64,000 nucleotides of DNA, from NCBI RefSeq assembly GCF_031323975.1, contig NZ_JAVIWS010000001.1, positions 1,860,001 through 1,924,000 on the forward strand, given 5' to 3'. Positions 1 to 64,000 of the stretch are shown piece after piece. Position 1 is the first letter of the stretch, and every line of letters starts with the position of its first letter. Both the position numbers and the translations under genes were made by a program. A model generated the notes under the pieces. That model was given only the letters and a program-made list of their open reading frames with translations. It was not told the DNA's origin and did not search any database. This DNA is from Escherichia ruysiae. Lineage in GTDB: Bacteria; Pseudomonadota; Gammaproteobacteria; Enterobacterales; Enterobacteriaceae.

Positions 1-874
1 TGTCGGTCGGGAATTCCGGCACACTCAGGTAGTTCACTGCACCTTTACCGCGCGTCAGCCATTCAGGGTAGAACGCGGCGATAACTGCGGTATCAACCTT
101 GTAAACCTGCTCAACAAAGTCGCTCAGCTTGTCGATGAAAGACTTGATGTACATCAGGCGCTCAAGGTTCAGCACGCCCAGACCGTCGAGGTTGATTGGG
201 TTAGCGACCCCACCTACCGCCAGGTTCTGAATGTGCGGCGTTTTACCGCCCAGCAGAGCCACGACGCGGTTAGCGTCACGCTGGCACTCCAGCGCCTGCA
301 GGTAGTGAGCTACCGCAATCAGGTTCACTTCCGGCGGCAGTTTCATCGCCGGGTGACCCCAGTAGCCGTTGGCGAAAATACCCAACTGACCGCTGGCAAC
401 CAGCTCTTTGATCTTGTTCTGAACTTTGGTGAACTCTTCCGGACTGTTCAGATGCCAGGTCGAAACGCCTTTCAGCATTTCGGAGGCTTTGGTTGGGTCA
501 GCTTGCAGTGCAGAAGTGATGTCCACCCAGTCCAGCGCCGAAAGCTGATAGAAATGAACGATATGGTCATGCGTGGTGTGCGCAGCCAGAATGATGTTAC
601 GGATGTATTGCGCGTTAACCGGAACGTCGATATTCAGCGCACTCTCTGCCGCACGAACGGAAGACAGCGCGTGAGTGGTAGTACATACGCCACAGATACG
701 TTGCACAATCATCCATGCATCGCGCGGATCGCGGTTTTTCACGATCTCTTCCATGCCGCGCCACATGGTTCCGGAAGCCCATGCTTTCGAAACGACGCCA
801 TTTTCGATTTCGCAATCGATGCGTAAATGCCCTTCAATACGGGTTACCGGATCAATAGTAATTCTCTGGCTCAT
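1..874 (-). CDS. hybC: Hydrogenase-2 large subunit HybC, N-terminal part
   Basis: Catalytic NiFe subunit of the membrane-bound, respiratory hydrogen-uptake hydrogenase 2; with HybO it oxidises H2 on the periplasmic face. About 291 N-terminal residues are in the window and the C-terminal part lies beyond the window start. The translation opens [16 protein letters not shown] and contains the L1 motif RICGVCTTTHA near residue 60, whose two cysteines bind the NiFe site. The second cysteine motif, at the C-terminus, is not visible. The ATG at 874 overlaps the hybB stop by four bases (ATGA), so the two are probably translationally coupled. Identification rests on near-identity to the E. coli protein as I know it. 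Confidence 0.97.
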   Translation of the reverse strand, partial: MSQRITIDPVTRIEGHLRIDCEIENGVVSKAWASGTMWRGMEEIVKNRDPRDAWMIVQRICGVCTTTHALSSVRAAESALNIDVPVNAQYIRNIILAAHTTHDHIVHFYQLSALDWVDITSALQADPTKASEMLKGVSTWHLNSPEEFTKVQNKIKELVASGQLGIFANGYWGHPAMKLPPEVNLIAVAHYLQALECQRDANRVVALLGGKTPHIQNLAVGGVANPINLDGLGVLNLERLMYIKSFIDKLSDFVEQVYKVDTAVIAAFYPEWLTRGKGAVNYLSVPEFPTD

Positions 875-2049
875 GCTTTGCTCGCCTCATGACGATTATG
901 ATCGTTTTGTTTTAAAGGAGGAAGTATCGGCAGTAGACGAATGAGTACGATGTAAGCGCAAATCTCAATAGCCACAAAACCAATAGAAATCAACAGTTCT
1001 TCCCAGGTCGGGAAGTAGGCGTAACCGCCGCCTGGGTTAAATGCCACCAGCGAATAGGTCAGACGCCAGGTTGCACAACCTAACAGCGCGCTCAGTGCTG
1101 ACAGGAACAGCATACGGGAATCATTGCGCAGCTTCGCCACACGCAGAACGACCAGCGGGAAGAGCATCAGCAGGACTTCAATCCAGAACATCACGGAGTA
1201 GAAGTCACCGGCAAACGCTAAGGACAGCTTGTCACGATAGATTAGCTCACCAAAGCGCAGCACGATGAAAATCGCCAGCAACACACTGATGGTGTTGGTC
1301 AGCTTGACGAACAGGCTCTTCTCATCCGGACCATTGCCGCGCAGACCCGCCTGCACCAGCGAACCTTCAAAGATGACAATCGAGAAGCCCATGATGAACG
1401 CCGTCAGCAGCGAGAACAGCGGCAACATTTCATAGCTCTGCCACAGCGGATGCACCTTGTAGCCCGCCGAGATCATCAGCGACCCCATTGAAGACTGGTG
1501 CATGGTCGGCAGCAGCGCACCAAGCGCGATGATGAAGAACATCACCTTGTTCAGACGTTTGAGCGACACCTTCCAGCCCAGACGTTCAAACAGTGCCGGA
1601 GCAAACTCCAGTGCCATCACGCCGATGTAGATAGTCATACAGACCGCCGTCTCGAACAGTACCGAGTTCACGTTGAAGTGACCCGGAATGTAGAAGTACG
1701 GCAGGTTCCAGTAGCGACCCACGTCGATAGTGATCGACAAGCCACCCAGTGAGTAACCAAACAGACTCGCCAACAGCGCCGGACGCACCAGCGGATGGTA
1801 TTGCCCACGGTTAAAGACGTATACCGCCCACGCCAGCGCCCAGCCGCCACAGGCAAAGCCGGTGCCGATCAGCAGGTCAAACGCGATCCACACGCCCCAC
1901 GGGAAGCCGCCGTTCAGGTCGGAGACAGAGCCCAGACCGAACACCAGACGTTTCACAATCAGGAGCATACAGATGACGATTAACGGTCCAAAAATCATGA
2001 CCGGTTTACTGATGATTTTGCCGCCCAGCGGTTGTGGATCATGACTCAT
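871..2049 (-). CDS. hybB: Hydrogenase-2 integral membrane subunit HybB
   Basis: Integral membrane subunit of the NrfD/PsrC family. It links the periplasmic hydrogenase to the quinone pool. The 392-residue protein is strongly hydrophobic, with about ten membrane segments starting with [25 protein letters not shown] stretches near residues 18-40. A conserved short N-terminal tail precedes the first helix. Its start overlaps the end of hybA by 11 bases and its end overlaps hybC by four, as expected for one transcript hybO-A-B-C. Length agrees with the K-12 protein. Confidence 0.96.
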
Positions 2050-3025
2050 GATCGTCTCCTCCGTCGTGATGGTCGTTTTTGGTGTTGCGACGAACCAGCA
2101 CGGTTAAGCCCGCCAGCACAGCCAGTGGTAGCATCATGCCTTTATACAGGGTGTGTTGAATATTTTCGGAACGCGCACCGGTAGAAAGATCGTCCAGCTT
2201 CGGTAGGTCGAGATTTTCATAAGGAACACCCGTCAGTACCAGAACCTGAGTACCGCCGCCCTCTTTCTCGCCGTACAGATGCGGATAATATTTCGGCACC
2301 ATGTGCAGGTAAGTGTCGCCAGATTTCAGCGTCTGACGCGGATAGTGGTATTCGCTGCCTGGCTTCAGTGCCAGACGTTTTTTCGCCTCAGCCATCAGCT
2401 CTTCACGAGTACCAAAAATCACCGCGCCCGCCGGGCACACTTCTACGCAGCCAGGCAGACCGCCTTTATCGAGACGTTCCACACCTTTCTGGTTGCACAG
2501 CTCGCACTTATGCAGCGCACCAAACGGGTTGTTGTAGTCGTACTTCGGCACGTTGTACGGGCAGGCAACCATGCAGTAACGGCAGCCGGTGCACACGTCT
2601 TTGTCGTAATGGACAATGCCGGTTTTCGGATCTTTTTTCAGCGCGGAGACCGGGCACACAGAGACACAGTTCGGATCGACGCAATGCATACACTGTTTCT
2701 TAATGTACGCGTAGCCGTTCTCTTCCTGGTCTTTGTTGACCCCCGTGCCGCTGGTCCACACCTGAATGATGTTATTGGTGTATGGCGACAGTTTGTCGTT
2801 GTTCGACCAGGTCTGTTCCCCTTGTGGGTTACGTTCAGGGAAGTTGATATCCTGACACTTGGTGACGCAAGCCTGGCAGCCTACGCACAAGGTCGAGTCA
2901 TACAACATACCCAGCGATCCCGGAATTGGCGGGCGGTTTTCAGCAGCCGCATGGCTGACCGACGGCAACGCGCCCGTCAGCAATGCCCCGCAGGAGGCTG
3001 CTTTAATAAAATTACGTCTGTTCAC
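2039..3025 (-). CDS. hybA: Hydrogenase-2 ferredoxin-like electron carrier HybA (GTG start)
   Basis: Periplasmic iron-sulfur protein that passes electrons from HybO towards HybB and the quinones. The start codon is GTG at 3025. The N-terminus carries a twin-arginine motif (NRRNFIK) and a cleavable leader ending near SHAA. Four cysteine-rich clusters of the 4Fe-4S ferredoxin type follow: [35 protein letters not shown] and CELC...CVEVC. A hydrophobic C-terminal segment, [15 protein letters not shown], followed by basic residues is a tail anchor. The gene lies three bases downstream of hybO. Length, 328 residues, matches the K-12 protein. Confidence 0.96.
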
Positions 3026-3028
3026 GGT

Positions 3029-4147
3029 TTATTCTCCCCGTGAGTCAGCGTTATCTTTCTTTTGCTGACGACCCAGTTCACGCACCGCCATCACGCTGAC
3101 ACCGGCAACCAGCCCAACCACGCCGCCAAGCAAACCGATAGCGCCCGCAGAGACGTTGCCGCCTTCTTTAGCATTCACGTCCGGTTTTTGTGAGCGTGGC
3201 GTCTGATTTTCGACGTTGGCAAGCTGATGGATGCCTTTATGGAAGCCGATACCTTCTTCGTTACAGCCATAGCACGGGTGACCAATCGCCACCGGCCACA
3301 CGCCGCCAACGTCGCAGAATTGCAGCGTTGAGCAGTTGCCGTAAGTTTCAGGGCCTTTACAGCCAAGGTGGTACAGGCACCAGCCTTCGCGGTGGCCTTC
3401 ATCACCGAACTCTTTGGCAAAACGACCAGCATCGAAGTGCGGGCGACGTTCGCAGTGTTCGTGAATCAGACGGCCATAGGCGAAGGTCGGACGATTTTTG
3501 TCATCCAGTTTCGGCGGTTTGCCGTAAGTGATGATGTGCGCAACGGTCGCAAGGAAGTTGTGCGGGTTCGGCGGACAGCCTGGAATGTTGATAACGGTTT
3601 TGCCCGGCAGAACTTCTTGCAGGCTGACCGCGCCGGTGGGGTTAACCCCAGCTGCGGCGACACCGCCCCACGCGGAGCAAGAACCGATAGCAATAATGGC
3701 TGCTGCGCCTTCTGCCGCTTTGCGGATGTGATCCACAATCGGCTCACCGGCAACCATGCAGTAAATACCGTTATCTTTTAATGGGATGGAACCATCCACA
3801 ACCAACACATACTGCCCTTTATACTTCTCAAGCGCGTTATGTTTGTTCTCTTCAACCTGATGGCCGAATGCGGCGGAAAGGACTTCGTGATACTCCAGAG
3901 AGATGGTCTCCAGCACGAGGTTTTCTACCGTTGGATGCGTTGCACGAAGCAGAGATTCCGTACAACCGGTGCATTCCTGCGCGCCAATCCAGATAACCGG
4001 CGGGCGCTGCGGGTTAGTGACCGATTCGGCCATCTCTGCGGCGGCTTTGCTACTCAGCCCCATGGTGGCGGCTAATGCTGCACAAAGCTTCATGAAATCA
4101 CGACGATTAATGCCGTGAGAATGGATGAGGGTGTTATCTCCAGTCAT
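3029..4147 (-). CDS. hybO: Hydrogenase-2 small subunit HybO
   Basis: Iron-sulfur small subunit of hydrogenase 2, partner of HybC and the first gene of the operon. The N-terminus has the Tat motif INRRDFMKLCAALA, so the folded HybO-HybC pair is exported together. Proximal-cluster ligands are visible in QECTGCTES, and further cysteines in CSAWGG, GCPPNPHN, CLYHLGCKGP and CYGCNEEG fit the usual three-cluster arrangement. Near the C-terminus a hydrophobic stretch (AGAIGLLGGVVGLVAGVSVMA) is the membrane anchor. 372 residues, full length. The 188 bases between this gene and yghW carry a Fur-like sequence at 4237-4255. Confidence 0.96.
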   Translation of the reverse strand: MTGDNTLIHSHGINRRDFMKLCAALAATMGLSSKAAAEMAESVTNPQRPPVIWIGAQECTGCTESLLRATHPTVENLVLETISLEYHEVLSAAFGHQVEENKHNALEKYKGQYVLVVDGSIPLKDNGIYCMVAGEPIVDHIRKAAEGAAAIIAIGSCSAWGGVAAAGVNPTGAVSLQEVLPGKTVINIPGCPPNPHNFLATVAHIITYGKPPKLDDKNRPTFAYGRLIHEHCERRPHFDAGRFAKEFGDEGHREGWCLYHLGCKGPETYGNCSTLQFCDVGGVWPVAIGHPCYGCNEEGIGFHKGIHQLANVENQTPRSQKPDVNAKEGGNVSAGAIGLLGGVVGLVAGVSVMAVRELGRQQKKDNADSRGE

Positions 4148-4236
4148 TTATAGTTATTCCGTTGCGAAGACCTGGCATATATTTTGCCTCAACCGCAAAA
4201 TCAATAATGCGATCGATGCGCCATTTACCACACATT

Positions 4237-4255
4237 TATTATGGTTATCATTGTC
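4237..4255 (-). promoter_or_regulatory. Fur-like operator upstream of hybO
   Basis: On the minus strand this 19-mer reads GACAATGATAACCATAATA and matches the Fur consensus GATAATGATAATCATTATC at 15 of 19 positions, by my hand count. It lies about 90 bases upstream of the hybO start, on the side where its promoter must be. That Fur acts here is inference; no -10/-35 pair was assigned with confidence. Confidence 0.4.
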
Positions 4256-4335
4256 ATGATACTGCGGCGGGGCGCTAAAACGAAGGGAAGAAGCATTAGT
4301 GTAATTAATTAAAGCAAGATAATACGTATGTTTGA

Positions 4336-4623
4336 TCAATTTTCGAGGCGATAACCAGCCATAAAAAATCGTAATGTAGAACAGGAATTATTCTCACGAA
4401 AGAAATCCATTACCATCTCTTTATCCAGTCCATAACGGCGCGTCAGAATACCCGCTTCCCAAGCACTGAGCTGGCGGTCACCGGTCTTTTTATACATCCG
4501 GTGCGAGTAGCCTAATACAAATCCACGCTTATAATCAGCACAGAATTTAGTCACATTAACCGCACTGTCGGCATGTGTTGCTTTTAATCCCGCCATTAAG
4601 CCTTTACCAAAATGGTTATTCAT
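4336..4623 (-). CDS. yghW: YghW, small protein of unknown function
   Basis: A 95-residue soluble protein of the DUF2623 type, unknown function. I chose the ATG at 4623 ([13 protein letters not shown]) rather than an in-frame ATG at 4710, because an AAGGGC Shine-Dalgarno stands before it and the length equals the K-12 protein. There is no signal peptide or membrane segment. It contains a basic, tyrosine-rich stretch ([16 protein letters not shown]). It lies on the same strand as the hyb operon, 188 bases upstream of hybO, but the gap suggests separate transcription. Confidence 0.85.
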
Positions 4624-4743
4624 CGTTTTGCCCTTAAACGTTATATATGAACCTATATAGCGATATTTTAGGCAAAGAACGACTTTTGCGCACGCTATTT
4701 TTTTCAGCATGTTAAGAATGTTATCCAGAAAGAGATAAACCCA

Positions 4744-5631
4744 TCAGGAGAGATATTTGTCGAACCATTTCAGCGTCCTTTGCCAGGCAAGATCGGCGGC
4801 AGATTTGTCATAACGGGGCGTGGAATCATTATGGAATCCGTGATTAACCCCCGGATAAATATACGCCTCATAGACCTTATTATTCGCTTTCAACGCCGCC
4901 TCATAAGCAGGCCAGCCTTCGTTGATTCGGGTGTCCAGTTCAGCGTAGTGAAGCAGTAAAGGTGCGTCGATTTTCGCCACATCAGCGGTGGGTGCCTGGC
5001 GACCATAAAACGGCACCGCGCAGGCCAGTTCCGGATATGCCACCGCAGCCGCGTTTGAGACACCACCGCCATAGCAAAATCCAGTAATACCCACTTTGCC
5101 CGTGGCTTGCTGATAGCGTTGCATAAACTCAATTGCGGCAAAGAAATCATTCATCAACTTAGTCGGATCGACCTGCTGTTGCAGCTCACGACCTTTATCA
5201 TCGTTCCCCGGATATCCACCCACGGAGCTTAAACCGTCTGGCGCCAGGGCGATGTACCCTGCCTTCGCCACTCGCCGTGCCACATCTTCGATATACGGAT
5301 TCAGTCCACGATTCTCATGCACCACCACCACGGCTGGCGTTTTGCCGCTCATCTTCGCGGGCTTCACCAGATAACCCCGTACCTCGCCGTGACCATTTGG
5401 CGAAGGATACGTGATGTACTCAGCAACAATTTCCGGGTCGGTAAACTCTACCTGAGTCGCCAGCGCATAATTTGGCTTGAGCAAATCAAACAACGCTAAT
5501 GCCGTCATCCCGCCCACCGCATACTTCGCCGCAAGGTTGAGGAACTCACGTTTCGAGATTTTCCCATGAGCGTAATAGTCGTAGTAATCCAGCAACTCTT
5601 GTGGGAAATCTTTGGCGGTTAAACGCGGCAT
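4744..5631 (-). CDS. yghX: YghX, dienelactone-hydrolase family protein, intact
   Basis: Alpha/beta hydrolase of the dienelactone hydrolase family, 295 residues. The catalytic Cys-Asp-His set is visible: nucleophile motif GFCYGGG, the aspartate in AELDTRI and the histidine in NHGFH. The N-terminal 50 residues contain KISKREFLNLAAKYAVGG followed by a hydrophobic run, which resembles a Tat signal with KR instead of RR; export is uncertain. The ATG at 5631 has a strong GAGGAG site; an upstream in-frame ATG at 5676 lacks one. The K-12 copy is annotated as a pseudogene as I recall, so the full-length reading frame here is notable. Substrate unknown. Confidence 0.88.
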   Translation of the reverse strand: MPRLTAKDFPQELLDYYDYYAHGKISKREFLNLAAKYAVGGMTALALFDLLKPNYALATQVEFTDPEIVAEYITYPSPNGHGEVRGYLVKPAKMSGKTPAVVVVHENRGLNPYIEDVARRVAKAGYIALAPDGLSSVGGYPGNDDKGRELQQQVDPTKLMNDFFAAIEFMQRYQQATGKVGITGFCYGGGVSNAAAVAYPELACAVPFYGRQAPTADVAKIDAPLLLHYAELDTRINEGWPAYEAALKANNKVYEAYIYPGVNHGFHNDSTPRYDKSAADLAWQRTLKWFDKYLS

Positions 5632-5787
5632 CGTTGCACTCCTCAACTGGTGTTTTTTTAAGCAAAGCATAAGCACGTGTTTTTGCCCAGTTTTTCGTCA
5701 CTCTGTGAGCCACACTACGGGATACACGCTGGCGAATCGCTAAACTAGAAACATTGTTTCGAAATTGAACGGTTGAAAGGAGAGGTC

Positions 5788-6828
5788 ATGGTCTGGTTAG
5801 CAAATCCCGAACGTTACGGGCAGATGCAATACCGCTATTGCGGAAAAAGCGGTTTACGCCTGCCCGCGTTATCGCTCGGTTTATGGCACAATTTCGGTCA
5901 CGTTAACGCGCTGGAATCACAGCGTGCGATCCTGCGTAAAGCGTTTGATTTAGGCATTACGCACTTTGATTTAGCCAATAACTATGGGCCACCTCCAGGA
6001 AGCGCAGAAGAGAACTTTGGTCGCCTGCTGCGCGAGGATTTTGCCGCTTATCGCGATGAACTGATTATCTCAACCAAGGCTGGCTACGATATGTGGCCCG
6101 GCCCTTACGGCTCTGGCGGTTCACGTAAATACCTGCTCGCCAGCCTCGACCAAAGCCTGAAGCGTATGGGTCTGGAATATGTCGATATTTTTTACTCTCA
6201 TCGCGTCGATGAAAATACGCCGATGGAAGAAACCGCCTCTGCGCTGGCTCATGCTGTGCAAAGCGGTAAGGCGCTTTATGTCGGGATCTCCTCTTACTCG
6301 CCAGAGCGGACACAAAAAATGGTCGAGTTACTGCGCGAGTGGAAAATTCCGCTGTTAATTCATCAACCTTCGTACAATTTACTGAACCGCTGGGTAGATA
6401 AAAGCGGCCTGCTGGATACCCTGCAAAATAACGGCGTGGGCTGCATTGCCTTTACTCCTCTGGCTCAGGGATTGCTGACCGGAAAATATCTCAACGGTAT
6501 TCCGGAGGATTCACGGATGCATCGCGAAGGTCATAAAGTTCGTGGTCTGACGCCGAAAATGCTCACCGAAGCCAACCTCAACAGCCTGCGCTTATTGAAT
6601 GAAATGGCACAGCAGCGTGGACAATCAATGGCGCAAATGGCGTTAAGCTGGTTGCTGAAAGATGAGCGAGTGACGTCGGTATTGATTGGTGCCAGCCGTG
6701 CGGAGCAACTGGAGGAGAACGTGCAGGCGCTGAATAATCTGACGTTTAGCACCGAGGAGTTAGTGCAGATTGACCAGCATATCGCCGATGGCGAGCTGAA
6801 TCTGTGGCAGGCGTCGTCCGATAAATGA
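5788..6828 (+). CDS. yghZ: L-glyceraldehyde 3-phosphate reductase (YghZ), aldo-keto reductase
   Basis: NADPH-dependent aldo-keto reductase of the AKR14/Kv-beta-like group, also named gpr. It reduces L-glyceraldehyde 3-phosphate and detoxifies methylglyoxal. Catalytic tetrad residues are visible: Asp61 and Tyr66 (FDLANNYG), Lys97 (STKAG) and His138 (YSHRV). The cofactor-binding end has IGASRAEQLEENV. 346 residues. The ATG at 5788 follows AAAGGAGAG; a frame extension to 5773 has no Shine-Dalgarno. Divergent from yghX, with about 150 bases of promoter region between. Confidence 0.95.
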   Translation: MVWLANPERYGQMQYRYCGKSGLRLPALSLGLWHNFGHVNALESQRAILRKAFDLGITHFDLANNYGPPPGSAEENFGRLLREDFAAYRDELIISTKAGYDMWPGPYGSGGSRKYLLASLDQSLKRMGLEYVDIFYSHRVDENTPMEETASALAHAVQSGKALYVGISSYSPERTQKMVELLREWKIPLLIHQPSYNLLNRWVDKSGLLDTLQNNGVGCIAFTPLAQGLLTGKYLNGIPEDSRMHREGHKVRGLTPKMLTEANLNSLRLLNEMAQQRGQSMAQMALSWLLKDERVTSVLIGASRAEQLEENVQALNNLTFSTEELVQIDQHIADGELNLWQASSDK

Positions 6829-6839
6829 CGTATTGATAA

Positions 6840-6860
6840 CGGGCGCGAGAACCGCGCCCG
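6840..6860. terminator. GC-rich hairpin between yghZ and yqhA
   Basis: Inverted repeat CGGGCGCG/CGCGCCCG with a five-base loop lies in the 39-base space between the convergent genes yghZ and yqhA. There is no clear T-run on either side, so intrinsic termination is likely but not proven. Confidence 0.5.
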
Positions 6861-6867
6861 AATCAGA

Positions 6868-7431
<564 letters not shown>

Positions 7432-7552
7432 TCAACATATACGTTAAACCTTTGTCGCATAATTCTGAGGTTTAGGGATCTTCCTGGTTCCCTGATTAAC
7501 GCATCGAGAGCGTCTACCCTTAAAGGACGTTGAACCTGAAGGGAGAAAAGCG

Positions 7553-8437
7553 ATGTCTCATTTAAAAGACCCGACCACGCAGTATTACACTGGTGAATAT
7601 CCCAAACAGAAACAACCGACGCCAGGCATCCAGGCGAAGATGACGCCGGTGCCGGATTGTGGCGAGAAAACTTATGTTGGTAGCGGTCGCCTGAAAGATC
7701 GTAAAGCACTGGTGACAGGGGGCGATTCTGGTATCGGTCGTGCTGCCGCCATCGCTTACGCGCGTGAAGGCGCTGACGTGGCGATCAGTTATCTTCCGGC
7801 GGAAGAAGAAGACGCCCAGGATGTGAAAAAGATTATTGAAGAATGCGGACGCAAAGTCGTTCTGCTGCCGGGCGATTTAAGCGATGAGAAATTTGCCCGT
7901 TCGCTGGTTCACGACGCGCATAAGGCGTTAGGCGGGCTGGATATTATGGCGCTGGTCGCCGGGAAACAGGTTGCCATTCCTGATATTGCAGACCTCACCA
8001 GCGAACAGTTTCAAAAGACCTTTGCCATTAACGTTTTCGCGCTGTTCTGGTTAACCCAGGAAGCGATTCCCCTGCTGCCAAAAGGTGCCAGTATCATCAC
8101 CACTTCGTCAATCCAGGCGTACCAGCCAAGCCCGCATTTACTGGATTACGCGGCAACGAAGGCGGCGATTCTGAACTACAGCCGTGGTCTGGCAAAACAG
8201 GTCGCGGAGAAAGGTATTCGGGTGAACATTGTCGCACCTGGCCCTATCTGGACGGCGCTGCAAATTTCCGGCGGACAGACGCAGGATAAGATCCCGCAGT
8301 TTGGTCAGAAAACGCCGATGAAGCGTGCGGGGCAACCGGCGGAACTGGCTCCTGTTTATGTTTATCTGGCAAGTCAGGAGTCGAGCTACGTCACCGCAGA
8401 AGTGCACGGCGTATGCGGCGGCGAACATTTAGGCTAA
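7553..8437 (+). CDS. yghA: YghA, NADP-dependent short-chain oxidoreductase
   Basis: Classical short-chain dehydrogenase/reductase of the subgroup with an N-terminal extension of about 45 residues. The nucleotide-binding motif is [10 protein letters not shown] near residue 55. The catalytic Ser-Tyr-Lys set is in TTSSIQAY and [10 protein letters not shown]. 294 residues with an ATG preceded by GAAGGGAGAAAAGCG. The physiological substrate is not known to me; an aldehyde or sugar-alcohol reductase role is usual for the group. A bidirectional terminator lies just after the stop. Confidence 0.93.
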
Positions 8438-8441
8438 AAAA

Positions 8442-8470
8442 ATGCCCGGTTGTGTGAAGCAACCGGGCAT
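8442..8470. terminator. Bidirectional terminator between yghA and exbD
   Basis: Perfect 10-base stem ATGCCCGGTT/AACCGGGCAT with a nine-base loop. On the minus strand it is followed directly by seven T residues, so it should terminate leftward transcription from exbBD; on the plus strand it follows the yghA stop. Confidence 0.85.
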
Positions 8471-8488
8471 CATCGTACTTTTAACGCT

Positions 8489-8708
8489 TGCCGGGTGCGG
8501 CGTGAACGCCTTATTCGGCCGACAAACTCATGCAAATTCAATATATTGCGATAGATTTTGTAGGTCTGATAAGACGCGCCAGCGTCGCATCAGGCATTGA
8601 GCACCTAATGCCGGATGCGGCGTGAACGCCTTATCCGGCCTACATGTCATGAAAATTCAATACGTTGCGATAGATTTTGTAGGCCTGATAAGCGTAGCGC
8701 ATCAGGCA
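8489..8708. repeat. BIME: four alternating REP units
   Basis: Four palindromic REP units in alternating orientation, near 8489-8524, 8560-8597, 8608-8645 and 8679-8708. The first and third read GCCGG(A/G)TGCGGCGTGAACGCC, and the second and fourth read GTAGG(T/C)CTGATAAG. Between the units of each pair is the same spacer (AAATTCAATA-A/C-(A/G)TTGCGATAG). This is a duplicated BIME in the 3' region of exbD, a usual place for transcript stabilisation or gyrase and IHF binding. Confidence 0.9.
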
Positions 8709-8716
8709 ATTCTGCT

Positions 8717-9142
8717 TTACTTCGCTTTGGCAGTTTCTTCGCCGACCAGACCTATCTTCAGATAACCCGCCTGATGCAGCGTATCCATGACCTTCATCAA
8801 CGTCTCGTAATCAACGGTTTTATCCGCACGGAAGAAGATGGTGGTATCTTTCTTACCTTCGGTTAACGCATTCAGCGCCGTAACCATCGTTTCATCGGTG
8901 ACCGGATCGTTACCGATAAACATCGAGTTGTCCGCCTTCACCGACAGATAAACCGGTTTTTCCGGGCGCGGCTGCGGCGTGCTGGTAGAAGCAGGCAAGT
9001 TCACCTTCACATCTACCGTCGCTAACGGTGCCGCCACCATAAAGATAATCAGCAAAACCAACATCACGTCGATAAACGGCGTCACGTTGATATCATGCAT
9101 TTCGCCGTTATCGTCGAGGTTTTCGTTAAGATGCATTGCCAT
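8717..9142 (-). CDS. exbD: ExbD, TonB-system energy-transducing subunit
   Basis: Inner-membrane protein that, with ExbB, couples the proton motive force to TonB and so powers receptors such as the one at 43421. 141 residues. A single membrane helix, residues about 22-43 (PFIDVMLVLLIIFMVAAPLATV), carries the essential aspartate of the motif FIDVML. The remainder is periplasmic. It lies six bases after exbB on the same transcript. Confidence 0.97.
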   Translation of the reverse strand: MAMHLNENLDDNGEMHDINVTPFIDVMLVLLIIFMVAAPLATVDVKVNLPASTSTPQPRPEKPVYLSVKADNSMFIGNDPVTDETMVTALNALTEGKKDTTIFFRADKTVDYETLMKVMDTLHQAGYLKIGLVGEETAKAK

Positions 9143-9148
9143 AGCGCA

Positions 9149-9883
9149 TTACCCTGCACGTAATTTCTGTGCGACACGAACCGGATGCGCAGCGGCGCTG
9201 GCTTCCAGATCCAGGTCACGACTTTGCAGCAACAATACCTGCGCTGCAACATCACCCAGCATCGCTTTAAAGCCGCCAATCTGGCGCGCGAATACGTTAT
9301 AGATAACGACCGCCGGAATCGCTGCCACCAGACCGATTGCTGTTGCCAACAATGCTTCTGCGATACCCGGCGCAACCACCGCCAGGTTGGTGGTCTGCGT
9401 TTGCGCAATACCGATAAAACTGTTCATGATGCCCCAGACCGTACCAAACAGCCCCACAAACGGCGAAATCGCGCCAATGGTTGCCAGATAGCCGTTACCG
9501 CGTCCCATTTGACGCCCCACAGCGGCGACCCGACGCTCCAGGCGGAAGCTGGTACGCTCTTTAATACCTTCGTTATCGTCGCTGCCTTCTGACAGTTCCA
9601 GCTCGTTCTGCGCTTCATTGAGCAAATGCAGGCTTAAGCTTTTGCTACCAAAATCAGCGGCGATATCGTTGGCCTGGTTTAGGGAACGCGCTTCAGCCAG
9701 CAGTTGCTGCTCGCGCTTAAGACGGCGCTTCTGATTGAAGAACTCTACGCTCTTACTGAAGAAGATTGCCCAAGTGACAACGGAGGCCAAAATAAGCCCA
9801 ATCATCACGCACTTAACGACAATATCGGCGTGCTGATACATACCCCAGACGGAAAGGTCCGTCTGCATTAAATTATTACCCAC
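9149..9883 (-). CDS. exbB: ExbB, TonB-system motor subunit (GTG start)
   Basis: MotA/TolQ/ExbB family proton-channel subunit, 244 residues, starting with GTG at 9883. Three membrane helices are visible: IVVKCVMIGLILASVVTWAIFF near the N-terminus, GYLATIGAISPFVGLFGTVWGIM in the middle, and LATAIGLVAAIPAVVIYNVF. Thr148/Thr181-type channel residues lie in the last two. It forms the ExbB-ExbD complex that energises TonB. A Fur-like site lies upstream, in line with the known iron control of this operon. Confidence 0.97.
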   Translation of the reverse strand: MGNNLMQTDLSVWGMYQHADIVVKCVMIGLILASVVTWAIFFSKSVEFFNQKRRLKREQQLLAEARSLNQANDIAADFGSKSLSLHLLNEAQNELELSEGSDDNEGIKERTSFRLERRVAAVGRQMGRGNGYLATIGAISPFVGLFGTVWGIMNSFIGIAQTQTTNLAVVAPGIAEALLATAIGLVAAIPAVVIYNVFARQIGGFKAMLGDVAAQVLLLQSRDLDLEASAAAHPVRVAQKLRAG

Positions 9884-9946
9884 TGTGTATCTCCAGGACG
9901 CAAGTCACAAAATCTGCGCATAATAATATCAAAACGACGTCGAATT

Positions 9947-9965
9947 GATAGTCGTTCTCATTACT
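9947..9965. promoter_or_regulatory. Fur-like site upstream of exbB
   Basis: GATAGTCGTTCTCATTACT matches 12 of 19 bases of the Fur consensus by hand count. It sits about 65 bases upstream of the exbB start, where Fur control of exbBD is established in E. coli. Confidence 0.55.
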
Positions 9966-10100
9966 ATTTGCATACTGCCGTACCTTTGCTTTCTTTTCTT
10001 TGCGTTTACGCAGTAAAAAAGCCACCAGAACGCCATTTGCGAAAATTTTCTTCTTTATGCCAATTCTTCAGGATGCGCTCGCTGTTATTCATGCTAGTTT

Positions 10101-10116
10101 AGACATCCAGACGTAT
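10101..10116 (+). promoter_or_regulatory. Tandem met boxes (MetJ operator) of metC
   Basis: Two adjacent eight-base boxes, AGACATCC and AGACGTAT, are close to the met box AGACGTCT. They lie about 20-35 bases before the metC start, so MetJ with S-adenosylmethionine would block transcription. Confidence 0.75.
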
Positions 10117-10134
10117 AAAAACAGGAATCCCGAC

Positions 10135-11322
10135 ATGGCGGACAAAAAGCTTGATACTCAACTGGTGAATGCAGGACGCAGCAAAAAATACACTCTCGGC
10201 GCGGTGAATAGCGTGATTCAGCGCGCCTCTTCGCTGGTTTTTGATAGCGTTGAAGCGAAAAAACATGCGACGCGTAATCGCGCCAACGGCGAATTGTTCT
10301 ATGGACGGCGCGGAACGTTAACCCACTTCTCGTTACAAGAAGCAATGTGCGAACTGGAAGGTGGCGCCGGCTGTGCACTGTTTCCTTGCGGTGCGGCCGC
10401 CGTTGCCAATTCCATTCTTGCTTTTGTCGAACAGGGCGATCATGTATTGATGACCAATACCGCCTATGAACCGAGTCAGGATTTCTGTAGCAAAATCCTC
10501 AGCAAACTGGGCGTAACGACATCGTGGTTTGATCCGCTGATTGGCGCGGATATCGTTAAACATCTGCAGCCAAACACTAAAATCGTCTTTCTGGAATCGC
10601 CAGGCTCCATCACTATGGAAGTCCACGACGTTCCGGCGATTGTTGCTGCCGTGCGCAGTGTCGTGCCAGACGCCATCATTATGATCGATAACACCTGGGC
10701 TGCCGGGGTGCTTTTTCAAGCTCTTGATTTTGGTATTGATATTTCGATTCAGGCGGGAACCAAGTATCTGATAGGTCACTCGGATGCCATGATCGGCACC
10801 GCAGTATGCAATGCCCGTTGCTGGGAGCAACTACGGGAGAACGCTTATCTGATGGGACAAATGGTCGATGCCGATACTGCTTATATGACCAGCCGTGGCC
10901 TGCGCACATTAGGTGTGCGTTTGCGTCAACATCATGAAAGCAGTCTGAAAGTGGCTGAATGGCTGGCAGAACATCCGCAAGTAGCGCGAGTTAACCACCC
11001 TGCTCTGCCGGAAAGTAAAGGTCACGAATTCTGGAAACGAGACTTTACAGGCAGCAGCGGGCTATTTTCCTTTGTGCTTAAGAAAAAACTCAACGATGAA
11101 GAACTGGCGAACTATCTGGATAACTTCAGTTTATTTAGCATGGCCTACTCGTGGGGCGGTTATGAATCGTTGATCCTCGCGAATCAGCCGGAACATATCG
11201 CCGCCATCCGCCCACAAGGAAAGATTGATTTCAGCGGCACATTGATTCGCCTGCATATTGGTCTGGAAAACGTCGACGATCTGATTGCCGATCTGAACGC
11301 GGGATTTACCCGAATTGTGTAA
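10135..11322 (+). CDS. metC: Cystathionine beta-lyase MetC
   Basis: Pyridoxal-phosphate enzyme that splits cystathionine into homocysteine, pyruvate and ammonia in methionine synthesis. 395 residues from the ATG at 10135 (MADKKLDTQ), which has a weak AGGAA site; the frame stays open upstream to 10000, but that part overlaps the promoter and met boxes. Motifs of the Cys/Met-metabolism family are visible: YGRRGTLTH, the phosphate-binding SxGxxA-like region, IDNTWAAG, and the PLP lysine in [12 protein letters not shown]. The residue before TKY is Gly here; K-12 has Ala as I recall. Confidence 0.97.
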
Positions 11323-11381
11323 CATTGCCAAATTTGGACAATTTTGCAGACATTTAATTGTGAATAGTCTTAAATTGTTGC

Positions 11382-11405
11382 GTCCGGGATCAAGGCGTCC
11401 CGGAC
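11382..11405 (+). terminator. Hairpin after metC
   Basis: GTCCGGGA/TCCCGGAC-type inverted repeat with an eight-base loop (GTCCGGGATCAAGGCGTCCCGGAC) stands 60 bases after the metC stop. There is no T-run, so termination is uncertain. Confidence 0.45.
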
Positions 11406-11461
11406 AATTCAGGAGTACAATAGGCAAATAAAGGCTTAAACGCTGTTCCACAGGAAAGTCC

Positions 11462-12121
11462 ATGGCTGTTATTCAAGACATTATCGCTGCGCTCTGGCAA
11501 CACGACTTTGCCGCGCTGGCGGATCCTCATATTGTTAGCGTTGTTTACTTTGTCATGTTTGCCACGCTGTTTTTAGAAAACGGTCTGCTGCCCGCTTCAT
11601 TTTTGCCAGGCGACAGCTTGTTGATACTGGCTGGCGCACTGATTGCCCAGGGGGTGATGGATTTTCTGCCAACAATCGTGATTCTGACTGCCGCAGCCAG
11701 CCTGGGCTGCTGGTTAAGTTATATTCAGGGGCGTTGGCTAGGTAATACCAAAACGGTGAAAGGCTGGCTGGCACAGCTTCCGGCCAAATATCATCAGCGC
11801 GCCACCTGTATGTTTGACCGCCACGGTTTGCTGGCTTTGCTGGCTGGACGTTTTCTTGCATTTGTCCGCACGCTGCTACCAACCATGGCGGGGATTTCCG
11901 GGTTGCCAAACCGCCGCTTCCAGTTTTTCAACTGGTTAAGTGGATTGCTATGGGTCAGCGTGGTGACCAGTTTTGGTTATGCCTTAAGCATGATCCCGTT
12001 CGTTAAGCGCCATGAAGATCAGGTGATGACGTTCCTGATGATCCTGCCGATTGCCCTGTTAACCGCAGGCCTGTTAGGCACGCTGTTTGTGGTGATTAAA
12101 AAGAAATACGGTAACGCCTGA
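11462..12121 (+). CDS. yghB: YghB, DedA-family membrane protein
   Basis: Inner-membrane protein of the DedA/SNARE-associated family, needed together with its paralogue YqjA for normal membrane composition, cell division and proton-motive-force maintenance. 219 residues. It contains the acidic motif [13 protein letters not shown] and the basic motif [16 protein letters not shown], whose charged residues are conserved in the family. Several membrane segments, including the C-terminal [25 protein letters not shown] at 11462 follows AGGAAAGTCC. The gene stands alone between metC and yqhC. Confidence 0.94.
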
Positions 12122-12132
12122 CGTTTTTCTCC

Positions 12133-12156
12133 GTTCCCGGCGACTTGTCCGGGAAC
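12133..12156. terminator. Hairpin between convergent yghB and yqhC
   Basis: Perfect eight-base stem GTTCCCGG/CCGGGAAC with an eight-base loop in the 39-base gap between two convergent genes. No strong T-run on either strand. Confidence 0.5.
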
Positions 12157-12160
12157 ACAT

Positions 12161-13060
12161 TTAACTCCCTTGCATCGCCCGCATTCTTGCCGCATCTTCC
12201 CCCGGCGTCACACCGAAGTAGCGTTTAAACTCACGGCTAAATTGCGACGCACTTTCGTAGCCGACGCGCATCGCCGCCGCGCTGGCCTTCATGCCATCAT
12301 GGATTATCATCATCCGTGCCTTATGCAGTCGGTAGTTCTTCAAATACTGCAACGGCGAGGTGCTGGTGACAGACTTAAAATTATGGTGGAACGCCGAAAC
12401 GCTCATGTTGGCTTCTGCCGCCAGTTGCTCGACGCTCAGGTTTTCAGTGTATTTATTCTCAATCCGTTTCAACACGCGGCTAATCAGGCTGAAATGAGTC
12501 TGCCGACTGACCAGCGCCAGTAACGCACCGCCGCAAGGTCCGGTCAGCACGTAGTAAAGAATTTCGCGAATGATCTGTTTACCGAGAATGCGCGCATCCA
12601 GCGGTCGCTCCATCACATCCAGTAACCGCTCCGCCGCGCATAAAATCTCTTCTGACAACGTAGCGGAGTTTATACCACTGGCAGCCATCGACGGCTGGAA
12701 ATGCTCATCCTCACCAATGTCCATCAACAGTTCCTGTAACTGCAAAATATCAACATTGAGACGTAAACCCGCTAATGGCACTTCCGGCGTGGCATAGGTT
12801 TCGCACTCAAACGGTAACGGCACCGTCAGCAGCAGATATTCATTGGCATCATAACGAAACACGCGCTCATTGATATAGCCGATTTTATGCCCGGAAAAGA
12901 GAATTATGATGCCAGGCTCATACATCACCGGCGTACGTGCGCCGGGGTTCTCGCCATACAATAAGCGCACATCGGGCAGCAATTCAGACAAACTATTTTC
13001 TTTATTTTTCAGATTATTAATTTTGTCCGTCAGCAGGCGGCAAATCTCTTCACGTTTCAT
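12161..13060 (-). CDS. yqhC: YqhC, AraC-family activator of yqhD-dkgA
   Basis: Transcriptional activator of the divergent yqhD-dkgA operon in response to aldehydes such as glyoxal and furfural. 299 residues. The N-terminal two thirds form the AraC_N sensor domain ([24 protein letters not shown]). The C-terminal 100 residues contain both AraC helix-turn-helix units: [22 protein letters not shown] and [25 protein letters not shown]. The ATG at 13060 is the first available start. The 193 bases to yqhD must hold the operator. Confidence 0.95.
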
Positions 13061-13253
13061 ATCGCGTAATTTCTTAAGAATAATGCGTCAATTTGATTGT
13101 GCGCAATTTTGTACTATTTCTCCAGTGCTCTGGAGAAATAGGCAAGACATTGGCAGAAATGAGCATTGAGAGCAGCGACGCTGGCGACCACAATGAAAAA
13201 CATCAGGCAGACCGATCTCTGCCCTCATATTGGCCCAGCAAAGGGAGCACGTA

Positions 13254-14417
13254 ATGAACAACTTTAATCTGCACACCCCAACCCGTATTCTGTTTGGTAA
13301 AGGCGCTATCGCTGGTTTACGCGAACAAATTCCTCACGATGCTCGCGTATTGATTACCTACGGCGGCGGCAGCGTGAAAAAAACAGGCGTTCTCGATCAG
13401 GTTCTGGATGCGCTGAAAGGTATGGACGTGCTGGAGTTTGGCGGTATTGAACCAAACCCGGCTTATGAAACGCTGATGAACGCCGTGAAACTGGTTCGCG
13501 AACAGAAAGTGACTTTCCTGCTGGCGGTTGGCGGCGGTTCCGTACTGGACGGCACCAAATTTATCGCCGCAGCGGCAAATTATCCTGAGAACATCGATCC
13601 GTGGCACATTCTGCAAACGGGCGGTAAAGAGATTAAAAGCGCCATCCCGATGGGCTGTGTGCTGACGCTGCCAGCGACCGGTTCAGAATCCAACGCAGGT
13701 GCGGTTATCTCCCGTAAAACCACCGGCGACAAGCAGGCGTTCCACTCTGCCCACGTTCAACCCGTATTTGCCGTGCTCGATCCGGTTTATACCTACACCC
13801 TGCCGCCGCGCCAGGTGGCTAATGGCGTAGTGGATGCCTTTGTACACACCGTGGAACAGTATGTTACCAAACCGGTTGATGCAAAAATTCAGGATCGCTT
13901 CGCAGAAGGCATTTTGCTGACGCTTCTCGAAGATGGTCCGAAAGCCCTGAAAGAGCCAGAAAACTACGATGTGCGCGCCAACGTCATGTGGGCAGCGACT
14001 CAGGCATTGAACGGTTTGATCGGCGCCGGCGTACCGCAGGACTGGGCAACACATATGCTGGGACACGAACTGACTGCGATGCACGGTCTGGATCACGCGC
14101 AAACGCTGGCTATTGTCCTGCCTGCTCTGTGGAATGAAAAACGCGACACCAAGCGCGCGAAACTGCTGCAATATGCTGAACGCGTCTGGAACATCACTGA
14201 AGGTTCCGACGATGAGCGTATTGACGCCGCAATTGCCGCTACCCGCAACTTCTTCGAGCAATTGGGCGTGCCGACCCGCCTGTCCGACTACGGTCTGGAC
14301 GGCAGCTCCATCCCGGCATTGCTGAAGAAACTGGAAGAACACGGCATGACCCAACTGGGCGAAAATCATGACATTACGCTGGATGTCAGCCGCCGCATTT
14401 ACGAAGCTGCTCGTTAA
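13254..14417 (+). CDS. yqhD: NADPH-dependent aldehyde reductase/alcohol dehydrogenase YqhD
   Basis: Iron-type (group III) alcohol dehydrogenase that acts mainly as an NADPH-dependent reductase of short-chain aldehydes, including acrolein, glyoxal, malondialdehyde and furfural. 387 residues. The NADPH-binding motif is GGGSVLDG near residue 93. Metal ligands are Asp194 and His198 (VVDAFVHT), His267 (LGHELTAMH) and His281 (LDHAQT). ATG at 13254 follows AAGGGAGCACGTA. Followed by dkgA, which is regulated with it by YqhC. Confidence 0.97.
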   Translation: MNNFNLHTPTRILFGKGAIAGLREQIPHDARVLITYGGGSVKKTGVLDQVLDALKGMDVLEFGGIEPNPAYETLMNAVKLVREQKVTFLLAVGGGSVLDGTKFIAAAANYPENIDPWHILQTGGKEIKSAIPMGCVLTLPATGSESNAGAVISRKTTGDKQAFHSAHVQPVFAVLDPVYTYTLPPRQVANGVVDAFVHTVEQYVTKPVDAKIQDRFAEGILLTLLEDGPKALKEPENYDVRANVMWAATQALNGLIGAGVPQDWATHMLGHELTAMHGLDHAQTLAIVLPALWNEKRDTKRAKLLQYAERVWNITEGSDDERIDAAIAATRNFFEQLGVPTRLSDYGLDGSSIPALLKKLEEHGMTQLGENHDITLDVSRRIYEAAR

Positions 14418-14475
14418 GCTTTTTCCTCCTCAAACTTTCGTTTTTGGGTATTTCGTCCAGACTTAAGTTCACACC

Positions 14476-14503
14476 AACTCACCGGAGCAGGCTCCGGTGA
14501 GTT
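14476..14503 (+). terminator. Hairpin between yqhD and dkgA
   Basis: Stem AACTCACCGGAGC with AGGCTCCGGTGAGTT-type complement directly upstream of the dkgA Shine-Dalgarno AAAAGGAGG. It may attenuate readthrough or protect the yqhD message; no T-run follows. Confidence 0.5.
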
Positions 14504-14522
14504 CATATAAAAGGAGGAACGT

Positions 14523-15350
14523 ATGGCTAATCCAACCGTTATTAAGCTACAGGATGGCAATGTCATGCCCCAGCTGGGACTGGGCGTCTGGCAAGCAAGT
14601 AATGAGGAAGTTATCACCGCTATTCAAAAAGCCCTGGAAGTGGGTTATCGCTCAATTGATACCGCTGCTGCCTATAAAAACGAAGAAGGTGTCGGCAAGG
14701 CGCTGAAAAATGCCGCACTTGCCAGAGAAGAGTTGTTCATTACAACCAAGCTGTGGAACGACGACCACAAACACCCCCGCGAAGCACTGCTCGACAGCCT
14801 GAAAAAACTCCAGCTTGATTATATAGACCTTTACTTAATGCACTGGCCCGTTCCCGCTATCGATCACTATGTCGAGGCGTGGAAAGGAATGATCGAGCTG
14901 CAAAAAGAGGGATTAATCAAAAGCATTGGCGTCTGTAACTTCCAGATCCACCACCTGCAACGTCTGATCGACGAAACTGGCGTGACGCCTGTTATTAATC
15001 AAATCGAACTTCACCCGCTGATGCAGCAACGCCAGCTTCATGCCTGGAATGCCACGCACAAAATCCAGACCGAATCCTGGAGTCCATTAGCGCAAGGTGG
15101 GAAAGGCGTTTTCGATCAGAAAGTCATTCGCGACCTGGCGGATAAATACGGCAAAACACCGGCACAAATTGTTATCCGCTGGCATCTGGATAACGGTCTG
15201 GTGGTGATCCCGAAATCGGTCACGCCTTCACGCATTGCCGAAAACTTTGATGTCTGGGATTTCCGTCTCGACAAAGACGAACTTGGTGAAATCGCAAAAC
15301 TCGATCAGGGTAAACGTCTCGGTCCCGATCCCGACCAGTTCGGCGGCTAA
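14523..15350 (+). CDS. dkgA: 2,5-diketo-D-gluconate reductase A / methylglyoxal reductase DkgA
   Basis: Aldo-keto reductase (AKR5C), NADPH-dependent, reducing 2,5-diketo-D-gluconate, methylglyoxal and furfural. 275 residues. Signature RSIDTAAAYKNEEGVG contains catalytic Asp46 and Tyr51; Lys76 is in TTKLWND and His107 in LMHWP. The cofactor loop IPKSVTPSRIAENFDVW is intact. Strong AAGGAGG ribosome site. It is the second gene of the YqhC regulon, 105 bases after yqhD, with a hairpin between. Formerly yqhE. Confidence 0.97.
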   Translation: MANPTVIKLQDGNVMPQLGLGVWQASNEEVITAIQKALEVGYRSIDTAAAYKNEEGVGKALKNAALAREELFITTKLWNDDHKHPREALLDSLKKLQLDYIDLYLMHWPVPAIDHYVEAWKGMIELQKEGLIKSIGVCNFQIHHLQRLIDETGVTPVINQIELHPLMQQRQLHAWNATHKIQTESWSPLAQGGKGVFDQKVIRDLADKYGKTPAQIVIRWHLDNGLVVIPKSVTPSRIAENFDVWDFRLDKDELGEIAKLDQGKRLGPDPDQFGG

Positions 15351-15363
15351 CGGGCAAATTCTC

Positions 15364-15390
15364 CCGGTAGCGGTAATGTTCCGCTACCGG
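15364..15390 (+). terminator. Terminator of dkgA
   Basis: Perfect ten-base stem CCGGTAGCGG/CCGCTACCGG with a seven-base loop, followed by ACTTTTCAG. Typical of an intrinsic terminator. Confidence 0.75.
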
Positions 15391-15549
15391 ACTTTTCAGA
15401 AATCATTTATTCCCCTCACCTCCCGCCCGTTGTTACTCTCCCCTGCTCAGAAATGCCAAATTTAAGGACATCATCATGCAGAGCTGGGAGCTCTTTAATC
15501 AACAAAGCATCTACAATATGGATAAACACGACGGTGAGGTCAAAAACAG

Positions 15550-16476
15550 ATGAAAATAATACTTCTGTTTTTGGCGTTTTTTGCAAGCTTCACTACTCAA
15601 GCCCAATCATCCTCGCTGACTGTAGAACAGACAGTTCGCCAGATTTATCAAAACTATAAATCTGATGCCAGCGCGCCTTATTTTGGTGAGACAGGAGAGC
15701 AGGCGATAACGTCTGCACGCATACAAAAGGCACTTACCCTGAATGATAATCTCACGCTGCCGGGCAATATTGGCTGGCTGGATTATGATCCGATTTGTGA
15801 TTGTCAGGATTTTGGCGATCTGGTGTTAGAAAGCGTAGTGGTTACTCAAACGGATACCGATCATGCAGATGCCGTTGTGCGTTTCCGTACCTTTGACGAC
15901 GATAAAGAAAAGACCACGCAAACGCTGAAAATGGTGGCAGAAAATGGTCGTTGGGTCATTGATGATGTCATCAGCAACCATGGTAGCGTCTGGCAGGCAG
16001 TTAATAGCGAGAATGAAAAAATCCTGGCAACACTGGCTTCATTACAAAAAGAAGAGCCTGAAGCCTTTGTCGCTGAACTGTTTAAACATATTGCCGATTA
16101 TAGTTGGCCCTGGACATGGGTTGTTTCCGACACCTATCGCCAGGCAGTCAATGAATTTTATAAAACCACCTTCAATAAAAACGGCAATTTCGATCAAGAG
16201 ATGCAAATAGAACGGCAATTTATTTACGACAACCCGATTTGTTTTGGTGAAGAGTCGCTATTTGCTCGTGTTGATGAAATTCGTGTCCAGGAAAAAACCG
16301 CCGATTCCGCCCGTATTCATGTTCGTATTGCGCTGAACAATGGTAACAGTGAAGAGCAGGATTTAGTTTTACATCGGCGCGAAGGAAAGTGGGAAATTGC
16401 CGATTTTATCCGTCCAGGCAGCGGTAGCTTGCTTAAACAGATTGAAACGAAAACCGCCGCCAGATTAACGCAATGA
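15550..16476 (+). CDS. yqhG: YqhG, periplasmic protein with two DUF3828-like repeats
   Basis: Exported protein of unknown function, 308 residues. Signal peptide MKIILLFLAFFASFTTQA with cleavage before QS. The mature part looks duplicated: both halves contain a helix with an IYQNY or FYKTT pattern, an extended region, and a closing strand pattern (NGRWVIDDV near residue 138; EGKWEIADF near residue 280). Cys-containing segments CDCQDFGD and NPICFGEES occupy equivalent places in the halves. The fold suggests a ligand-binding or scaffolding role, but no function is assigned. Near-identical to K-12 YqhG as I recall. Confidence 0.88.
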   Translation: MKIILLFLAFFASFTTQAQSSSLTVEQTVRQIYQNYKSDASAPYFGETGEQAITSARIQKALTLNDNLTLPGNIGWLDYDPICDCQDFGDLVLESVVVTQTDTDHADAVVRFRTFDDDKEKTTQTLKMVAENGRWVIDDVISNHGSVWQAVNSENEKILATLASLQKEEPEAFVAELFKHIADYSWPWTWVVSDTYRQAVNEFYKTTFNKNGNFDQEMQIERQFIYDNPICFGEESLFARVDEIRVQEKTADSARIHVRIALNNGNSEEQDLVLHRREGKWEIADFIRPGSGSLLKQIETKTAARLTQ

Positions 16477-16526
16477 ACTGAATAAAATAAAAATTAGTCG
16501 GAACAATAAATAAAAGGGAGCACGAT

Positions 16527-16784
16527 ATGAAAACGATTTTCACCGTGGGAGCTGTTGTTCTGGTAACCGGCTTATTAAGTGGTTGCGTCAATGAGCAAAA
16601 GGTCAATCAACTGGCAGGTAATGTACAAACATTAAATGCCAAAATCGCCCGGCTAGAGCAGGATATAAAAGCATTACGCCCGCAAATTTACGCCGCCAAA
16701 TCCGAAGCTAACAGAGCCAATACACGCCTTGATGCGCAGGACTATTTTGATTGCCTGCGCTGCTTGCGTATGTATACGGAGTGA
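16527..16784 (+). CDS. yqhH: YqhH, Lpp-like outer-membrane lipoprotein
   Basis: Small lipoprotein of 85 residues, a paralogue of murein lipoprotein Lpp. Lipobox LLSGC gives lipidation at Cys21. The mature part is a heptad-repeat coiled coil ([22 protein letters not shown]). It ends in [10 protein letters not shown] and so lacks the C-terminal lysine by which Lpp is joined to peptidoglycan; it should be a free lipoprotein, possibly mixing with Lpp trimers. Preceded by AAAGGGAGCACGAT. A good terminator follows. Confidence 0.9.
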
Positions 16785-16791
16785 TAAAAAT

Positions 16792-16828
16792 ATCCCCGGT
16801 AGCATTCAGTTACCGGGGATGTTTTTTT
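16792..16828 (+). terminator. Rho-independent terminator of yqhH
   Basis: Stem ATCCCCGGTA/TACCGGGGAT with loop followed by GTTTTTTT. The T-run overlaps the 3' end of the convergent gene ygiQ. Confidence 0.9.
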
Positions 16829-19046
16829 AACGTCCAGTCGCCGCTTTAGGACGTTTCTTCGCACCGGCATTCATCGGGCGAGGTTGCGCAGACGGCGCTT
16901 TCTTTGCTCCGGCAGGCGTCTGGCGCTGGGTCGCCATCGGCGTATGTTTGGTCAACGCCGGACGGGTATTACGGTTCTGACGGCGAGCTTCGCGCATCTC
17001 TTCAATGGTTGGCGCAGGCACTAAGCAATCGCGACGGCTGCCAATCAGATGCTTTTTACCCATCGCTTCCAGCGCCTGGCGGATTAACGGCCAGTTTGCC
17101 GGATCGTGGTAACGCAACAACGCTTTATGCAGACGACGCTGTTTGTCACCCTTCGGCACGAAAACGTCTTCGCTCTTATAACCAATCTTCGCCAGCGGAT
17201 TTTTGCCGGTGTAATACATGGTGGTTGAGTTAGCCAACGGCGACGGGTAGAAGTTCTGTACCTGGTCGAGACGGAAGCGATGTTTCTTCAGCCACAGCGC
17301 CAGATTCACCATATCTTCATCGCGTGTACCGGGGTGCGCGGAGATGAAATATGGGATCAGATACTGCTCTTTACCTGCCTGTTTCGAGTAGGTGTCGAAC
17401 AGCTCTTTAAAGCGGTCATAGCTGCCCATGCCCGGCTTCATCATCTTCGACAACGGCCCTTCTTCGGTATGTTCCGGGGCAATCTTCAGATAACCACCAA
17501 CGTGATGGGTTGCCAGCTCTTTGATATAGCGCGGATCTTCCACGGCGATGTCATAACGCACGCCGGAGGCAATCAGGATCTTTTTAATGCCTTTCAGATC
17601 GCGCGCGCGGCGATAGAGATTGATCGTCGGTTCGTGGTTAGTGTCCATATGCGGACAAATATCCGGGTAAACGCACGATAAACGACGGCAGGTTTGCTCG
17701 GCGCGTGGCGATTTGCAGCGCAACATATACATGTTGGCAGTTGGCCCGCCGAGATCGGAAATCACGCCCGTAAAGCCAGGAACGGTGTCGCGGATCGCTT
17801 CAATCTCATTGATGATCGAATCTTCCGAACGGCTCTGAATAATGCGCCCTTCATGCTCGGTAATAGAACAGAAAGAACAGCCGCCAAAGCAGCCACGCAT
17901 AATATTGACTGAGAAACGGATCATTTCGTAAGCAGGAATACGGGCATTACCGTAAGCCGGATGCGGCACGCGCTTGTACGGCAGCGCAAAGACGCTGTCC
18001 ATCTCTTCGGTAGAAAGCGGAATAGCAGGCGGGTTGATCCACACATAGCGGTCGCCATGTTTTTGCATCAATGCGCGAGCGCAGCCTGGGTTGGTTTCGT
18101 GGTGCAAAATACGCGAAGCATGAGCGTACAGCACTTTATCGCCCTTCACTTTCTCGAAAGAAGGTAACAAAACGTAGGTTTTTTCCCACGGCTTCGGACG
18201 TGGCGGCTGCACGGTTACGGCTTTGGCTTCTTGTTTTTTCGGAGCCACCGGTTTGTTATCCGCACACGGCAAATCTTCGCCATACGGATGCGGAATCGGG
18301 TCGATTTTCCCCGGTGTATCAAGGCGAGTAGAATCCACGCCGCTCCAGCCAGGCAGCGCCTCTTTCACGATAATCGCGGTATTACGTACATCGCGGATTT
18401 CGCTAATCGGCTCGCCCATCGCCAGACGGTGTGCCACTTCCACCAGCGGACGCTCACCGTTACCGAACATCAGCATGTCTGCTTTGGAATCCACCAACAC
18501 GGAACGGCGCACGGTATCAGACCAGTAATCATAATGAGCGGTACGGCGCAGGCTGGCTTCAATACCACCGAGGATCACCGGCACATCTTTCCACGCCTCT
18601 TTACAACGCTGGGTATAAACCAGTGTGGCGCGATCCGGTCGCTTACCCGCGACGTTATCCGGCGTGTAGGCATCGTCATGACGTAAACGGCGATCGGCGG
18701 TATAGCGGTTGATCATCGAGTCCATATTGCCTGCGGTCACGCCGAAAAACAGATTCGGTTTACCCAGACGCATAAAGTCGTCTTTGCTGCTCCAGTCCGG
18801 TTGGGCGATGATCCCGACACGAAAGCCCTGCGCTTCCAGCATACGACCGCAAATCGCCATCCCAAAGCTTGGGTGATCGACATACGCGTCGCCAGTAACC
18901 AAAATGATGTCGCAGCTATCCCAGCCAAGTTGATCCATCTCTTCACGAGACATCGGCAAAAACGGTGCCGGTCCAAAACAGGCGGCCCAGTACTGCGGCC
19001 AGGAGAACAGGTCGCGATCCGGTTGGATCAGGGAGATAGAGCTCAT
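16827..19046 (-). CDS. ygiQ: YgiQ, radical SAM protein of the UPF0313 family
   Basis: Radical S-adenosylmethionine enzyme, 739 residues, reaction unknown. The N-terminal third resembles a cobalamin-type domain ([28 protein letters not shown]). The central radical SAM motif is [19 protein letters not shown], with the CxxxCxxC ligands of the 4Fe-4S cluster. The C-terminal 60 residues are rich in Arg, Lys, Ala and Pro and probably disordered. The gene is monocistronic and convergent with yqhH. Confidence 0.94.
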
Positions 19047-19125
19047 TTTGCTTCCAGAAATGATAAAAAAATAATCAAAGGCCGGGGATTATAAGCCGGA
19101 ACGAAAGAGAAATCGAAAGGTATTC

Positions 19126-19152
19126 CATACTCGCCCTCCCAGGGCGAGTATG
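19126..19152 (-). terminator. Hairpin after ftsP
   Basis: Twelve-base perfect stem CATACTCGCCCT/AGGGCGAGTATG with a three-base loop lies just beyond the ftsP stop. On the minus strand a loose T-rich stretch follows. Likely terminator. Confidence 0.65.
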
Positions 19153-19156
19153 AAGA

Positions 19157-20569
19157 TTACGGTACTGGATTGACCAGCAACTGCCCAATAGAGCCGCGAT
19201 CCGCCATTTCCAGTGTCTGGCTACCAAAGTAAAACGGGAAATGCGCCCAGGAAGGCTGGCCGTAATAAACAAGCAGTTCCACTTGTCCATCAACCCAGAC
19301 GGTATCTTTCCAGCCTCTGTCTTCCGGGAATGGCATTGCGCCGTTAACGTTACGGATCTGGAACATCACACCTTCAATATGGAATGATTGCGGTTCATCC
19401 GCGCGTACCGTCCAGCGTTCCCACGTTCCCTGCTGGGCAGCAACGTCAATGCGGTTAACGTCCCATAACTGCCCGTTGATGCCGGGATCATCGCCCAGGC
19501 TAATATCACGGCTGCGAATCGGCGAACCAGCCATTATTTCAGTCGGCAGCAGGCGCATCGGCAGGCTGTCAGTCACCAGCGGCAGAAGGCCGGTCGGGCG
19601 CAGCGTTAGCACCAGCGTAGAAACCAGAATGCTGGACGGCTCAAAGAAACCGCGAATACGATCAACAATGCTCGCCGCTTCGCCACAGGTGATCGACACT
19701 TCATCACCGTTGCTCATATCCACCAGTATTTCACGGCGTTCGCCCGGTGCCAGCGAAAGCTGCTTCACCGATACAGGAGCAGGCAGGAATCCCTGATCGC
19801 CAGAAATCACGTGCAACGGACGACCATCGCTCATCTGCAGTTGATAGCGACGGGAGTTCGATGCGTTCAGCAGACGCAGGCGCACCCAACCGCGCGAAAC
19901 TTCAACGTACGGGCTTTGTACACCGTTGACCAGCAGCGTATCGCCAACAAAGCCGCCGCTTCCCGGTTCGTTGTATTCTGGCGTACCAAAGTTATCCAGC
20001 CGTTTATCCTGGATAATGACCGGAAAATCATCCACACCATAATGGTTAGGAATGGGCAGCGACTTGCTGACTTCATCTTCCACCAGCCACATCCCGGCAA
20101 GGCCGTTATAGACCTGCTGCGCCGTGCGGTTGGGGGTATTGGCGTGATACCACAAAGTCGCAGCATTCTGGCGAATTGGCAGCACAGGCGCCCAGTCAGC
20201 GTTTGGCGACATCATGCGTGCCGGCCCCCCCATCAGAGGGCCTGGCACTTGTAATCCAGCCACTGTCATTGAGACGTTTTCTGTCAGTCGGTTGCTGTAA
20301 ATCAGCTTAACATCGTCGCCCTTCCAGACGCGGATAGTCGGCCCAAGGTAGCGACCATTGATACCCCAAACCGACGCGCGCGTTCCTGGCGTAAATGACC
20401 AGTGCGCGCGCTGTACTGTCATAAATAACGGTTGCCCACGGCGAGATTCAAGCAGCGGCGGAACGGGCAGTGGTTGCTGTTGACCGGCTGCGCTTGCCTT
20501 CAGGGGGACAGCACCTGCACACAGTGCAATCCCCGATGCCTGAATGAACTGACGCCGACTGAGTGACAT
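19157..20569 (-). CDS. ftsP: Cell-division protein FtsP (SufI)
   Basis: Periplasmic Tat substrate that stabilises the divisome under stress. 470 residues with leader SLSRRQFIQASGIALCAGAVPLKASA, a classic twin-arginine signal. It has the three-domain multicopper-oxidase fold (TLWYHANTPNRTAQQVYNGLAGMWLVED), but the usual His-rich copper-binding clusters are degenerate, so it is not expected to be an oxidase. Downstream partner of plsC with 72 bases between; the pair is likely co-transcribed. Confidence 0.95.
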   Translation of the reverse strand: MSLSRRQFIQASGIALCAGAVPLKASAAGQQQPLPVPPLLESRRGQPLFMTVQRAHWSFTPGTRASVWGINGRYLGPTIRVWKGDDVKLIYSNRLTENVSMTVAGLQVPGPLMGGPARMMSPNADWAPVLPIRQNAATLWYHANTPNRTAQQVYNGLAGMWLVEDEVSKSLPIPNHYGVDDFPVIIQDKRLDNFGTPEYNEPGSGGFVGDTLLVNGVQSPYVEVSRGWVRLRLLNASNSRRYQLQMSDGRPLHVISGDQGFLPAPVSVKQLSLAPGERREILVDMSNGDEVSITCGEAASIVDRIRGFFEPSSILVSTLVLTLRPTGLLPLVTDSLPMRLLPTEIMAGSPIRSRDISLGDDPGINGQLWDVNRIDVAAQQGTWERWTVRADEPQSFHIEGVMFQIRNVNGAMPFPEDRGWKDTVWVDGQVELLVYYGQPSWAHFPFYFGSQTLEMADRGSIGQLLVNPVP

Positions 20570-20641
20570 ATTTGCTCCATGTAAAACTGGCTAAAGTAAT
20601 ACCGTGCAGGAAAACATCCCCGCAAAAAACAGATTGCCGAC

Positions 20642-21379
20642 TTAAACTTTTCCGGCGGCTTCGCGCTCTGCGACTTCTTTATCGAGCTCGGCGATTTTTT
20701 GTTCCATTATCGAACGACAATGAGCAGCCAGCTCGCGAACCTGATCTTTACCATATTGACTGACGTCAATCGGCGGCAGCATTTCTACGATCACTAAACC
20801 ATTATTCAGTCGATTAAGATTAATCTTATTCGAAGTCGTGGAAACACACACGGGAATAATCGGGACGCCTGCCGCAATTGCCGCATGGAATGCCCCTGTT
20901 TTAAACGGCAGCAGGCCGCGACCACGGCTACGCGTTCCTTCCGGGAACATCCAGATGGAAATACGGCGTTTTTTGAAGTGGTTCACGACTTCCGCGATGG
21001 TGCCATGCGCCTTAGTACGGTTGTTTCTGTCGATCAATAAGTTGCCGGTTAACCAGTACAACTGCCCAAAGAAGGGGATCCACAGCAAACTCTTTTTACC
21101 CACTGTGACCGTCGGTGGCTGCACGATGTTCGATGCTGTCACCATGTCATAGTTGTTCTGGTGGTTAGCAATATAGATAGCATTACCATAGCTTTCAGCA
21201 TCAGCAGGTTTGCGGCACTCAACTTTCAGCCCATATAGCGGCGCAAGGCGCCCAAACATATGCCCGAAGGTGGCTACATGCTTTGGATTTCGCGGGCTGA
21301 AAAGGCAGTAAATGGAGCCGAAAACACAGACTAAGATGCTGTAAATAACGGTAATAATAAGACGAAAGATATATAGCAT
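20642..21379 (-). CDS. plsC: 1-acyl-sn-glycerol-3-phosphate acyltransferase PlsC
   Basis: Inner-membrane enzyme that adds the second acyl chain to lysophosphatidic acid, giving phosphatidic acid for all phospholipids. 245 residues. N-terminal membrane segment LFRLIITVIYSILVCVFGSIYCLF-like; catalytic motif NHQNNYD (the HX4D box) near residue 72; substrate-binding motif FPEGTRSRG near residue 145; and GVPIIPVCV further on. Essential gene. It lies 229 bases downstream of parC on the same strand. Confidence 0.97.
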   Translation of the reverse strand: MLYIFRLIITVIYSILVCVFGSIYCLFSPRNPKHVATFGHMFGRLAPLYGLKVECRKPADAESYGNAIYIANHQNNYDMVTASNIVQPPTVTVGKKSLLWIPFFGQLYWLTGNLLIDRNNRTKAHGTIAEVVNHFKKRRISIWMFPEGTRSRGRGLLPFKTGAFHAAIAAGVPIIPVCVSTTSNKINLNRLNNGLVIVEMLPPIDVSQYGKDQVRELAAHCRSIMEQKIAELDKEVAEREAAGKV

Positions 21380-21540
21380 AACACCCTCTGAAGATCTGAG
21401 AGACTGGCATTGTACGTCACCTGAAATCAGGTTAGGGCATTGTTAAAAGCCGCTCTCTGGAAAAGCGTATTGTTAATCGCAACGCATGAATAAACAACGG
21501 TTTCAAGGGAATTTTTATCGTTTCCGGGGGTTGAATACGC

Positions 21541-21572
21541 TGCCGGATGACGACTTAACGTTTCATCCGGCA
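21541..21572 (-). terminator. Short REP-like hairpin after parC
   Basis: TGCCGGATGA/TCATCCGGCA with a 12-base loop lies 40 bases past the parC stop. The stem resembles a single REP arm. It may end or stabilise the parC message. Confidence 0.5.
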
Positions 21573-21608
21573 TTCCTTGCAAACGGGAGAAAGCCCCCCT
21601 CCGGCATA

Positions 21609-23867
21609 TTACTCTTCGCTATCGCCGCTGCTGGCGCGGTGAGGGGAGTCAATCTCGACACGGTCGATACGCTGTAAACCGCGCATCAAGGTGCCACGGC
21701 GACCACGCTCACCAGTCACTTTCAGCAACTCTTCCGGGCGCAGTTTAATTTTGCGTTTCCCGACATGAATAGTCAGAGTGCTCTGCGGCGGCAGTACATA
21801 CAGGTGTGCCAGACCATCCTCGCCTCGCGCGGCTTCTGCCGACGGGATGTTGATGATCTTGTTGCCTTTACCCTTCGACAGTTGCGGAAGCTCGCTTACC
21901 GGGAACATCAACATGCGTCCTGCCAGGGTGATAGCCAGTAGCATATCAGAAGCATCTTCAATCACTACTGGCGGCATAACATGCGCATTTTCAGGTAAGG
22001 TAATCAACGCTTTACCAGCACGGTTACGGGCAACAAGATCGTTAAAGGTGCAGACGAATCCGTAGCCAGCATCGGAAGCCATCAACAGTTTCTTATCGTC
22101 GCTTTCCATTAGCATGTGATCAACTGTGGCACCTGGCGGTAACGTCAGTTTACCGGTGAGTGGTTCGCCCTGACCACGCGCCGACGGCAGCGTAATCGGG
22201 TCGATGGCGTAGCTACGGCCGGTAGAATCAACAAATACCACCGGTTGGTTGCTCTTGCCTTTCACCGCCGCTTTGAAGCTATCGCCCGCTTTATAGTTCA
22301 GGCCTGGTGCGTCGATGTCATGGCCTTTGGCGCTGCGTACCCAGCCCATCTGTGACAGCACAATGGTAACGGGTTCAGACGGCAGCATGTCGTGCTCGCT
22401 CATCGCTTTCGCTTCTTCACGTTCCTGCAACGGCGAACGGCGATCGTCGCCGTAGGCCTGTGCGTCGGCCTGTAGCTCTTTCTTCAGCAGGTTATTCATC
22501 TTGCGCTCGGAAGCCAGAATGCTCTGCAACTGGTCACGCTCTTTTTCCAGTTCGTTCTGCTCACCGCGAATCTTCATCTCTTCCAGTTTGGCGAGATGAC
22601 GCAGTTTCAGTTCGAGGATCGCTTCCGCCTGGGTTTCCGTAATGCCAAAACGCGACATCAGTGCCGGTTTCGGTTCATCTTCATTACGAATGATCTCAAT
22701 CACTTCGTCGATATTGAGAAACGCCACCAGCAAACCTTCAAGAATATGCAGGCGCTTGAGGACTTTCTCCAGACGATAATTGAGACGGCGGCGCACGGTA
22801 TCGCGACGGAACACCAGCCATTCGGAGAGGATTTCCAGCAGGTTTTTCACCGCCGGACGCCCATCCAGACCAATCATATTGAGGTTAATACGATAGCTCT
22901 TTTCCAGATCGGTCGTGGCAAACAGATGATTCATCACCTGATCCATATCCACACGATTAGAACGCGGCACAATCACCAGACGTGTCGGATTCTCGTGGTC
23001 AGATTCATCGCGCAGATCGTCAACCATCGGCAGCTTTTTGTTGCGCATTTGCGCAGCAATTTGCTCCAGTACGCGAGCGCCAGAAACCTGATGCGGTAAG
23101 GCGCTGATCACTACCGCGCCATCTTCTTTCTTCCACACCGCGCGCATACGCACAGAACCACGACCGTTCTCGTAAATTTTACGGATTTCGGCGCGGGAGG
23201 TGATGATTTCCGCTTCAGTCGGGTAGTCTGGGCCCTGCACGATATCCAGCAACTGGTCGAGCGTGGTTTTCGGCTGGTCGATTAACGCGATTGCCGCCTG
23301 TGCGACTTCACGCAGGTTATGTGGCGGAATGTCCGTCGCCATCCCGACAGCAATACCGGTGGTGCCGTTAAGCAAAATATTCGGCAGGCGGGCAGGCAGC
23401 ATTTTCGGCTCCTGCAACGTGCCGTCGAAGTTTGGCACCCAGTCCGCCGTCCCTTGCCCCAGCTCACTCAGTAACAGCTCAGAATATTTCGACAGGCGGG
23501 ATTCGGTATAACGCATTGCCGCGAACGATTTCGGATCGTCCGGCGCCCCCCAGTTTCCCTGCCCATCAACCAGCGGATAACGGTAAGAAAACGGCTGAGC
23601 CATTAGTACCATCGCTTCATAGCAGGCGCTGTCACCGTGCGGATGGTATTTACCCAGTACGTCACCCACAGTACGGGCCGATTTTTTAAATTTGGCGGCA
23701 GCATTCAGACCCAGTTCTGACATCGCATACACAATGCGGCGCTGAACAGGTTTCAGACCATCACCAATAAACGGCAACGCACGATCCATGATGACGTACA
23801 TGGAGTAGTTTAAGTAGGCGTTTTCCGTAAATTCATGTAGCGCAAGGCGCTCTGCCATATCGCTCAT
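21609..23867 (-). CDS. parC: DNA topoisomerase IV subunit A ParC
   Basis: DNA breakage-rejoining subunit of topoisomerase IV, which decatenates daughter chromosomes. 752 residues. The catalytic Tyr120 lies in [11 protein letters not shown]. The quinolone-resistance-determining segment [12 protein letters not shown] has Ser80 and Glu84, the drug-sensitive residues. The C-terminal beta-pinwheel domain begins around residue 500. The partner parE is on the same strand about 22 kb away; in K-12 the distance is shorter by the size of the 30059-45562 insertion. Confidence 0.98.
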
Positions 23868-24004
23868 TAATTCTGATTCCTCAACTTATTCGCCAGCCTT
23901 CAAAGGGGCAATATTGCCGGAGATACTACATTATCTGTCGCGTCGAGTCACAGGAGATCAGTGTGAATAGTGCCGCCGGACGTGCTCCGACGGCGATAAA
24001 GGCA

Positions 24005-25612
24005 TCAATGTGCCTTGATATACAACTCTTTGCTGTAGACATAATCCTGGGGATTATGCAGCGGGAAACCGCCAACGTAGGGTTTAAGCAGTTTGATTAG
24101 CGGTTGATAGTAGATGGGGATGAGCGGTGCCTGCTGGTTGATGATCTCTTCTGCCTGCTGATACAGCGCATTACGCTTTGTCGCGTCAGTGGTCTGAGCG
24201 GCCTGGTTTAGTAACGCGTCATACTTTGCATTTTTCCAGTGACCGACATTTTCTTCACTATCGCTTTTGAGCGTGTTCAGGAAGCTGGAAGCATCGTTAT
24301 ACGTCGCATCCCACGACTGCCGCGACAACATGAAATCACCACTACGCCGGGCATCGAGATACGTTTTCCACTCCATCGTGCGCAGCGTCACCTGTGCGCC
24401 AAGCCATTTTTTCCATTCGGAAGACAAGGCTATCGCCGTTTTTTCATGCAGATCGTACTTGTTGTAGAACAGTTCAAAGCGTAGCGGATGAGAGGCGTCG
24501 TATCCCGCCTGTTTCAGCAAGGCTTTTGCCATCGCAACGCGCTCACCCATTGGCTTTTGCAGTTCCTCAAACGTTGGCGCACGAAACCCTTCTACCTCTG
24601 TCGGCGTCAATGTTGTTGCTGGCGTTCGTAGCCCAAGTATCTTTTGCGCGATTAGCGGCCTGTCAACCGTAAGATACAATGCCCGCCGCACACGGACATC
24701 ATCAAACGGCGGTTTCCGGGTGTTGAAGTTGTAATATTCGCTGTTCAGGCGAGGGATTATCCGCAGCTCGCCAGGCAGTGATTTTTCGATTACAGGAATT
24801 TGCTGCGCCGGAACCCAGGTGAGATCAACCTCTCCCGCGCGATAGCGGTTATAACCGGTGACCGAATTATCCAGCGCCAGATACTCAACCTGCTGTAAGA
24901 CAGTATGCTCGGCATCGCGGTATTCCGGATTTTTTCGGGCTGTAATCTTTTCGTTAACTACCCATTTATCAAGCACAAAAGCACCGTTGTAAACCATATG
25001 TTCTGGCTTACTCCAGCTATCGCCATACTTCGCAATCACATGATGCGGAACCGGAAACAACGTCGGCCAGGCGAGCATGGTCGTGAACCAGGGAACGGGC
25101 TGCTCAAGCGTGACTTCAAGAGTGCGGTCATCGGTAGCCTTCACACCCAGCGATGCAACATCCGCTTTGCCTGTCACAATAGCCGCTGCATTTTTAATAT
25201 GCGCCTGCGCCAGATAGCCGGCAAAAGGGCTTGCCGTTTTGGGGTCAACCGCGCGCTGCCAGCCGAGGACAAAATCCTGTGCCGTTAAGGGCTGACCATC
25301 AGACCACTGTAAGCCGTGACGTAAATGGAAAACATAGCGTTTGCCGCTATCTGCCACCTCCCATGATTCGGCCTGAGCGGGTTGCACTTTGCCTTCACTG
25401 TCTATCCATACCAGACCTTCAAACAGATCCAGCACAATCTGCGCAGCAGTATTCTCCTCAACCTTTTGCGGGTCGAGCGTACCGGGGTCGCTATGATTGT
25501 TGTAACGAAAGACTTGCTGTGGGGCGAGCGGTGTGTTGGCGGGAATGTCAGCAGCATAGAGAGGAGCCGCACTTACCAGGCTGACCAGCCATAATAAATT
25601 TCGCGTATACAT
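24005..25612 (-). CDS. ygiS: YgiS, periplasmic oligopeptide-binding-like protein
   Basis: Solute-binding protein of ABC transporter family 5 (OppA type), 535 residues. Signal peptide ends at PLYAADIP. Typical landmarks: YNNHSDPGTLDPQKVEENTAAQIVLDLFEGLV, ending in YYQPLIKLLKPYVGGF. In K-12 YgiS has been tied to uptake of the bile salt deoxycholate and to the MqsR toxin; its true ligand is unclear. No permease genes are adjacent. About 137 bases separate it from parC, so it probably has its own promoter. Confidence 0.92.
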   Translation of the reverse strand: MYTRNLLWLVSLVSAAPLYAADIPANTPLAPQQVFRYNNHSDPGTLDPQKVEENTAAQIVLDLFEGLVWIDSEGKVQPAQAESWEVADSGKRYVFHLRHGLQWSDGQPLTAQDFVLGWQRAVDPKTASPFAGYLAQAHIKNAAAIVTGKADVASLGVKATDDRTLEVTLEQPVPWFTTMLAWPTLFPVPHHVIAKYGDSWSKPEHMVYNGAFVLDKWVVNEKITARKNPEYRDAEHTVLQQVEYLALDNSVTGYNRYRAGEVDLTWVPAQQIPVIEKSLPGELRIIPRLNSEYYNFNTRKPPFDDVRVRRALYLTVDRPLIAQKILGLRTPATTLTPTEVEGFRAPTFEELQKPMGERVAMAKALLKQAGYDASHPLRFELFYNKYDLHEKTAIALSSEWKKWLGAQVTLRTMEWKTYLDARRSGDFMLSRQSWDATYNDASSFLNTLKSDSEENVGHWKNAKYDALLNQAAQTTDATKRNALYQQAEEIINQQAPLIPIYYQPLIKLLKPYVGGFPLHNPQDYVYSKELYIKAH

Positions 25613-25721
25613 GGTATTCCTTACCGAAGAAATTATAAGCCCGACAACAATACGCCTGTGACATTGTTAGCTCAAACTTATCGCGAGTGATTTGGCTCAC
25701 ACTCCGGTAAAGATTCCCCCA

Positions 25722-26204
25722 TCACGCCAACGGCACATAGACATCCGTTTCCAGCCGCTGCTCTGACATCCCTTCAGCCAGATTAGTGTAGTGAAACAGT
25801 ATCGGCGCTTTACGTATTTTCTCGCCGCTTTCAGGCAGCCACTGACGAATGATGCCCCATACCGTGCGCGAAATATCGTCCAGTTCGCCAACGTGACGAG
25901 CCACGGCATAACGTCCTCCACCAAGCTCACTATTACTCACGCCATAACGATTCTCCGGAATCGCTTCGCTAACGCTGCCGCAGATATCAAAGCGAAACGC
26001 TTCCGGCGCGGTGCTTGTAGGATCATCCCAGGCGACGCCAAATGTCTGGCTTTGGTTAACAGGAGAAAGCCCCGTCTCTTTGCGCCACATGATAAATTTC
26101 GCCACGCTATAGTTGAGCAACTCAGGGCTACAGCGATGCGGCAACAAAGCCACGCGGGTTGAAGGGAAATTGATGATGTTCACGTCCAGTGTCAGGTTTG
26201 TCAT
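25722..26204 (-). CDS. ygiV: YgiV, GyrI-like effector-binding protein
   Basis: 160-residue stand-alone AraC effector-binding (GyrI-like) domain. The sequence RYAVARHVGELDDISRTVWGIIRQWLPESG is the typical central strand-helix region. In K-12 YgiV has been reported as a repressor of mcbR affecting biofilm; it has no DNA-binding domain of its own, so it probably acts by ligand sequestration or protein contact. Start ATG at 26204, GGAGGCAAAA ahead of it. Monocistronic-looking, 52 bases downstream of ygiW. Confidence 0.9.
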   Translation of the reverse strand: MTNLTLDVNIINFPSTRVALLPHRCSPELLNYSVAKFIMWRKETGLSPVNQSQTFGVAWDDPTSTAPEAFRFDICGSVSEAIPENRYGVSNSELGGGRYAVARHVGELDDISRTVWGIIRQWLPESGEKIRKAPILFHYTNLAEGMSEQRLETDVYVPLA

Positions 26205-26225
26205 TTTGCCTCCCTGCGAAATTAT

Positions 26226-26246
26226 TCCCGGGAACGCGTCCCGGGA
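26226..26246 (-). terminator. Hairpin after ygiW
   Basis: CCCGGG/CCCGGG inverted repeat with a seven-base loop, just past the ygiW stop. The minus strand continues into AATAATTTCG. Weak terminator. Confidence 0.45.
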
Positions 26247-26256
26247 GCGGTAACAA

Positions 26257-26649
26257 TTACGGATTCACTTTACGAATCTGTTTAACGTCGATCTCAACAG
26301 AGTTCCAGTCTTTATCAACCTCCCCCTGAATCTCAACCGTATCTTTCGGAGTCACCGTCACACCGTTCCAGCGTTTGTGGTCGATATCGACATTGATAGT
26401 ACCGCTGGCATCTTTGAACACGTAGAGATCGTCAGAGATGCGTTCAACGATATTGCCGCGCAGGGTTACCCAGGTATCATCACGCAGGGATTTTGCGTTT
26501 TCTACGTTAGTTACACTGCCGTTCGGCCCCTGGAATCCTCCGGTCTGACTTTGTGTTGCCGATGGGCCAGAAAAACCACCCTGCTCTGCTGCCATAACTG
26601 GTGCGCTACACAGAGCCATTACTGCAATTACTGCTGCTAATTTTTTCAT
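26257..26649 (-). CDS. ygiW: YgiW, periplasmic OB-fold (BOF) stress protein
   Basis: 130-residue exported protein of the bacterial OB-fold family, homologue of Salmonella VisP, which binds peptidoglycan. Signal peptide MKKLAAVIAVMALCSAPVMAAE. The OB core is visible from WVTLRGNIVERISDDLYVFKDASG to VEIQGEVDKDW. Induced by stress and peroxide in K-12 as I recall. I chose ATG 26649, preceded by AAAGGGAG; the frame open to 26706 is unsupported. Divergent from qseBC and co-regulated through the shared 151-base intergenic region. Confidence 0.93.
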   Translation of the reverse strand: MKKLAAVIAVMALCSAPVMAAEQGGFSGPSATQSQTGGFQGPNGSVTNVENAKSLRDDTWVTLRGNIVERISDDLYVFKDASGTINVDIDHKRWNGVTVTPKDTVEIQGEVDKDWNSVEIDVKQIRKVNP

Positions 26650-26698
26650 GTTTGTTACTCCCTTTAATGTCTGTTTTCGAGCATTAAACAAGATACTC

Positions 26699-26715
26699 CT
26701 TAACAACTTCTTAAG
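26699..26715 (+). promoter_or_regulatory. PmrA/QseB-type direct repeat in the ygiW-qseB intergenic region
   Basis: Two CTTAA half-sites, at 26699 and 26710, lie exactly 11 bases apart (CTTAAC-N5-CTTAAG). This is the arrangement of the BasR/PmrA box (CTTAAT-N5-CTTAAT), which QseB also recognises. It sits about 86 bases before qseB and 50 bases before ygiW. Confidence 0.65.
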
Positions 26716-26800
26716 AAAAAAAAAGAAAATTTAGTACTGTACAGAGCACGTTACAACACGGTTTACTGGCAACGAATACAGCTATCGCAGGGATGAAAAG

Positions 26801-27460
26801 ATGCGAATTTTACTGATAGAAGATGACATGCTGATTGGCGACGGCATCAAAACAGGTCTTAGTAAGATGGGCTTTAGTGTTGACTGGTTTACGGAAGGTC
26901 GTCAGGGAAAAGAGGCGCTTTATAGCGCACCTTATGACGCAGTAATCCTTGATCTAACCTTACCAGGAATGGATGGTCGCGATATTTTGCGCGAATGGCG
27001 GGATAAAGGTCAGCGTGAACCGGTACTGATCCTGACCGCGCGCGACGCCCTGGCGGAACGCGTAGAAGGTTTGCGTCTGGGCGCCGACGATTATCTGTGT
27101 AAACCTTTTGCCTTAATAGAAGTCGCTGCCAGGCTGGAAGCACTGATGCGTCGAAGCAACGGGCAAGCCAGCAATGAGTTACATCACGGTAACGTAATGC
27201 TCGACCCCGGCAAACGTATTGCCACTCAGGCTGGCGAACCCTTAACGCTGAAGCCAAAAGAATTTGCCCTGCTGGAATTACTGATGCGTAACGCTGGTCG
27301 GGTACTGCCGCGCAAATTGATTGAAGAAAAACTGTACACCTGGGACGAAGAGGTCACCAGCAATGCCATCGAAGTGCATGTGCATCATCTGCGACGTAAG
27401 CTCAGCAGCGACTTTATTCGCACCGTTCACGGTATTGGCTACACATTAGGTGAGAAATGA
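26801..27460 (+). CDS. qseB: Response regulator QseB
   Basis: OmpR-family response regulator of the QseBC system, which controls flagella, biofilm and virulence genes. 219 residues. Receiver domain: acidic pocket EDDM (Glu8-Asp10), phosphorylated Asp51 in VILDLTLPG, conserved Thr in LTARD and Lys in CKPF. The C-terminal winged helix spans about 125-219, with [19 protein letters not shown] and [20 protein letters not shown]. Overlaps qseC by four bases (ATGA). Confidence 0.97.
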
Positions 27461-28806
27461 AATTTACCCAACGCCTTAGTCTGCGAGTCAGACTGACGCT
27501 GATCTTTTTGATTCTGGCCTCGGTGACCTGGCTTGTCTCCAGCTTTGTCGCCTGGAAACAAACAATGGATAATGTCGATGAGTTATTCGATACCCAGTTG
27601 ATGCTGTTTGCCAAACGGTTAAGTACGCTCGATCTTAACGAAATCAATGCGGCAGATCGTATGGCGCAAACACCGAATAAATTAAAACACGGTCACGTAG
27701 ATGATGATGCGCTGACCTTTGCAGTCTTTACTCACGACGGCAACATGGTTCTTAACGATGGCGATAATGGAGAAGATATTCCCTACAGCTATCAACGGGA
27801 AGGTTTTGCTAATGGGCAACTGGTAGGTGAAGACGATCCCTGGCGTTTTGTCTGGATGACGTCACATGATGGTAAATATCGCATCGTTGTTGGCCAGGAG
27901 TGGGAATACCGTGAAGACATGGCACTGGCGATTGTCACTGGACAGCTCATTCCCTGGCTTATCGCGCTGCCTATCATGTTGATCATCATGATGGTACTAC
28001 TGGGCCGTGAACTCTCGCCACTAAACAAACTGGCGCTGGCGCTACGTATGCGCGATCCTGACTCGGAAAAACCGCTCAACGCTGACGGTGTACCCAACGA
28101 AGTGCGTCCGCTGGTTGAGTCTCTGAATCAACTTTTCGACCGTACACATGCGATGATGGTTCGTGAACGACGCTTTACCTCCGATGCCGCTCACGAACTG
28201 CGTAGCCCGTTAACGGCGCTGAAAGTACAAACCGAAGTCGCACAGCTTTCCGACGACGATCCGCAGGCACGGAAAAAAGCACTGATACAGTTACATTCCG
28301 GGATCGATCGCGCCACCCGCCTTGTTGATCAACTGCTCACACTATCGCGGCTCGACTCGCTGGATAACCTTCAGGACGTCGCGGAGATCCCACTTGAAGA
28401 TCTCCTGCAATCGTCGGTAATGGATATTTACCACACGGCGCAACAGGCGAAAATTGACTTGCGGCTGACGCTCAATACACAGGGCATCAAACGCACCGGA
28501 CAACCGCTATTGCTAAGTTTGCTGGTACGAAATCTGCTGGATAACGCCGTGCGCTACAGTCCACAGGGCAGCGTGGTGGACGTCACGCTGAATGCCGATA
28601 ATTTCATCGTAAGGGATAACGGTCCCGGTGTAACGCCAGAGGCACTGGCGCGAATTGGCGAACGTTTCTATCGCCCACCAGGACAAACCGCCACCGGCAG
28701 TGGGCTTGGGCTGTCGATTGTCCAGCGGATCGCCAAATTGCATGGCATGAATGTTGTGTTTGGGAATGCGGAACAAGGTGGATTTGAGGCGAAGGTGAGC
28801 TGGTAG
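27457..28806 (+). CDS. qseC: Sensor histidine kinase QseC
   Basis: Membrane sensor kinase that phosphorylates and dephosphorylates QseB and responds to autoinducer-3 and adrenaline-like signals in reports. 449 residues. Membrane segments at about 13-33 and 161-182 enclose a periplasmic sensor that includes the acidic run [13 protein letters not shown] linker follows. Phosphoacceptor His246 lies in [14 protein letters not shown] lid motifs: N box [15 protein letters not shown]1 VRDNGPG, G2 [11 protein letters not shown]. Intact and full length. Confidence 0.97.
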
Positions 28807-28876
28807 TGGTGATATTGTTGCAAAATTCGCAAAAGACTTTGCACATTTTGCTAATTTCACCGTACCGCTCTGTGAC

Positions 28877-28885
28877 GTACTATAG
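28877..28885 (+). promoter_or_regulatory. Candidate -10 region of the mdaB promoter
   Basis: TACTATAGT lies 31 bases upstream of the mdaB ATG and downstream of a TTGCAC/TTGCTA-like stretch. A promoter here would let mdaB-ygiN be transcribed apart from qseBC. Confidence 0.45.
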
Positions 28886-28915
28886 TCGACAAACTTCTCA
28901 CCTTGAGGATAAAAA

Positions 28916-29497
28916 ATGAGCAATATCCTGATTATCAACGGCGCGAAGAAATTCGCCCACTCCAATGGTCAACTGAACGACACCCTGACCGAAGTCGCGG
29001 ATGGCACGCTCCGCGACCTCGGGCATGATGTCCGTATCGTTCGCGCCGACAGCGACTACGATGTCAAAGCCGAAGTACAAAACTTTCTCTGGGCTGATGT
29101 GGTTATCTGGCAGATGCCTGGCTGGTGGATGGGCGCGCCGTGGACGGTGAAAAAATACATTGATGATGTGTTCACCGAAGGTCACGGTACGCTGTATGCC
29201 AGCGATGGTCGTACCCGCAAAGATCCGTCGAAAAAATACGGCTCTGGCGGCCTGGTACAGGGCAAAAAATATATGCTCTCTCTGACCTGGAACGCACCAA
29301 TGGAAGCCTTCACCGAAAAAGATCAGTTCTTCCACGGCGTCGGCGTTGACGGCGTGTATCTGCCGTTCCATAAAGCAAACCAATTCCTCGGTATGGAACC
29401 GCTGCCGACATTTATCGCTAATGACGTGATAAAAATGCCTGATGTTCCCCGCTATACTGAAGAATATCGCAAGCATCTTGTGGAAATTTTTGGTTAA
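28916..29497 (+). CDS. mdaB: NADPH:quinone reductase MdaB
   Basis: FAD-containing, NADPH-specific two-electron quinone reductase (flavodoxin-like fold) that protects against quinone and oxidative stress. 193 residues. Flavin-binding features: INGAKKFAHSNGQLN at the N-terminus, WQMPGWWMGAPWTVKKYIDDVF in the middle and SLTWNAPMEAF. ATG at 28916 follows TTGAGGATAAAAA. The next gene, ygiN, 30 bases on, encodes a quinol oxidase that together with MdaB forms a quinone redox cycle. Confidence 0.96.
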   Translation: MSNILIINGAKKFAHSNGQLNDTLTEVADGTLRDLGHDVRIVRADSDYDVKAEVQNFLWADVVIWQMPGWWMGAPWTVKKYIDDVFTEGHGTLYASDGRTRKDPSKKYGSGGLVQGKKYMLSLTWNAPMEAFTEKDQFFHGVGVDGVYLPFHKANQFLGMEPLPTFIANDVIKMPDVPRYTEEYRKHLVEIFG

Positions 29498-29527
29498 CTA
29501 GAGCTCTGGCTTTAGAAGGAGTTAACC

Positions 29528-29842
29528 ATGCTTACAGTAATCGCTGAAATCCGTACTCGTCCTGGCCAACATCACCGTCAGGCAGTATTGGATCAGTTTG
29601 CTAAAATCGTTCCAATCGTACTGAAGGAAGAAGGTTGCCACGGCTATGCGCCGATGGTGGATTGCGCTGCTGGCGTGAGTTTCCAGTCTATGGCGCCGGA
29701 CTCTATCGTGATGATTGAGCAGTGGGAAAGCATTGCCCATCTTGAAGCGCATCTGCAAACCCCGCACATGAAAGCATATAGTGAAGCCGTAAAAGGCGAC
29801 GTGCTGGAGATGAATATTCGTATTCTGCAGCCGGGGCTTTGA
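29528..29842 (+). CDS. ygiN: Quinol monooxygenase YgiN
   Basis: 104-residue ABM-family (dimeric alpha-beta barrel) monooxygenase that oxidises quinols such as menadiol back to quinones, the partner reaction of MdaB. The barrel halves are visible: MLTVIAEIRTRPGQHHR, then FQSMAPDSIVMIEQWES. GAAGGAG ribosome site. It is the last core gene before the insertion at 30059. Confidence 0.95.
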   Translation: MLTVIAEIRTRPGQHHRQAVLDQFAKIVPIVLKEEGCHGYAPMVDCAAGVSFQSMAPDSIVMIEQWESIAHLEAHLQTPHMKAYSEAVKGDVLEMNIRILQPGL

Positions 29843-29901
29843 TGTTCCTGAAAAGAGGCTGGTAATTTTTATCGGCCTGAGACTGATGGCAAACGTAAGA
29901 T

Positions 29902-30003
29902 TGCCTGATGCACTACGCTTATCGGGCCTGGCAGAGGATTGCAATATATTGAATTTGCACGATTCTGCAGGCCGGATAAGGTGTTCACGCCGCATCCGGC
30001 ATG
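29902..30003. repeat. BIME (two REP units) at the left edge of the inserted segment
   Basis: Inverted REP pair: GCCTGATGCACTACGCTTATCGGGCC near 29903-29928 and the unit ending CGCCGCATCCGGCATG near 29966-30003. The spacer GCAATATATTGAATTTGCA is the reverse complement of the spacer in the exbD BIME near 8530-8550, so both belong to the same BIME type. It marks the junction between ygiN and the inserted DNA. Confidence 0.85.
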
Positions 30004-30058
30004 AACAACGCGCGCTTTGTCAACAAGTTAAGGTCAGTATTGCTACCGACTTTTAGTT

Positions 30059-31390
30059 TCATACTTCCGCCGTCTCTAAACGCGCTTTAATCTGTTCGTA
30101 ATATTCATTATTAATCAGATAAAAGCGCATGATAAGTCCAGTTATCAGGTTGAGCACCGCTGGAACTATCGTCATTAATAAGCAGATCCCCCACAGCGCC
30201 TTCGGTGTTTGCTCAATGCCTGGTTGGTAGCCCATACAGGATAAAGCAATACCTATAAAGCCTCCCGCCAACCCCATACCGAATTTTTGAAAAAAGAGAA
30301 TCCCGCCAAATGCCAGCCCGGAAACACGTTGCCCCGTTTTCATTTCGCCGTAATCCACCGATTCAGCAATAGATGCCCAATAGACGGGAAGCTGGATATC
30401 CGTCAGGAAGGTCACCACAATATAAAATGTAAAGGCTAACACTATAGAATCTGGTTGCACAAAATACATCGCGCCACCCACCACGAACGCCAGTAATTGG
30501 GTATAACGAAACATTTTTATTTTGTCATAGAAACGAGTAAGCCACGTGCAAGTTACCATCGCCATAACAGAAGCAATCACGCCTGAGGTTAAAAAGGGTG
30601 AAATTAAAGCATCCCCACCATTCAGATAATATTTTGCATAATATGCAGCTACAGAGTTACGAATAATCCCACCGAACATAATGACCGCGATGGCAACACC
30701 AAGAATTAGCCACTGATCATTTTTGACTAATAACCGAAACTGCGCGCTCATCCCAAGAGCAGGTCTTGGATGGTGGATACGTTCTTTTACACTAAAAAAA
30801 CAATAAAGACATAAACACGTTGCCAGAATTCCCATTGCTCCCATTGCAATTTGATAACCCAGTTGTACATTATTCTTACCAAGATACATTGCAGATAAAG
30901 GAACAATAATAGTTACTGCAAACATCGCGATTTTTGTCATGACAAAACGAAAACCGTTGGCACTCAATCGCTCTTGTGGATCATCCGTGATCACGCTAAT
31001 TAACGAAACATAAGGAATTGCGATGAATGTATATGTCAAGGTGAGTAAAATATAGGTCGCCCAGGCCCACAAAAGTTTCATCGAATAACCAACATCAGGC
31101 GTAATGAACATCAACCAAATGCTGATTCCAAAGGGTATCGACATAAAAAGCAACCATGGCCGATATTTTCCCCAACGCGTTATTGTTCTGTCTGTCAGCG
31201 TCCCTACAACAGGATCGATAACCGCATCAAGAATACGCACAGAAAATAACAGAATACCTAAATCTACCGGTTTCAGACCAAATATATCCGTGTAAAAATA
31301 AGTAATGATCATAGCCAAAGACATCATTACTATTGCGATAGCCATATCACCCGCGCCAAAACCTATCTTTTCATTTATCGTAAGTTTCAT
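30059..31390 (-). CDS. GPH-family (MelB-like) sugar/glycoside:cation symporter
   Basis: Inner-membrane transporter of the glycoside-pentoside-hexuronide family, 443 residues, about 12 membrane segments. Family marks: INEKIGFGAGDMAIAIV at the N-terminus, DAVIDPVVGTLTDRT in the loop between helices 2 and 3 (the cation-binding aspartates of MelB lie in this region), and ASIAESVDYGEMKTGQRVSGLAFG late in the sequence, typical of the YicJ/YagG/UidB branch. It is the only cytoplasmic-membrane importer in the module and is divergent from the GntR regulator, sharing 285 bases of promoter DNA with it. Substrate is inferred to be an uncharged glycoside or nucleoside-like compound. Confidence 0.85.
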   Translation of the reverse strand: MKLTINEKIGFGAGDMAIAIVMMSLAMIITYFYTDIFGLKPVDLGILLFSVRILDAVIDPVVGTLTDRTITRWGKYRPWLLFMSIPFGISIWLMFITPDVGYSMKLLWAWATYILLTLTYTFIAIPYVSLISVITDDPQERLSANGFRFVMTKIAMFAVTIIVPLSAMYLGKNNVQLGYQIAMGAMGILATCLCLYCFFSVKERIHHPRPALGMSAQFRLLVKNDQWLILGVAIAVIMFGGIIRNSVAAYYAKYYLNGGDALISPFLTSGVIASVMAMVTCTWLTRFYDKIKMFRYTQLLAFVVGGAMYFVQPDSIVLAFTFYIVVTFLTDIQLPVYWASIAESVDYGEMKTGQRVSGLAFGGILFFQKFGMGLAGGFIGIALSCMGYQPGIEQTPKALWGICLLMTIVPAVLNLITGLIMRFYLINNEYYEQIKARLETAEV

Positions 31391-31513
31391 ACACAGTACT
31401 CATTAATTATTTAAATTCATATTAAAAACAAATGTGTTAAAAATTTCAGCACATGATTTCTGTGAGTGAGGATAAATGCATTGGTAGATACCACAACAAA
31501 CCATTAAATCATT

Positions 31514-31529
31514 ATTGAACAACATCACA
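31514..31529. promoter_or_regulatory. Candidate CRP site in the divergent intergenic region
   Basis: ATTGA-N6-TCACA matches one CRP half-site fully and the other at three of five bases. Catabolite control would suit a sugar-uptake locus. Confidence 0.35.
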
Positions 31530-31590
31530 CAAAAACCAATCTCATTTAACATCATGATTTTTAATTATAAATGTGGTTTTTTCTGTTTTA

Positions 31591-31607
31591 TGTCACAGAT
31601 AGTGAAC
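31591..31607. promoter_or_regulatory. Palindrome, possible GntR operator
   Basis: TGTCACAGATAGTGAACA contains TCAC-N5-GTGA, a dyad 70-85 bases upstream of the regulator gene and on the side shared with the transporter. Assignment to the regulator at 31676 is inference. Confidence 0.3.
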
Positions 31608-31675
31608 AAGCATCATGCGTAATAAAAGCTAAAGAATGTAGAGTTGGTATCAACCACATGAAATGAGGCTTTGTC

Positions 31676-32428
31676 ATGATAAGAATTTATAAAGCCAGTA
31701 AAGGTCAGTTAAAACATCGTGAAATCTTTGATGAAATAAAGAAAAAGATTGATAACGGTGAATGGAAAGAAGGCAAAGCTATACCAACAGAAAGAGAACT
31801 TTCAGAATATTATTTAAGCAGCAGAACAACGATTCGCAAGGCAATAGAAAGCCTGAAACAACGCGGCTATCTGCATAGTGTCCACGGGCAAGGGACATTT
31901 GTATTACCTGCTCGCAGTAGGGAAAATCATTTATTACACAGCTTTACTGATGATATTAAAGCTCGTGGCGGTATACCTGCACAGAATATTCTTGAGATGG
32001 GGTTGATTCCCGTCAGTGATGTCATCAGAAAAAATCTCGAACTGGATATTCATGTTCATACCGTATTTTACATTAAACGCATTCGTTATATGGGAAGTAC
32101 ACCACTGGGTATTCAAACATCATGGCTTGCATTAAATGACGGACAAGAAATAACCCAGGATGAGCTGCTGGCGACAGGTTCGCTCTATATTTTACTGGAA
32201 GAAAAACTCGCCATTAAACCTTTAGAGGCAACTGAAATTATCTCCGCCCGGCTTCCTTCCCCCCTGGAACGGACATTGCTGGAGCTGACGGCCGAAGATG
32301 TCGTATTGAGTTGTACCCGCGTCACGCTATCCGTAGAACGCAAACCGATGGAGTACGTTGAGATGGTTTATCCCGCAAGCCGCTACTCCTACAAGGCACG
32401 AATTACAAAAGATAGTTTTAGTGTGTAA
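31676..32428 (+). CDS. GntR/HutC-family transcriptional regulator
   Basis: 250 residues. N-terminal winged helix (about 10-78): IKKKIDNGEWKEGKAIPTERELSEYYLSSRTTIRKAIESLKQRGYL, followed by HSVHGQGTFV. The C-terminal UTRA ligand-binding domain (about 90-245) includes VFYIKRIRYM and EYVEMVYPASRYSYKA. HutC-type members bind phosphorylated or amino sugars or histidine-pathway intermediates; here the ligand is probably a pathway intermediate of the following genes. First gene of the putative operon, 13 bases before the ADP-ribosylglycohydrolase-like gene. Resembles YegW in domain make-up and context. Visibly A+T-richer than the flanking core genes. Confidence 0.88.
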   Translation: MIRIYKASKGQLKHREIFDEIKKKIDNGEWKEGKAIPTERELSEYYLSSRTTIRKAIESLKQRGYLHSVHGQGTFVLPARSRENHLLHSFTDDIKARGGIPAQNILEMGLIPVSDVIRKNLELDIHVHTVFYIKRIRYMGSTPLGIQTSWLALNDGQEITQDELLATGSLYILLEEKLAIKPLEATEIISARLPSPLERTLLELTAEDVVLSCTRVTLSVERKPMEYVEMVYPASRYSYKARITKDSFSV

Positions 32429-32441
32429 TAGAGAGAATATT

Positions 32442-33518
32442 GTGAACAAAATTGAAAAAAACGTTATTTATAACAAAATTTTAGGTTCGTTAGCCTGCGC
32501 AGGAATGGGCGATGCTTTAGGCGCGGCGACTGAACTCTACAGCATTGATGAGATAAAAGAGCAATGGGGTGGTTTTTTAAACGATTTTGTATCTCCTCCC
32601 GCCGATACTTTCGCTGGCTCATTGAAAGGTGTTGCTGGACTGATTACCGATGATTCCAGTCAAATGTATGTATTTTCAGAGGGATTAATCCAGGCTGGTT
32701 TTGATAACTTCACCAATAAGGATTGGTTGGCTTGCCTCCTGCGTTGGGCTGATATGCAGCCCTACGCAAATTACAAAGGCCCCACGACAGAACAAATCGT
32801 CAAAGCACTCAAAGAAGGTAGGCCAACAAACACCATTGGGCGCATTGGAACATCTTCTCGCCAGGCTCCCAATATCGGTACAACGAATGGTGCCGGGATG
32901 CGTGTCGCCCCAGCAGGATTAATCTGGCCAGGCAATAAAGAAAAAGCATGCAATCTGGCATTATTAACCTGTCTACCTTCGCATGACACTAATATTGCGA
33001 TTGCCAGCGCATGCGCTATCGCAGCGGCAGCCTCCCAAGCCATGTTGCCGCAAGCCTCTCTTACATCATTACTGGACGCCGCAATCTGGGGAGCTAATTA
33101 CGGCGAACATCTGGCAAAACAACATGCTCGGTGTGTGGCAGGACCGTCTATTGCCATGCGAATCCAGCTTGCAGCGGACATCGCCAGACGTGCTAATGAT
33201 CTGGAGTCTTGCCTGCGAGAAATGGAAGGTCTGGTAGGTAACTCTGTCGCAGCTCACGAGTCAATTCCTGCGGCAATCGGCCTTCTGCTGTATTGCAAAG
33301 GAGAACCCTGGGAAACCATTTATGCTTGCGCCAATATCGGCAACGACACCGATAGCATCGCCACGATGGCAGGCGCAATTGCAGGAGCATGGCGCGGTTT
33401 TGATGCTCTCCCTAAAGACAAATATGCCTTTTTCCGTGCCGTAAATAATAAAGATTTCGACCTTGAAGCGACCGCGTCTGGCCTGACATTGCTTGCATTA
33501 CAGGCACAGGAGAAATAA
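32442..33518 (+). CDS. ADP-ribosylglycohydrolase-fold enzyme (GTG start)
   Basis: 358-residue all-alpha protein of the ADP-ribosylglycohydrolase (DraG/ARH, Mg-dependent) family. Metal-binding motifs are visible: GDALG near residue 23, TDDSSQ at 69-74 (family: TDDT), and GNDTDS at 300-305 (family: GGDTD). I chose GTG 32442, preceded by AGAGAG and 13 bases after the regulator stop; the frame stays open to an ATG at 32358 but that would overlap the regulator by 71 bases. Members split N- or O-glycosidic bonds of ribosyl conjugates. Next to a PfkB kinase it resembles YegU beside YegV. Substrate unknown. Its stop overlaps the next start (TAATG). Confidence 0.85.
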   Translation: MNKIEKNVIYNKILGSLACAGMGDALGAATELYSIDEIKEQWGGFLNDFVSPPADTFAGSLKGVAGLITDDSSQMYVFSEGLIQAGFDNFTNKDWLACLLRWADMQPYANYKGPTTEQIVKALKEGRPTNTIGRIGTSSRQAPNIGTTNGAGMRVAPAGLIWPGNKEKACNLALLTCLPSHDTNIAIASACAIAAAASQAMLPQASLTSLLDAAIWGANYGEHLAKQHARCVAGPSIAMRIQLAADIARRANDLESCLREMEGLVGNSVAAHESIPAAIGLLLYCKGEPWETIYACANIGNDTDSIATMAGAIAGAWRGFDALPKDKYAFFRAVNNKDFDLEATASGLTLLALQAQEK

Positions 33519-34516
33519 TGAACATGTCAGCCCGTACTCCTATTATGCCATTAGCGAAAACTCGTGAGGAAATAGACACAACGGCGGCAGCGTTACGTCA
33601 TTTGGCAATTATCTGGGGTGAATGTTTTTCTACTATTCAGCTCGATGAGTATGCTGTCAAACGCGTCTATATAGTGGGATCGGGCGACTCCTGGACGGTA
33701 GCACTGTGTGTCGCCGCATGGCTGGGAAAATATACACATCTGTCTTGTTCCGCATTGCAAACGTGGGATTTTCTTCAGACTGATTTAACCCGTTATCAGG
33801 AAGAAACGCTGATCATTATTCTCAGCGCGAGTGGCAGACCCTCATTGGCCGTTGACGCCTTCCACCACGCTGTATACTCAAACGCGCAAGTACTGGGTGT
33901 GACGAATTGCCCAGGAACGCCATTTTGCGCAATAACAGAAAATGTGCTCTACACATGGGCGAATAAGCAGGGTATTCCAACACAAAGTAGTAGTGTCACA
34001 CTTTATGCCCTCCTGCGCTTAGTGCAAAAATTATGTCCAGACATAACACCACTGCAAATTGAAGAAGATTTGGAAGGGAAATTTAGACAGATTAATCGGC
34101 ACTGGCAGCAAAAGAAGCGCCGTCTTTATCAGCAAAAAGAGATGACGTTTCTGGGTAGCGGCTTAAGTTGGGGACTGGCATTATCGGGCAGTAATTTACT
34201 TTCCTGTGGCCCACAGATTCGTGCGACAGCCCTTCCTGTGGAAGAATTCTATCATTCATTACGCTTATATCAAGTTGATGCCAGTCAGCATTATTTTTTA
34301 ATACCAGCCACATCCTGCGAGTACCCATTTTACCTTGCAACCCAAAAAGCAATCATTGAACAGGGAGCAACAGCAGAATTAATCAGTTTTATACCTGACG
34401 CCAGTGAGTCCACCAATTTATTTCTGGTCATGCAGTGGTTATATGAAATGTGTTGGCATTTAAGTTCTGATTATGTCAACGCAGGCGGAAAACGCGTTAG
34501 CCATATGGAGAAATAA
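33518..34516 (+). CDS. SIS-domain sugar-phosphate isomerase/deglycase-like protein
   Basis: 332 residues with two SIS domains, as in GlmS-C, AgaS and FrlB. First domain: VYIVGSGDSW near residue 51 and ILSASGRPSL near 101, the phosphate-binding serines. Second domain: FLGSGLSWGLALSGSN, then LPVEEFYHSLR, which supplies the usual glutamate near the active site. Such proteins act on phosphorylated aldoses, ketoses or amino sugars, for example removing an amine in a deglycase reaction. One-base overlap with the upstream gene (TAATG) implies translational coupling. It is an extra component compared with yegTUVW. Confidence 0.83.
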   Translation: MNMSARTPIMPLAKTREEIDTTAAALRHLAIIWGECFSTIQLDEYAVKRVYIVGSGDSWTVALCVAAWLGKYTHLSCSALQTWDFLQTDLTRYQEETLIIILSASGRPSLAVDAFHHAVYSNAQVLGVTNCPGTPFCAITENVLYTWANKQGIPTQSSSVTLYALLRLVQKLCPDITPLQIEEDLEGKFRQINRHWQQKKRRLYQQKEMTFLGSGLSWGLALSGSNLLSCGPQIRATALPVEEFYHSLRLYQVDASQHYFLIPATSCEYPFYLATQKAIIEQGATAELISFIPDASESTNLFLVMQWLYEMCWHLSSDYVNAGGKRVSHMEK

Positions 34517-34520
34517 GGCT

Positions 34521-35435
34521 ATGAAGAAATTTGATGTCGCCGCTTTAGGTAGTGGAAATATAGATATGTTTTTATCTATCCCGTCACTCCCCACACGTGG
34601 CGGTAAAGTGATCGGGGCACGCCTGGGCGAACAAGCTGGCGGCACCGTCGCCAACAGTGCCTGTGCGATGGGACAATTGGGTCTCGATGTTGTTTCGGTC
34701 TCATGTATAGGCAATGATCATTCGGCCTCGATCATTCTTGACGGATTTAAAAAACATCATGTGAATTGTGATTTCATTCAGGTAATCCCGGATTTAATTG
34801 CCAATACCGCGATTATTTTTATTGACGAATCAGGTGAAAAAACGTTGGTTTACTCACCTGGCAGCGATCATGAATGGGATGAAGAAAAAGCCCTACAGGC
34901 TATTGCTCAAAGTCATTATTTTTATTCGATGCCAGCCAATATAGAGAAATTTCGTATGCTGGCCCAATATGCCCATAGCCAGACGACAAAAGTCGTCGTT
35001 GATATTGAACCCCATATCGTTGCAACACCTGAGCGCCTTGCCAGTATTTTACAGCTTGCAGATATTGCGATTTTTAATTATGACGGCTTTATTCGTGGAT
35101 ATGCAGCAGAGCCAGATTGCACTCTTCTGCATGATATACAAGAAGATTATCAACTTGATGCTATCGTGGTAACGCTGGATGCTCGGGGAGTGATTGCGGT
35201 CAAAGGCAATGAGCAAGTGCAAATCGGTAGTTATACAATCCCCGTTCTTGATACCACAGGCGCTGGAGATACTTTTAATGGTGCCTTTATTTATAGCTTA
35301 ATAAAAAACATGTCTTTAATTGAAGCTCTGAAATTTGCCTCTGCTACAGCCGCAATAAATATTACCGCGTTAGGTGCCAGAGGCCATCTGGCGACGCCAT
35401 CGGAGGTTAATCTTTTTCTTTTACAACACGACTAA
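34521..35435 (+). CDS. PfkB-family sugar or nucleoside kinase
   Basis: 304 residues, ribokinase fold. N-terminal signature GSGNIDMFLSIPSLPTRGGKVIG with the GG hinge near residue 35; EQAGGTVANSACAMGQLG substrate lid region; C-terminal signature DTTGAGDTFNGAF with catalytic Asp250 and the anion hole GAGD. ATG 34521 (MKKFDVAALGSGN), four bases after the SIS stop; a longer frame from 34473 overlaps the SIS gene and is rejected. Likely phosphorylates the imported sugar moiety before or after the glycosidic cleavage. Equivalent in position to YegV. Confidence 0.87.
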   Translation: MKKFDVAALGSGNIDMFLSIPSLPTRGGKVIGARLGEQAGGTVANSACAMGQLGLDVVSVSCIGNDHSASIILDGFKKHHVNCDFIQVIPDLIANTAIIFIDESGEKTLVYSPGSDHEWDEEKALQAIAQSHYFYSMPANIEKFRMLAQYAHSQTTKVVVDIEPHIVATPERLASILQLADIAIFNYDGFIRGYAAEPDCTLLHDIQEDYQLDAIVVTLDARGVIAVKGNEQVQIGSYTIPVLDTTGAGDTFNGAFIYSLIKNMSLIEALKFASATAAINITALGARGHLATPSEVNLFLLQHD

Positions 35436-35464
35436 AAATAGATATACACACACAGGTAAACATC

Positions 35465-36589
35465 ATGAAAATAAAACATGCCGCTATTTTTCTGGCATTA
35501 CCGCTGTTATGCGCAACAGCGCAGGCAAACAGTTTTCTTCATTATGCCGGCGAGTTTAACTTCCCTACGGGAGAAAAACAGAACAATGTCACCATTGCGG
35601 GGATTTCTGCCATTACATTTGATCCCCAAAAGAATATTTTCTACGCTATTAACGATAGCAGAAACAATAATAAGGAGGGAGATGCCAGCCTTTATACGCT
35701 AAAAATGCAGGTGTCATCCAGGGGCATTGAGCAAGTAAATTTTCTCAACCAACGTCCACTGCTTGACGCAAAGCAGCAGCCTTTCATGATCAATATGGTG
35801 GATGCCGAAGGTCTGGCACTGACACACAATGGTGAATCGTTAATCTGGAGTTCGGAATTAGGTGCACCACTGCGTCTGAGCACTCTTGATGGCGTAATGG
35901 AGAAGGAGTTTACGTCTTTATTTCCTGCTCGCTTTAATATTAGCTCTGGCAAAGAGAGTACCAGTGGTATCCGCAGCGGCAATGCCTGGGAGGGCCTGAC
36001 GCTTACACCTGATGGTAAATCACTTTTTATCGCCGTTGAAAGTAGTCTTAAGCAGGATGGACCTATTGCAAGCCCAATAAATTCAGGCACATCACGCTTA
36101 CTGCAATTTTCTATGGATGCAGACGGTCAACCTTCAACGCAATTGCATGAATATCTCTATATTACTGATCCTGTTCCGCAAGTGAGTGAATTCGGTATTA
36201 ATGATAATGGCGTATCCGAGATCCTGGCGTTGAATGATCACCAATTATTGGTCATCGAACGTTCCGGCAGGAACGTCAGTGCTGGGTTCAATGACTGGGA
36301 TTACTCCGTCAGAGTTTATATGGTGGATTTAAATACCGCGAGCGATATCAAGAATATTGACAGTCTACAAGACTGGCCCAATAAATCCACGTTACAACCC
36401 GTCAGTAAAAAATTGTTGATCGATTTTGCCGATTACACTTCATCAGCGGATTGTATTGAAGGGGTAACATTCGGTCCTGAAATTGATGGGCATACATCAT
36501 TAATATTTGTATCAGATAACAATTTCCAGCCTCATCAACAGACAAAATTCTATTTATTCATCGATAAGGAAAACAAACTTAAAATTTAG
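35465..36589 (+). CDS. Periplasmic esterase-like/phytase-like protein
   Basis: 374 residues. Signal peptide MKIKHAAIFLALPLLCATAQA. The mature part fits the 'esterase-like activity of phytase' (Phytase-like) family: GISAITFDPQKNIFYAINDSR, DAEGLALTHNGESLIWSSE, WEGLTLTPDGKSLFIAVESSL and CIEGVTFGPEIDGHTSLIFVSDNNF. These repeated blades of a beta-propeller suggest a phosphomonoesterase or phosphodiesterase, but activity is not proven for most members. It is 29 bases after the kinase gene with AGGTAAACATC before the ATG, so it belongs to the same transcript. A periplasmic partner for the import of phosphorylated compounds is inferred. Confidence 0.8.
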   Translation: MKIKHAAIFLALPLLCATAQANSFLHYAGEFNFPTGEKQNNVTIAGISAITFDPQKNIFYAINDSRNNNKEGDASLYTLKMQVSSRGIEQVNFLNQRPLLDAKQQPFMINMVDAEGLALTHNGESLIWSSELGAPLRLSTLDGVMEKEFTSLFPARFNISSGKESTSGIRSGNAWEGLTLTPDGKSLFIAVESSLKQDGPIASPINSGTSRLLQFSMDADGQPSTQLHEYLYITDPVPQVSEFGINDNGVSEILALNDHQLLVIERSGRNVSAGFNDWDYSVRVYMVDLNTASDIKNIDSLQDWPNKSTLQPVSKKLLIDFADYTSSADCIEGVTFGPEIDGHTSLIFVSDNNFQPHQQTKFYLFIDKENKLKI

Positions 36590-36682
36590 AATCAAACCAC
36601 AGATATAAAAATTCTGACACCTGGAATTATCAGATGGTGTATTCAGCCACCAAAAATATATTTTATTCTGAAAGGGAATATT

Positions 36683-37417
36683 ATGAACTCTTATCTTAAA
36701 TTATCACTCGTAGGAATAATAACGTTATCTGGCTTTTCGCCTACGCTCACCTATGCAGAACAACCGCATGGATTTATTGATTATCGCCATGAGTATCTCG
36801 ATGATACTCGCACTCACGCGGACCGTGTCGAATTTGGTACGTTTTTTAGCAACGGTATCGGCCTGATGGGGGAATTACGCTATAACACCGATGAAGGTGA
36901 TAAAGATAAGTGGGACCCCTCACAATTTGGCAATAACGGAACAGGATTATCTGTCGTTTACCGCTTTAAGCCGCTGGATGACAAAAAGTTCTGGTTAGAA
37001 CCCATGTTCTGGCTTGATACCACACAATATTGGTCAACTTACGAATATGGTCTTTCTGCTGGTTATGATTTCAGCAAAGAGTGGAAGGTTTCGGGTCGTT
37101 TTCGTTATGACATGGATAAAGCCACCGATAAATCTAAAGGTTATGGCAATGATGATCGTAATAACCGCCGTTACGATGTGTGGATCGATTATCGACCACA
37201 AAACACCAACTTCCAATATCAGTTAAACCTGGTCTATTACAATAATGGTTATTTAACCTGGAATGATGGTCATACAAACTACACTGCATCATTTAAAGTG
37301 GGGTATAAAATGGGATCATGGATACCTTATATGAGTGTTGCGGATTATAAAGGTGTGGATAAAACATCAAGCAATCGCCAAATCCGTTGGCGCTGGGGTC
37401 TGACCTATACTTTCTAA
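36683..37417 (+). CDS. KdgM-family monomeric outer-membrane porin
   Basis: 244-residue outer-membrane beta-barrel. Signal peptide ends near TYA, mature start EQPHGFIDYRHEYLD. Alternating amphipathic strands rich in Tyr, Trp and Arg, and a C-terminus RWRWGLTYTF ending in Phe, are features of the KdgM/NanC/OmpL group of small porins specific for acidic oligosaccharides. The pore residues are rich in Arg and Asp. Expected to pass charged, possibly phosphorylated, saccharides. Preceded by AAAGGGAATATT; 93 bases from the phytase-like gene and 14 bases before the next. Confidence 0.82.
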   Translation: MNSYLKLSLVGIITLSGFSPTLTYAEQPHGFIDYRHEYLDDTRTHADRVEFGTFFSNGIGLMGELRYNTDEGDKDKWDPSQFGNNGTGLSVVYRFKPLDDKKFWLEPMFWLDTTQYWSTYEYGLSAGYDFSKEWKVSGRFRYDMDKATDKSKGYGNDDRNNRRYDVWIDYRPQNTNFQYQLNLVYYNNGYLTWNDGHTNYTASFKVGYKMGSWIPYMSVADYKGVDKTSSNRQIRWRWGLTYTF

Positions 37418-37431
37418 TCTGGAATAAAAAA

Positions 37432-38301
37432 ATGAATAATAAATTTAAAATCACCCTCTGGATGATGCTCTCTGCCCTACCTGCTTTATCTTGTGCACAG
37501 GTAAAAAATATAGTCACTAGCGAATATAGTACAGTCAATAAAATCATAACAGAAAAGGAAACTCTCTATCCTCCCAATAAGATATTATTAGTTTTTGATA
37601 TTGATAATACGTTATTAACGAGTGGCACACGTATTGGCGGTGATATCTGGTATCAATGGCAAACCGGCAAACTACCGTTAAAACCAGATAGCTCACAAAA
37701 AGTTCCTTGCCTGTATGAAAATGCAATCAGTATGCTTTATGAACTTAGCCCTATGCAGCTTACCGAGTCACAGTTACCGGCGATGTTAAAACAATGGCAA
37801 CAGAAACATACCGCCTTTGCTCTGACATCCAGGGCGCCAGATACACTCTTTCCAACATTACGTGAACTAAAGCGAAACGGCATTGATTTTTCTTCTTCCG
37901 CACTCAGGAAAAAAGAGGATGCTTTGCCACCCTTTGAAAAAGGAAAACTTAAACGCTCATGGTTGTACAGCCAGGGGATATTTTTTTCTTCCGGACAAGA
38001 TAAAGGCGTAATTCTCGACTTTATGCTGGATAAAATGGAGAACAAATATGACGCGATTGTGTTTGTCGATGACGGACAAGCAAACATTAATGCGATGACG
38101 AAAATGTTTTCTACGGAAAAATGGTTCTCCACGGATTTTACCGTTATTCATTATACAAAAATAGAAAGCGATTTAATTAAGCAACAAGGGGCAGTCATTA
38201 CACTCGCACAAACAGATATAATGAGTACCGACTGGAAGATGCTCTCTGGTTCACTGGCCAGTATATTTCCTGATCGACATAAATTGTGTCCGATCAACTA
38301 G
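37432..38301 (+). CDS. Periplasmic HAD-superfamily (DUF2608-like) phosphatase
   Basis: 289 residues. N-terminal signal peptide (MNNKFKITLWMMLSALPALSCAQ); ATG 37432 has no strong Shine-Dalgarno, but an earlier in-frame ATG at 37387 lies inside the porin gene. HAD motif I is VFDIDNTLL, with nucleophile Asp56 and acid Asp58; motif II is ALTSRAP; motif IV is IVFVDDGQANI. The arrangement matches DUF2608. A periplasmic phosphatase is inferred. Last gene of the putative operon; A+T-rich. Confidence 0.78.
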   Translation: MNNKFKITLWMMLSALPALSCAQVKNIVTSEYSTVNKIITEKETLYPPNKILLVFDIDNTLLTSGTRIGGDIWYQWQTGKLPLKPDSSQKVPCLYENAISMLYELSPMQLTESQLPAMLKQWQQKHTAFALTSRAPDTLFPTLRELKRNGIDFSSSALRKKEDALPPFEKGKLKRSWLYSQGIFFSSGQDKGVILDFMLDKMENKYDAIVFVDDGQANINAMTKMFSTEKWFSTDFTVIHYTKIESDLIKQQGAVITLAQTDIMSTDWKMLSGSLASIFPDRHKLCPIN

Positions 38302-38354
38302 CCCCCCCTGACAAAATGTCAGTCTTACCGGGATAATTATCATCAGGCATCTGA

Positions 38355-38378
38355 AATGGCTGCACCCGGTCAGCCATT
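38355..38378 (+). terminator. Weak hairpin between the catabolic operon and the RpiR gene
   Basis: AATGGCTG/CAGCCATT with an eight-base loop, followed by CTTTCTTCCCG on the plus strand. It overlaps the 3' end of the convergent RpiR gene. Confidence 0.4.
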
Positions 38379-39257
38379 CTTTCTTCCCGTTTTCAAACCC
38401 CGATGGAAATCGTTAATTCGCTTAATGGTTTTAACCGCACGCTGCGGCACTGCGGAAGCCACCGACCAGACAATCATTTCCAGGCACAACAATACCGTAC
38501 CATGTAGCGGCGTTTTCCCCTTTTCATCGCCGCGCGGAACATGAATCACGATACTGGCGTCTTTGCTAAAACGCGAATCCAGAGCGTTTGTCAGCAAAAT
38601 AACAGGGATCCCCAGCCGTCTTGCTTCACGCAGCGTTGTCAGTCCTTCCCGGTGTGCGGATTTTTGCGCCATCATGATCAATACATCACCACGCTGAAGC
38701 GCGATCAGTTGCTCGGCAAGGCCAATACCAGTACGGTTTAGCGCCGTGGCGGGTAAGCCAATGCGATTGAATAACCGTGCAGTATAGTCCGCCAGAATAC
38801 CCGAAGCGCCAATGCCAAAAATAACAACTTGCCGCGCCTGCACCAGCATGGCTACCGCTTGTGCAAGCGCATGGCGGTTTTCAGGCTCTGACAGGACATT
38901 ACAGGTATACAAATGCCCTTCAAGAACAAAATCGATTGCGGTGTTAACATCACTCGTCAAGTTACTCACCGTCGTAGACATCTTTTCGCTGGAACTAAGA
39001 GCAGGACCAAGCCACTGTTCCAGAGTGCGTTTCAGATCTCGTAGCCCCGCAAACCCCAGGGCCTGTATAGCCCGAATCACTGTGGCATCAGAAGTGTTCA
39101 ATGTGGTCGCAATTTCCATCGCCGTTTGCTCGAGTACCACTTCACGATGTTCATTAATGTAGCTGGCGACGGCTCTTAACCCAGGCGTTAACTGACTCGC
39201 GCGAGTACGAAAACGCTCACCAAAAATATCAACTCGTGTTTTGTCTTTCTGAATCAT
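38370..39257 (-). CDS. RpiR-family regulator with SIS domain, last gene of the siderophore-uptake operon
   Basis: 295 residues. N-terminal HTH_6 domain (about 15-90) with LTPGLRAVASYINEHREVVLEQTAMEIATTLNTSDATVIRAIQALGF. The C-terminal SIS domain (about 130-265) contains VVIFGIGASGILADYTARLFNRIG and LIMMAQKSAHREG, the phosphosugar-binding fold. ATG 39257 overlaps the binding-protein stop by four bases (ATGA), so it is translationally coupled to the ABC genes. RpiR proteins usually sense sugar phosphates; here the neighbours are iron genes, an unusual pairing. It may correspond to the regulator gene fitR of the Fit locus as I remember it. Confidence 0.85.
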   Translation of the reverse strand: MIQKDKTRVDIFGERFRTRASQLTPGLRAVASYINEHREVVLEQTAMEIATTLNTSDATVIRAIQALGFAGLRDLKRTLEQWLGPALSSSEKMSTTVSNLTSDVNTAIDFVLEGHLYTCNVLSEPENRHALAQAVAMLVQARQVVIFGIGASGILADYTARLFNRIGLPATALNRTGIGLAEQLIALQRGDVLIMMAQKSAHREGLTTLREARRLGIPVILLTNALDSRFSKDASIVIHVPRGDEKGKTPLHGTVLLCLEMIVWSVASAVPQRAVKTIKRINDFHRGLKTGRKNG

Positions 39258-40201
39258 TTGGCCTCCGGTAGAGGTCGCCCTGCAATTTGTGATTGTATCT
39301 GCGCGGCTATCAGCCCCAGAGATGCAAAGGAGTTAGAAATCGCCTCTTCACGAGAAATCAGCACATAGCGCCCGGAACGACAGGCCGTCAGAAATTGACA
39401 CCATCCCGGCATGACTTTTTCCATTGCTGCCAGCTCATCCTGAGGTTTACCACCGGTGTCACCACGCCAGGTTGCAAAAACAAAATCGGCATCCAGTTCA
39501 GGCAAACGCTCCGCGCTCACATCCATTCGCCCACCTTCAGGAATGCTCTCAATCAGCGGCGGAAAGCGAAAACCAGCATCGCGTAATACACGCCCCAGCG
39601 AATGATAGCTATGCATCACATTAATTTTTCCCTGATTTGCCTGAATCACCGATACCGTTATTTTTTGGCTGTCCAGCGTCGCCTTCAGCGCATTGATTTG
39701 TGCCTGATAGCGGCGTTCAAGTATCGCCAGCCGCGCCTGCGTTCCTGTAAGTTCTGCCAGCTTGCGGTAGATTTCTGGCGCGCCCCCCTTGAGATGATCA
39801 ATGCTCACCGTGGGCGCAATTTTTTCCAGTTGTTCAATGGGCGTATTACGGGTCGGTTCTGTGATGATCAGATCAGGCTTTGCCGCCACAATCGCTTCAA
39901 TATCAATATCAGCAGTTCCAATAAAGGCTATCGATGAATTATCGAAGTCGACGCCTGTCAGTAACGCGCCTGATCGAATGAAATGGCTACCATCAGGCCG
40001 TGTTCGCCCGTGGCTGGCGACAGGAGGTACACCGAGCTCAATCAGAGGAATAGTGATATCAAGGTCGTGTAAAGAGACAATTCTCTTTGGATGTGCAGGA
40101 ACAGTGACTTTGCGCCCTAAATCATCAGTAAAGACCTGAACCGGTTCTGTTGCACGGGCAAAAAATGACAACAGTATCAGCAGAGAAAAAAATAAACGCA
40201 T
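39254..40201 (-). CDS. Periplasmic siderophore-binding protein of the ABC importer (FecB/FhuD-like)
   Basis: 315 residues of the cluster A-III (TroA/BtuF/FecB-type) binding-protein family. Signal peptide MRLFFSLLILLSFFARATE. The mature part has VTVPAHPKRIVSLHDLDITIPLIELGVPPVA, then AAKPDLIITEPTRN, the typical two lobes joined by a long helix. ATG 40201 with GGGAG is preferred to a frame open to 40264. Binds a ferric-siderophore delivered by the receptor at 43421 (inference) and passes it to the permeases immediately upstream in the operon. Confidence 0.87.
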   Translation of the reverse strand: MRLFFSLLILLSFFARATEPVQVFTDDLGRKVTVPAHPKRIVSLHDLDITIPLIELGVPPVASHGRTRPDGSHFIRSGALLTGVDFDNSSIAFIGTADIDIEAIVAAKPDLIITEPTRNTPIEQLEKIAPTVSIDHLKGGAPEIYRKLAELTGTQARLAILERRYQAQINALKATLDSQKITVSVIQANQGKINVMHSYHSLGRVLRDAGFRFPPLIESIPEGGRMDVSAERLPELDADFVFATWRGDTGGKPQDELAAMEKVMPGWCQFLTACRSGRYVLISREEAISNSFASLGLIAAQIQSQIAGRPLPEAK

Positions 40202-40211
40202 ATAACTCCCG

Positions 40212-41261
40212 TTAAAAACTGTTCCTGCGTTGCCAGAGCAGTAGTAAAAAGAATGGTCCACCAATCAGTGAAATAATGATTCCGGCTGGCAGTTGCAAAG
40301 GCAAAAAAGCCAAACGACCAATGCTATCCGCCAGGATAACTAATAACGCCCCCGATACTGCGCTCCCCAGCAGTAATGTCGTCTGCCCGCCACGCAGAAT
40401 AAAACGTGATATATGCGGTGCTATCAATCCGACAAAACCGATGTTACCAACACATGAAACGCAGACAGCTGTCAGGATTATTGGTGCGGCTACACGCAAT
40501 AACGCCAGACGGGAACTATTCACACCTAACCCGGTTGCAATCTGATGACCAAGCAGAGCGATATCCGCAGTCCGGGCGGTGAACAGCAATAAAAGAGCGG
40601 CTGGCACCATCCAACAGGCTGAAATACCGACTAACATCCAGTTGGCTGCATGAAGGCTTCCCGATAACCACATCAATGCAGTTTGTACATCACGAACATC
40701 TGCTGTGGTCATAAATACACCGATCCCGGCGGCGAAAAACCAGGACACGCCAATGCCTATCAGAACAAATCGCGGGCGAGAAATATCGCGCGCGCAAAAA
40801 ATCACGATTAAAGCTACCAACAAGCCACCAGCAAGACCAGCCACTGGACGCCAGAACATTCCCAGCATTGGAAACTGGAAAATCAGCCACAGCACAGCCA
40901 CGCTACATCCTTCTTTAACGCCGATTAAACCGGGATCGGCAAGGCCGTTACGCGCAATGGATTGCATTGCGGCTCCTGCCATACCTAACATGGCCCCGCA
41001 TAGCAATGCCATGATGACTCTTGGCAAGCGGATATCCTGCACAATATAACGTGCGTCTGTGCTTACGTTTTCTGGAGCAAACAACGCTCGCCCGACTTCC
41101 GATGCCGGGACGGAGAAAGTGCCATGCATCAAACCGAATATCAGTATTCCAACCGCAAACAGAGACAGCCCACTAAGCAACACCAGGTTTTTAGGGCGCA
41201 CCAGTGTCGAAAACTTACCAACACGTAGTGGGCGTAGTCCGACGTTCATTATCCGACTCAT
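40212..41261 (-). CDS. FecCD-family siderophore permease subunit 2
   Basis: 349 residues of the BtuC/FecD type, with nine to ten membrane segments. Typical motifs: LRLPRVIMALLCGAMLGMAGAAMQSIARNGLADPGLIGV, the ATPase-contact loop GLGVNSSRLALLR and the C-terminal IGFVGLIAPHISRFILRG and GIIISLIGGPFFLLLL. The ATG overlaps the end of permease 1 by four bases. The 10-base gap to the binding-protein gene keeps this in one operon. Confidence 0.9.
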   Translation of the reverse strand: MSRIMNVGLRPLRVGKFSTLVRPKNLVLLSGLSLFAVGILIFGLMHGTFSVPASEVGRALFAPENVSTDARYIVQDIRLPRVIMALLCGAMLGMAGAAMQSIARNGLADPGLIGVKEGCSVAVLWLIFQFPMLGMFWRPVAGLAGGLLVALIVIFCARDISRPRFVLIGIGVSWFFAAGIGVFMTTADVRDVQTALMWLSGSLHAANWMLVGISACWMVPAALLLLFTARTADIALLGHQIATGLGVNSSRLALLRVAAPIILTAVCVSCVGNIGFVGLIAPHISRFILRGGQTTLLLGSAVSGALLVILADSIGRLAFLPLQLPAGIIISLIGGPFFLLLLWQRRNSF

Positions 41262-42241
41262 TTGAACATCCTCGTCGCCATAATGACAAAAACGGGCGCA
41301 CCAACTAACGCCGTCATGACACCGGTCGCTAACTCATGGGGCGTGAAAAGCGTCCGGGCAATAATATCTGCCAGTAATAACAAAAGCGCGCCGACACAAG
41401 CTGAAAGAGGGAGCAGAACGCGCAGATCCGCTGATACCAGACGCCTGACAATCTGCGGTACTAGCAGACCGACAAAACCAATGGGGCCAGCAATCGATAC
41501 GGCTGCGCCACAGAGTAACGCGATCGCAAGCAGAGTGAATGTTCGCGTGCGGAGTACCGAGACGCCCAGCCCCTGCGCCATGCGATCACCCAGTGCCAAC
41601 ATGTTAAGAGAGGGCGCAAGGTAAATGGCTAACACAACCCCCCCCAGAGAAAACCAGGCGGACGTACCCAGCGTCGCCCAATCCTGCCCCGCTAAATCAC
41701 CTGCTAGCCATGTCCGCATCTCCAGCAGTGTTTGTTCGTCAAGAATCAGGATTGCAGCCGTTATTGAGGACACGAACGCCGATAGCGCCACGCCGCATAA
41801 AGTAACTTTCATTGGCGTTAACCCTGAACGCCCTGCGGAGGAAAGCAGCAATATCAACAGGAACAATAACGCGCCGCCCGTAGATGCCAGCAGTGGGCGT
41901 CCAACCGGAAAGGCCAGCCCAAGCGCACTGGCAGCAACGACAGCAAGAGCGGCTCCGGCATTTAAGCCTAAAATATGTGGCTCCCCCAATGGGTTACGAA
42001 TGACAGCCTGCAATAAAGCACCAGCAACGCCAAGAGAAGCACCGATAAGCAATGCTGCCGCTAAACGCGGCAAACGGAGTCTTACAATTACGTTGTGATC
42101 GAAGTTTTGCGGTTCAAAATGAAGAAATGCCTGCAACACCGTTTGTGGTGCAATAAATCGGGCACCAATCCCTGGATATACCACGCATCCCACCAGCAGT
42201 AAGGCGAGGAAAAATACAGTAACCAGCCCCGCGCGCATCAT
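41258..42241 (-). CDS. FecCD-family siderophore permease subunit 1
   Basis: 327 residues of the same family as its neighbour: RLPRLAAALLIGASLGVAGALLQAVIRNPLGEPHILGLNAGAA-like N-half, the coupling helix GLGVSVLRTRT, and IGFVGLLVPQIVRRLV. It ends at GVMTALVGAPVFVIMATRMFK. Four-base overlaps with both neighbours. With permease 2 it should form the heterodimeric channel. Confidence 0.9.
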   Translation of the reverse strand: MMRAGLVTVFFLALLLVGCVVYPGIGARFIAPQTVLQAFLHFEPQNFDHNVIVRLRLPRLAAALLIGASLGVAGALLQAVIRNPLGEPHILGLNAGAALAVVAASALGLAFPVGRPLLASTGGALLFLLILLLSSAGRSGLTPMKVTLCGVALSAFVSSITAAILILDEQTLLEMRTWLAGDLAGQDWATLGTSAWFSLGGVVLAIYLAPSLNMLALGDRMAQGLGVSVLRTRTFTLLAIALLCGAAVSIAGPIGFVGLLVPQIVRRLVSADLRVLLPLSACVGALLLLLADIIARTLFTPHELATGVMTALVGAPVFVIMATRMFK

Positions 42242-43047
42242 ACTTTTTCTACACCACGAAACGGCATGAATAACGGTTTCCCCGTCAGAGGATTTATTGA
42301 TGCGTGAACATCAACGTCAAAGACAGCTTTTACCAGCTCAGGCGTGCAATGCTCCCCCTCATTCAATACACGCACCACTTTTCCCTGGCGTAAAAATATC
42401 AACGTATCACCATAATTCACGGCAAAATTCAGATCATGCAACACCACAACGACTGTACGCCCGTGATGACGCGTCAAATCATGTAATAATTCAAGAATTT
42501 CAACCTGATAACGTAAATCAAGCCAGGTTGTGGGTTCATCCAGCAGGATATAAGGCGTCTTTTGCGCCAACACCATCGCAATCCAGCATCGCTGGCGCTG
42601 CCCACCAGAGAGTTTTTCAACCGGTAAATGTGCAAACTCCTGCGTACCGGTTAATTTTAGTGCCTCTTCTACCGCCTGTTCGTCGGCGTCGCTCCATTGA
42701 CGTATGAAATTTTGCCAGGGAAAGCGCCCACGCGACACCAGTTCATAAACGGTTAAGCCCTCTGGCAATAATGGCGACTGCGGCAAGATCCCAAGTCTGC
42801 GGGATAACTCTTTCGTTGGTTGCTCGTGAATCGCTTTACCATCCAGCAATATCGAGCCGCCCATGGGTTGCAAGATACGTGCAATGGTGCTGAGCAACGT
42901 CGACTTTCCACAACCGTTTGCCCCAACCAGAACGGTCATTTTTTCTGTGGGAACGGAGAAAGAAACACCATCAACAATGATTTTCTTGTGATACCCGGCA
43001 GAAACATTGTCGAGGATCAGCCCCTGCCCTTTTGCGTTATGTGCCAC
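42238..43047 (-). CDS. ABC-transporter ATPase for ferric siderophore (GTG start)
   Basis: 269 residues. Walker A VGANGCGKSTL, signature LSGGQRQR, Walker B YILLDEPTTWLD, H-loop VVVVLHDLNFAV. Belongs to the FepC/FecE group. The start is GTG at 43047; no better in-frame start exists, because a TAA lies upstream, and the Shine-Dalgarno is poor. A Fur-like site lies about 30 bases upstream. First gene of the importer operon, divergent from the receptor. Confidence 0.9.
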   Translation of the reverse strand: MAHNAKGQGLILDNVSAGYHKKIIVDGVSFSVPTEKMTVLVGANGCGKSTLLSTIARILQPMGGSILLDGKAIHEQPTKELSRRLGILPQSPLLPEGLTVYELVSRGRFPWQNFIRQWSDADEQAVEEALKLTGTQEFAHLPVEKLSGGQRQRCWIAMVLAQKTPYILLDEPTTWLDLRYQVEILELLHDLTRHHGRTVVVVLHDLNFAVNYGDTLIFLRQGKVVRVLNEGEHCTPELVKAVFDVDVHASINPLTGKPLFMPFRGVEKV

Positions 43048-43075
43048 GTGTACGCCAACTTAATCAAAGACAAAC

Positions 43076-43094
43076 AAAAATAAAACTCATTCTC
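43076..43094 (-). promoter_or_regulatory. Fur-like site before the ABC-importer operon
   Basis: On the minus strand GAGAATGAGTTTTATTTTT matches the Fur consensus at about 12 of 19 positions, at a place where it could control the importer genes. Confidence 0.4.
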
Positions 43095-43303
43095 CTTTGA
43101 GAGTTTGACGCCACAAAATGTAGTAGTCAAGAAGTTAAAAGCCACACAAAAACAAGGTAAATAACAGGTTAAATATTTTTAATGATAAAAATAAAACCAT
43201 TATATATTAATAATTTAATCACAACTAAATTGCATTAATCTCTCATAAAAACACATGTGGCAATTTTTTGTTATTTATCATTTACTACTACATCACCACA
43301 TGA

Positions 43304-43322
43304 TTGAATGATTCTCAATTAC
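43304..43322 (+). promoter_or_regulatory. Fur-like site before the TonB receptor
   Basis: TTGAATGATTCTCAATTAC matches the consensus at about 11 of 19 positions, with the core ATGAT-N2-TCA kept, 100 bases before the receptor. The rest of the 373-base divergent gap is A+T-rich and holds no other pattern I can name. Confidence 0.45.
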
Positions 43323-43420
43323 ATATCCGATGGCGAAATAACAAACGGATAGTGCTTAGTGAGCAACAAGAAACAATTTTCACTCGCGACAATCCGCGAG
43401 TTTTTGGGATAACAGACTAA

Positions 43421-45562
43421 ATGGCTAAGTTCACACCTTCATTCTCAGGAGTCAAAGGTCGGGCGCTCTTTTCACTGTTCTTTGCGGCACCGATGATTCA
43501 TGCAACCGACACTGTAACGACCAAAGATGGCGAAACAATCACTGTTACAGCGGATGCAAATACCGCAACTGAGGCTACCGATGGTTATCAACCTCTGAGC
43601 ACCTCCACGGCGACATTAACCGATATGCCAATGCTGGATATTCCGCAGGTGGTCAATACGGTTAGCGATCAAGTACTGGAAAATCAGAATGCGACGACGC
43701 TGGATGAGGCGCTTTATAACGTCAGTAACGTGGTACAGACCAATACATTAGGCGGGACTCAGGATGCTTTTGTACGCCGTGGGTTTGGCGCAAACCGGGA
43801 TGGCTCGATCATGACCAACGGTCTGCGAACCGTACTTCCTCGCAGCTTCAACGCCGCAACAGAACGTGTGGAAGTGCTAAAAGGCCCGGCCTCCACGCTG
43901 TATGGCATTCTCGATCCTGGCGGACTGATTAACGTCGTGACAAAGCGCCCGGAAAAAACATTCCATGGTTCTGTCTCAGCCACGTCCTCCAGTTTCGGTG
44001 GTGGCACCGGGCAACTTGATATCACAGGCCCCATTGAAGGCACTCAGCTGGCATACCGCCTGACGGGGGAAGTGCAGGATGAAGATTACTGGCGGAATTT
44101 CGGTAAAGAGCGCAGTACATTTATTGCCCCATCACTCACCTGGTTTGGTGATAATGCAACAGTAACCATGCTCTATTCCCATCGGGATTATAAAACGCCG
44201 TTCGATCGTGGAACGATTTTCGACCTTACGACGAAACAGCCCGTAAACGTTGATCGAAAAATACGTTTCGACGAACCGTTTAATATTACAGATGGTCAGT
44301 CCGATCTGGCGCAACTCAACGCAGAATATCATCTCAATAGCCAGTGGACAGCGCGCTTTGATTACAGCTACAGCCAGGATAAATACAGCGATAATCAAGC
44401 TCGCGTTACCGCGTATGATGCAACGACAGGAACACTGACACGGCGTGTTGATGCAACTCAGGGATCTACCCAGCGTATGCATTCTACTCGTGCGGATCTG
44501 CAAGGGAATGTTGATATTGCTGGATTCTATAATGAAATTTTGAGTGGGGTGTCATATGAATATTATGATCTTCTGCGCACAGATATGATTCGCTGTAAAA
44601 ACGCTAAAGATTTCAATATTTATAATCCTGTTTATGGCAATACCAGCAAATGCACAACGGTCTCGGCGTCGGACAGCGATCAGACGATCAAACAGGAGAG
44701 CTACTCAGCGTACGCACAGGACGCACTCTATCTGACCGATAACTGGATTGCCGTCGCCGGGATCCGCTATCAGTATTACACACAGTATGCGGGTAAAGGC
44801 CGCCCTTTTAATGTCAATACTGACAGTCGCGATGAACAATGGACTCCCAAACTGGGGTTGGTCTACAAACTGACGCCATCGGTATCCTTATTTGCTAATT
44901 ATTCGCAAACATTTATGCCGCAATCGTCAATTGCCAGCTACATTGGCGATCTTCCACCGGAATCATCTAATGCTTACGAAGTCGGGGCAAAATTCGAGCT
45001 GTTCGATGGTATAACCGCAGATATTGCGCTGTTTGATATCCATAAACGTAACGTCTTGTATACCGAAAGTATTGGTGACGAAACCATCGCCAAAACGGCA
45101 GGCCGCGTTCGTTCAAGAGGGGTAGAGGTCGACCTTGCGGGAGCATTAACTGAAAATATTAATATAATTGCCAGCTACGGCTATACCGATGCTAAGGTTC
45201 TGGATGATCCTGATTATGCAGGAAAACCATTGCCGAATGTTCCTCGTCATACCGGTTCGCTATTCCTGACCTATGACATTCACAACATGCCAGGCAATAA
45301 CACACTGACGTTTGGCGGTGGCGGACATGGCGTAAGCCGTCGTTCGGCAACCAATGGGGCTGACTATTATCTGCCAGGCTATTTCGTTGCCGATGCCTTC
45401 GCCGCATACAAAATGAAATTGCAGTATCCGGTCACTCTGCAATTAAACGTCAAAAACCTGTTTGATAAAACGTATTACACCTCTTCCATCGCCACAAATA
45501 ATCTGGGCAACCAGATTGGCGATCCTCGTGAAGTGCAATTCACGGTGAAAATGGAGTTTTGA
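43421..45562 (+). CDS. TonB-dependent ferric-siderophore receptor (Fit-like)
   Basis: 713 residues. Signal sequence ends near MIHA. TonB box ETITVTA. Plug domain about 55-180: PQVVNTVSDQVLENQNATTLDEALYNVSNVVQTN, then GFGANRDGS and VEVLKGPASTLYGILDPGGLINVVTKRP. The 22-stranded barrel ends in REVQFTVKMEF with C-terminal Phe. Overall it is most like FhuA/FhuE-type hydroxamate receptors (FpvA-like family); the ligand is unknown. Divergent from a matching ABC importer. No siderophore-synthesis genes lie in the window, so a foreign or shared siderophore is likely. ATG 43421 follows GGATAACAGACTAA. Confidence 0.9.
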   Translation: MAKFTPSFSGVKGRALFSLFFAAPMIHATDTVTTKDGETITVTADANTATEATDGYQPLSTSTATLTDMPMLDIPQVVNTVSDQVLENQNATTLDEALYNVSNVVQTNTLGGTQDAFVRRGFGANRDGSIMTNGLRTVLPRSFNAATERVEVLKGPASTLYGILDPGGLINVVTKRPEKTFHGSVSATSSSFGGGTGQLDITGPIEGTQLAYRLTGEVQDEDYWRNFGKERSTFIAPSLTWFGDNATVTMLYSHRDYKTPFDRGTIFDLTTKQPVNVDRKIRFDEPFNITDGQSDLAQLNAEYHLNSQWTARFDYSYSQDKYSDNQARVTAYDATTGTLTRRVDATQGSTQRMHSTRADLQGNVDIAGFYNEILSGVSYEYYDLLRTDMIRCKNAKDFNIYNPVYGNTSKCTTVSASDSDQTIKQESYSAYAQDALYLTDNWIAVAGIRYQYYTQYAGKGRPFNVNTDSRDEQWTPKLGLVYKLTPSVSLFANYSQTFMPQSSIASYIGDLPPESSNAYEVGAKFELFDGITADIALFDIHKRNVLYTESIGDETIAKTAGRVRSRGVEVDLAGALTENINIIASYGYTDAKVLDDPDYAGKPLPNVPRHTGSLFLTYDIHNMPGNNTLTFGGGGHGVSRRSATNGADYYLPGYFVADAFAAYKMKLQYPVTLQLNVKNLFDKTYYTSSIATNNLGNQIGDPREVQFTVKMEF

Positions 45563-45568
45563 TAAAAA

Positions 45569-45596
45569 AGCCCGGTATACGATTGTATACCGGGCT
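45569..45596. terminator. Bidirectional terminator between receptor gene and parE
   Basis: Perfect 12-base stem AGCCCGGTATAC/GTATACCGGGCT with a GATT loop. It has TTTTTT on the minus side and ATGTTTTATTC on the plus side. It serves both convergent genes and marks the right end of the inserted DNA. Confidence 0.88.
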
Positions 45597-45624
45597 ATGT
45601 TTTATTCTCCTGACGGGAGGATTA

Positions 45625-47520
<1,896 letters not shown>

Positions 47521-47545
47521 TTAAGTTAGCAATTCGAGTTGATCG

Positions 47546-48127
47546 TCAGAGATGGTGCAGACCAAGAAAATCGACGATCGGGTTGAAATAATCTTCGAAG
47601 CCCGTGAATGCGTGGTTGCCGCCTTCTATTACAGTCTGGCGGCAGGAAGCGTAGTACGCCACCGCCTGGCGGTAATCCAGCACTTCATCTCCCGTCTGTT
47701 GCAGCAGCCAGATAAGATCCGGCGCTTCCAGCGGGTCAATCTGCATGACTTTGAGATCGTAAATATGGCGTGACTCTAGCACATATTGCTGCCCGGTGTA
47801 GGGGTTCTCGTTCTGACCGAGATAGTCTGTTAGCAATTCAAACGGGCGCACCGCCGGGTTTACCACCACTGCGGGCAGCATAAAACATTGCGACAACCAG
47901 GTGGCGTAGTAACCCCCCAGTGATGAACCGACGATACCCAGCGAATCGCCGCCATGTTCCAGGACAATGGATTCCAGCAGTTCTGCCGCATCGGAAGGAT
48001 ACGGCGGCAACTGCGGAATAATCATCTCAACGTCAGGGTGATGTTCCGCCAGCCAGTTTTTCAACAAGCTCGCTTTTGCAGAACGCGGCGAGCTGTTGAA
48101 ACCGTGTAAATAAAGAAGCGTAGACAT
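47546..48127 (-). CDS. yqiA: YqiA, esterase of the UPF0227 family
   Basis: 193-residue alpha/beta hydrolase active on short acyl and palmitoyl-CoA thioesters in vitro. Opens [13 protein letters not shown], with nucleophile elbow [13 protein letters not shown] and the histidine in GGNHAF. Substrate in vivo unclear. Its ATG shares one base with the cpdA stop (TGATG), so translation is coupled. Confidence 0.94.
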
Positions 48128-48954
48128 CAGTAACCTTCTGAAGCGGTATCAGGTTGGAAACGCGTGTCCGCAAGGCGGTGCACTTCGGTAGTCAGCGTGC
48201 CATCAGCATGTAACTCCAGCGTACGCCAGCCGGGAGCAATGGTGTCCAGCGTGAAGTTGGAACAGTGTGGTTTAAATTGTACACAGGTCGACGGCGTTGC
48301 CATCAGGCGGCGCCCGTTCCAGTCGAGATCGAGTTCCTGATGAATATGACCACACAGCAGATATTTGACGTGCGGAAACTTCGCCAGCACATTATCCAGT
48401 TCACCTGCGTTACGCAGACTGTGTTGGTCGAGCCAGCTACAGCCTGCAGGCAGCGGATGATGGTGCAGTAGCAGCAACGTATGGCGCTCTGGCGCATCAG
48501 ACAGCTTACGCTCCAGCCAATCAAGCTGAAACTCGCTCAATTCGCCGTGCGGTACGCCAAACACCTGGCTATCCAGCAACAGGATTTGCCATTGCTCACC
48601 AATAAACACCCGCTTCGCCGGGGAGATACCCGCATCCTGTAACGCGCTGTACATCGCGGGCTGGAAATCATGGTTTCCCGGCAGCCAGACGCAGGGCGCA
48701 CGAAAGCTTGCGATGCCTTCCGCAAAGTGCAGATAGGCCGCAGCAGTTTGATCCTGCGCTAAATCACCTGTCGCGACAATCAGGTCGAATTCGTGCTGGT
48801 GTGGACGAATCGCCTCCAGCACAGCCTGGTAGCTCTCCCAGGTGTTTACCCCCAACAGGGCTTCGTGCTTTTGTGCAAACAGGTGAGTGTCGGTAATTTG
48901 TAAAATCCTGACTCTGGCCTCACCAGCCAGAGGAAGGGTTAACAGGCTTTCCAA
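48127..48954 (-). CDS. cpdA: 3',5'-cyclic-AMP phosphodiesterase CpdA (TTG start)
   Basis: Iron-dependent metallophosphoesterase that hydrolyses cAMP and so modulates CRP signalling. 275 residues. Metal-binding motifs: [25 protein letters not shown] and CGHIHQE. Initiation is at TTG 48954 (translated from TTG GAA AGC CTG), with GGACACC before it and no ATG option that keeps the N-terminus. Middle of the nudF-yqiB-cpdA-yqiA-parE cluster. Confidence 0.95.
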
Positions 48955-48978
48955 ATGGTGTCCTTAGGTTTCACGACG

Positions 48979-49401
48979 CTAATAAACCGGAATCGCCATC
49001 GCTCCATGTGCTAAACAGTATCGCAACCAATCCGCTAAAAACTGATTAATTTGATGCTTTTCGTCGCGTTGATGCAACTTTTTATTAGGATAATCATACC
49101 GCGCTTTGAAGCGAAAAATCTGCTGGCTTGAACACACTTCAGCCACCATCGCGTCATGATACAGACGCACCGTCATTGACGGAAGGCTCCAGTAACTGAT
49201 CGCAGGCGCAGTCTGTTCTATTGTCACCAGGGTAGTGTATCGGGTCGATTCCACTATCGTTAGCCGATAATGTGCGTTTGCCACCTGATAGCTTATAGTT
49301 TCGCCGGGTGCATCATTGCGCGGTAACAAACGGCGCAATTGTGAAAAGTTCATCTCGCACAGGCGCATCATTTCAGGAAAGTCAGGTGTGTAACGCTTCA
49401 T
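48979..49401 (-). CDS. yqiB: YqiB, DUF1249 protein
   Basis: 140 residues, soluble. Unknown function; conserved next to nudF and cpdA in enterobacteria. It begins [27 protein letters not shown] and ends with the hydrophobic [20 protein letters not shown]. The ATG directly abuts the nudF stop (TAA then ATG), so the two are co-translated. Confidence 0.93.
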
Positions 49402-50031
49402 TTATGCCCACTCATTTTTTAACGCTTGATGATGCAGTTGCAGCCATTGCAAAGCGATGACTGACGCTGCGTTGTCGATTTTCCCCTCTTCTACCCACTG
49501 GTAGGCCTGTTCCCGGCTTACCACATGAACGCGAATATCTTCGTTTTCATCAGCCAGACCGTGAATACCGCTTGCGGTCGTGGCGTCCACTTCGCCCACC
49601 ATAATTGACGAACGCTCACTGGTGCCGCCTGGGCTTGCCAGGAAACTTAACACCGGTTTGGTTCGTTTGACTATCAGCCCCGCCTCTTCAATCGCTTCGC
49701 GTCGGGCGACATCTTCCACACTTTCCCCCTCTTCAATCATCCCGGCAACCATTTCCAGTAGCCAGGGCGTTTCGCTGGTGTCATACGCGGCAATCCGTAT
49801 CTGCTCAATCAACACGACTTCATCACGCACTGGGTCAAAGGGTAGCAAGACTGCGGCGTGACCGCGCTCAAAAATTTCTCTGCGGACTTCATGACTCATT
49901 TGCCCGTTGAATAGACGATGACGAAACCTATAAAGATCTAATGAAAAAAAGCCGCGATAAAGTGTTTCTCGTGCAATAATTTCTACATCGTTTTTGCCAA
50001 ATGAAACGGGCAGGTTGTCTGGCTTAAGCAT
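49402..50031 (-). CDS. nudF: ADP-ribose pyrophosphatase NudF
   Basis: Nudix hydrolase that cleaves ADP-ribose to AMP and ribose 5-phosphate, limiting non-enzymatic ADP-ribosylation. 209 residues. The Nudix box GMIEEGESVEDVARREAIEEAGL begins near residue 97, with REAIEEAGL giving the Mg-binding glutamates. First gene of the leftward cluster, divergent from tolC. Confidence 0.96.
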   Translation of the reverse strand: MLKPDNLPVSFGKNDVEIIARETLYRGFFSLDLYRFRHRLFNGQMSHEVRREIFERGHAAVLLPFDPVRDEVVLIEQIRIAAYDTSETPWLLEMVAGMIEEGESVEDVARREAIEEAGLIVKRTKPVLSFLASPGGTSERSSIMVGEVDATTASGIHGLADENEDIRVHVVSREQAYQWVEEGKIDNAASVIALQWLQLHHQALKNEWA

Positions 50032-50132
50032 GGTTAATGTCCTGGCACTAATAGTGAATAAAATGTGAATTTCAGCGACGTTTGACTGCCGTTTGAGCAG
50101 TCATGTGTTAAATTGAGGCACATTAATGCCCT

Positions 50133-50151
50133 ATGGCACGTAACGCCAACC
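50133..50151 (+). promoter_or_regulatory. marbox (MarA/SoxS/Rob site) of tolC
   Basis: ATGGCACGTAACGCCAACC matches the marbox consensus AYnGCACnnWnnRYYAAAY with one mismatch. A TAGAAT -10 element follows at 50174-50179. Confidence 0.7.
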
Positions 50152-50236
50152 TTTTGCGGTAGCGGCTTCTGCTAGAATCCGCAATAATTTTACAGTTTGA
50201 TCAGCGCTAAATACTGCTTCACCACAAGGAATGCAA

Positions 50237-51718
50237 ATGAAGAAATTGCTCCCCATTCTTATCGGCCTGAGCCTTTCTGGGTTCAGTACGTTGAGCCAGG
50301 CCGAGAACCTGATGCAAGTTTATCAGCAAGCACGCCTTAGTAACCCGGAATTGCGTAAGTCTGCCGCCGATCGTGATGCTGCCTTTGAAAAAATTAATGA
50401 AGCGCGCAGTCCATTACTGCCACAGCTAGGTTTAGGTGCAGATTACACCTATAGCAACGGCTACCGCGACGCGAACGGCATCAACTCTAACGCAACCAGT
50501 GCATCCCTGCAGTTGACTCAGTCCATTTTCGATATGTCGAAATGGCGGGCGCTGACCTTGCAGGAAAAGGCTGCCGGTATTCAGGACGTCACCTATCAGA
50601 CCGATCAACAAACCTTGATCCTCAACACTGCGACCGCTTATTTCAACGTGTTGAATGCTATTGACGTGCTTTCCTATACCCAGGCGCAAAAAGAAGCGAT
50701 CTACCGTCAGTTAGATCAAACCACCCAACGTTTTAACGTGGGTCTGGTGGCGATCACTGACGTGCAGAACGCCCGCGCACAGTACGATACCGTGCTGGCG
50801 AACGAAGTGACCGCACGTAACAACCTCGACAATGCCGTTGAACAACTGCGTCAGATCACCGGTAATTACTATCCGGAACTGGCGGCCCTGAATGTCGAAA
50901 ACTTCAAAACCGACAAACCACAGCCGGTTAACGCGCTGCTGAAAGAAGCAGAAAAACGCAACCTGTCGCTGTTACAGGCACGTTTGAGCCAGGATCTGGC
51001 GCGCGAGCAAATTCGCCAGGCGCAGGATGGTCACTTACCGACGCTGGATTTAACGGCTTCTACCGGGATTTCTGACACCTCTTATAGCGGTTCGAAAACC
51101 CGTGGAGCGAACAGTGCCCAGTATGACGACAGCAATATGGGTCAGAACAAAGTGGGTCTGAGCTTCTCGCTGCCGATTTATCAGGGCGGAATGGTTAACT
51201 CGCAGGTGAAACAGGCACAGTACAACTTTGTCGGTGCCAGCGAACAACTGGAAAGCGCACACCGTAGCGTCGTGCAAACCGTGCGTTCCTCTTTCAACAA
51301 CATTAATGCATCTATCAGTAGCATTAACGCTTACAAACAAGCCGTTGTTTCCGCCCAAAGCTCATTAGACGCGATGGAAGCGGGCTACTCGGTCGGTACG
51401 CGTACCATTGTTGATGTGTTGGACGCCACCACTACGCTGTACAACGCCAAACAAGAACTGGCAAATGCGCGTTATAACTACCTGATTAACCAGTTGAATA
51501 TTAAATCAGCTCTGGGTACGTTGAACGAGCAGGATCTGCTGGCACTAAACAATGCGCTGAGCAAACCGGTTTCTACTAATCCGGAAAACGTTGCGCCGCC
51601 AACGCCAGAACAGAATGCTATTGCTGATGGCTATGCGCCTGATAGCCCGGCACCCGTCGTTCAGCAAACATCCGCACGCACTACCACCAGTAACGGTCAT
51701 AACCCTTTCCGTAACTGA
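50237..51718 (+). CDS. tolC: Outer-membrane efflux channel TolC
   Basis: Trimeric outer-membrane exit duct for AcrAB and other tripartite efflux pumps, haemolysin and colicin export. 493 residues from ATG 50237 (MKKLLPILIG), with AAGGA six bases before; an ATG two codons earlier overlaps that site. Signal peptide ends LSQAEN. Internally duplicated TolC halves are visible around residues 30-215 and 235-430, with the periplasmic hairpin helices. The C-terminus is Pro/Thr-rich and dispensable. Controlled by MarA/SoxS/Rob (see marbox). Confidence 0.98.
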   Translation: MKKLLPILIGLSLSGFSTLSQAENLMQVYQQARLSNPELRKSAADRDAAFEKINEARSPLLPQLGLGADYTYSNGYRDANGINSNATSASLQLTQSIFDMSKWRALTLQEKAAGIQDVTYQTDQQTLILNTATAYFNVLNAIDVLSYTQAQKEAIYRQLDQTTQRFNVGLVAITDVQNARAQYDTVLANEVTARNNLDNAVEQLRQITGNYYPELAALNVENFKTDKPQPVNALLKEAEKRNLSLLQARLSQDLAREQIRQAQDGHLPTLDLTASTGISDTSYSGSKTRGANSAQYDDSNMGQNKVGLSFSLPIYQGGMVNSQVKQAQYNFVGASEQLESAHRSVVQTVRSSFNNINASISSINAYKQAVVSAQSSLDAMEAGYSVGTRTIVDVLDATTTLYNAKQELANARYNYLINQLNIKSALGTLNEQDLLALNNALSKPVSTNPENVAPPTPEQNAIADGYAPDSPAPVVQQTSARTTTSNGHNPFRN

Positions 51719-51725
51719 TGACGAC

Positions 51726-51745
51726 GACGGGGCTTCGGCCCCGTC
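51726..51745 (+). terminator. Hairpin after tolC
   Basis: GACGGGGC-TTCG-GCCCCGTC, a very stable UUCG tetraloop hairpin, five bases past the stop. There is no T-run, so it may be a stabiliser or attenuator before ygiBC. Confidence 0.6.
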
Positions 51746-51865
51746 TGAACGTAAGGCAACGTAAAGATACGGGTTATCTGCCGCATTCTTCCCCCTTCTC
51801 GCTTCAATTTCGACCAGCCATCCTCTATTCTGATGGGTATTTACCACTGGTCCCGGAAGACAAAA

Positions 51866-52537
51866 ATGAAACGGACAAAATCCATACGCCACGCATCGTT
51901 CCGCAAAAACTGGAGCGCACGCCATCTGACACCTGTTGCTCTCGCGGTTGCCACTGTTTTTATGCTGGCAGGCTGTGAAAAGAGTGATGAAACAGTGTCT
52001 CTGTATCAAAATGCTGATGATTGTTCAGCGGCAAACCCAGGCAAAAGTGCAGAATGCACCACTGCGTACAATAATGCGCTGAAAGAAGCGGAACGTACTG
52101 CGCCGAAATACGCCACCCGTGAAGACTGTGTTGCTGAATTTGGCGAAGGTCAATGCCAGCAGGCACCTGCTCAGGCTGGCATGGCGCCAGAAAACCAGGC
52201 GCAGGCTCAGCAATCCAGCGGTAGCTTCTGGATGCCGCTGATGGCCGGTTACATGATGGGACGTCTGATGGGCGGCGGCGCGGGCTTTGCGCAACAACCG
52301 CTGTTCTCTTCGAAAAACCCGGCCAGCCCGGCTTACGGCAAATACACTGATGCCACCGGTAAAAACTATGGCGCAGCCCAGCCAGGCCGCACCATGACCG
52401 TACCGAAAACAGCCATGGCGCCGAAACCAGCCACCACCACCACCGTTACCCGTGGCGGCTTTGGTGAATCTGTTGCCAAACAAAGCACCATGCAGCGTAG
52501 CGCAACCGGCACTTCCTCTCGTTCAATGGGCGGCTGA
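51866..52537 (+). CDS. ygiB: YgiB, outer-membrane-associated lipoprotein-like protein
   Basis: 223 residues, DUF1190. It starts with a basic stretch ([21 protein letters not shown]) and a hydrophobic segment that ends in the lipobox-like LAGC ([12 protein letters not shown]). The mature part has several cysteines ([26 protein letters not shown]), a glycine-rich helix ([13 protein letters not shown]) and a long Ala/Thr/Ser-rich tail. I chose ATG 51866 over an in-frame ATG at 51833. It is followed by ygiC five bases later, and YgiB-YgiC have been tied to tolC-linked envelope function. Confidence 0.9.
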
Positions 52538-52542
52538 TACCG

Positions 52543-53703
52543 ATGGAAAGAGTCAGTATTACCGAGCGCCCGGACTGGCGCGAGAAAGCTCACGAGTACG
52601 GTTTCAATTTCCATACCATGTACGGTGAGCCGTACTGGTGTGAAGATGCTTACTACAAATTGACCCTCGCCCAGGTTGAAAAGCTGGAAGAGGTCACCGC
52701 TGAACTACACCAGATGTGCCTGAAGGTGGTGGAAAAAGTGATCGCCAGCGACGAGCTGATGACCAAATTCCGCATTCCAAAACACACCTGGAGTTTTGTG
52801 CGTCAGTCATGGCTGACGCACCAGCCGTCGCTTTATTCGCGTCTTGATCTGGCGTGGGATGGCACTGGCGAACCTAAACTTCTGGAAAATAACGCCGATA
52901 CGCCAACGTCACTATACGAGGCGGCGTTCTTTCAGTGGATCTGGTTGGAAGATCAGCTTAACGCGGGCAACCTGCCGGAAGGCAGCGACCAGTTTAACAG
53001 TCTGCAAGAAAAGCTCATTGACCGTTTTGTCGAGTTGCGTGAGCAGTACGGCTTTCAGTTGCTGCATCTCACCTGCTGTCGCGACACAGTGGAAGATCGT
53101 GGCACCATTCAGTATTTGCAGGACTGCGCGACCGAAGCTGAAATCGCCACCGAGTTTCTGTACATCGACGATATCGGTTTAGGCGAAAAAGGTCAGTTCA
53201 CAGATTTGCAGGATCAGGTCATCGCTAACCTGTTCAAACTGTATCCGTGGGAATTTATGCTGCGCGAAATGTTCTCCACTAAACTTGAAGATGCTGGCGT
53301 GCGTTGGCTGGAACCGGCGTGGAAGAGCATTATCTCCAACAAGGCGCTTCTGCCGCTGCTGTGGGAGATGTTCCCGAATCACCCGAACCTGCTGCCCGCT
53401 TATTTTGCGGAAGATGATCATCCGCAAATGGAAAAATATGTGGTTAAACCGATCTTCTCCCGTGAAGGCGCAAACGTGTCGATCATTGAGAACGGTAAAA
53501 CCATTGAAGCAGCGGAAGGTCCGTATGGCGAAGAAGGGATGATTGTTCAGCAATTCCATCCACTACCGAAATTTGGCGACAGTTATATGCTGATTGGAAG
53601 TTGGCTGGTGAACGATCAACCTGCCGGAATTGGGATTCGTGAAGACCGAGCATTAATCACCCAGGACATGTCACGGTTTTATCCGCATATTTTTGTTGAA
53701 TAA
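52543..53703 (+). CDS. ygiC: YgiC, ATP-grasp glutathionylspermidine-synthase-like protein
   Basis: 386 residues with the C-terminal ATP-grasp domain of glutathionylspermidine synthetase. It has [18 protein letters not shown], the GYEXX-type ATP-binding region, and [14 protein letters not shown] with the P-loop-like lysine. K-12 members do not make glutathionylspermidine as I recall; an amide-bond-forming activity on another substrate is plausible. Directly follows ygiB on one transcript, both downstream of tolC. Confidence 0.93.
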
Positions 53704-53712
53704 TACTGTTCA

Positions 53713-53739
53713 AAATTGCCCCGTTTACTGGGGCAATTT
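53713..53739 (+). terminator. Terminator of ygiBC
   Basis: Perfect ten-base stem AAATTGCCCC/GGGGCAATTT, loop GTTTACT, then ATTATAAT. Intrinsic terminator. Confidence 0.85.
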
Positions 53740-54187
53740 ATTATAATCCGCAAATCATCACTCCCACCTATATATAATCAACTACATCTATCACCTTTAT
53801 TTAACATTAATTCCTAATTTAATATTAGATCGTCATATGTAAGCGATATTGTAATTAAATTAACTAATAAAACCACATAGTAACTTGTTGTTTTATATGT
53901 TTATTTATAACTTTTATTGCACCAAGAATAGATTTAATAATTAAAAAACAATGTCGCTGGGATCACACTACACAATATTGAATATTGTTATTGATATATT
54001 GCCCCCCTAGTATCGACTAAAAGAAAATATTTGTTACAGAGAAATACAAAAATCTAAATCAAGTAAAAAAGCATTTATAACAACTATTAGAAATACACTT
54101 TCATTCGTCAAATGAATTTATTAGTACCATCTCAACAGTCGATATTCATCATTATTATATATTTGCGTTATATAAGGAGATATATCC
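53740..54187 (+). promoter_or_regulatory. A+T-rich leader upstream of assT
   Basis: About 450 bases without a gene, unusually A+T-rich, with many TTAAT and ATAAT tracts. A core promoter is not clear; the assT Shine-Dalgarno is AAGGAGATA just before the ATG. The base composition contrasts with the flanking core genes and suggests a silenced (H-NS-type) insertion, which is inference. Confidence 0.5.
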
Positions 54188-55984
54188 ATGTTTGATAAAT
54201 ATAGAAAAACTCTGGTAGCCGGAGCTGTGGCGATAACTCTGGGTTTGTCAGCATCAGGGGTGATGGCAGCAGGTTTTAAACCTGCACCACCTGCCGGGCA
54301 ACTCGGCGCAGTCATCGTTGATCCCTACGGTAATGCTCCTCTGACTGCTGTGGTTGATTTAGATAGCCATGCCATTTCTGACGTCAAAGTTACCGTCCAC
54401 GGGAAAGGCGAAAAAGGCGTTGAAATCAGCTATCACGTGGGTCAGGAGTCACTAAAAACTTACGATGGTGTACCGATTTTTGGTCTTTACCAGAAATTTG
54501 CTAACAAAGTAACCGTTGAGTGGAAAGAAAACGGTAAGGCCATGAAAGATGATTACGTGGTGCAGACTTCCGCCATCGTCAATAATTACATGGATAACCG
54601 CTCCATCTCCGACCTACAGCAAACCAAAGTTGTTAAAGTCGCGCCAGGTTTTGAAGACCGCCTCTATCTGGTTAATACCCATACCTTTACTGCGCAAGGT
54701 TCCGACCTCCACTGGCATGGTGAGAAAGATAAAAATGCCGGGATCCTCGATGCGGGTCCGGCAACCGGCGCACTGCCTTTTGATATCGCGCCATTCACCT
54801 TTATCGTCGATACCGAAGGTGAATACCGCTGGTGGCTGGATCAAGACACCTTCTACGATGGTCGTGACCGCGATATCAACAAGCGTGGTTATCTGATGGG
54901 CATCCGCGAAACGCCACGCGGCACCTTTACCGCAGTACAGGGTCAGCACTGGTACGAGTTCGACATGATGGGTCAGGTGCTGGAAGATCATAAACTGCCG
55001 CGCGGATTCGCTGACGCCACTCATGAATCCATTGAGACGCCAAATGGCACGGTACTGTTGCGCGTAGGTAAGAGTAACTATCGTCGCGATGACGGCGTAC
55101 ACGTCACCACCATTCGTGACCATATCCTCGAAGTCGATAAATCTGGTCGCGTTGTCGATGTATGGGATCTGACGAAGATCCTCGATCCGAAACGCGATGC
55201 ACTGCTCGGCGCGCTGGATGCAGGTGCAGTTTGCGTTAACGTTGACCTTGCCCATGCAGGACAACAGGCAAAACTGGAACCAGATACACCGTTTGGCGAC
55301 GCTCTGGGTGTAGGGCCAGGCCGTAACTGGGCGCACGTTAATTCCATCGCTTATGACGCAAAAGATGACTCAATTATTCTCTCCTCTCGTCATCAGGGCG
55401 TAGTGAAGATTGGTCGTGATAAGCAAGTGAAATGGATCCTTGCGCCATCGAAAGGCTGGGAAAAACCACTGGCTAGCAAGCTGCTGAAACCAGTTGATGC
55501 TAACGGTAAACCTATTACGTGTAACGAAAACGGTCTGTGTGAAAACTCAGACTTCGACTTTACCTACACCCAGCATACCGCCTGGATTTCCAGTAAAGGT
55601 ACGCTCACTATCTTTGATAATGGCGACGGTCGCCATCTGGAACAACCTGCCTTACCAACCATGAAATATTCCCGCTTTGTGGAATATAAGATTGATGAGA
55701 AGAAAGGCACCGTTCAGCAAGTTTGGGAATACGGTAAAGAACGTGGCTACGATTTCTATAGCCCAATCACCTCTATCATTGAATATCAAGCCGACCGCAA
55801 CACCATGTTTGGCTTCGGTGGTTCTATTCATTTGTTCGATGTCGGGCAGCCAACCGTCGGTAAGTTGAACGAAATAGATTACAAAACCAAAGAAGTGAAA
55901 GTGGAAATCGACGTGCTGTCTGATAAACCCAACCAGACTCACTATCGTGCGCTGTTAGTCCGTCCACAGCAGATGTTTAAATAA
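54188..55984 (+). CDS. assT: Periplasmic arylsulfate sulfotransferase AssT
   Basis: PAPS-independent enzyme that moves a sulfuryl group from one phenolic sulfate to another. 598 residues; signal peptide of 27 residues ending VMA. Beta-propeller enzyme. Active-site residues in the mature UPEC structure (His252, His356, Arg374, His436) are at precursor positions His279 (ATHES), His383 (WAHVNS), Arg401 (SSRHQG) and His463 (TQHTAW), all present. The disulfide pair Cys445 (ITCNE) and Cys451 (LCENS), needed for folding, is also present. Followed 18 bases later by dsbL, its dedicated oxidase. Confidence 0.96.
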   Translation: MFDKYRKTLVAGAVAITLGLSASGVMAAGFKPAPPAGQLGAVIVDPYGNAPLTAVVDLDSHAISDVKVTVHGKGEKGVEISYHVGQESLKTYDGVPIFGLYQKFANKVTVEWKENGKAMKDDYVVQTSAIVNNYMDNRSISDLQQTKVVKVAPGFEDRLYLVNTHTFTAQGSDLHWHGEKDKNAGILDAGPATGALPFDIAPFTFIVDTEGEYRWWLDQDTFYDGRDRDINKRGYLMGIRETPRGTFTAVQGQHWYEFDMMGQVLEDHKLPRGFADATHESIETPNGTVLLRVGKSNYRRDDGVHVTTIRDHILEVDKSGRVVDVWDLTKILDPKRDALLGALDAGAVCVNVDLAHAGQQAKLEPDTPFGDALGVGPGRNWAHVNSIAYDAKDDSIILSSRHQGVVKIGRDKQVKWILAPSKGWEKPLASKLLKPVDANGKPITCNENGLCENSDFDFTYTQHTAWISSKGTLTIFDNGDGRHLEQPALPTMKYSRFVEYKIDEKKGTVQQVWEYGKERGYDFYSPITSIIEYQADRNTMFGFGGSIHLFDVGQPTVGKLNEIDYKTKEVKVEIDVLSDKPNQTHYRALLVRPQQMFK

Positions 55985-56002
55985 TTAAGAAGGGAATAAA
56001 AA

Positions 56003-56671
56003 ATGTCGAAATTAGGGATCTCATCACTGTTTAAAAGTGTACTGCTGACCGCAGCTCTGGCGGTTTCATTTACCGCATCTGCATTCACCGAAGGCACGGA
56101 TTATATGGTTCTGGAAAAACCGATTCCGAACGCCGATAAAACGCTGATTAAAGTGTTCAGCTATGCCTGCCCGTTCTGCTACAAGTATGACAAAGCAGTG
56201 ACTGGCCCTGTCTCTGAAAAAGTGAAAGATGTCGTTGCTTTCACGCCTTTTCATCTGGAAACCAAAGGTGAATACGGCAAACAAGCAAGCGAAGTCTTTG
56301 CGGTCTTGATAAATAAAGATAAAGCCGCAGGCATTTCCTTATTTGATGCTAACTCTCAGTTTAAGAAGGCCAAGTTTGCCTACTACGCGGCATATCACGA
56401 CAAAAAAGAACGCTGGTCTGACGGCAAAGATCCCGCTGCCTTTATCAAAACTGGTCTGGATGCCGCAGGTATGAGCCAGGCGGATTTTGAAGCAGCACTG
56501 AAAGAGCCAGCGGTACAAGAAACACTGGAAAAATGGAAAGCCTCTTATGAAGTCGCCAAAATCCAGGGGGTTCCGGCCTATGTCGTTAATGGTAAGTACT
56601 TGATCTACACCAAGAGTATTAAATCCATTGATGCGATGGCAGACCTTATCCGCGAGTTAGCAAGCAAATAA
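56003..56671 (+). CDS. dsbL: Thiol-disulfide oxidase DsbL
   Basis: 222-residue periplasmic thioredoxin-fold oxidase, a DsbA paralogue. Signal peptide of about 27 residues (ends TASA). Active site CPFC at 56-59 ([10 protein letters not shown]), with cis-Pro in [10 protein letters not shown]. DsbL is very oxidising and serves AssT as its main substrate in uropathogens. The gene is in an operon assT-dsbL-dsbI with a 14-base gap to dsbI. Confidence 0.96.
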
Positions 56672-56685
56672 CAGGGAAACAGGCT

Positions 56686-57357
56686 ATGGGTATTAAGGGA
56701 ATGTGGAAAGACCTACGCACATCACCGGTGAACACGCTGGTCAAATGGCAGGAACAACGCTTTTTGTGGTTGTTAATGGCCGCTGCGATGGGCGCGCTGA
56801 TTATCCTCGCGCACTCGTTCTTCCAAATCTATCTCTACATGGCACCATGCGAACAATGCGTTTACATTCGCTACGCCATGTTTGTAATGGTTATTGGAGG
56901 ATTGGTTGCGGCGATCAACCCGAAGAATATCGTCCTTAAGTTGATTGGCTGCGTGATGGCATTTTACGGCAGCATTATGGGGCTGAAGTTTTCACTCAAA
57001 CTGAACGATATCCACCATGCGGTGCATAACCCGGAGCCCGATTCACTGTTTGGCGTACAGGGTTGCTCTACCGATCCCACTTTCCCCTTTAACCTGCCGC
57101 TTGCACAGTGGGCACCAAACTGGTTCAAACCGACCGGAGATTGTGGCTATGACGCGCCAATCGTTCCCGATGGCGTCACACTGAGCAGTATGCAGCAGTG
57201 GTTTGTAGAGATGTATCAGCAATCTGAAGGCTGGTATCTACTACCGCCGTGGCACTTTATGAACATGGCACAGGCCTGTATGTTGGCTTTTGGTCTCTGT
57301 TTATTACTGCTGCTAGTGATGAGCGGCGCATGGGGACTCAAGCTGCTGCAAAAGTAA
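56686..57357 (+). CDS. dsbI: DsbB-type membrane oxidase DsbI
   Basis: 223-residue inner-membrane protein that reoxidises DsbL and passes electrons to quinones. It has four or five hydrophobic segments: [49 protein letters not shown] and [19 protein letters not shown]. First redox pair is CEQC (residues 55-58, [14 protein letters not shown]); the second pair is in GVQGCSTDP and [21 protein letters not shown] precedes the ATG. Last gene of the insertion. Confidence 0.95.
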
Positions 57358-57364
57358 GGTAACG

Positions 57365-57396
57365 AGAACCGAAGCCAGCAATGTGGCTTCGGTTCT
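57365..57396. terminator. Bidirectional terminator between dsbI and ygiD
   Basis: Stem AGAACCGAAGCCA/TGGCTTCGGTTCT, loop GCAATG, then TCTCATCTTTT on the plus strand. Ends the assT operon and the convergent ygiD. Confidence 0.85.
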
Positions 57397-57405
57397 TCTC
57401 ATCTT

Positions 57406-58221
57406 TTAACCTACCTGCACCGACAACATGCTTAAACTGCCCATCTCTATACCATCAACCGGAACAGTCACCGGCTCCTGACCATCCCACGCACCTAACA
57501 CATACAACAGTGGCAGAAAGTGTTCCGGTGTTGGATTCGATAACGCCCCACCTTCATGGTCGAGGTAGTTCACTAGTGGATGCTCTTCAACCACCCCTTG
57601 CCACGTCAGATTCGCTTTCACATACTCATTGAACGACATCGCCCACGGGTACGGTGAACTATCGCCATGCCACTTCACCGTGCGCAGGTTATGCACCACG
57701 TTGCCACTGGCAACTAACATTATCCCTTCATCGCGCAGCGCCGCCAGCTTACGTCCCATTTCGAAATGCCAGGCGGCGGGTTTAGTACTATCGATACTCA
57801 ACTGCACCAGCGGGATGTCAGCGTCAGGATACATCTTAATCAGCACGCCCCAGGAACCGTGGTCAAAACCCCAGGCTTCTTTATCCAGGGTAACAGGTAC
57901 TGGCGCCAGCAATTCGACCAGTCGCTGTGCCAAAGCAGGTGAACCCGGAGCCGGATAATGCGTTTCGTATAACGCCTGAGGAAAGCCGCCAAAGTCATGA
58001 ATTGTCGGTGGCGTTTCCATTGCTGTTACTCCCGTGCCACGGGTAAACCAGTGCGCAGAAATAGCGACTATCGCTTTCGGGCGCGGCAATGTCTCGCCTA
58101 GCCGCTGCCAGGCCTGGGTATATAAATTATCTTCCAGCACGTTCATCGGGCTACCGTGACCTAAAAACAATGCTGGCATACGCGTTGAAGACATGATGAT
58201 ATCCTTAATTGAAGGTGTCAT
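57406..58221 (-). CDS. ygiD: 4,5-DOPA-extradiol-dioxygenase-like protein YgiD
   Basis: 271 residues of the LigB family. Zn or Fe ligands HGSP (near residue 22), SAHW and the conserved VHNLR; further WGFDHGSWGVL. K-12 YgiD has DOPA 4,5-dioxygenase activity in vitro. The ATG at 58221 follows GTGAGGATATC; an in-frame ATG at 58194 also has AAGGAT before it, so nine residues of the N-terminus are uncertain. Confidence 0.92.
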   Translation of the reverse strand: MTPSIKDIIMSSTRMPALFLGHGSPMNVLEDNLYTQAWQRLGETLPRPKAIVAISAHWFTRGTGVTAMETPPTIHDFGGFPQALYETHYPAPGSPALAQRLVELLAPVPVTLDKEAWGFDHGSWGVLIKMYPDADIPLVQLSIDSTKPAAWHFEMGRKLAALRDEGIMLVASGNVVHNLRTVKWHGDSSPYPWAMSFNEYVKANLTWQGVVEEHPLVNYLDHEGGALSNPTPEHFLPLLYVLGAWDGQEPVTVPVDGIEMGSLSMLSVQVG

Positions 58222-58336
58222 TTTGATATCCTCACAATACGCTTGTTCGGTGGGCGAAGAACCCAGATAACCATGATGATCATCATCAGTTATTTTGAAG
58301 CTCCACCTGAAGTTGAAGAATTATAAGGAGTTGTCG

Positions 58337-59110
58337 ATGTCAGTACCTCTCATTCTGACCATACTGGCGGGGGCAGCCACGTTTATTGGCGCGTTTCTCG
58401 GCGTTCTTGGGCAAAAACCCTCAAACCGACTGCTGGCGTTTTCGCTGGGATTTGCGGCGGGGATTATGTTGCTCATCTCATTAATGGAGATGCTTCCTGC
58501 CGCATTAGCCGCCGAAGGGATGTCGCCTGTGCTGGGCTACGGTATGTTTATCGTTGGTTTGCTGGGCTATTTTGGCCTGGACCGCATGTTGCCACATGCT
58601 CACCCGCAGGATTTAATGCAAAAATCAGTGCAGCCGCTACCAAAATCAATCAAGCGCACTGCTATTCTGCTCACTCTGGGTATCAGCCTGCATAACTTCC
58701 CGGAAGGGATTGCCACCTTTGTCACAGCAAGCAGTAACCTGGAGCTGGGCTTTGGTATCGCTCTGGCAGTGGCGTTGCATAATATTCCTGAAGGTCTGGC
58801 GGTTGCAGGCCCGGTTTACGCGGCAACGGGGTCTAAACGCACCGCAATTCTGTGGGCAGGGATTTCTGGACTGGCAGAGATTCTCGGTGGTGTTCTGGCG
58901 TGGTTAATCCTCGGTAGCATGATTTCTCCAGTGGTAATGGCAGCAATCATGGCGGCGGTTGCAGGTATTATGGTCGCACTTTCCGTTGATGAATTAATGC
59001 CATTGGCTAAAGAAATTGATCCCAATAATAACCCCAGCTATGGCGTTCTATGTGGAATGTCAGTGATGGGGTTCAGTTTAGTACTGCTACAAACGGCAGG
59101 AATTGGTTAA
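58337..59110 (+). CDS. zupT: Zinc/broad-range divalent-metal importer ZupT
   Basis: 257-residue ZIP-family inner-membrane transporter importing Zn, Fe, Co, Mn. The metal site is in HNFPEG ([11 protein letters not shown]) and HNIPEG ([12 protein letters not shown]) helices; the variable loop HAHPQD is histidine-containing. The start ATG 58337 follows AAGGAG; a frame open upstream to 58295 is not supported. Divergent from ygiD with 115 bases between. Confidence 0.95.
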
Positions 59111-59119
59111 AAACGGCTT

Positions 59120-59150
59120 CAGATGTTGTCCGGCGCATGGACAACATCTG
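59120..59150 (+). terminator. Hairpin after zupT
   Basis: CAGATGTTGTCC/GGACAACATCTG, a 12-base stem with a seven-base loop, 10 bases past the zupT stop. No T-run follows. Confidence 0.65.
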
Positions 59151-59167
59151 CAAACATCACAAAAGCC

Positions 59168-59338
59168 CTATTCCAGCTTTTCTGCTGCCTCTTCTCTCGC
59201 ACTGTTTAAGTATTTGTTCCGCGCTTCCAGCAGTGCGTCTCTGTCCTGGCGGAACGCCCGACAATAACGTTTCAGATGCAGGAAATAACCCACCACAGCC
59301 AGCGCAATCAATACAATCCAGTACCAGGCGATAAACAT
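59168..59338 (-). CDS. Small membrane protein, unknown
   Basis: Open frame of 56 residues: MFIAWYWIVLIALAVVGYF as one membrane segment, then a basic-acidic helix (LKRYCRAFRQDRDALLEARNKY) and a KLE end. ATG 59338 is preceded by AAGGGTAAAAAGG, a plausible ribosome site. Composition (hydrophobic N-terminal helix, charged amphipathic tail) is typical of a single-pass small protein. It lies convergent with zupT and downstream of nothing obvious. I do not recognise it. Confidence 0.5.
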   Translation of the reverse strand: MFIAWYWIVLIALAVVGYFLHLKRYCRAFRQDRDALLEARNKYLNSAREEAAEKLE

Positions 59339-59541
59339 CCTTTTTACCCTTAACATTTAACATTACTAAACATTTGGCGCATAAATTTCACATATCCTTT
59401 TTCGGATATATTCATATGGTCGCATAATAACGAAACAATTATATGATTTTGATCATAATGAAAAAGGTTGCCTGATATTAATGAAATTTTCTCATAGAAA
59501 GAGAAGCGGAATTAACATCTTGCATAATGAAGGCAAAATAA

Positions 59542-59569
59542 AAACCGAAGCCAGCAACAACTTCGGTTT
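59542..59569 (-). terminator. Terminator of ribB
   Basis: AAACCGAAG/CTTCGGTTT stem with a loop, followed on the minus strand by TTATTTTGCC. Placed 33 bases after the ribB stop. Confidence 0.8.
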
Positions 59570-59601
59570 CTTGATTAACGCGGTAAATTAAGCAGCGATT
59601 T

Positions 59602-60255
59602 TCAGCTGGCTTTACGCTCATGTGCCTGACGGTATGACACCAGATCTTCGATGGTAACCAGTGCCATATTGTGTTTATTCGCAAACTCGATGCACTCTGG
59701 CGCACGCGCCATGGTGCCATCATCATTCGTCAACTCACACAGTACACCTGCCGGTTTAAAGCCTGCCAGCGTCATCAGATCAATAGTCGCTTCAGTATGA
59801 CCACCGCGAGTCAGTACACCACCTGCCTGCGCGCGAAGTGGGAAAACGTGGCCCGGACGATTCAGATCTGACGGTTTCGCGCCATCGGCAATAGCAGCAC
59901 GAACGGTTGTAATACGATCAGCGGCAGAAACACCGGTAGTCACACCTTCAGCAGCTTCAATGGTCACGGTAAAACCGGTGCCATAGGCACTGGTGTTATT
60001 TTCCACCATCATCGGCAGATCAAGCTGTTTACGACGATCTTCGGTGATACACAGGCAAACAATACCGCTACCGTGGCGAATGGTCAGCGCCATCTGCTCA
60101 ACGGTCATCGTTTCTGCCGGGAAGATCATATCGCCTTCGTTTTCACGGTCTTCATCATCAAGCACCATTACACCGCGTCCTTCACGCAGCGCAGCCAGTG
60201 CATTTTCAACACGTTCGAAAGGCGTACCAAAAGAGGAAAGTAGCGTCTGATTCAT
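59602..60255 (-). CDS. ribB: 3,4-dihydroxy-2-butanone 4-phosphate synthase RibB
   Basis: Converts ribulose 5-phosphate to the four-carbon unit of riboflavin plus formate. 217 residues. Metal and substrate motifs: [17 protein letters not shown] (Glu/Asp set), [10 protein letters not shown], and [10 protein letters not shown] with the conserved His. Mg-dependent homodimer. Controlled by the FMN riboswitch in its leader. Confidence 0.97.
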
Positions 60256-60360
60256 GGTAAAAAAACCTCACTAAAATTATGGTTACCAGAATCAGGGCAG
60301 TCTTAGGAGTGGCGGCTTATAGCCAAAATAACGTGAGCGGGTCCATGCCCGACAGAATCG

Positions 60361-60528
60361 TTACTCTCTCCCATCCGGACTTTAACCGTCGGCCCCGGAA
60401 TTACACCGGATCTGCTGTCCTTTGAGTTTGCACCCAAAGCGCTCGCGGGCTTTCAACTATGTTCATAAGCAATGTTCATACGTTGATTTACCGCCGGTGG
60501 GGAATTTCGCCCCGCCCTGAGAATAAGC
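60361..60528 (-). promoter_or_regulatory. FMN riboswitch (RFN element, sroG) of ribB
   Basis: Read on the minus strand the leader starts TTATTCTCAGGGCGGGGCG, with the conserved AATTCCCCACCGGCGG block, and ends with GGATGGGAGAGAGTAAC. These are the RFN-element landmarks. FMN binding lowers ribB expression. This explains most of the 394-base gap between ribB and ubiK. Confidence 0.93.
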
Positions 60529-60649
60529 GGATTCACTATAACGCTAATGATTAGCGGCGGCAACGCATAGGTTCACATAATTCTGGTTTATGCCTTACCC
60601 TTATCGCACTACAATGGCACTTAACACCTATCAGTACAGGGAAACTACA

Positions 60650-60949
60650 ATGATTGACCCGAAAAAAATTGAGCAAATCGCTCGCCAGGTTCACGAATCA
60701 ATGCCTAAAGGAATCAGGGAGTTCGGGGAAGATGTGGAGAAAAAAATCCGCCAAACCCTCCAGGCGCAGCTGACGCGTCTCGATCTTGTGAGCCGTGAAG
60801 AATTCGACGTTCAGACGCAGGTTCTGTTACGGACCCGTGAGAAACTGGCGTTACTGGAACAGCGCATCAGTGAATTGGAAGCGCGCAATAACCCGGTAGC
60901 AGAAGTTCAGTCTCCTCCAGCTATCCCACCCGTTGATAAAGCAGAATAA
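60650..60949 (+). CDS. ubiK: Ubiquinone biosynthesis accessory factor UbiK
   Basis: 99-residue BMFP-domain (DUF526) protein, formerly YqiC, needed for efficient aerobic ubiquinone synthesis with UbiJ. N-terminal amphipathic helix [19 protein letters not shown], then a C-terminal coiled coil ([22 protein letters not shown]) that trimerises. ATG 60650 (MIDPKKIEQ) has CAGGGAAACTACA; the frame extends to 60590 without a site. In K-12 the next genes are fimbrial, here glgS follows. Confidence 0.93.
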
Positions 60950-60961
60950 AGCAACACAAAA

Positions 60962-60979
60962 ACGGGCCAAATGGCCCGT
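60962..60979 (-). terminator. Terminator between ubiK and glgS
   Basis: ACGGGCC/GGCCCGT with a short loop, followed on the minus strand by TTTTTGTGTT. Ends glgS and also follows ubiK. Confidence 0.75.
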
Positions 60980-60983
60980 AATA

Positions 60984-61184
60984 TCAATGTTCTAATTCCA
61001 GTTCTTTTGACTGTGTCATCCGCTGGCAATACCAAGCATAGCGGGCGCAAAACCAGGTCCGATGTTCTTCATCCATATTACCGGTGACGGCCAGAATATC
61101 GACCGGGCGGCCTTCAGAATGCATTCTGGCAAAACTACGCGCCAGGAAATCGAAATTATTTAAAGAATTAAGACTATGATCCAT
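60984..61184 (-). CDS. glgS: Surface-composition regulator GlgS (ScoR)
   Basis: 66-residue small protein, helical, that affects glycogen synthesis and represses motility and type 1 fimbriae as reported. [21 protein letters not shown], then [11 protein letters not shown]. Near-identical to the K-12 protein. ATG 61184 is preceded by GGAGGATG; a frame start two codons earlier is not preferred. Confidence 0.94.
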
Positions 61185-61450
61185 AAGCACATCCTCCGGT
61201 TATCGCATACCTTTTAAGGCTATATGCTTTTTCTGATTTCAGTATTCCCTAATCAGTGTAGTGCCTTTAAACATAACGTGCGTAAATATATTGTTTAGGA
61301 TCACACTTTTTCTAAAAATAAAAAATAACATTAAAGGACTTCTCCTTTTAAGAACTCACTAACATATGTTATTATTAGTCAGGGCAAATGTAAGCAAGGA
61401 AACCATACCATAATAAACAATGCGTCACTGAATGGACGATGGAGTGACTG

Positions 61451-62080
61451 ATGATTTTATTTGCCGACTATAACGCACCTTATCTTTTCGCTATTTCCTT
61501 TGTACTATTAATCGGTCTGTTGGAAATTATTGCCATTATCTGTGGCCATATGCTCTCTGGCGCTCTTGATGCACATCTTGATCATTACGATTCCATAACC
61601 ACAGGTAATATTAGTCAAGCGTTTCATTATCTCAATATCGGAAGGCTGCCAGCCCTCGTCGTCCTCTGCCTGTTAGCCGGTTTCTTTGGACTGCTTGGCG
61701 TTTTGCTACAGCACACCTGCATCTTGCTCTGGCAAGCCCCACTCTCGAATCTGTTCGTTGTTCCAGTCAGTTTACTGCTCACCATTATCATGGTGCATTA
61801 TACCGGCAAGATAATTGCCCCCTGGGTTCCACGTGACCATAGCTCTGCTATTACCGAAGAAGAATATATTGGCTGCATGGCATTAATTACCGGTCATCAG
61901 GCAACTTCAGGTCACCCCTGTGAAGGAAAACTCACCGATCAATTCGGTCAAACACACTATTTATTACTGGAACCTGAAGAAGGTGATTTTTTTAATAAAG
62001 GTGACAAGGTGTTAATTATTTGCCGGCTTTCTTCAACGCGGTATTTAGCTGAAAAAAACCCCTGGCCAAATATATTATAA
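61451..62080 (+). CDS. yqiJ: YqiJ, inner-membrane OB-fold protein
   Basis: 209 residues. Three membrane segments: [43 protein letters not shown] and [17 protein letters not shown]. The C-terminal soluble OB-type domain (about 130-209) includes [16 protein letters not shown]. The pair yqiJ-yqiK parallels the NfeD-flotillin arrangement of other bacteria. 26 bases before yqiK, one operon. Confidence 0.92.
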
Positions 62081-62106
62081 ACATTTAATTAAAAGGAAAT
62101 TTAGTA

Positions 62107-63768
62107 ATGGATGATATTGTTAATTTAGTGCCTTCCTGGATGTTTATGGCGATTGTTGCCGTATGCGTTCTATTTATTATTGGTATTATTTTCGCGCGAC
62201 TTTATCGTCGGGCATCTGCCGAGCAGGCATTTGTCCGTACCGGATTAGGCGGACAAAAAGTGGTTATGAGTGGCGGCGCAATTGTTATGCCGATCTTCCA
62301 TGAAATAATCCCTATCAATATGAATACATTGAAACTGGAAGTCAGTCGCTCGACGATTGATAGTTTAATTACGAAAGATCGTATGCGTGTCGATGTCGTG
62401 GTCGCTTTCTTCGTGCGGGTAAAACCGTCGGTAGAAGGCATCGCCACCGCCGCTCAGACGTTAGGGCAACGAACCTTATCGCCGGAAGATTTACGGATGC
62501 TGGTCGAAGATAAATTCGTCGATGCTCTGCGTGCCACCGCAGCACAAATGACCATGCATGAGTTACAGGATACACGCGAAAACTTCGTTCAGGGGGTGCA
62601 AAATACCGTTGCAGAAGACTTGTCGAAAAACGGTCTGGAACTGGAAAGCGTGTCACTTACCAACTTTAACCAGACCTCTAAAGAACATTTTAATCCGAAC
62701 AACGCCTTTGACGCCGAAGGTTTAACCAAGCTGACGCAGGAAACAGAACGCCGTCGCCGCGAGCGTAACGAAGTTGAACAGGATGTGGAAGTCGCAGTAC
62801 GTGAGAAAAACCGTGATGCGCTGTCGCGGAAGCTGGAAATTGAACAGCAAGAAGCGTTTATGACACTTGAGCAGGAGCAGCAGGTTAAAACCCGCACCGC
62901 AGAGCAGAATGCGAAAATTGCGGCTTTTGAAGCTGAACGTCGTCGTGAAGCAGAGCAGACGCGTATTCTGGCTGAACGGCAAATTCAGGAAACAGAAATC
63001 GACCGCGAACAGGCCGTGCGCTCAAGAAAAGTTGAGGCCGAACGCGAAGTTCGCATTAAAGAAATCGAACAGCAGCAGGTCACCGAAATCGCCAACCAGA
63101 CGAAATCGATCGCTATTGCGGCCAAATCGGAACAGCAGTCACAAGCGGAAGCGCGTGCCAACCTCGCACTTGCAGAAGCGGTAAGCGCCCAGCAAAACGT
63201 GGAAACAACCCGTCAGACCGCCGAAGCCGATCGTGCCAAGCAGGTTGCTCTGATTGCCGCAGCACAAGACGCGGAAACCAAAGCGGTCGAACTGACCGTC
63301 CGCGCGAAAGCTGAAAAAGAAGCCGCAGAGATGCAGGCGGCAGCAATCGTAGAGTTAGCTGAGGCAACACGTAAAAAAGGCCTGGCGGAAGCGGAAGCAC
63401 AACGTGCATTGAACGACGCTATCAACGTACTTTCTGACGAACAAACCAGTCTTAAGTTCAAGCTGGCGCTGTTGCAGTCTCTTCCTGCAGTAATCGAGAA
63501 ATCCGTAGAACCGATGAAGTCTATCGACGGTATTAAAATAATTCAGGTGGATGGACTGAATCGTGGAGGCGCTACGGGTGATGCGACATCAGGCTGCGTT
63601 GGTGGGGGTAATCTGGCAGAACAGGCGTTATCAGCCGCCCTTTCTTACCGCACACAGGCACCGCTTATTGACTCTCTCCTCAATGAAATCGGCGTTTCAG
63701 GCGGTTCGCTGGCGGCATTGACTTCACCATTGACTCCATCGATACCCATCGCAGATAACGTAGAGTAA
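62107..63768 (+). CDS. yqiK: YqiK, flotillin-like SPFH membrane protein
   Basis: 553 residues. N-terminal membrane segment (MFMAIVAVCVLFIIGIIFARLY), SPFH/band-7 domain from about 35 to 200 (VRTGLGGQKVVMSGGAIVMPIFHEII), then a long Glu/Ala-rich coiled coil about 205-440 with heptads (EAERRREAEQTRILAERQ), and a Gly-rich C-terminal part (GATGDATSGCVGGG). Flotillin homologue associated with membrane microdomains, a role in motility has been proposed. AAAAGGAAATTTAGTA precedes the ATG. Confidence 0.95.
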   Translation: MDDIVNLVPSWMFMAIVAVCVLFIIGIIFARLYRRASAEQAFVRTGLGGQKVVMSGGAIVMPIFHEIIPINMNTLKLEVSRSTIDSLITKDRMRVDVVVAFFVRVKPSVEGIATAAQTLGQRTLSPEDLRMLVEDKFVDALRATAAQMTMHELQDTRENFVQGVQNTVAEDLSKNGLELESVSLTNFNQTSKEHFNPNNAFDAEGLTKLTQETERRRRERNEVEQDVEVAVREKNRDALSRKLEIEQQEAFMTLEQEQQVKTRTAEQNAKIAAFEAERRREAEQTRILAERQIQETEIDREQAVRSRKVEAEREVRIKEIEQQQVTEIANQTKSIAIAAKSEQQSQAEARANLALAEAVSAQQNVETTRQTAEADRAKQVALIAAAQDAETKAVELTVRAKAEKEAAEMQAAAIVELAEATRKKGLAEAEAQRALNDAINVLSDEQTSLKFKLALLQSLPAVIEKSVEPMKSIDGIKIIQVDGLNRGGATGDATSGCVGGGNLAEQALSAALSYRTQAPLIDSLLNEIGVSGGSLAALTSPLTPSIPIADNVE

Positions 63769-63784
63769 ATCTTCTTATATCCAC

Positions 63785-63814
63785 ATCCCTGGCTCAAAAA
63801 GCCGGGGATTTTTT
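63785..63814 (+). terminator. Terminator of yqiJK
   Basis: ATCCCTGGCT/AGCCGGGGAT stem (one G-T pair) with loop CAAAA followed by TTTTTTA. Intrinsic. Confidence 0.85.
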
Positions 63815-63923
63815 ATATCTGCGTTCCGCTAAAAAGTGCAAATGATCAGCTTGTTACAGCGTTTTGCGAGTCGACTCGGGGAAGGTAAAACTGCATCAGA
63901 AAAAGCATTGCGCGGGGTCTGCC

Positions 63924-64000
63924 GCTCATCAACAATCGGGGAGTCTGTAAGGGGCTGAAACGGGAAAGCCCCTCCCGAGGAAGGAGCCTTACAGAAGGAA
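63924..64000 (-). ncRNA. Possible 3' end of a Sib (QUAD)-type small RNA, cut by the window end
   Basis: On the minus strand the hairpin GCTCCTTCCTCGGGAGGGGC (63968-63987) is followed by TTTCCCG, and is enclosed by CTGTAAGG/CCTTACAG arms. In K-12 the yqiK-hldE gap holds sibD and sibE, whose 3' regions look like this. The toxin ibs frame would lie beyond the window. Identity is from memory. Confidence 0.4.

Follow-up and report, generated by a model that had tools for sequence, protein, structure and literature searches.

A GntR-linked gene block of Escherichia proposed to scavenge phosphorylated ribosides

Introduction

Which substrate is handled by a gene block that places an ADP-ribosylglycohydrolase-fold enzyme (ARH) beside a PfkB-family kinase, a SIS-domain enzyme, a porin and presumed periplasmic proteins? 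ARH-fold enzymes are known for the reversal of ADP-ribosylation, and the family is built for such bonds, but bacteria also have several uncharacterised ARH families encoded next to sugar kinases, K-12 yegU among them. Our reading, to which we assign a probability of roughly 0.55 from comparison of sequences, is that the block forms a single GntR regulon by which phosphorylated ribosides, that is, nucleotides or nucleoside-like ribosyl conjugates, are scavenged. The comparison documents that such loci are linked to genes for nucleoside uptake and nucleotidases, that they share an operator motif and that the block is conserved; the pathway steps we infer.

Results and discussion

Layout and distribution of the block

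The window, the whole 64,000-nucleotide stretch of Escherichia ruysiae DNA analysed here, carries eight intact genes, with the GPH gene on the minus strand divergent from seven genes on the plus strand:

30059-31390, minus strand: GPH-family (MFS_2) symporter, divergent from the operon
31482-31493, no strand assigned: putative GntR operator 1, TGGTAGATACCA, on the GPH side
31645-31656, no strand assigned: putative GntR operator 2, TGGTATCAACCA, on the gntR side
31676-32428, plus strand: GntR/HutC-type regulator with UTRA domain (Pfam), presumed repressor
32442-33518, plus strand: ARH, GTG start, proposed riboside 5'-phosphate glycosidase
33518-34516, plus strand: two-SIS-domain sugar-phosphate enzyme, GlmS-isomerase/NagB-II fold
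34521-35435, plus strand: PfkB-family kinase (Pfam PfkB), proposed riboside 5'-kinase
35465-36589, plus strand: phytase-like (PF13449) beta-propeller, presumed periplasmic, signal peptide read by eye
36683-37417, plus strand: KdgM-type outer-membrane porin (Pfam KdgM)
37432-38301, plus strand: DUF2608 HAD-like periplasmic phosphatase candidate, signal peptide read by eye

The open reading frame listing agrees with the layout given in an earlier note on this DNA, including gaps of 13, -1, 4, 29, 93 and 14 bases along the plus-strand genes. In order, the proteins belong to the Pfam families MFS_2, GntR+UTRA, ADP_ribosyl_GH, SIS, PfkB, Phytase-like, KdgM and DUF2608, all eight assignments lying above the respective curated cut-offs. 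None of the eight genes has an internal stop, either in the window or in E. coli NZ_CP027452, and dN/dS between the two ranges across the block from 0.046 (ARH) to 0.315 (SIS).

In E. coli NZ_CP027452 the same set of eight genes recurs, with order and orientation unchanged. Among 5426 E. coli genomes, 407 match the block and 403 retain at least 80% of it, at a DNA identity of about 89%; the arrangement is therefore not a product of chance, and the block may show how some E. coli, these 403 of 5426, gain a phosphoriboside as nutrient. In the window it is flanked by ygiN and an rpiR/iron-transport block, in NZ_CP027452 by the rpiR/iron-transport block and parE. As such, the eight-gene module and the iron module swap order between the two genomes, which argues that the block moves as a unit.

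Its wider occurrence is sparse. A search of 60 close-relative genomes with the SIS protein returned its own gene and three weak matches within open frames of 612-614 aa, which we take for GlmS, and the SIS gene was absent from all 10 other genomes of the genus. At E 1e-80 the ARH matched 2/394 genomes of the order and 1/369 of the class, its own genome included each time; at E 1e-40 it matched 22/392 genomes of the family, namely its own, two close relatives and 19 of a sibling (Salmonella) type. Because the locus is rare, most of the comparison is drawn from one scan of genome contigs.

Nucleoside genes around related loci

The neighbourhoods of 46 loci with an ARH about 46% identical or better were compared, leaving out 34 more distant loci. 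Gene calls by open reading frame rules are unreliable in the high-GC loci, and counts were therefore taken from tblastn; since 15 of the 46 loci are shorter than 15 kb, all presence counts are lower bounds. Five markers were scored: inosine-uridine hydrolase (IUNH), a PnrA-type importer, Tsx, 5'-nucleotidase and adenosine deaminase. At least one lies in 39/46 loci (IUNH in 30, PnrA/BMP in 23, Tsx and 5'-nucleotidase in 2 each, adenosine deaminase in 1), and six of the seven loci lacking a marker are truncated, at less than 15 kb. For a Bmp gene, the chance of falling in a 19-kb stretch is roughly 1% (1-7 matches per genome in 19 genomes). The neighbourhood analysis that the earlier note had named thus bears out its suggestion of ribosyl- or nucleotide-type substrates. 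The window's own block holds none of Tsx, PnrA, IUNH and UshA, so that the substrate class rests on the relatives.

In Kosakonia, Trabulsiella and Yersinia, GPH and KdgM genes diverge from genes for GntR, ARH, SIS, PfkB, the phytase-like protein and a 5'-nucleotidase. Together with a 5'-nucleotidase gene that stands under the common operator motif in Ramlibacter, these versions support the earlier proposal of outer-membrane entry followed by periplasmic dephosphorylation. A phytase-like homologue is found in 18/46 ARH-related loci and the block's SIS type in 12/46, with a different SIS gene in four others.

A common operator motif

The regulator scores 64.3 bits to Pfam GntR and 80.7 bits to UTRA, and is 28% identical to K-12 FrlR and 25% to YegW/GgaR. 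The motif TGGTnnnnACCA lies upstream of gntR in 27/27 loci possessing that gene, in gamma-, beta- and alphaproteobacteria, and none of the other 255 half-sites (256 compared) exceeds 3/27; the 27 loci are not independent, as the window and E. coli and several Herbaspirillum are among them. In two of them (L017 and L084) the motif counted is TGGTGGGnACCA, with exact sites nearby; that of L084 lies inside an ExbB-like gene (L157), and that of L017 probably does likewise. Within the 46 ARH-related loci only 23 have a gntR match, and the motif was judged in those 23. Nitrospirillum L082, which is without a gntR match, has no intergenic motif.

In the window the two operators carry the same motif 163 bp apart, and similar pairs, spaced 163-179 bp, occur in E. 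coli, Enterobacter, Kosakonia, Trabulsiella and Yersinia. The sole zero-mismatch TTGGTWKATACCA in the window's genome is the operator 1 site; with one mismatch allowed there are 26 matches against 17 for the reversed control, and for that reason we claim no further operator sites in this genome. In 19 genomes, selected for a cassette with the motif, exact TGGTACGTACCA occurs at 37 sites, whereas the reversed control gives 2; 35 of these 37 sites are no more than about 12 kb away from the Bmp gene of the cassette. A lone Vibrio TGGTACGTACCA (L158) inside an unrelated coding gene is read as chance. Another copy, 55 kb from the Pseudoduganella cassette (L154), precedes a lone PfkB-like gene.

Elsewhere the motif precedes genes for TonB receptors, Tsx, phytase-like proteins, IUNH/BMP and 5'-nucleotidases; in Ramlibacter and Rhizobacter it stands directly upstream of the phytase-like gene. 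Related gene sets with the same putative control site thus occur in distant bacteria. Conservation of this putative operator at the regulator gene and at catabolic and uptake genes leads us to propose a GntR riboside regulon. The claim that the genes form one functional unit is supported by the conserved block, the linkage and the common motif.

Kinase and glycosidase

The ARH scores 169.6 bits to Pfam PF03747 (cut-off 26.2) and matches ARH3 structures by profile at E 3e-17. With residues numbered from window base 32436, T71 D72 D73 (TDD) and N303 D304 T305 D306 (within GNDTD) are invariant in 21 aligned sequences; we take these TDD and NDTD-type motifs to be metal-binding. A second ARH gene lies elsewhere in the window's genome.

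The kinase reaches 152.7 bits to Pfam PfkB. Its best NCBIfam match is ribokinase TIGR02152 (D_ribokin_bact) at 146.7 bits, below the cut-off of 299.65. The positions of ribokinase Lys43 and Glu143, presumably sugar-site residues, are replaced in 9/9 cassette kinases (by Thr and Pro in the window), and D16, N46 and D255 of ribokinase are kept in all nine. Loss of the two residues argues that the enzyme is no plain ribokinase, and since K-12 FrlD and K-12 YegV are without both residues as well, as are PsuK and AIRs kinase (FruK is without Glu143), this is all that the loss conveys. The earlier placing of the kinase before the glycosidase gains slight support from this: a plain ribokinase is excluded, yet the residues are not specific to nucleoside kinases, and riboside kinase is a proposed role.

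The foremost alternative, which we consider possible at about one chance in four, reverses this order: the ARH cleaves an unphosphorylated riboside (nucleoside or ADP-ribosyl), PfkB is then a ribose or pentose kinase, and the SIS enzyme isomerises a non-ribose pentose phosphate, e.g. arabinose 5-phosphate from arabinosyl nucleosides. The ribokinase family as top NCBIfam match favours it, as does the presence of IUNH, a family of unphosphorylated-nucleoside hydrolases, in 30/46 loci; the same count means that the ARH need not be the main nucleosidase. A weak profile match of the SIS protein to the arabinose-5-phosphate isomerase 2xhz (E 3e-5) also fits. As an assignment in its own right, arabinose-5-phosphate isomerase was rejected on the weakness of that match and is kept only inside this alternative.

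Transport and periplasmic steps

The transporter scores 322.7 bits to Pfam MFS_2 and 351 to NCBIfam TIGR00792 gph (cut-off 231.35). The Vibrio, Kosakonia, Trabulsiella, Enterobacter and Yersinia versions also encode the KdgM porin (105.4 bits to Pfam). The phytase-like protein scores 226.7 bits to PF13449, and its structure model (pLDDT 86.6) has the beta-propeller fold, which serves many chemistries, and is nearest to YjiK and glutaminyl cyclotransferase; no phytase appears among the best 50 structure matches, an absence that carries no weight. The protein that the earlier note called a HAD phosphatase is a DUF2608 member (PF11019, 197.9 bits), also encoded in the Enterobacter version, whose HAD-IIIC match is weak and below its cut-off; a DxDxT-type motif, read by eye, is intact, and phosphatase is a candidate role. 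PDB sequence searches gave no match for the HAD and phytase-like proteins. Of the two periplasmic phosphatases once envisaged, the dephosphorylation step is retained, and the propeller model lends no support to the phytase-like protein as one of them.

Proposed pathway

In the riboside-scavenging scheme that we prefer, the substrate would enter through the KdgM porin, DUF2608 would strip phosphate in the periplasm, the propeller protein may cleave an ester, and GPH would import the riboside. PfkB would phosphorylate the riboside 5'-OH, the ARH-fold enzyme would hydrolyse the glycosidic bond to convert riboside 5'-phosphate to ribose 5-phosphate and the aglycone, and the SIS enzyme, which we propose acts on a sugar phosphate, would isomerise, deaminate or deglycate it when the substrate needs it. 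GntR would repress both divergent units from the two TGGTnnnnACCA operators, with derepression on binding of either the substrate or some phosphorylated intermediate to the UTRA domain.

Other readings

A more specific and rather doubtful version makes the locus a pathway dedicated to what ADP-ribosylation or NAD turnover leaves behind. Ribosyl-amine conjugates, e.g. ribosyl-arginine 5'-phosphate from pyrophosphate cleavage, would lose their phosphate outside and be imported; PfkB would then phosphorylate them again and the ARH would cut them, and the SIS enzyme would remove the ketoamine formed by ribosylamine rearrangement. The marine actinobacterium L047 holds ARH, arginase-family and PfkB genes together, and other related loci hold adenosine deaminase and 5'-nucleotidase genes. 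In several Burkholderiales a giant gene shares an operator-bearing gap with exbD-like or phytase-like genes; it has no Pfam match, and its product has an R / S-x-[ST] / Q-x-E pattern that resembles the one of ADP-ribosyltransferases. We regard these linkages as possible hints, none of them decisive.

A frl/fra-like Amadori pathway, in which PfkB would yield the phosphate of a fructosamine or ribulosamine and the deglycase would be the SIS protein, seems unlikely. The frl operon also combines PfkB, tandem-SIS and GntR genes, the regulator is nearer FrlR than YegW, FrlD is without Lys43 and Glu143 like the cassette kinases, and the E-x-x-H motif of the SIS protein aligns with FrlB.

That the genes are mere neighbours without joint function is very improbable: the phytase-like, KdgM and HAD genes do change sides and order in Enterobacter and Vibrio, but 403 E. 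coli genomes hold the block, its order relative to the iron block is swapped as one unit, motif pairs are common to both divergent halves, and the Ramlibacter and Rhizobacter phytase-like genes have the motif directly upstream.

Comparison with known systems

The earlier note could name no matching E. coli pathway, which needs qualifying: two distant relatives are recognisable, namely K-12 yegTUVW and the AIRs-kinase operon of Salmonella type, and these are the nearest ones. In the open-licence PMC literature, no title among the matches listed is evidently on the gene set, and the exact operator palindrome gave no paper.

Like the locus, K-12 yegTUV-yegW clusters an ARH, a PfkB kinase, an MFS importer and a GntR repressor, with YegU 30% identical to the ARH, YegV 22% to PfkB and YegW 25% to GntR; unlike it, yegTUVW is without SIS, porin and periplasmic enzymes. 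According to PMC10819704, GgaR (YegW) senses ADP-glucose and represses yegTUV, and a link to ADP-glucose and glycogen is proposed. A yegTUVW duplicate serving that purpose is a very improbable reading of the locus, despite these likenesses: its transporter is GPH, whereas YegT is placed in the nucleoside:H+ symporter (NHS) family there, the porin and phosphatase point to external substrates, and the neighbours examined include no recognisable glycogen gene. An assignment of the locus as the yegTUVW operon itself was rejected on the transporter and on identities of only 22-30%.

The Salmonella-type GPH/AIRs kinase/ARH/GntR operon has the same four functions, its GPH scoring about 600 bits and its ARH 36-40% identical to the locus proteins. 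In 19/392 genomes of the family an ARH of this type occurs, each beside GPH, AIRs-type kinase and GntR. The kinase and GntR fall in sequence clusters other than those of the locus, and the annotated example has no SIS, porin or phosphatase. Its kinase matches PDB 1tyy and is annotated in the record as aminoimidazole riboside kinase; PMC2651755 mentions the Salmonella enzyme so named.

The order proposed for the locus is that of pseudouridine catabolism by psuK-psuG-psuT (PMC9247573), where an imported riboside is phosphorylated by a PfkB kinase and then cleaved by a glycosidase to release ribose 5-phosphate. No PsuG family match occurs among the Pfam assignments of the eight genes, and the scheme would be analogous with the ARH-fold enzyme replacing PsuG in the cleavage. 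frlABCDR shares the tandem-SIS enzyme, PfkB kinase and GntR regulator; the locus differs in having an ARH, no epimerase, nucleoside-type neighbours in relatives and a SIS enzyme whose fold seems nearer to GlmS/NagB-II than to FrlB. PnrA/IUNH clusters of Vibrio, Burkholderiales, Rhizobium and Nitrospirillum include the ARH-PfkB pair, whereas in the Escherichia locus GPH replaces the ABC importer and IUNH is missing. The locus, its putative operator and its relatives offer a defined regulon for testing whether one ARH enzyme is a catabolic glycosidase, and might reveal the function that is missing for yegTUV-like operons.

Gene content of related loci

An alignment of the ADP-ribosylglycohydrolase-fold (ARH) enzyme was scanned against GTDB genomes and 80 loci were kept; the 46 whose ARH is ~46% identical or better were counted, and the 34 more distant loci were excluded. 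Gene presence in the 46 was taken from tblastn gene tables. By this measure PfkB is present in 38 of 46 loci, inosine-uridine nucleoside hydrolase (IUNH) in 30, an RbsA-like ATPase in 27, permeases likewise in 27, the PnrA/BMP nucleoside-binding protein in 23, a phytase-like gene in 18, a TonB receptor in 17 and the SIS gene in 12. At least one nucleoside marker (IUNH, BMP, Tsx, 5′-nucleotidase or adenosine deaminase) is found in 39/46, and six of the seven loci that carry none are truncated. Family identities were verified with Pfam on example loci: Vibrio gave both Tsx and PnrA-like Bmp, Enterobacter gave Tsx, a Chloroflexi MAG gave IU_nuc_hydro, Kosakonia gave A_deaminase together with 5_nucleotid_C, and Nitrospirillum gave PhoD. 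Since the 19 related genomes searched hold 1 to 7 Bmp matches each, a Bmp gene would be expected within 19 kb by chance in only ~1% of cases. From these relatives, rather than from the window's own genes, we infer that the substrate would be of the nucleoside type.

A putative GntR operator

In the window, the inverted repeat TGGTnnnnACCA occurs twice, at a spacing of 163 bp, in the gap between the divergent GPH transporter gene and gntR. In all 27 loci having a gntR match, this motif, a putative GntR operator, lies no more than 450 bp upstream of that gene, although these loci are partly non-independent. They comprise 23 of the 46 related loci together with the window, the E. coli comparison locus (NZ_CP027452) and the related loci L111 and L117; the motif was judged only where gntR was matched, and the remaining 23 of the 46, with no such match, are not included. 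The sequence upstream of gntR holds 45 sites in 12.2 kb, as against 25 in 499 kb elsewhere, and the best of the other 255 palindromic half-sites reaches 3 of the 27 loci. In 19 genomes, chosen for carrying the motif at their cassette (the ARH gene with its neighbours), exact TGGTACGTACCA occurs 37 times versus twice for the reversed control, and 35 of the 37 occurrences lie ~12 kb or less from the Bmp gene of the cassette. Within the window's own genome, TTGGTWKATACCA is matched with zero mismatches only at this locus; when one mismatch is allowed there are 26 matches versus 17 for the control, barely above it.

In the relatives, the motif also precedes genes other than gntR. In Ramlibacter, motifs precede a TonB-receptor gene, a 5′-nucleotidase and a phytase-like gene. 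In Yoonia one stands ahead of a unit that has a 5_nucleotid_C match in its second frame and a phytase-like gene at its end, and a further motif lies between BMP and IUNH. The motif also precedes the Tsx gene of L111, a locus from the window's own order, and a lone PfkB-like gene in Pseudoduganella. We propose that the eight-gene block and the relatives' genes behind these putative operators belong to one regulon.

Integrity and history of the eight-gene block

Eight intact genes, each above its own Pfam cut-off, are found where the earlier note had placed them, at 30059–38301, and versions close to this arrangement occur elsewhere. In Kosakonia, Trabulsiella and a Yersinia frederiksenii plasmid, GPH and KdgM genes lie on one side and GntR, ARH, SIS, PfkB, phytase-like and 5′-nucleotidase genes on the other. 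The Enterobacter version places HAD, KdgM, phytase-like, Tsx and GPH genes opposite GntR, ARH, SIS and PfkB, and that of Vibrio europaeus has phytase-like, KdgM and Tsx genes plus an ABC importer replacing GPH. Among these, the versions nearest the window share its outer kit.

The window's genome is Escherichia-like by its gene surroundings (qseBC, mdaB, ygiN, parE, tolC), with ~90% identity to E. coli in this region. The block is matched by 407 of 5426 E. coli genomes, 403 of which have at least 80% of it. Because the frames of all eight genes are open in both the window and NZ_CP027452, with dN/dS between the two of 0.05 to 0.32, the block genes are taken to be under selection. The SIS gene (33518–34516) has, against E. 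coli, a dS of 0.21 where its neighbours have 0.33–0.61, and its dN/dS of 0.32 is above theirs; the low dS suggests that this part was exchanged, and the two values together suggest a mosaic history. A second block shares the interval between ygiN and parE:

38370–45562: rpiR regulator, siderophore ABC transporter and TonB receptor; order relative to the eight-gene block swapped in NZ_CP027452

This rpiR/iron-transport block is downstream of the eight-gene block in the window and upstream of it in NZ_CP027452, and this swap shows them to be modules that move independently.

Other settings of the ARH gene

A giant gene, with frames of ~1400–1720 codons, recurs beside Burkholderiales cassettes:

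L152, 2779–7632, minus strand: giant gene beside the cassette
L156, 6681–11831, plus strand: giant gene beside the cassette
L008, L009, L030, L037, L084, L153: relatives of the giant gene

The two frames tested gave no Pfam match. In L152, L153 and L156 the motif occupies the gap upstream of the giant gene, on whose other side a divergent gene begins. The pattern R ... S-x-[ST] ... Q-x-E ... PG is common to the seven frames that were aligned, and its R, S-x-[ST] and Q-x-E elements are reminiscent of ADP-ribosyltransferases.

In a marine actinobacterium (L047, 8938–15134), the neighbours of ARH are PfkB, a gene of the arginase family and an ABC importer of the sugar type. Two Chloroflexi loci (L022 and L025) have one run of four nucleoside hydrolases, ARH, two SIS and several PfkB genes, to which L022 adds a PRAI-like gene and a BtpA gene. 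The Klebsiella plasmid pC708_1 (L119, 5023–10788) carries a further uncharacterised ARH cassette, in which ARH and GntR accompany two amidohydrolase genes and a PTS importer.

Comparison with known systems

The block is not yegTUVW: its transporter is GPH where yegTUVW has an NHS one, and the counterparts compared are 22–30% identical. The K-12 GgaR work links yegTUV to ADP-glucose (PMC10819704); nothing seen in the neighbourhoods examined points to glycogen. Nor is the block the Salmonella-type operon, whose kinase, which matches PDB 1tyy, and GntR fall in other sequence clusters. It is likewise neither frl nor psu. Among the systems compared, we propose by analogy that its mode of action would be most like that of psu.
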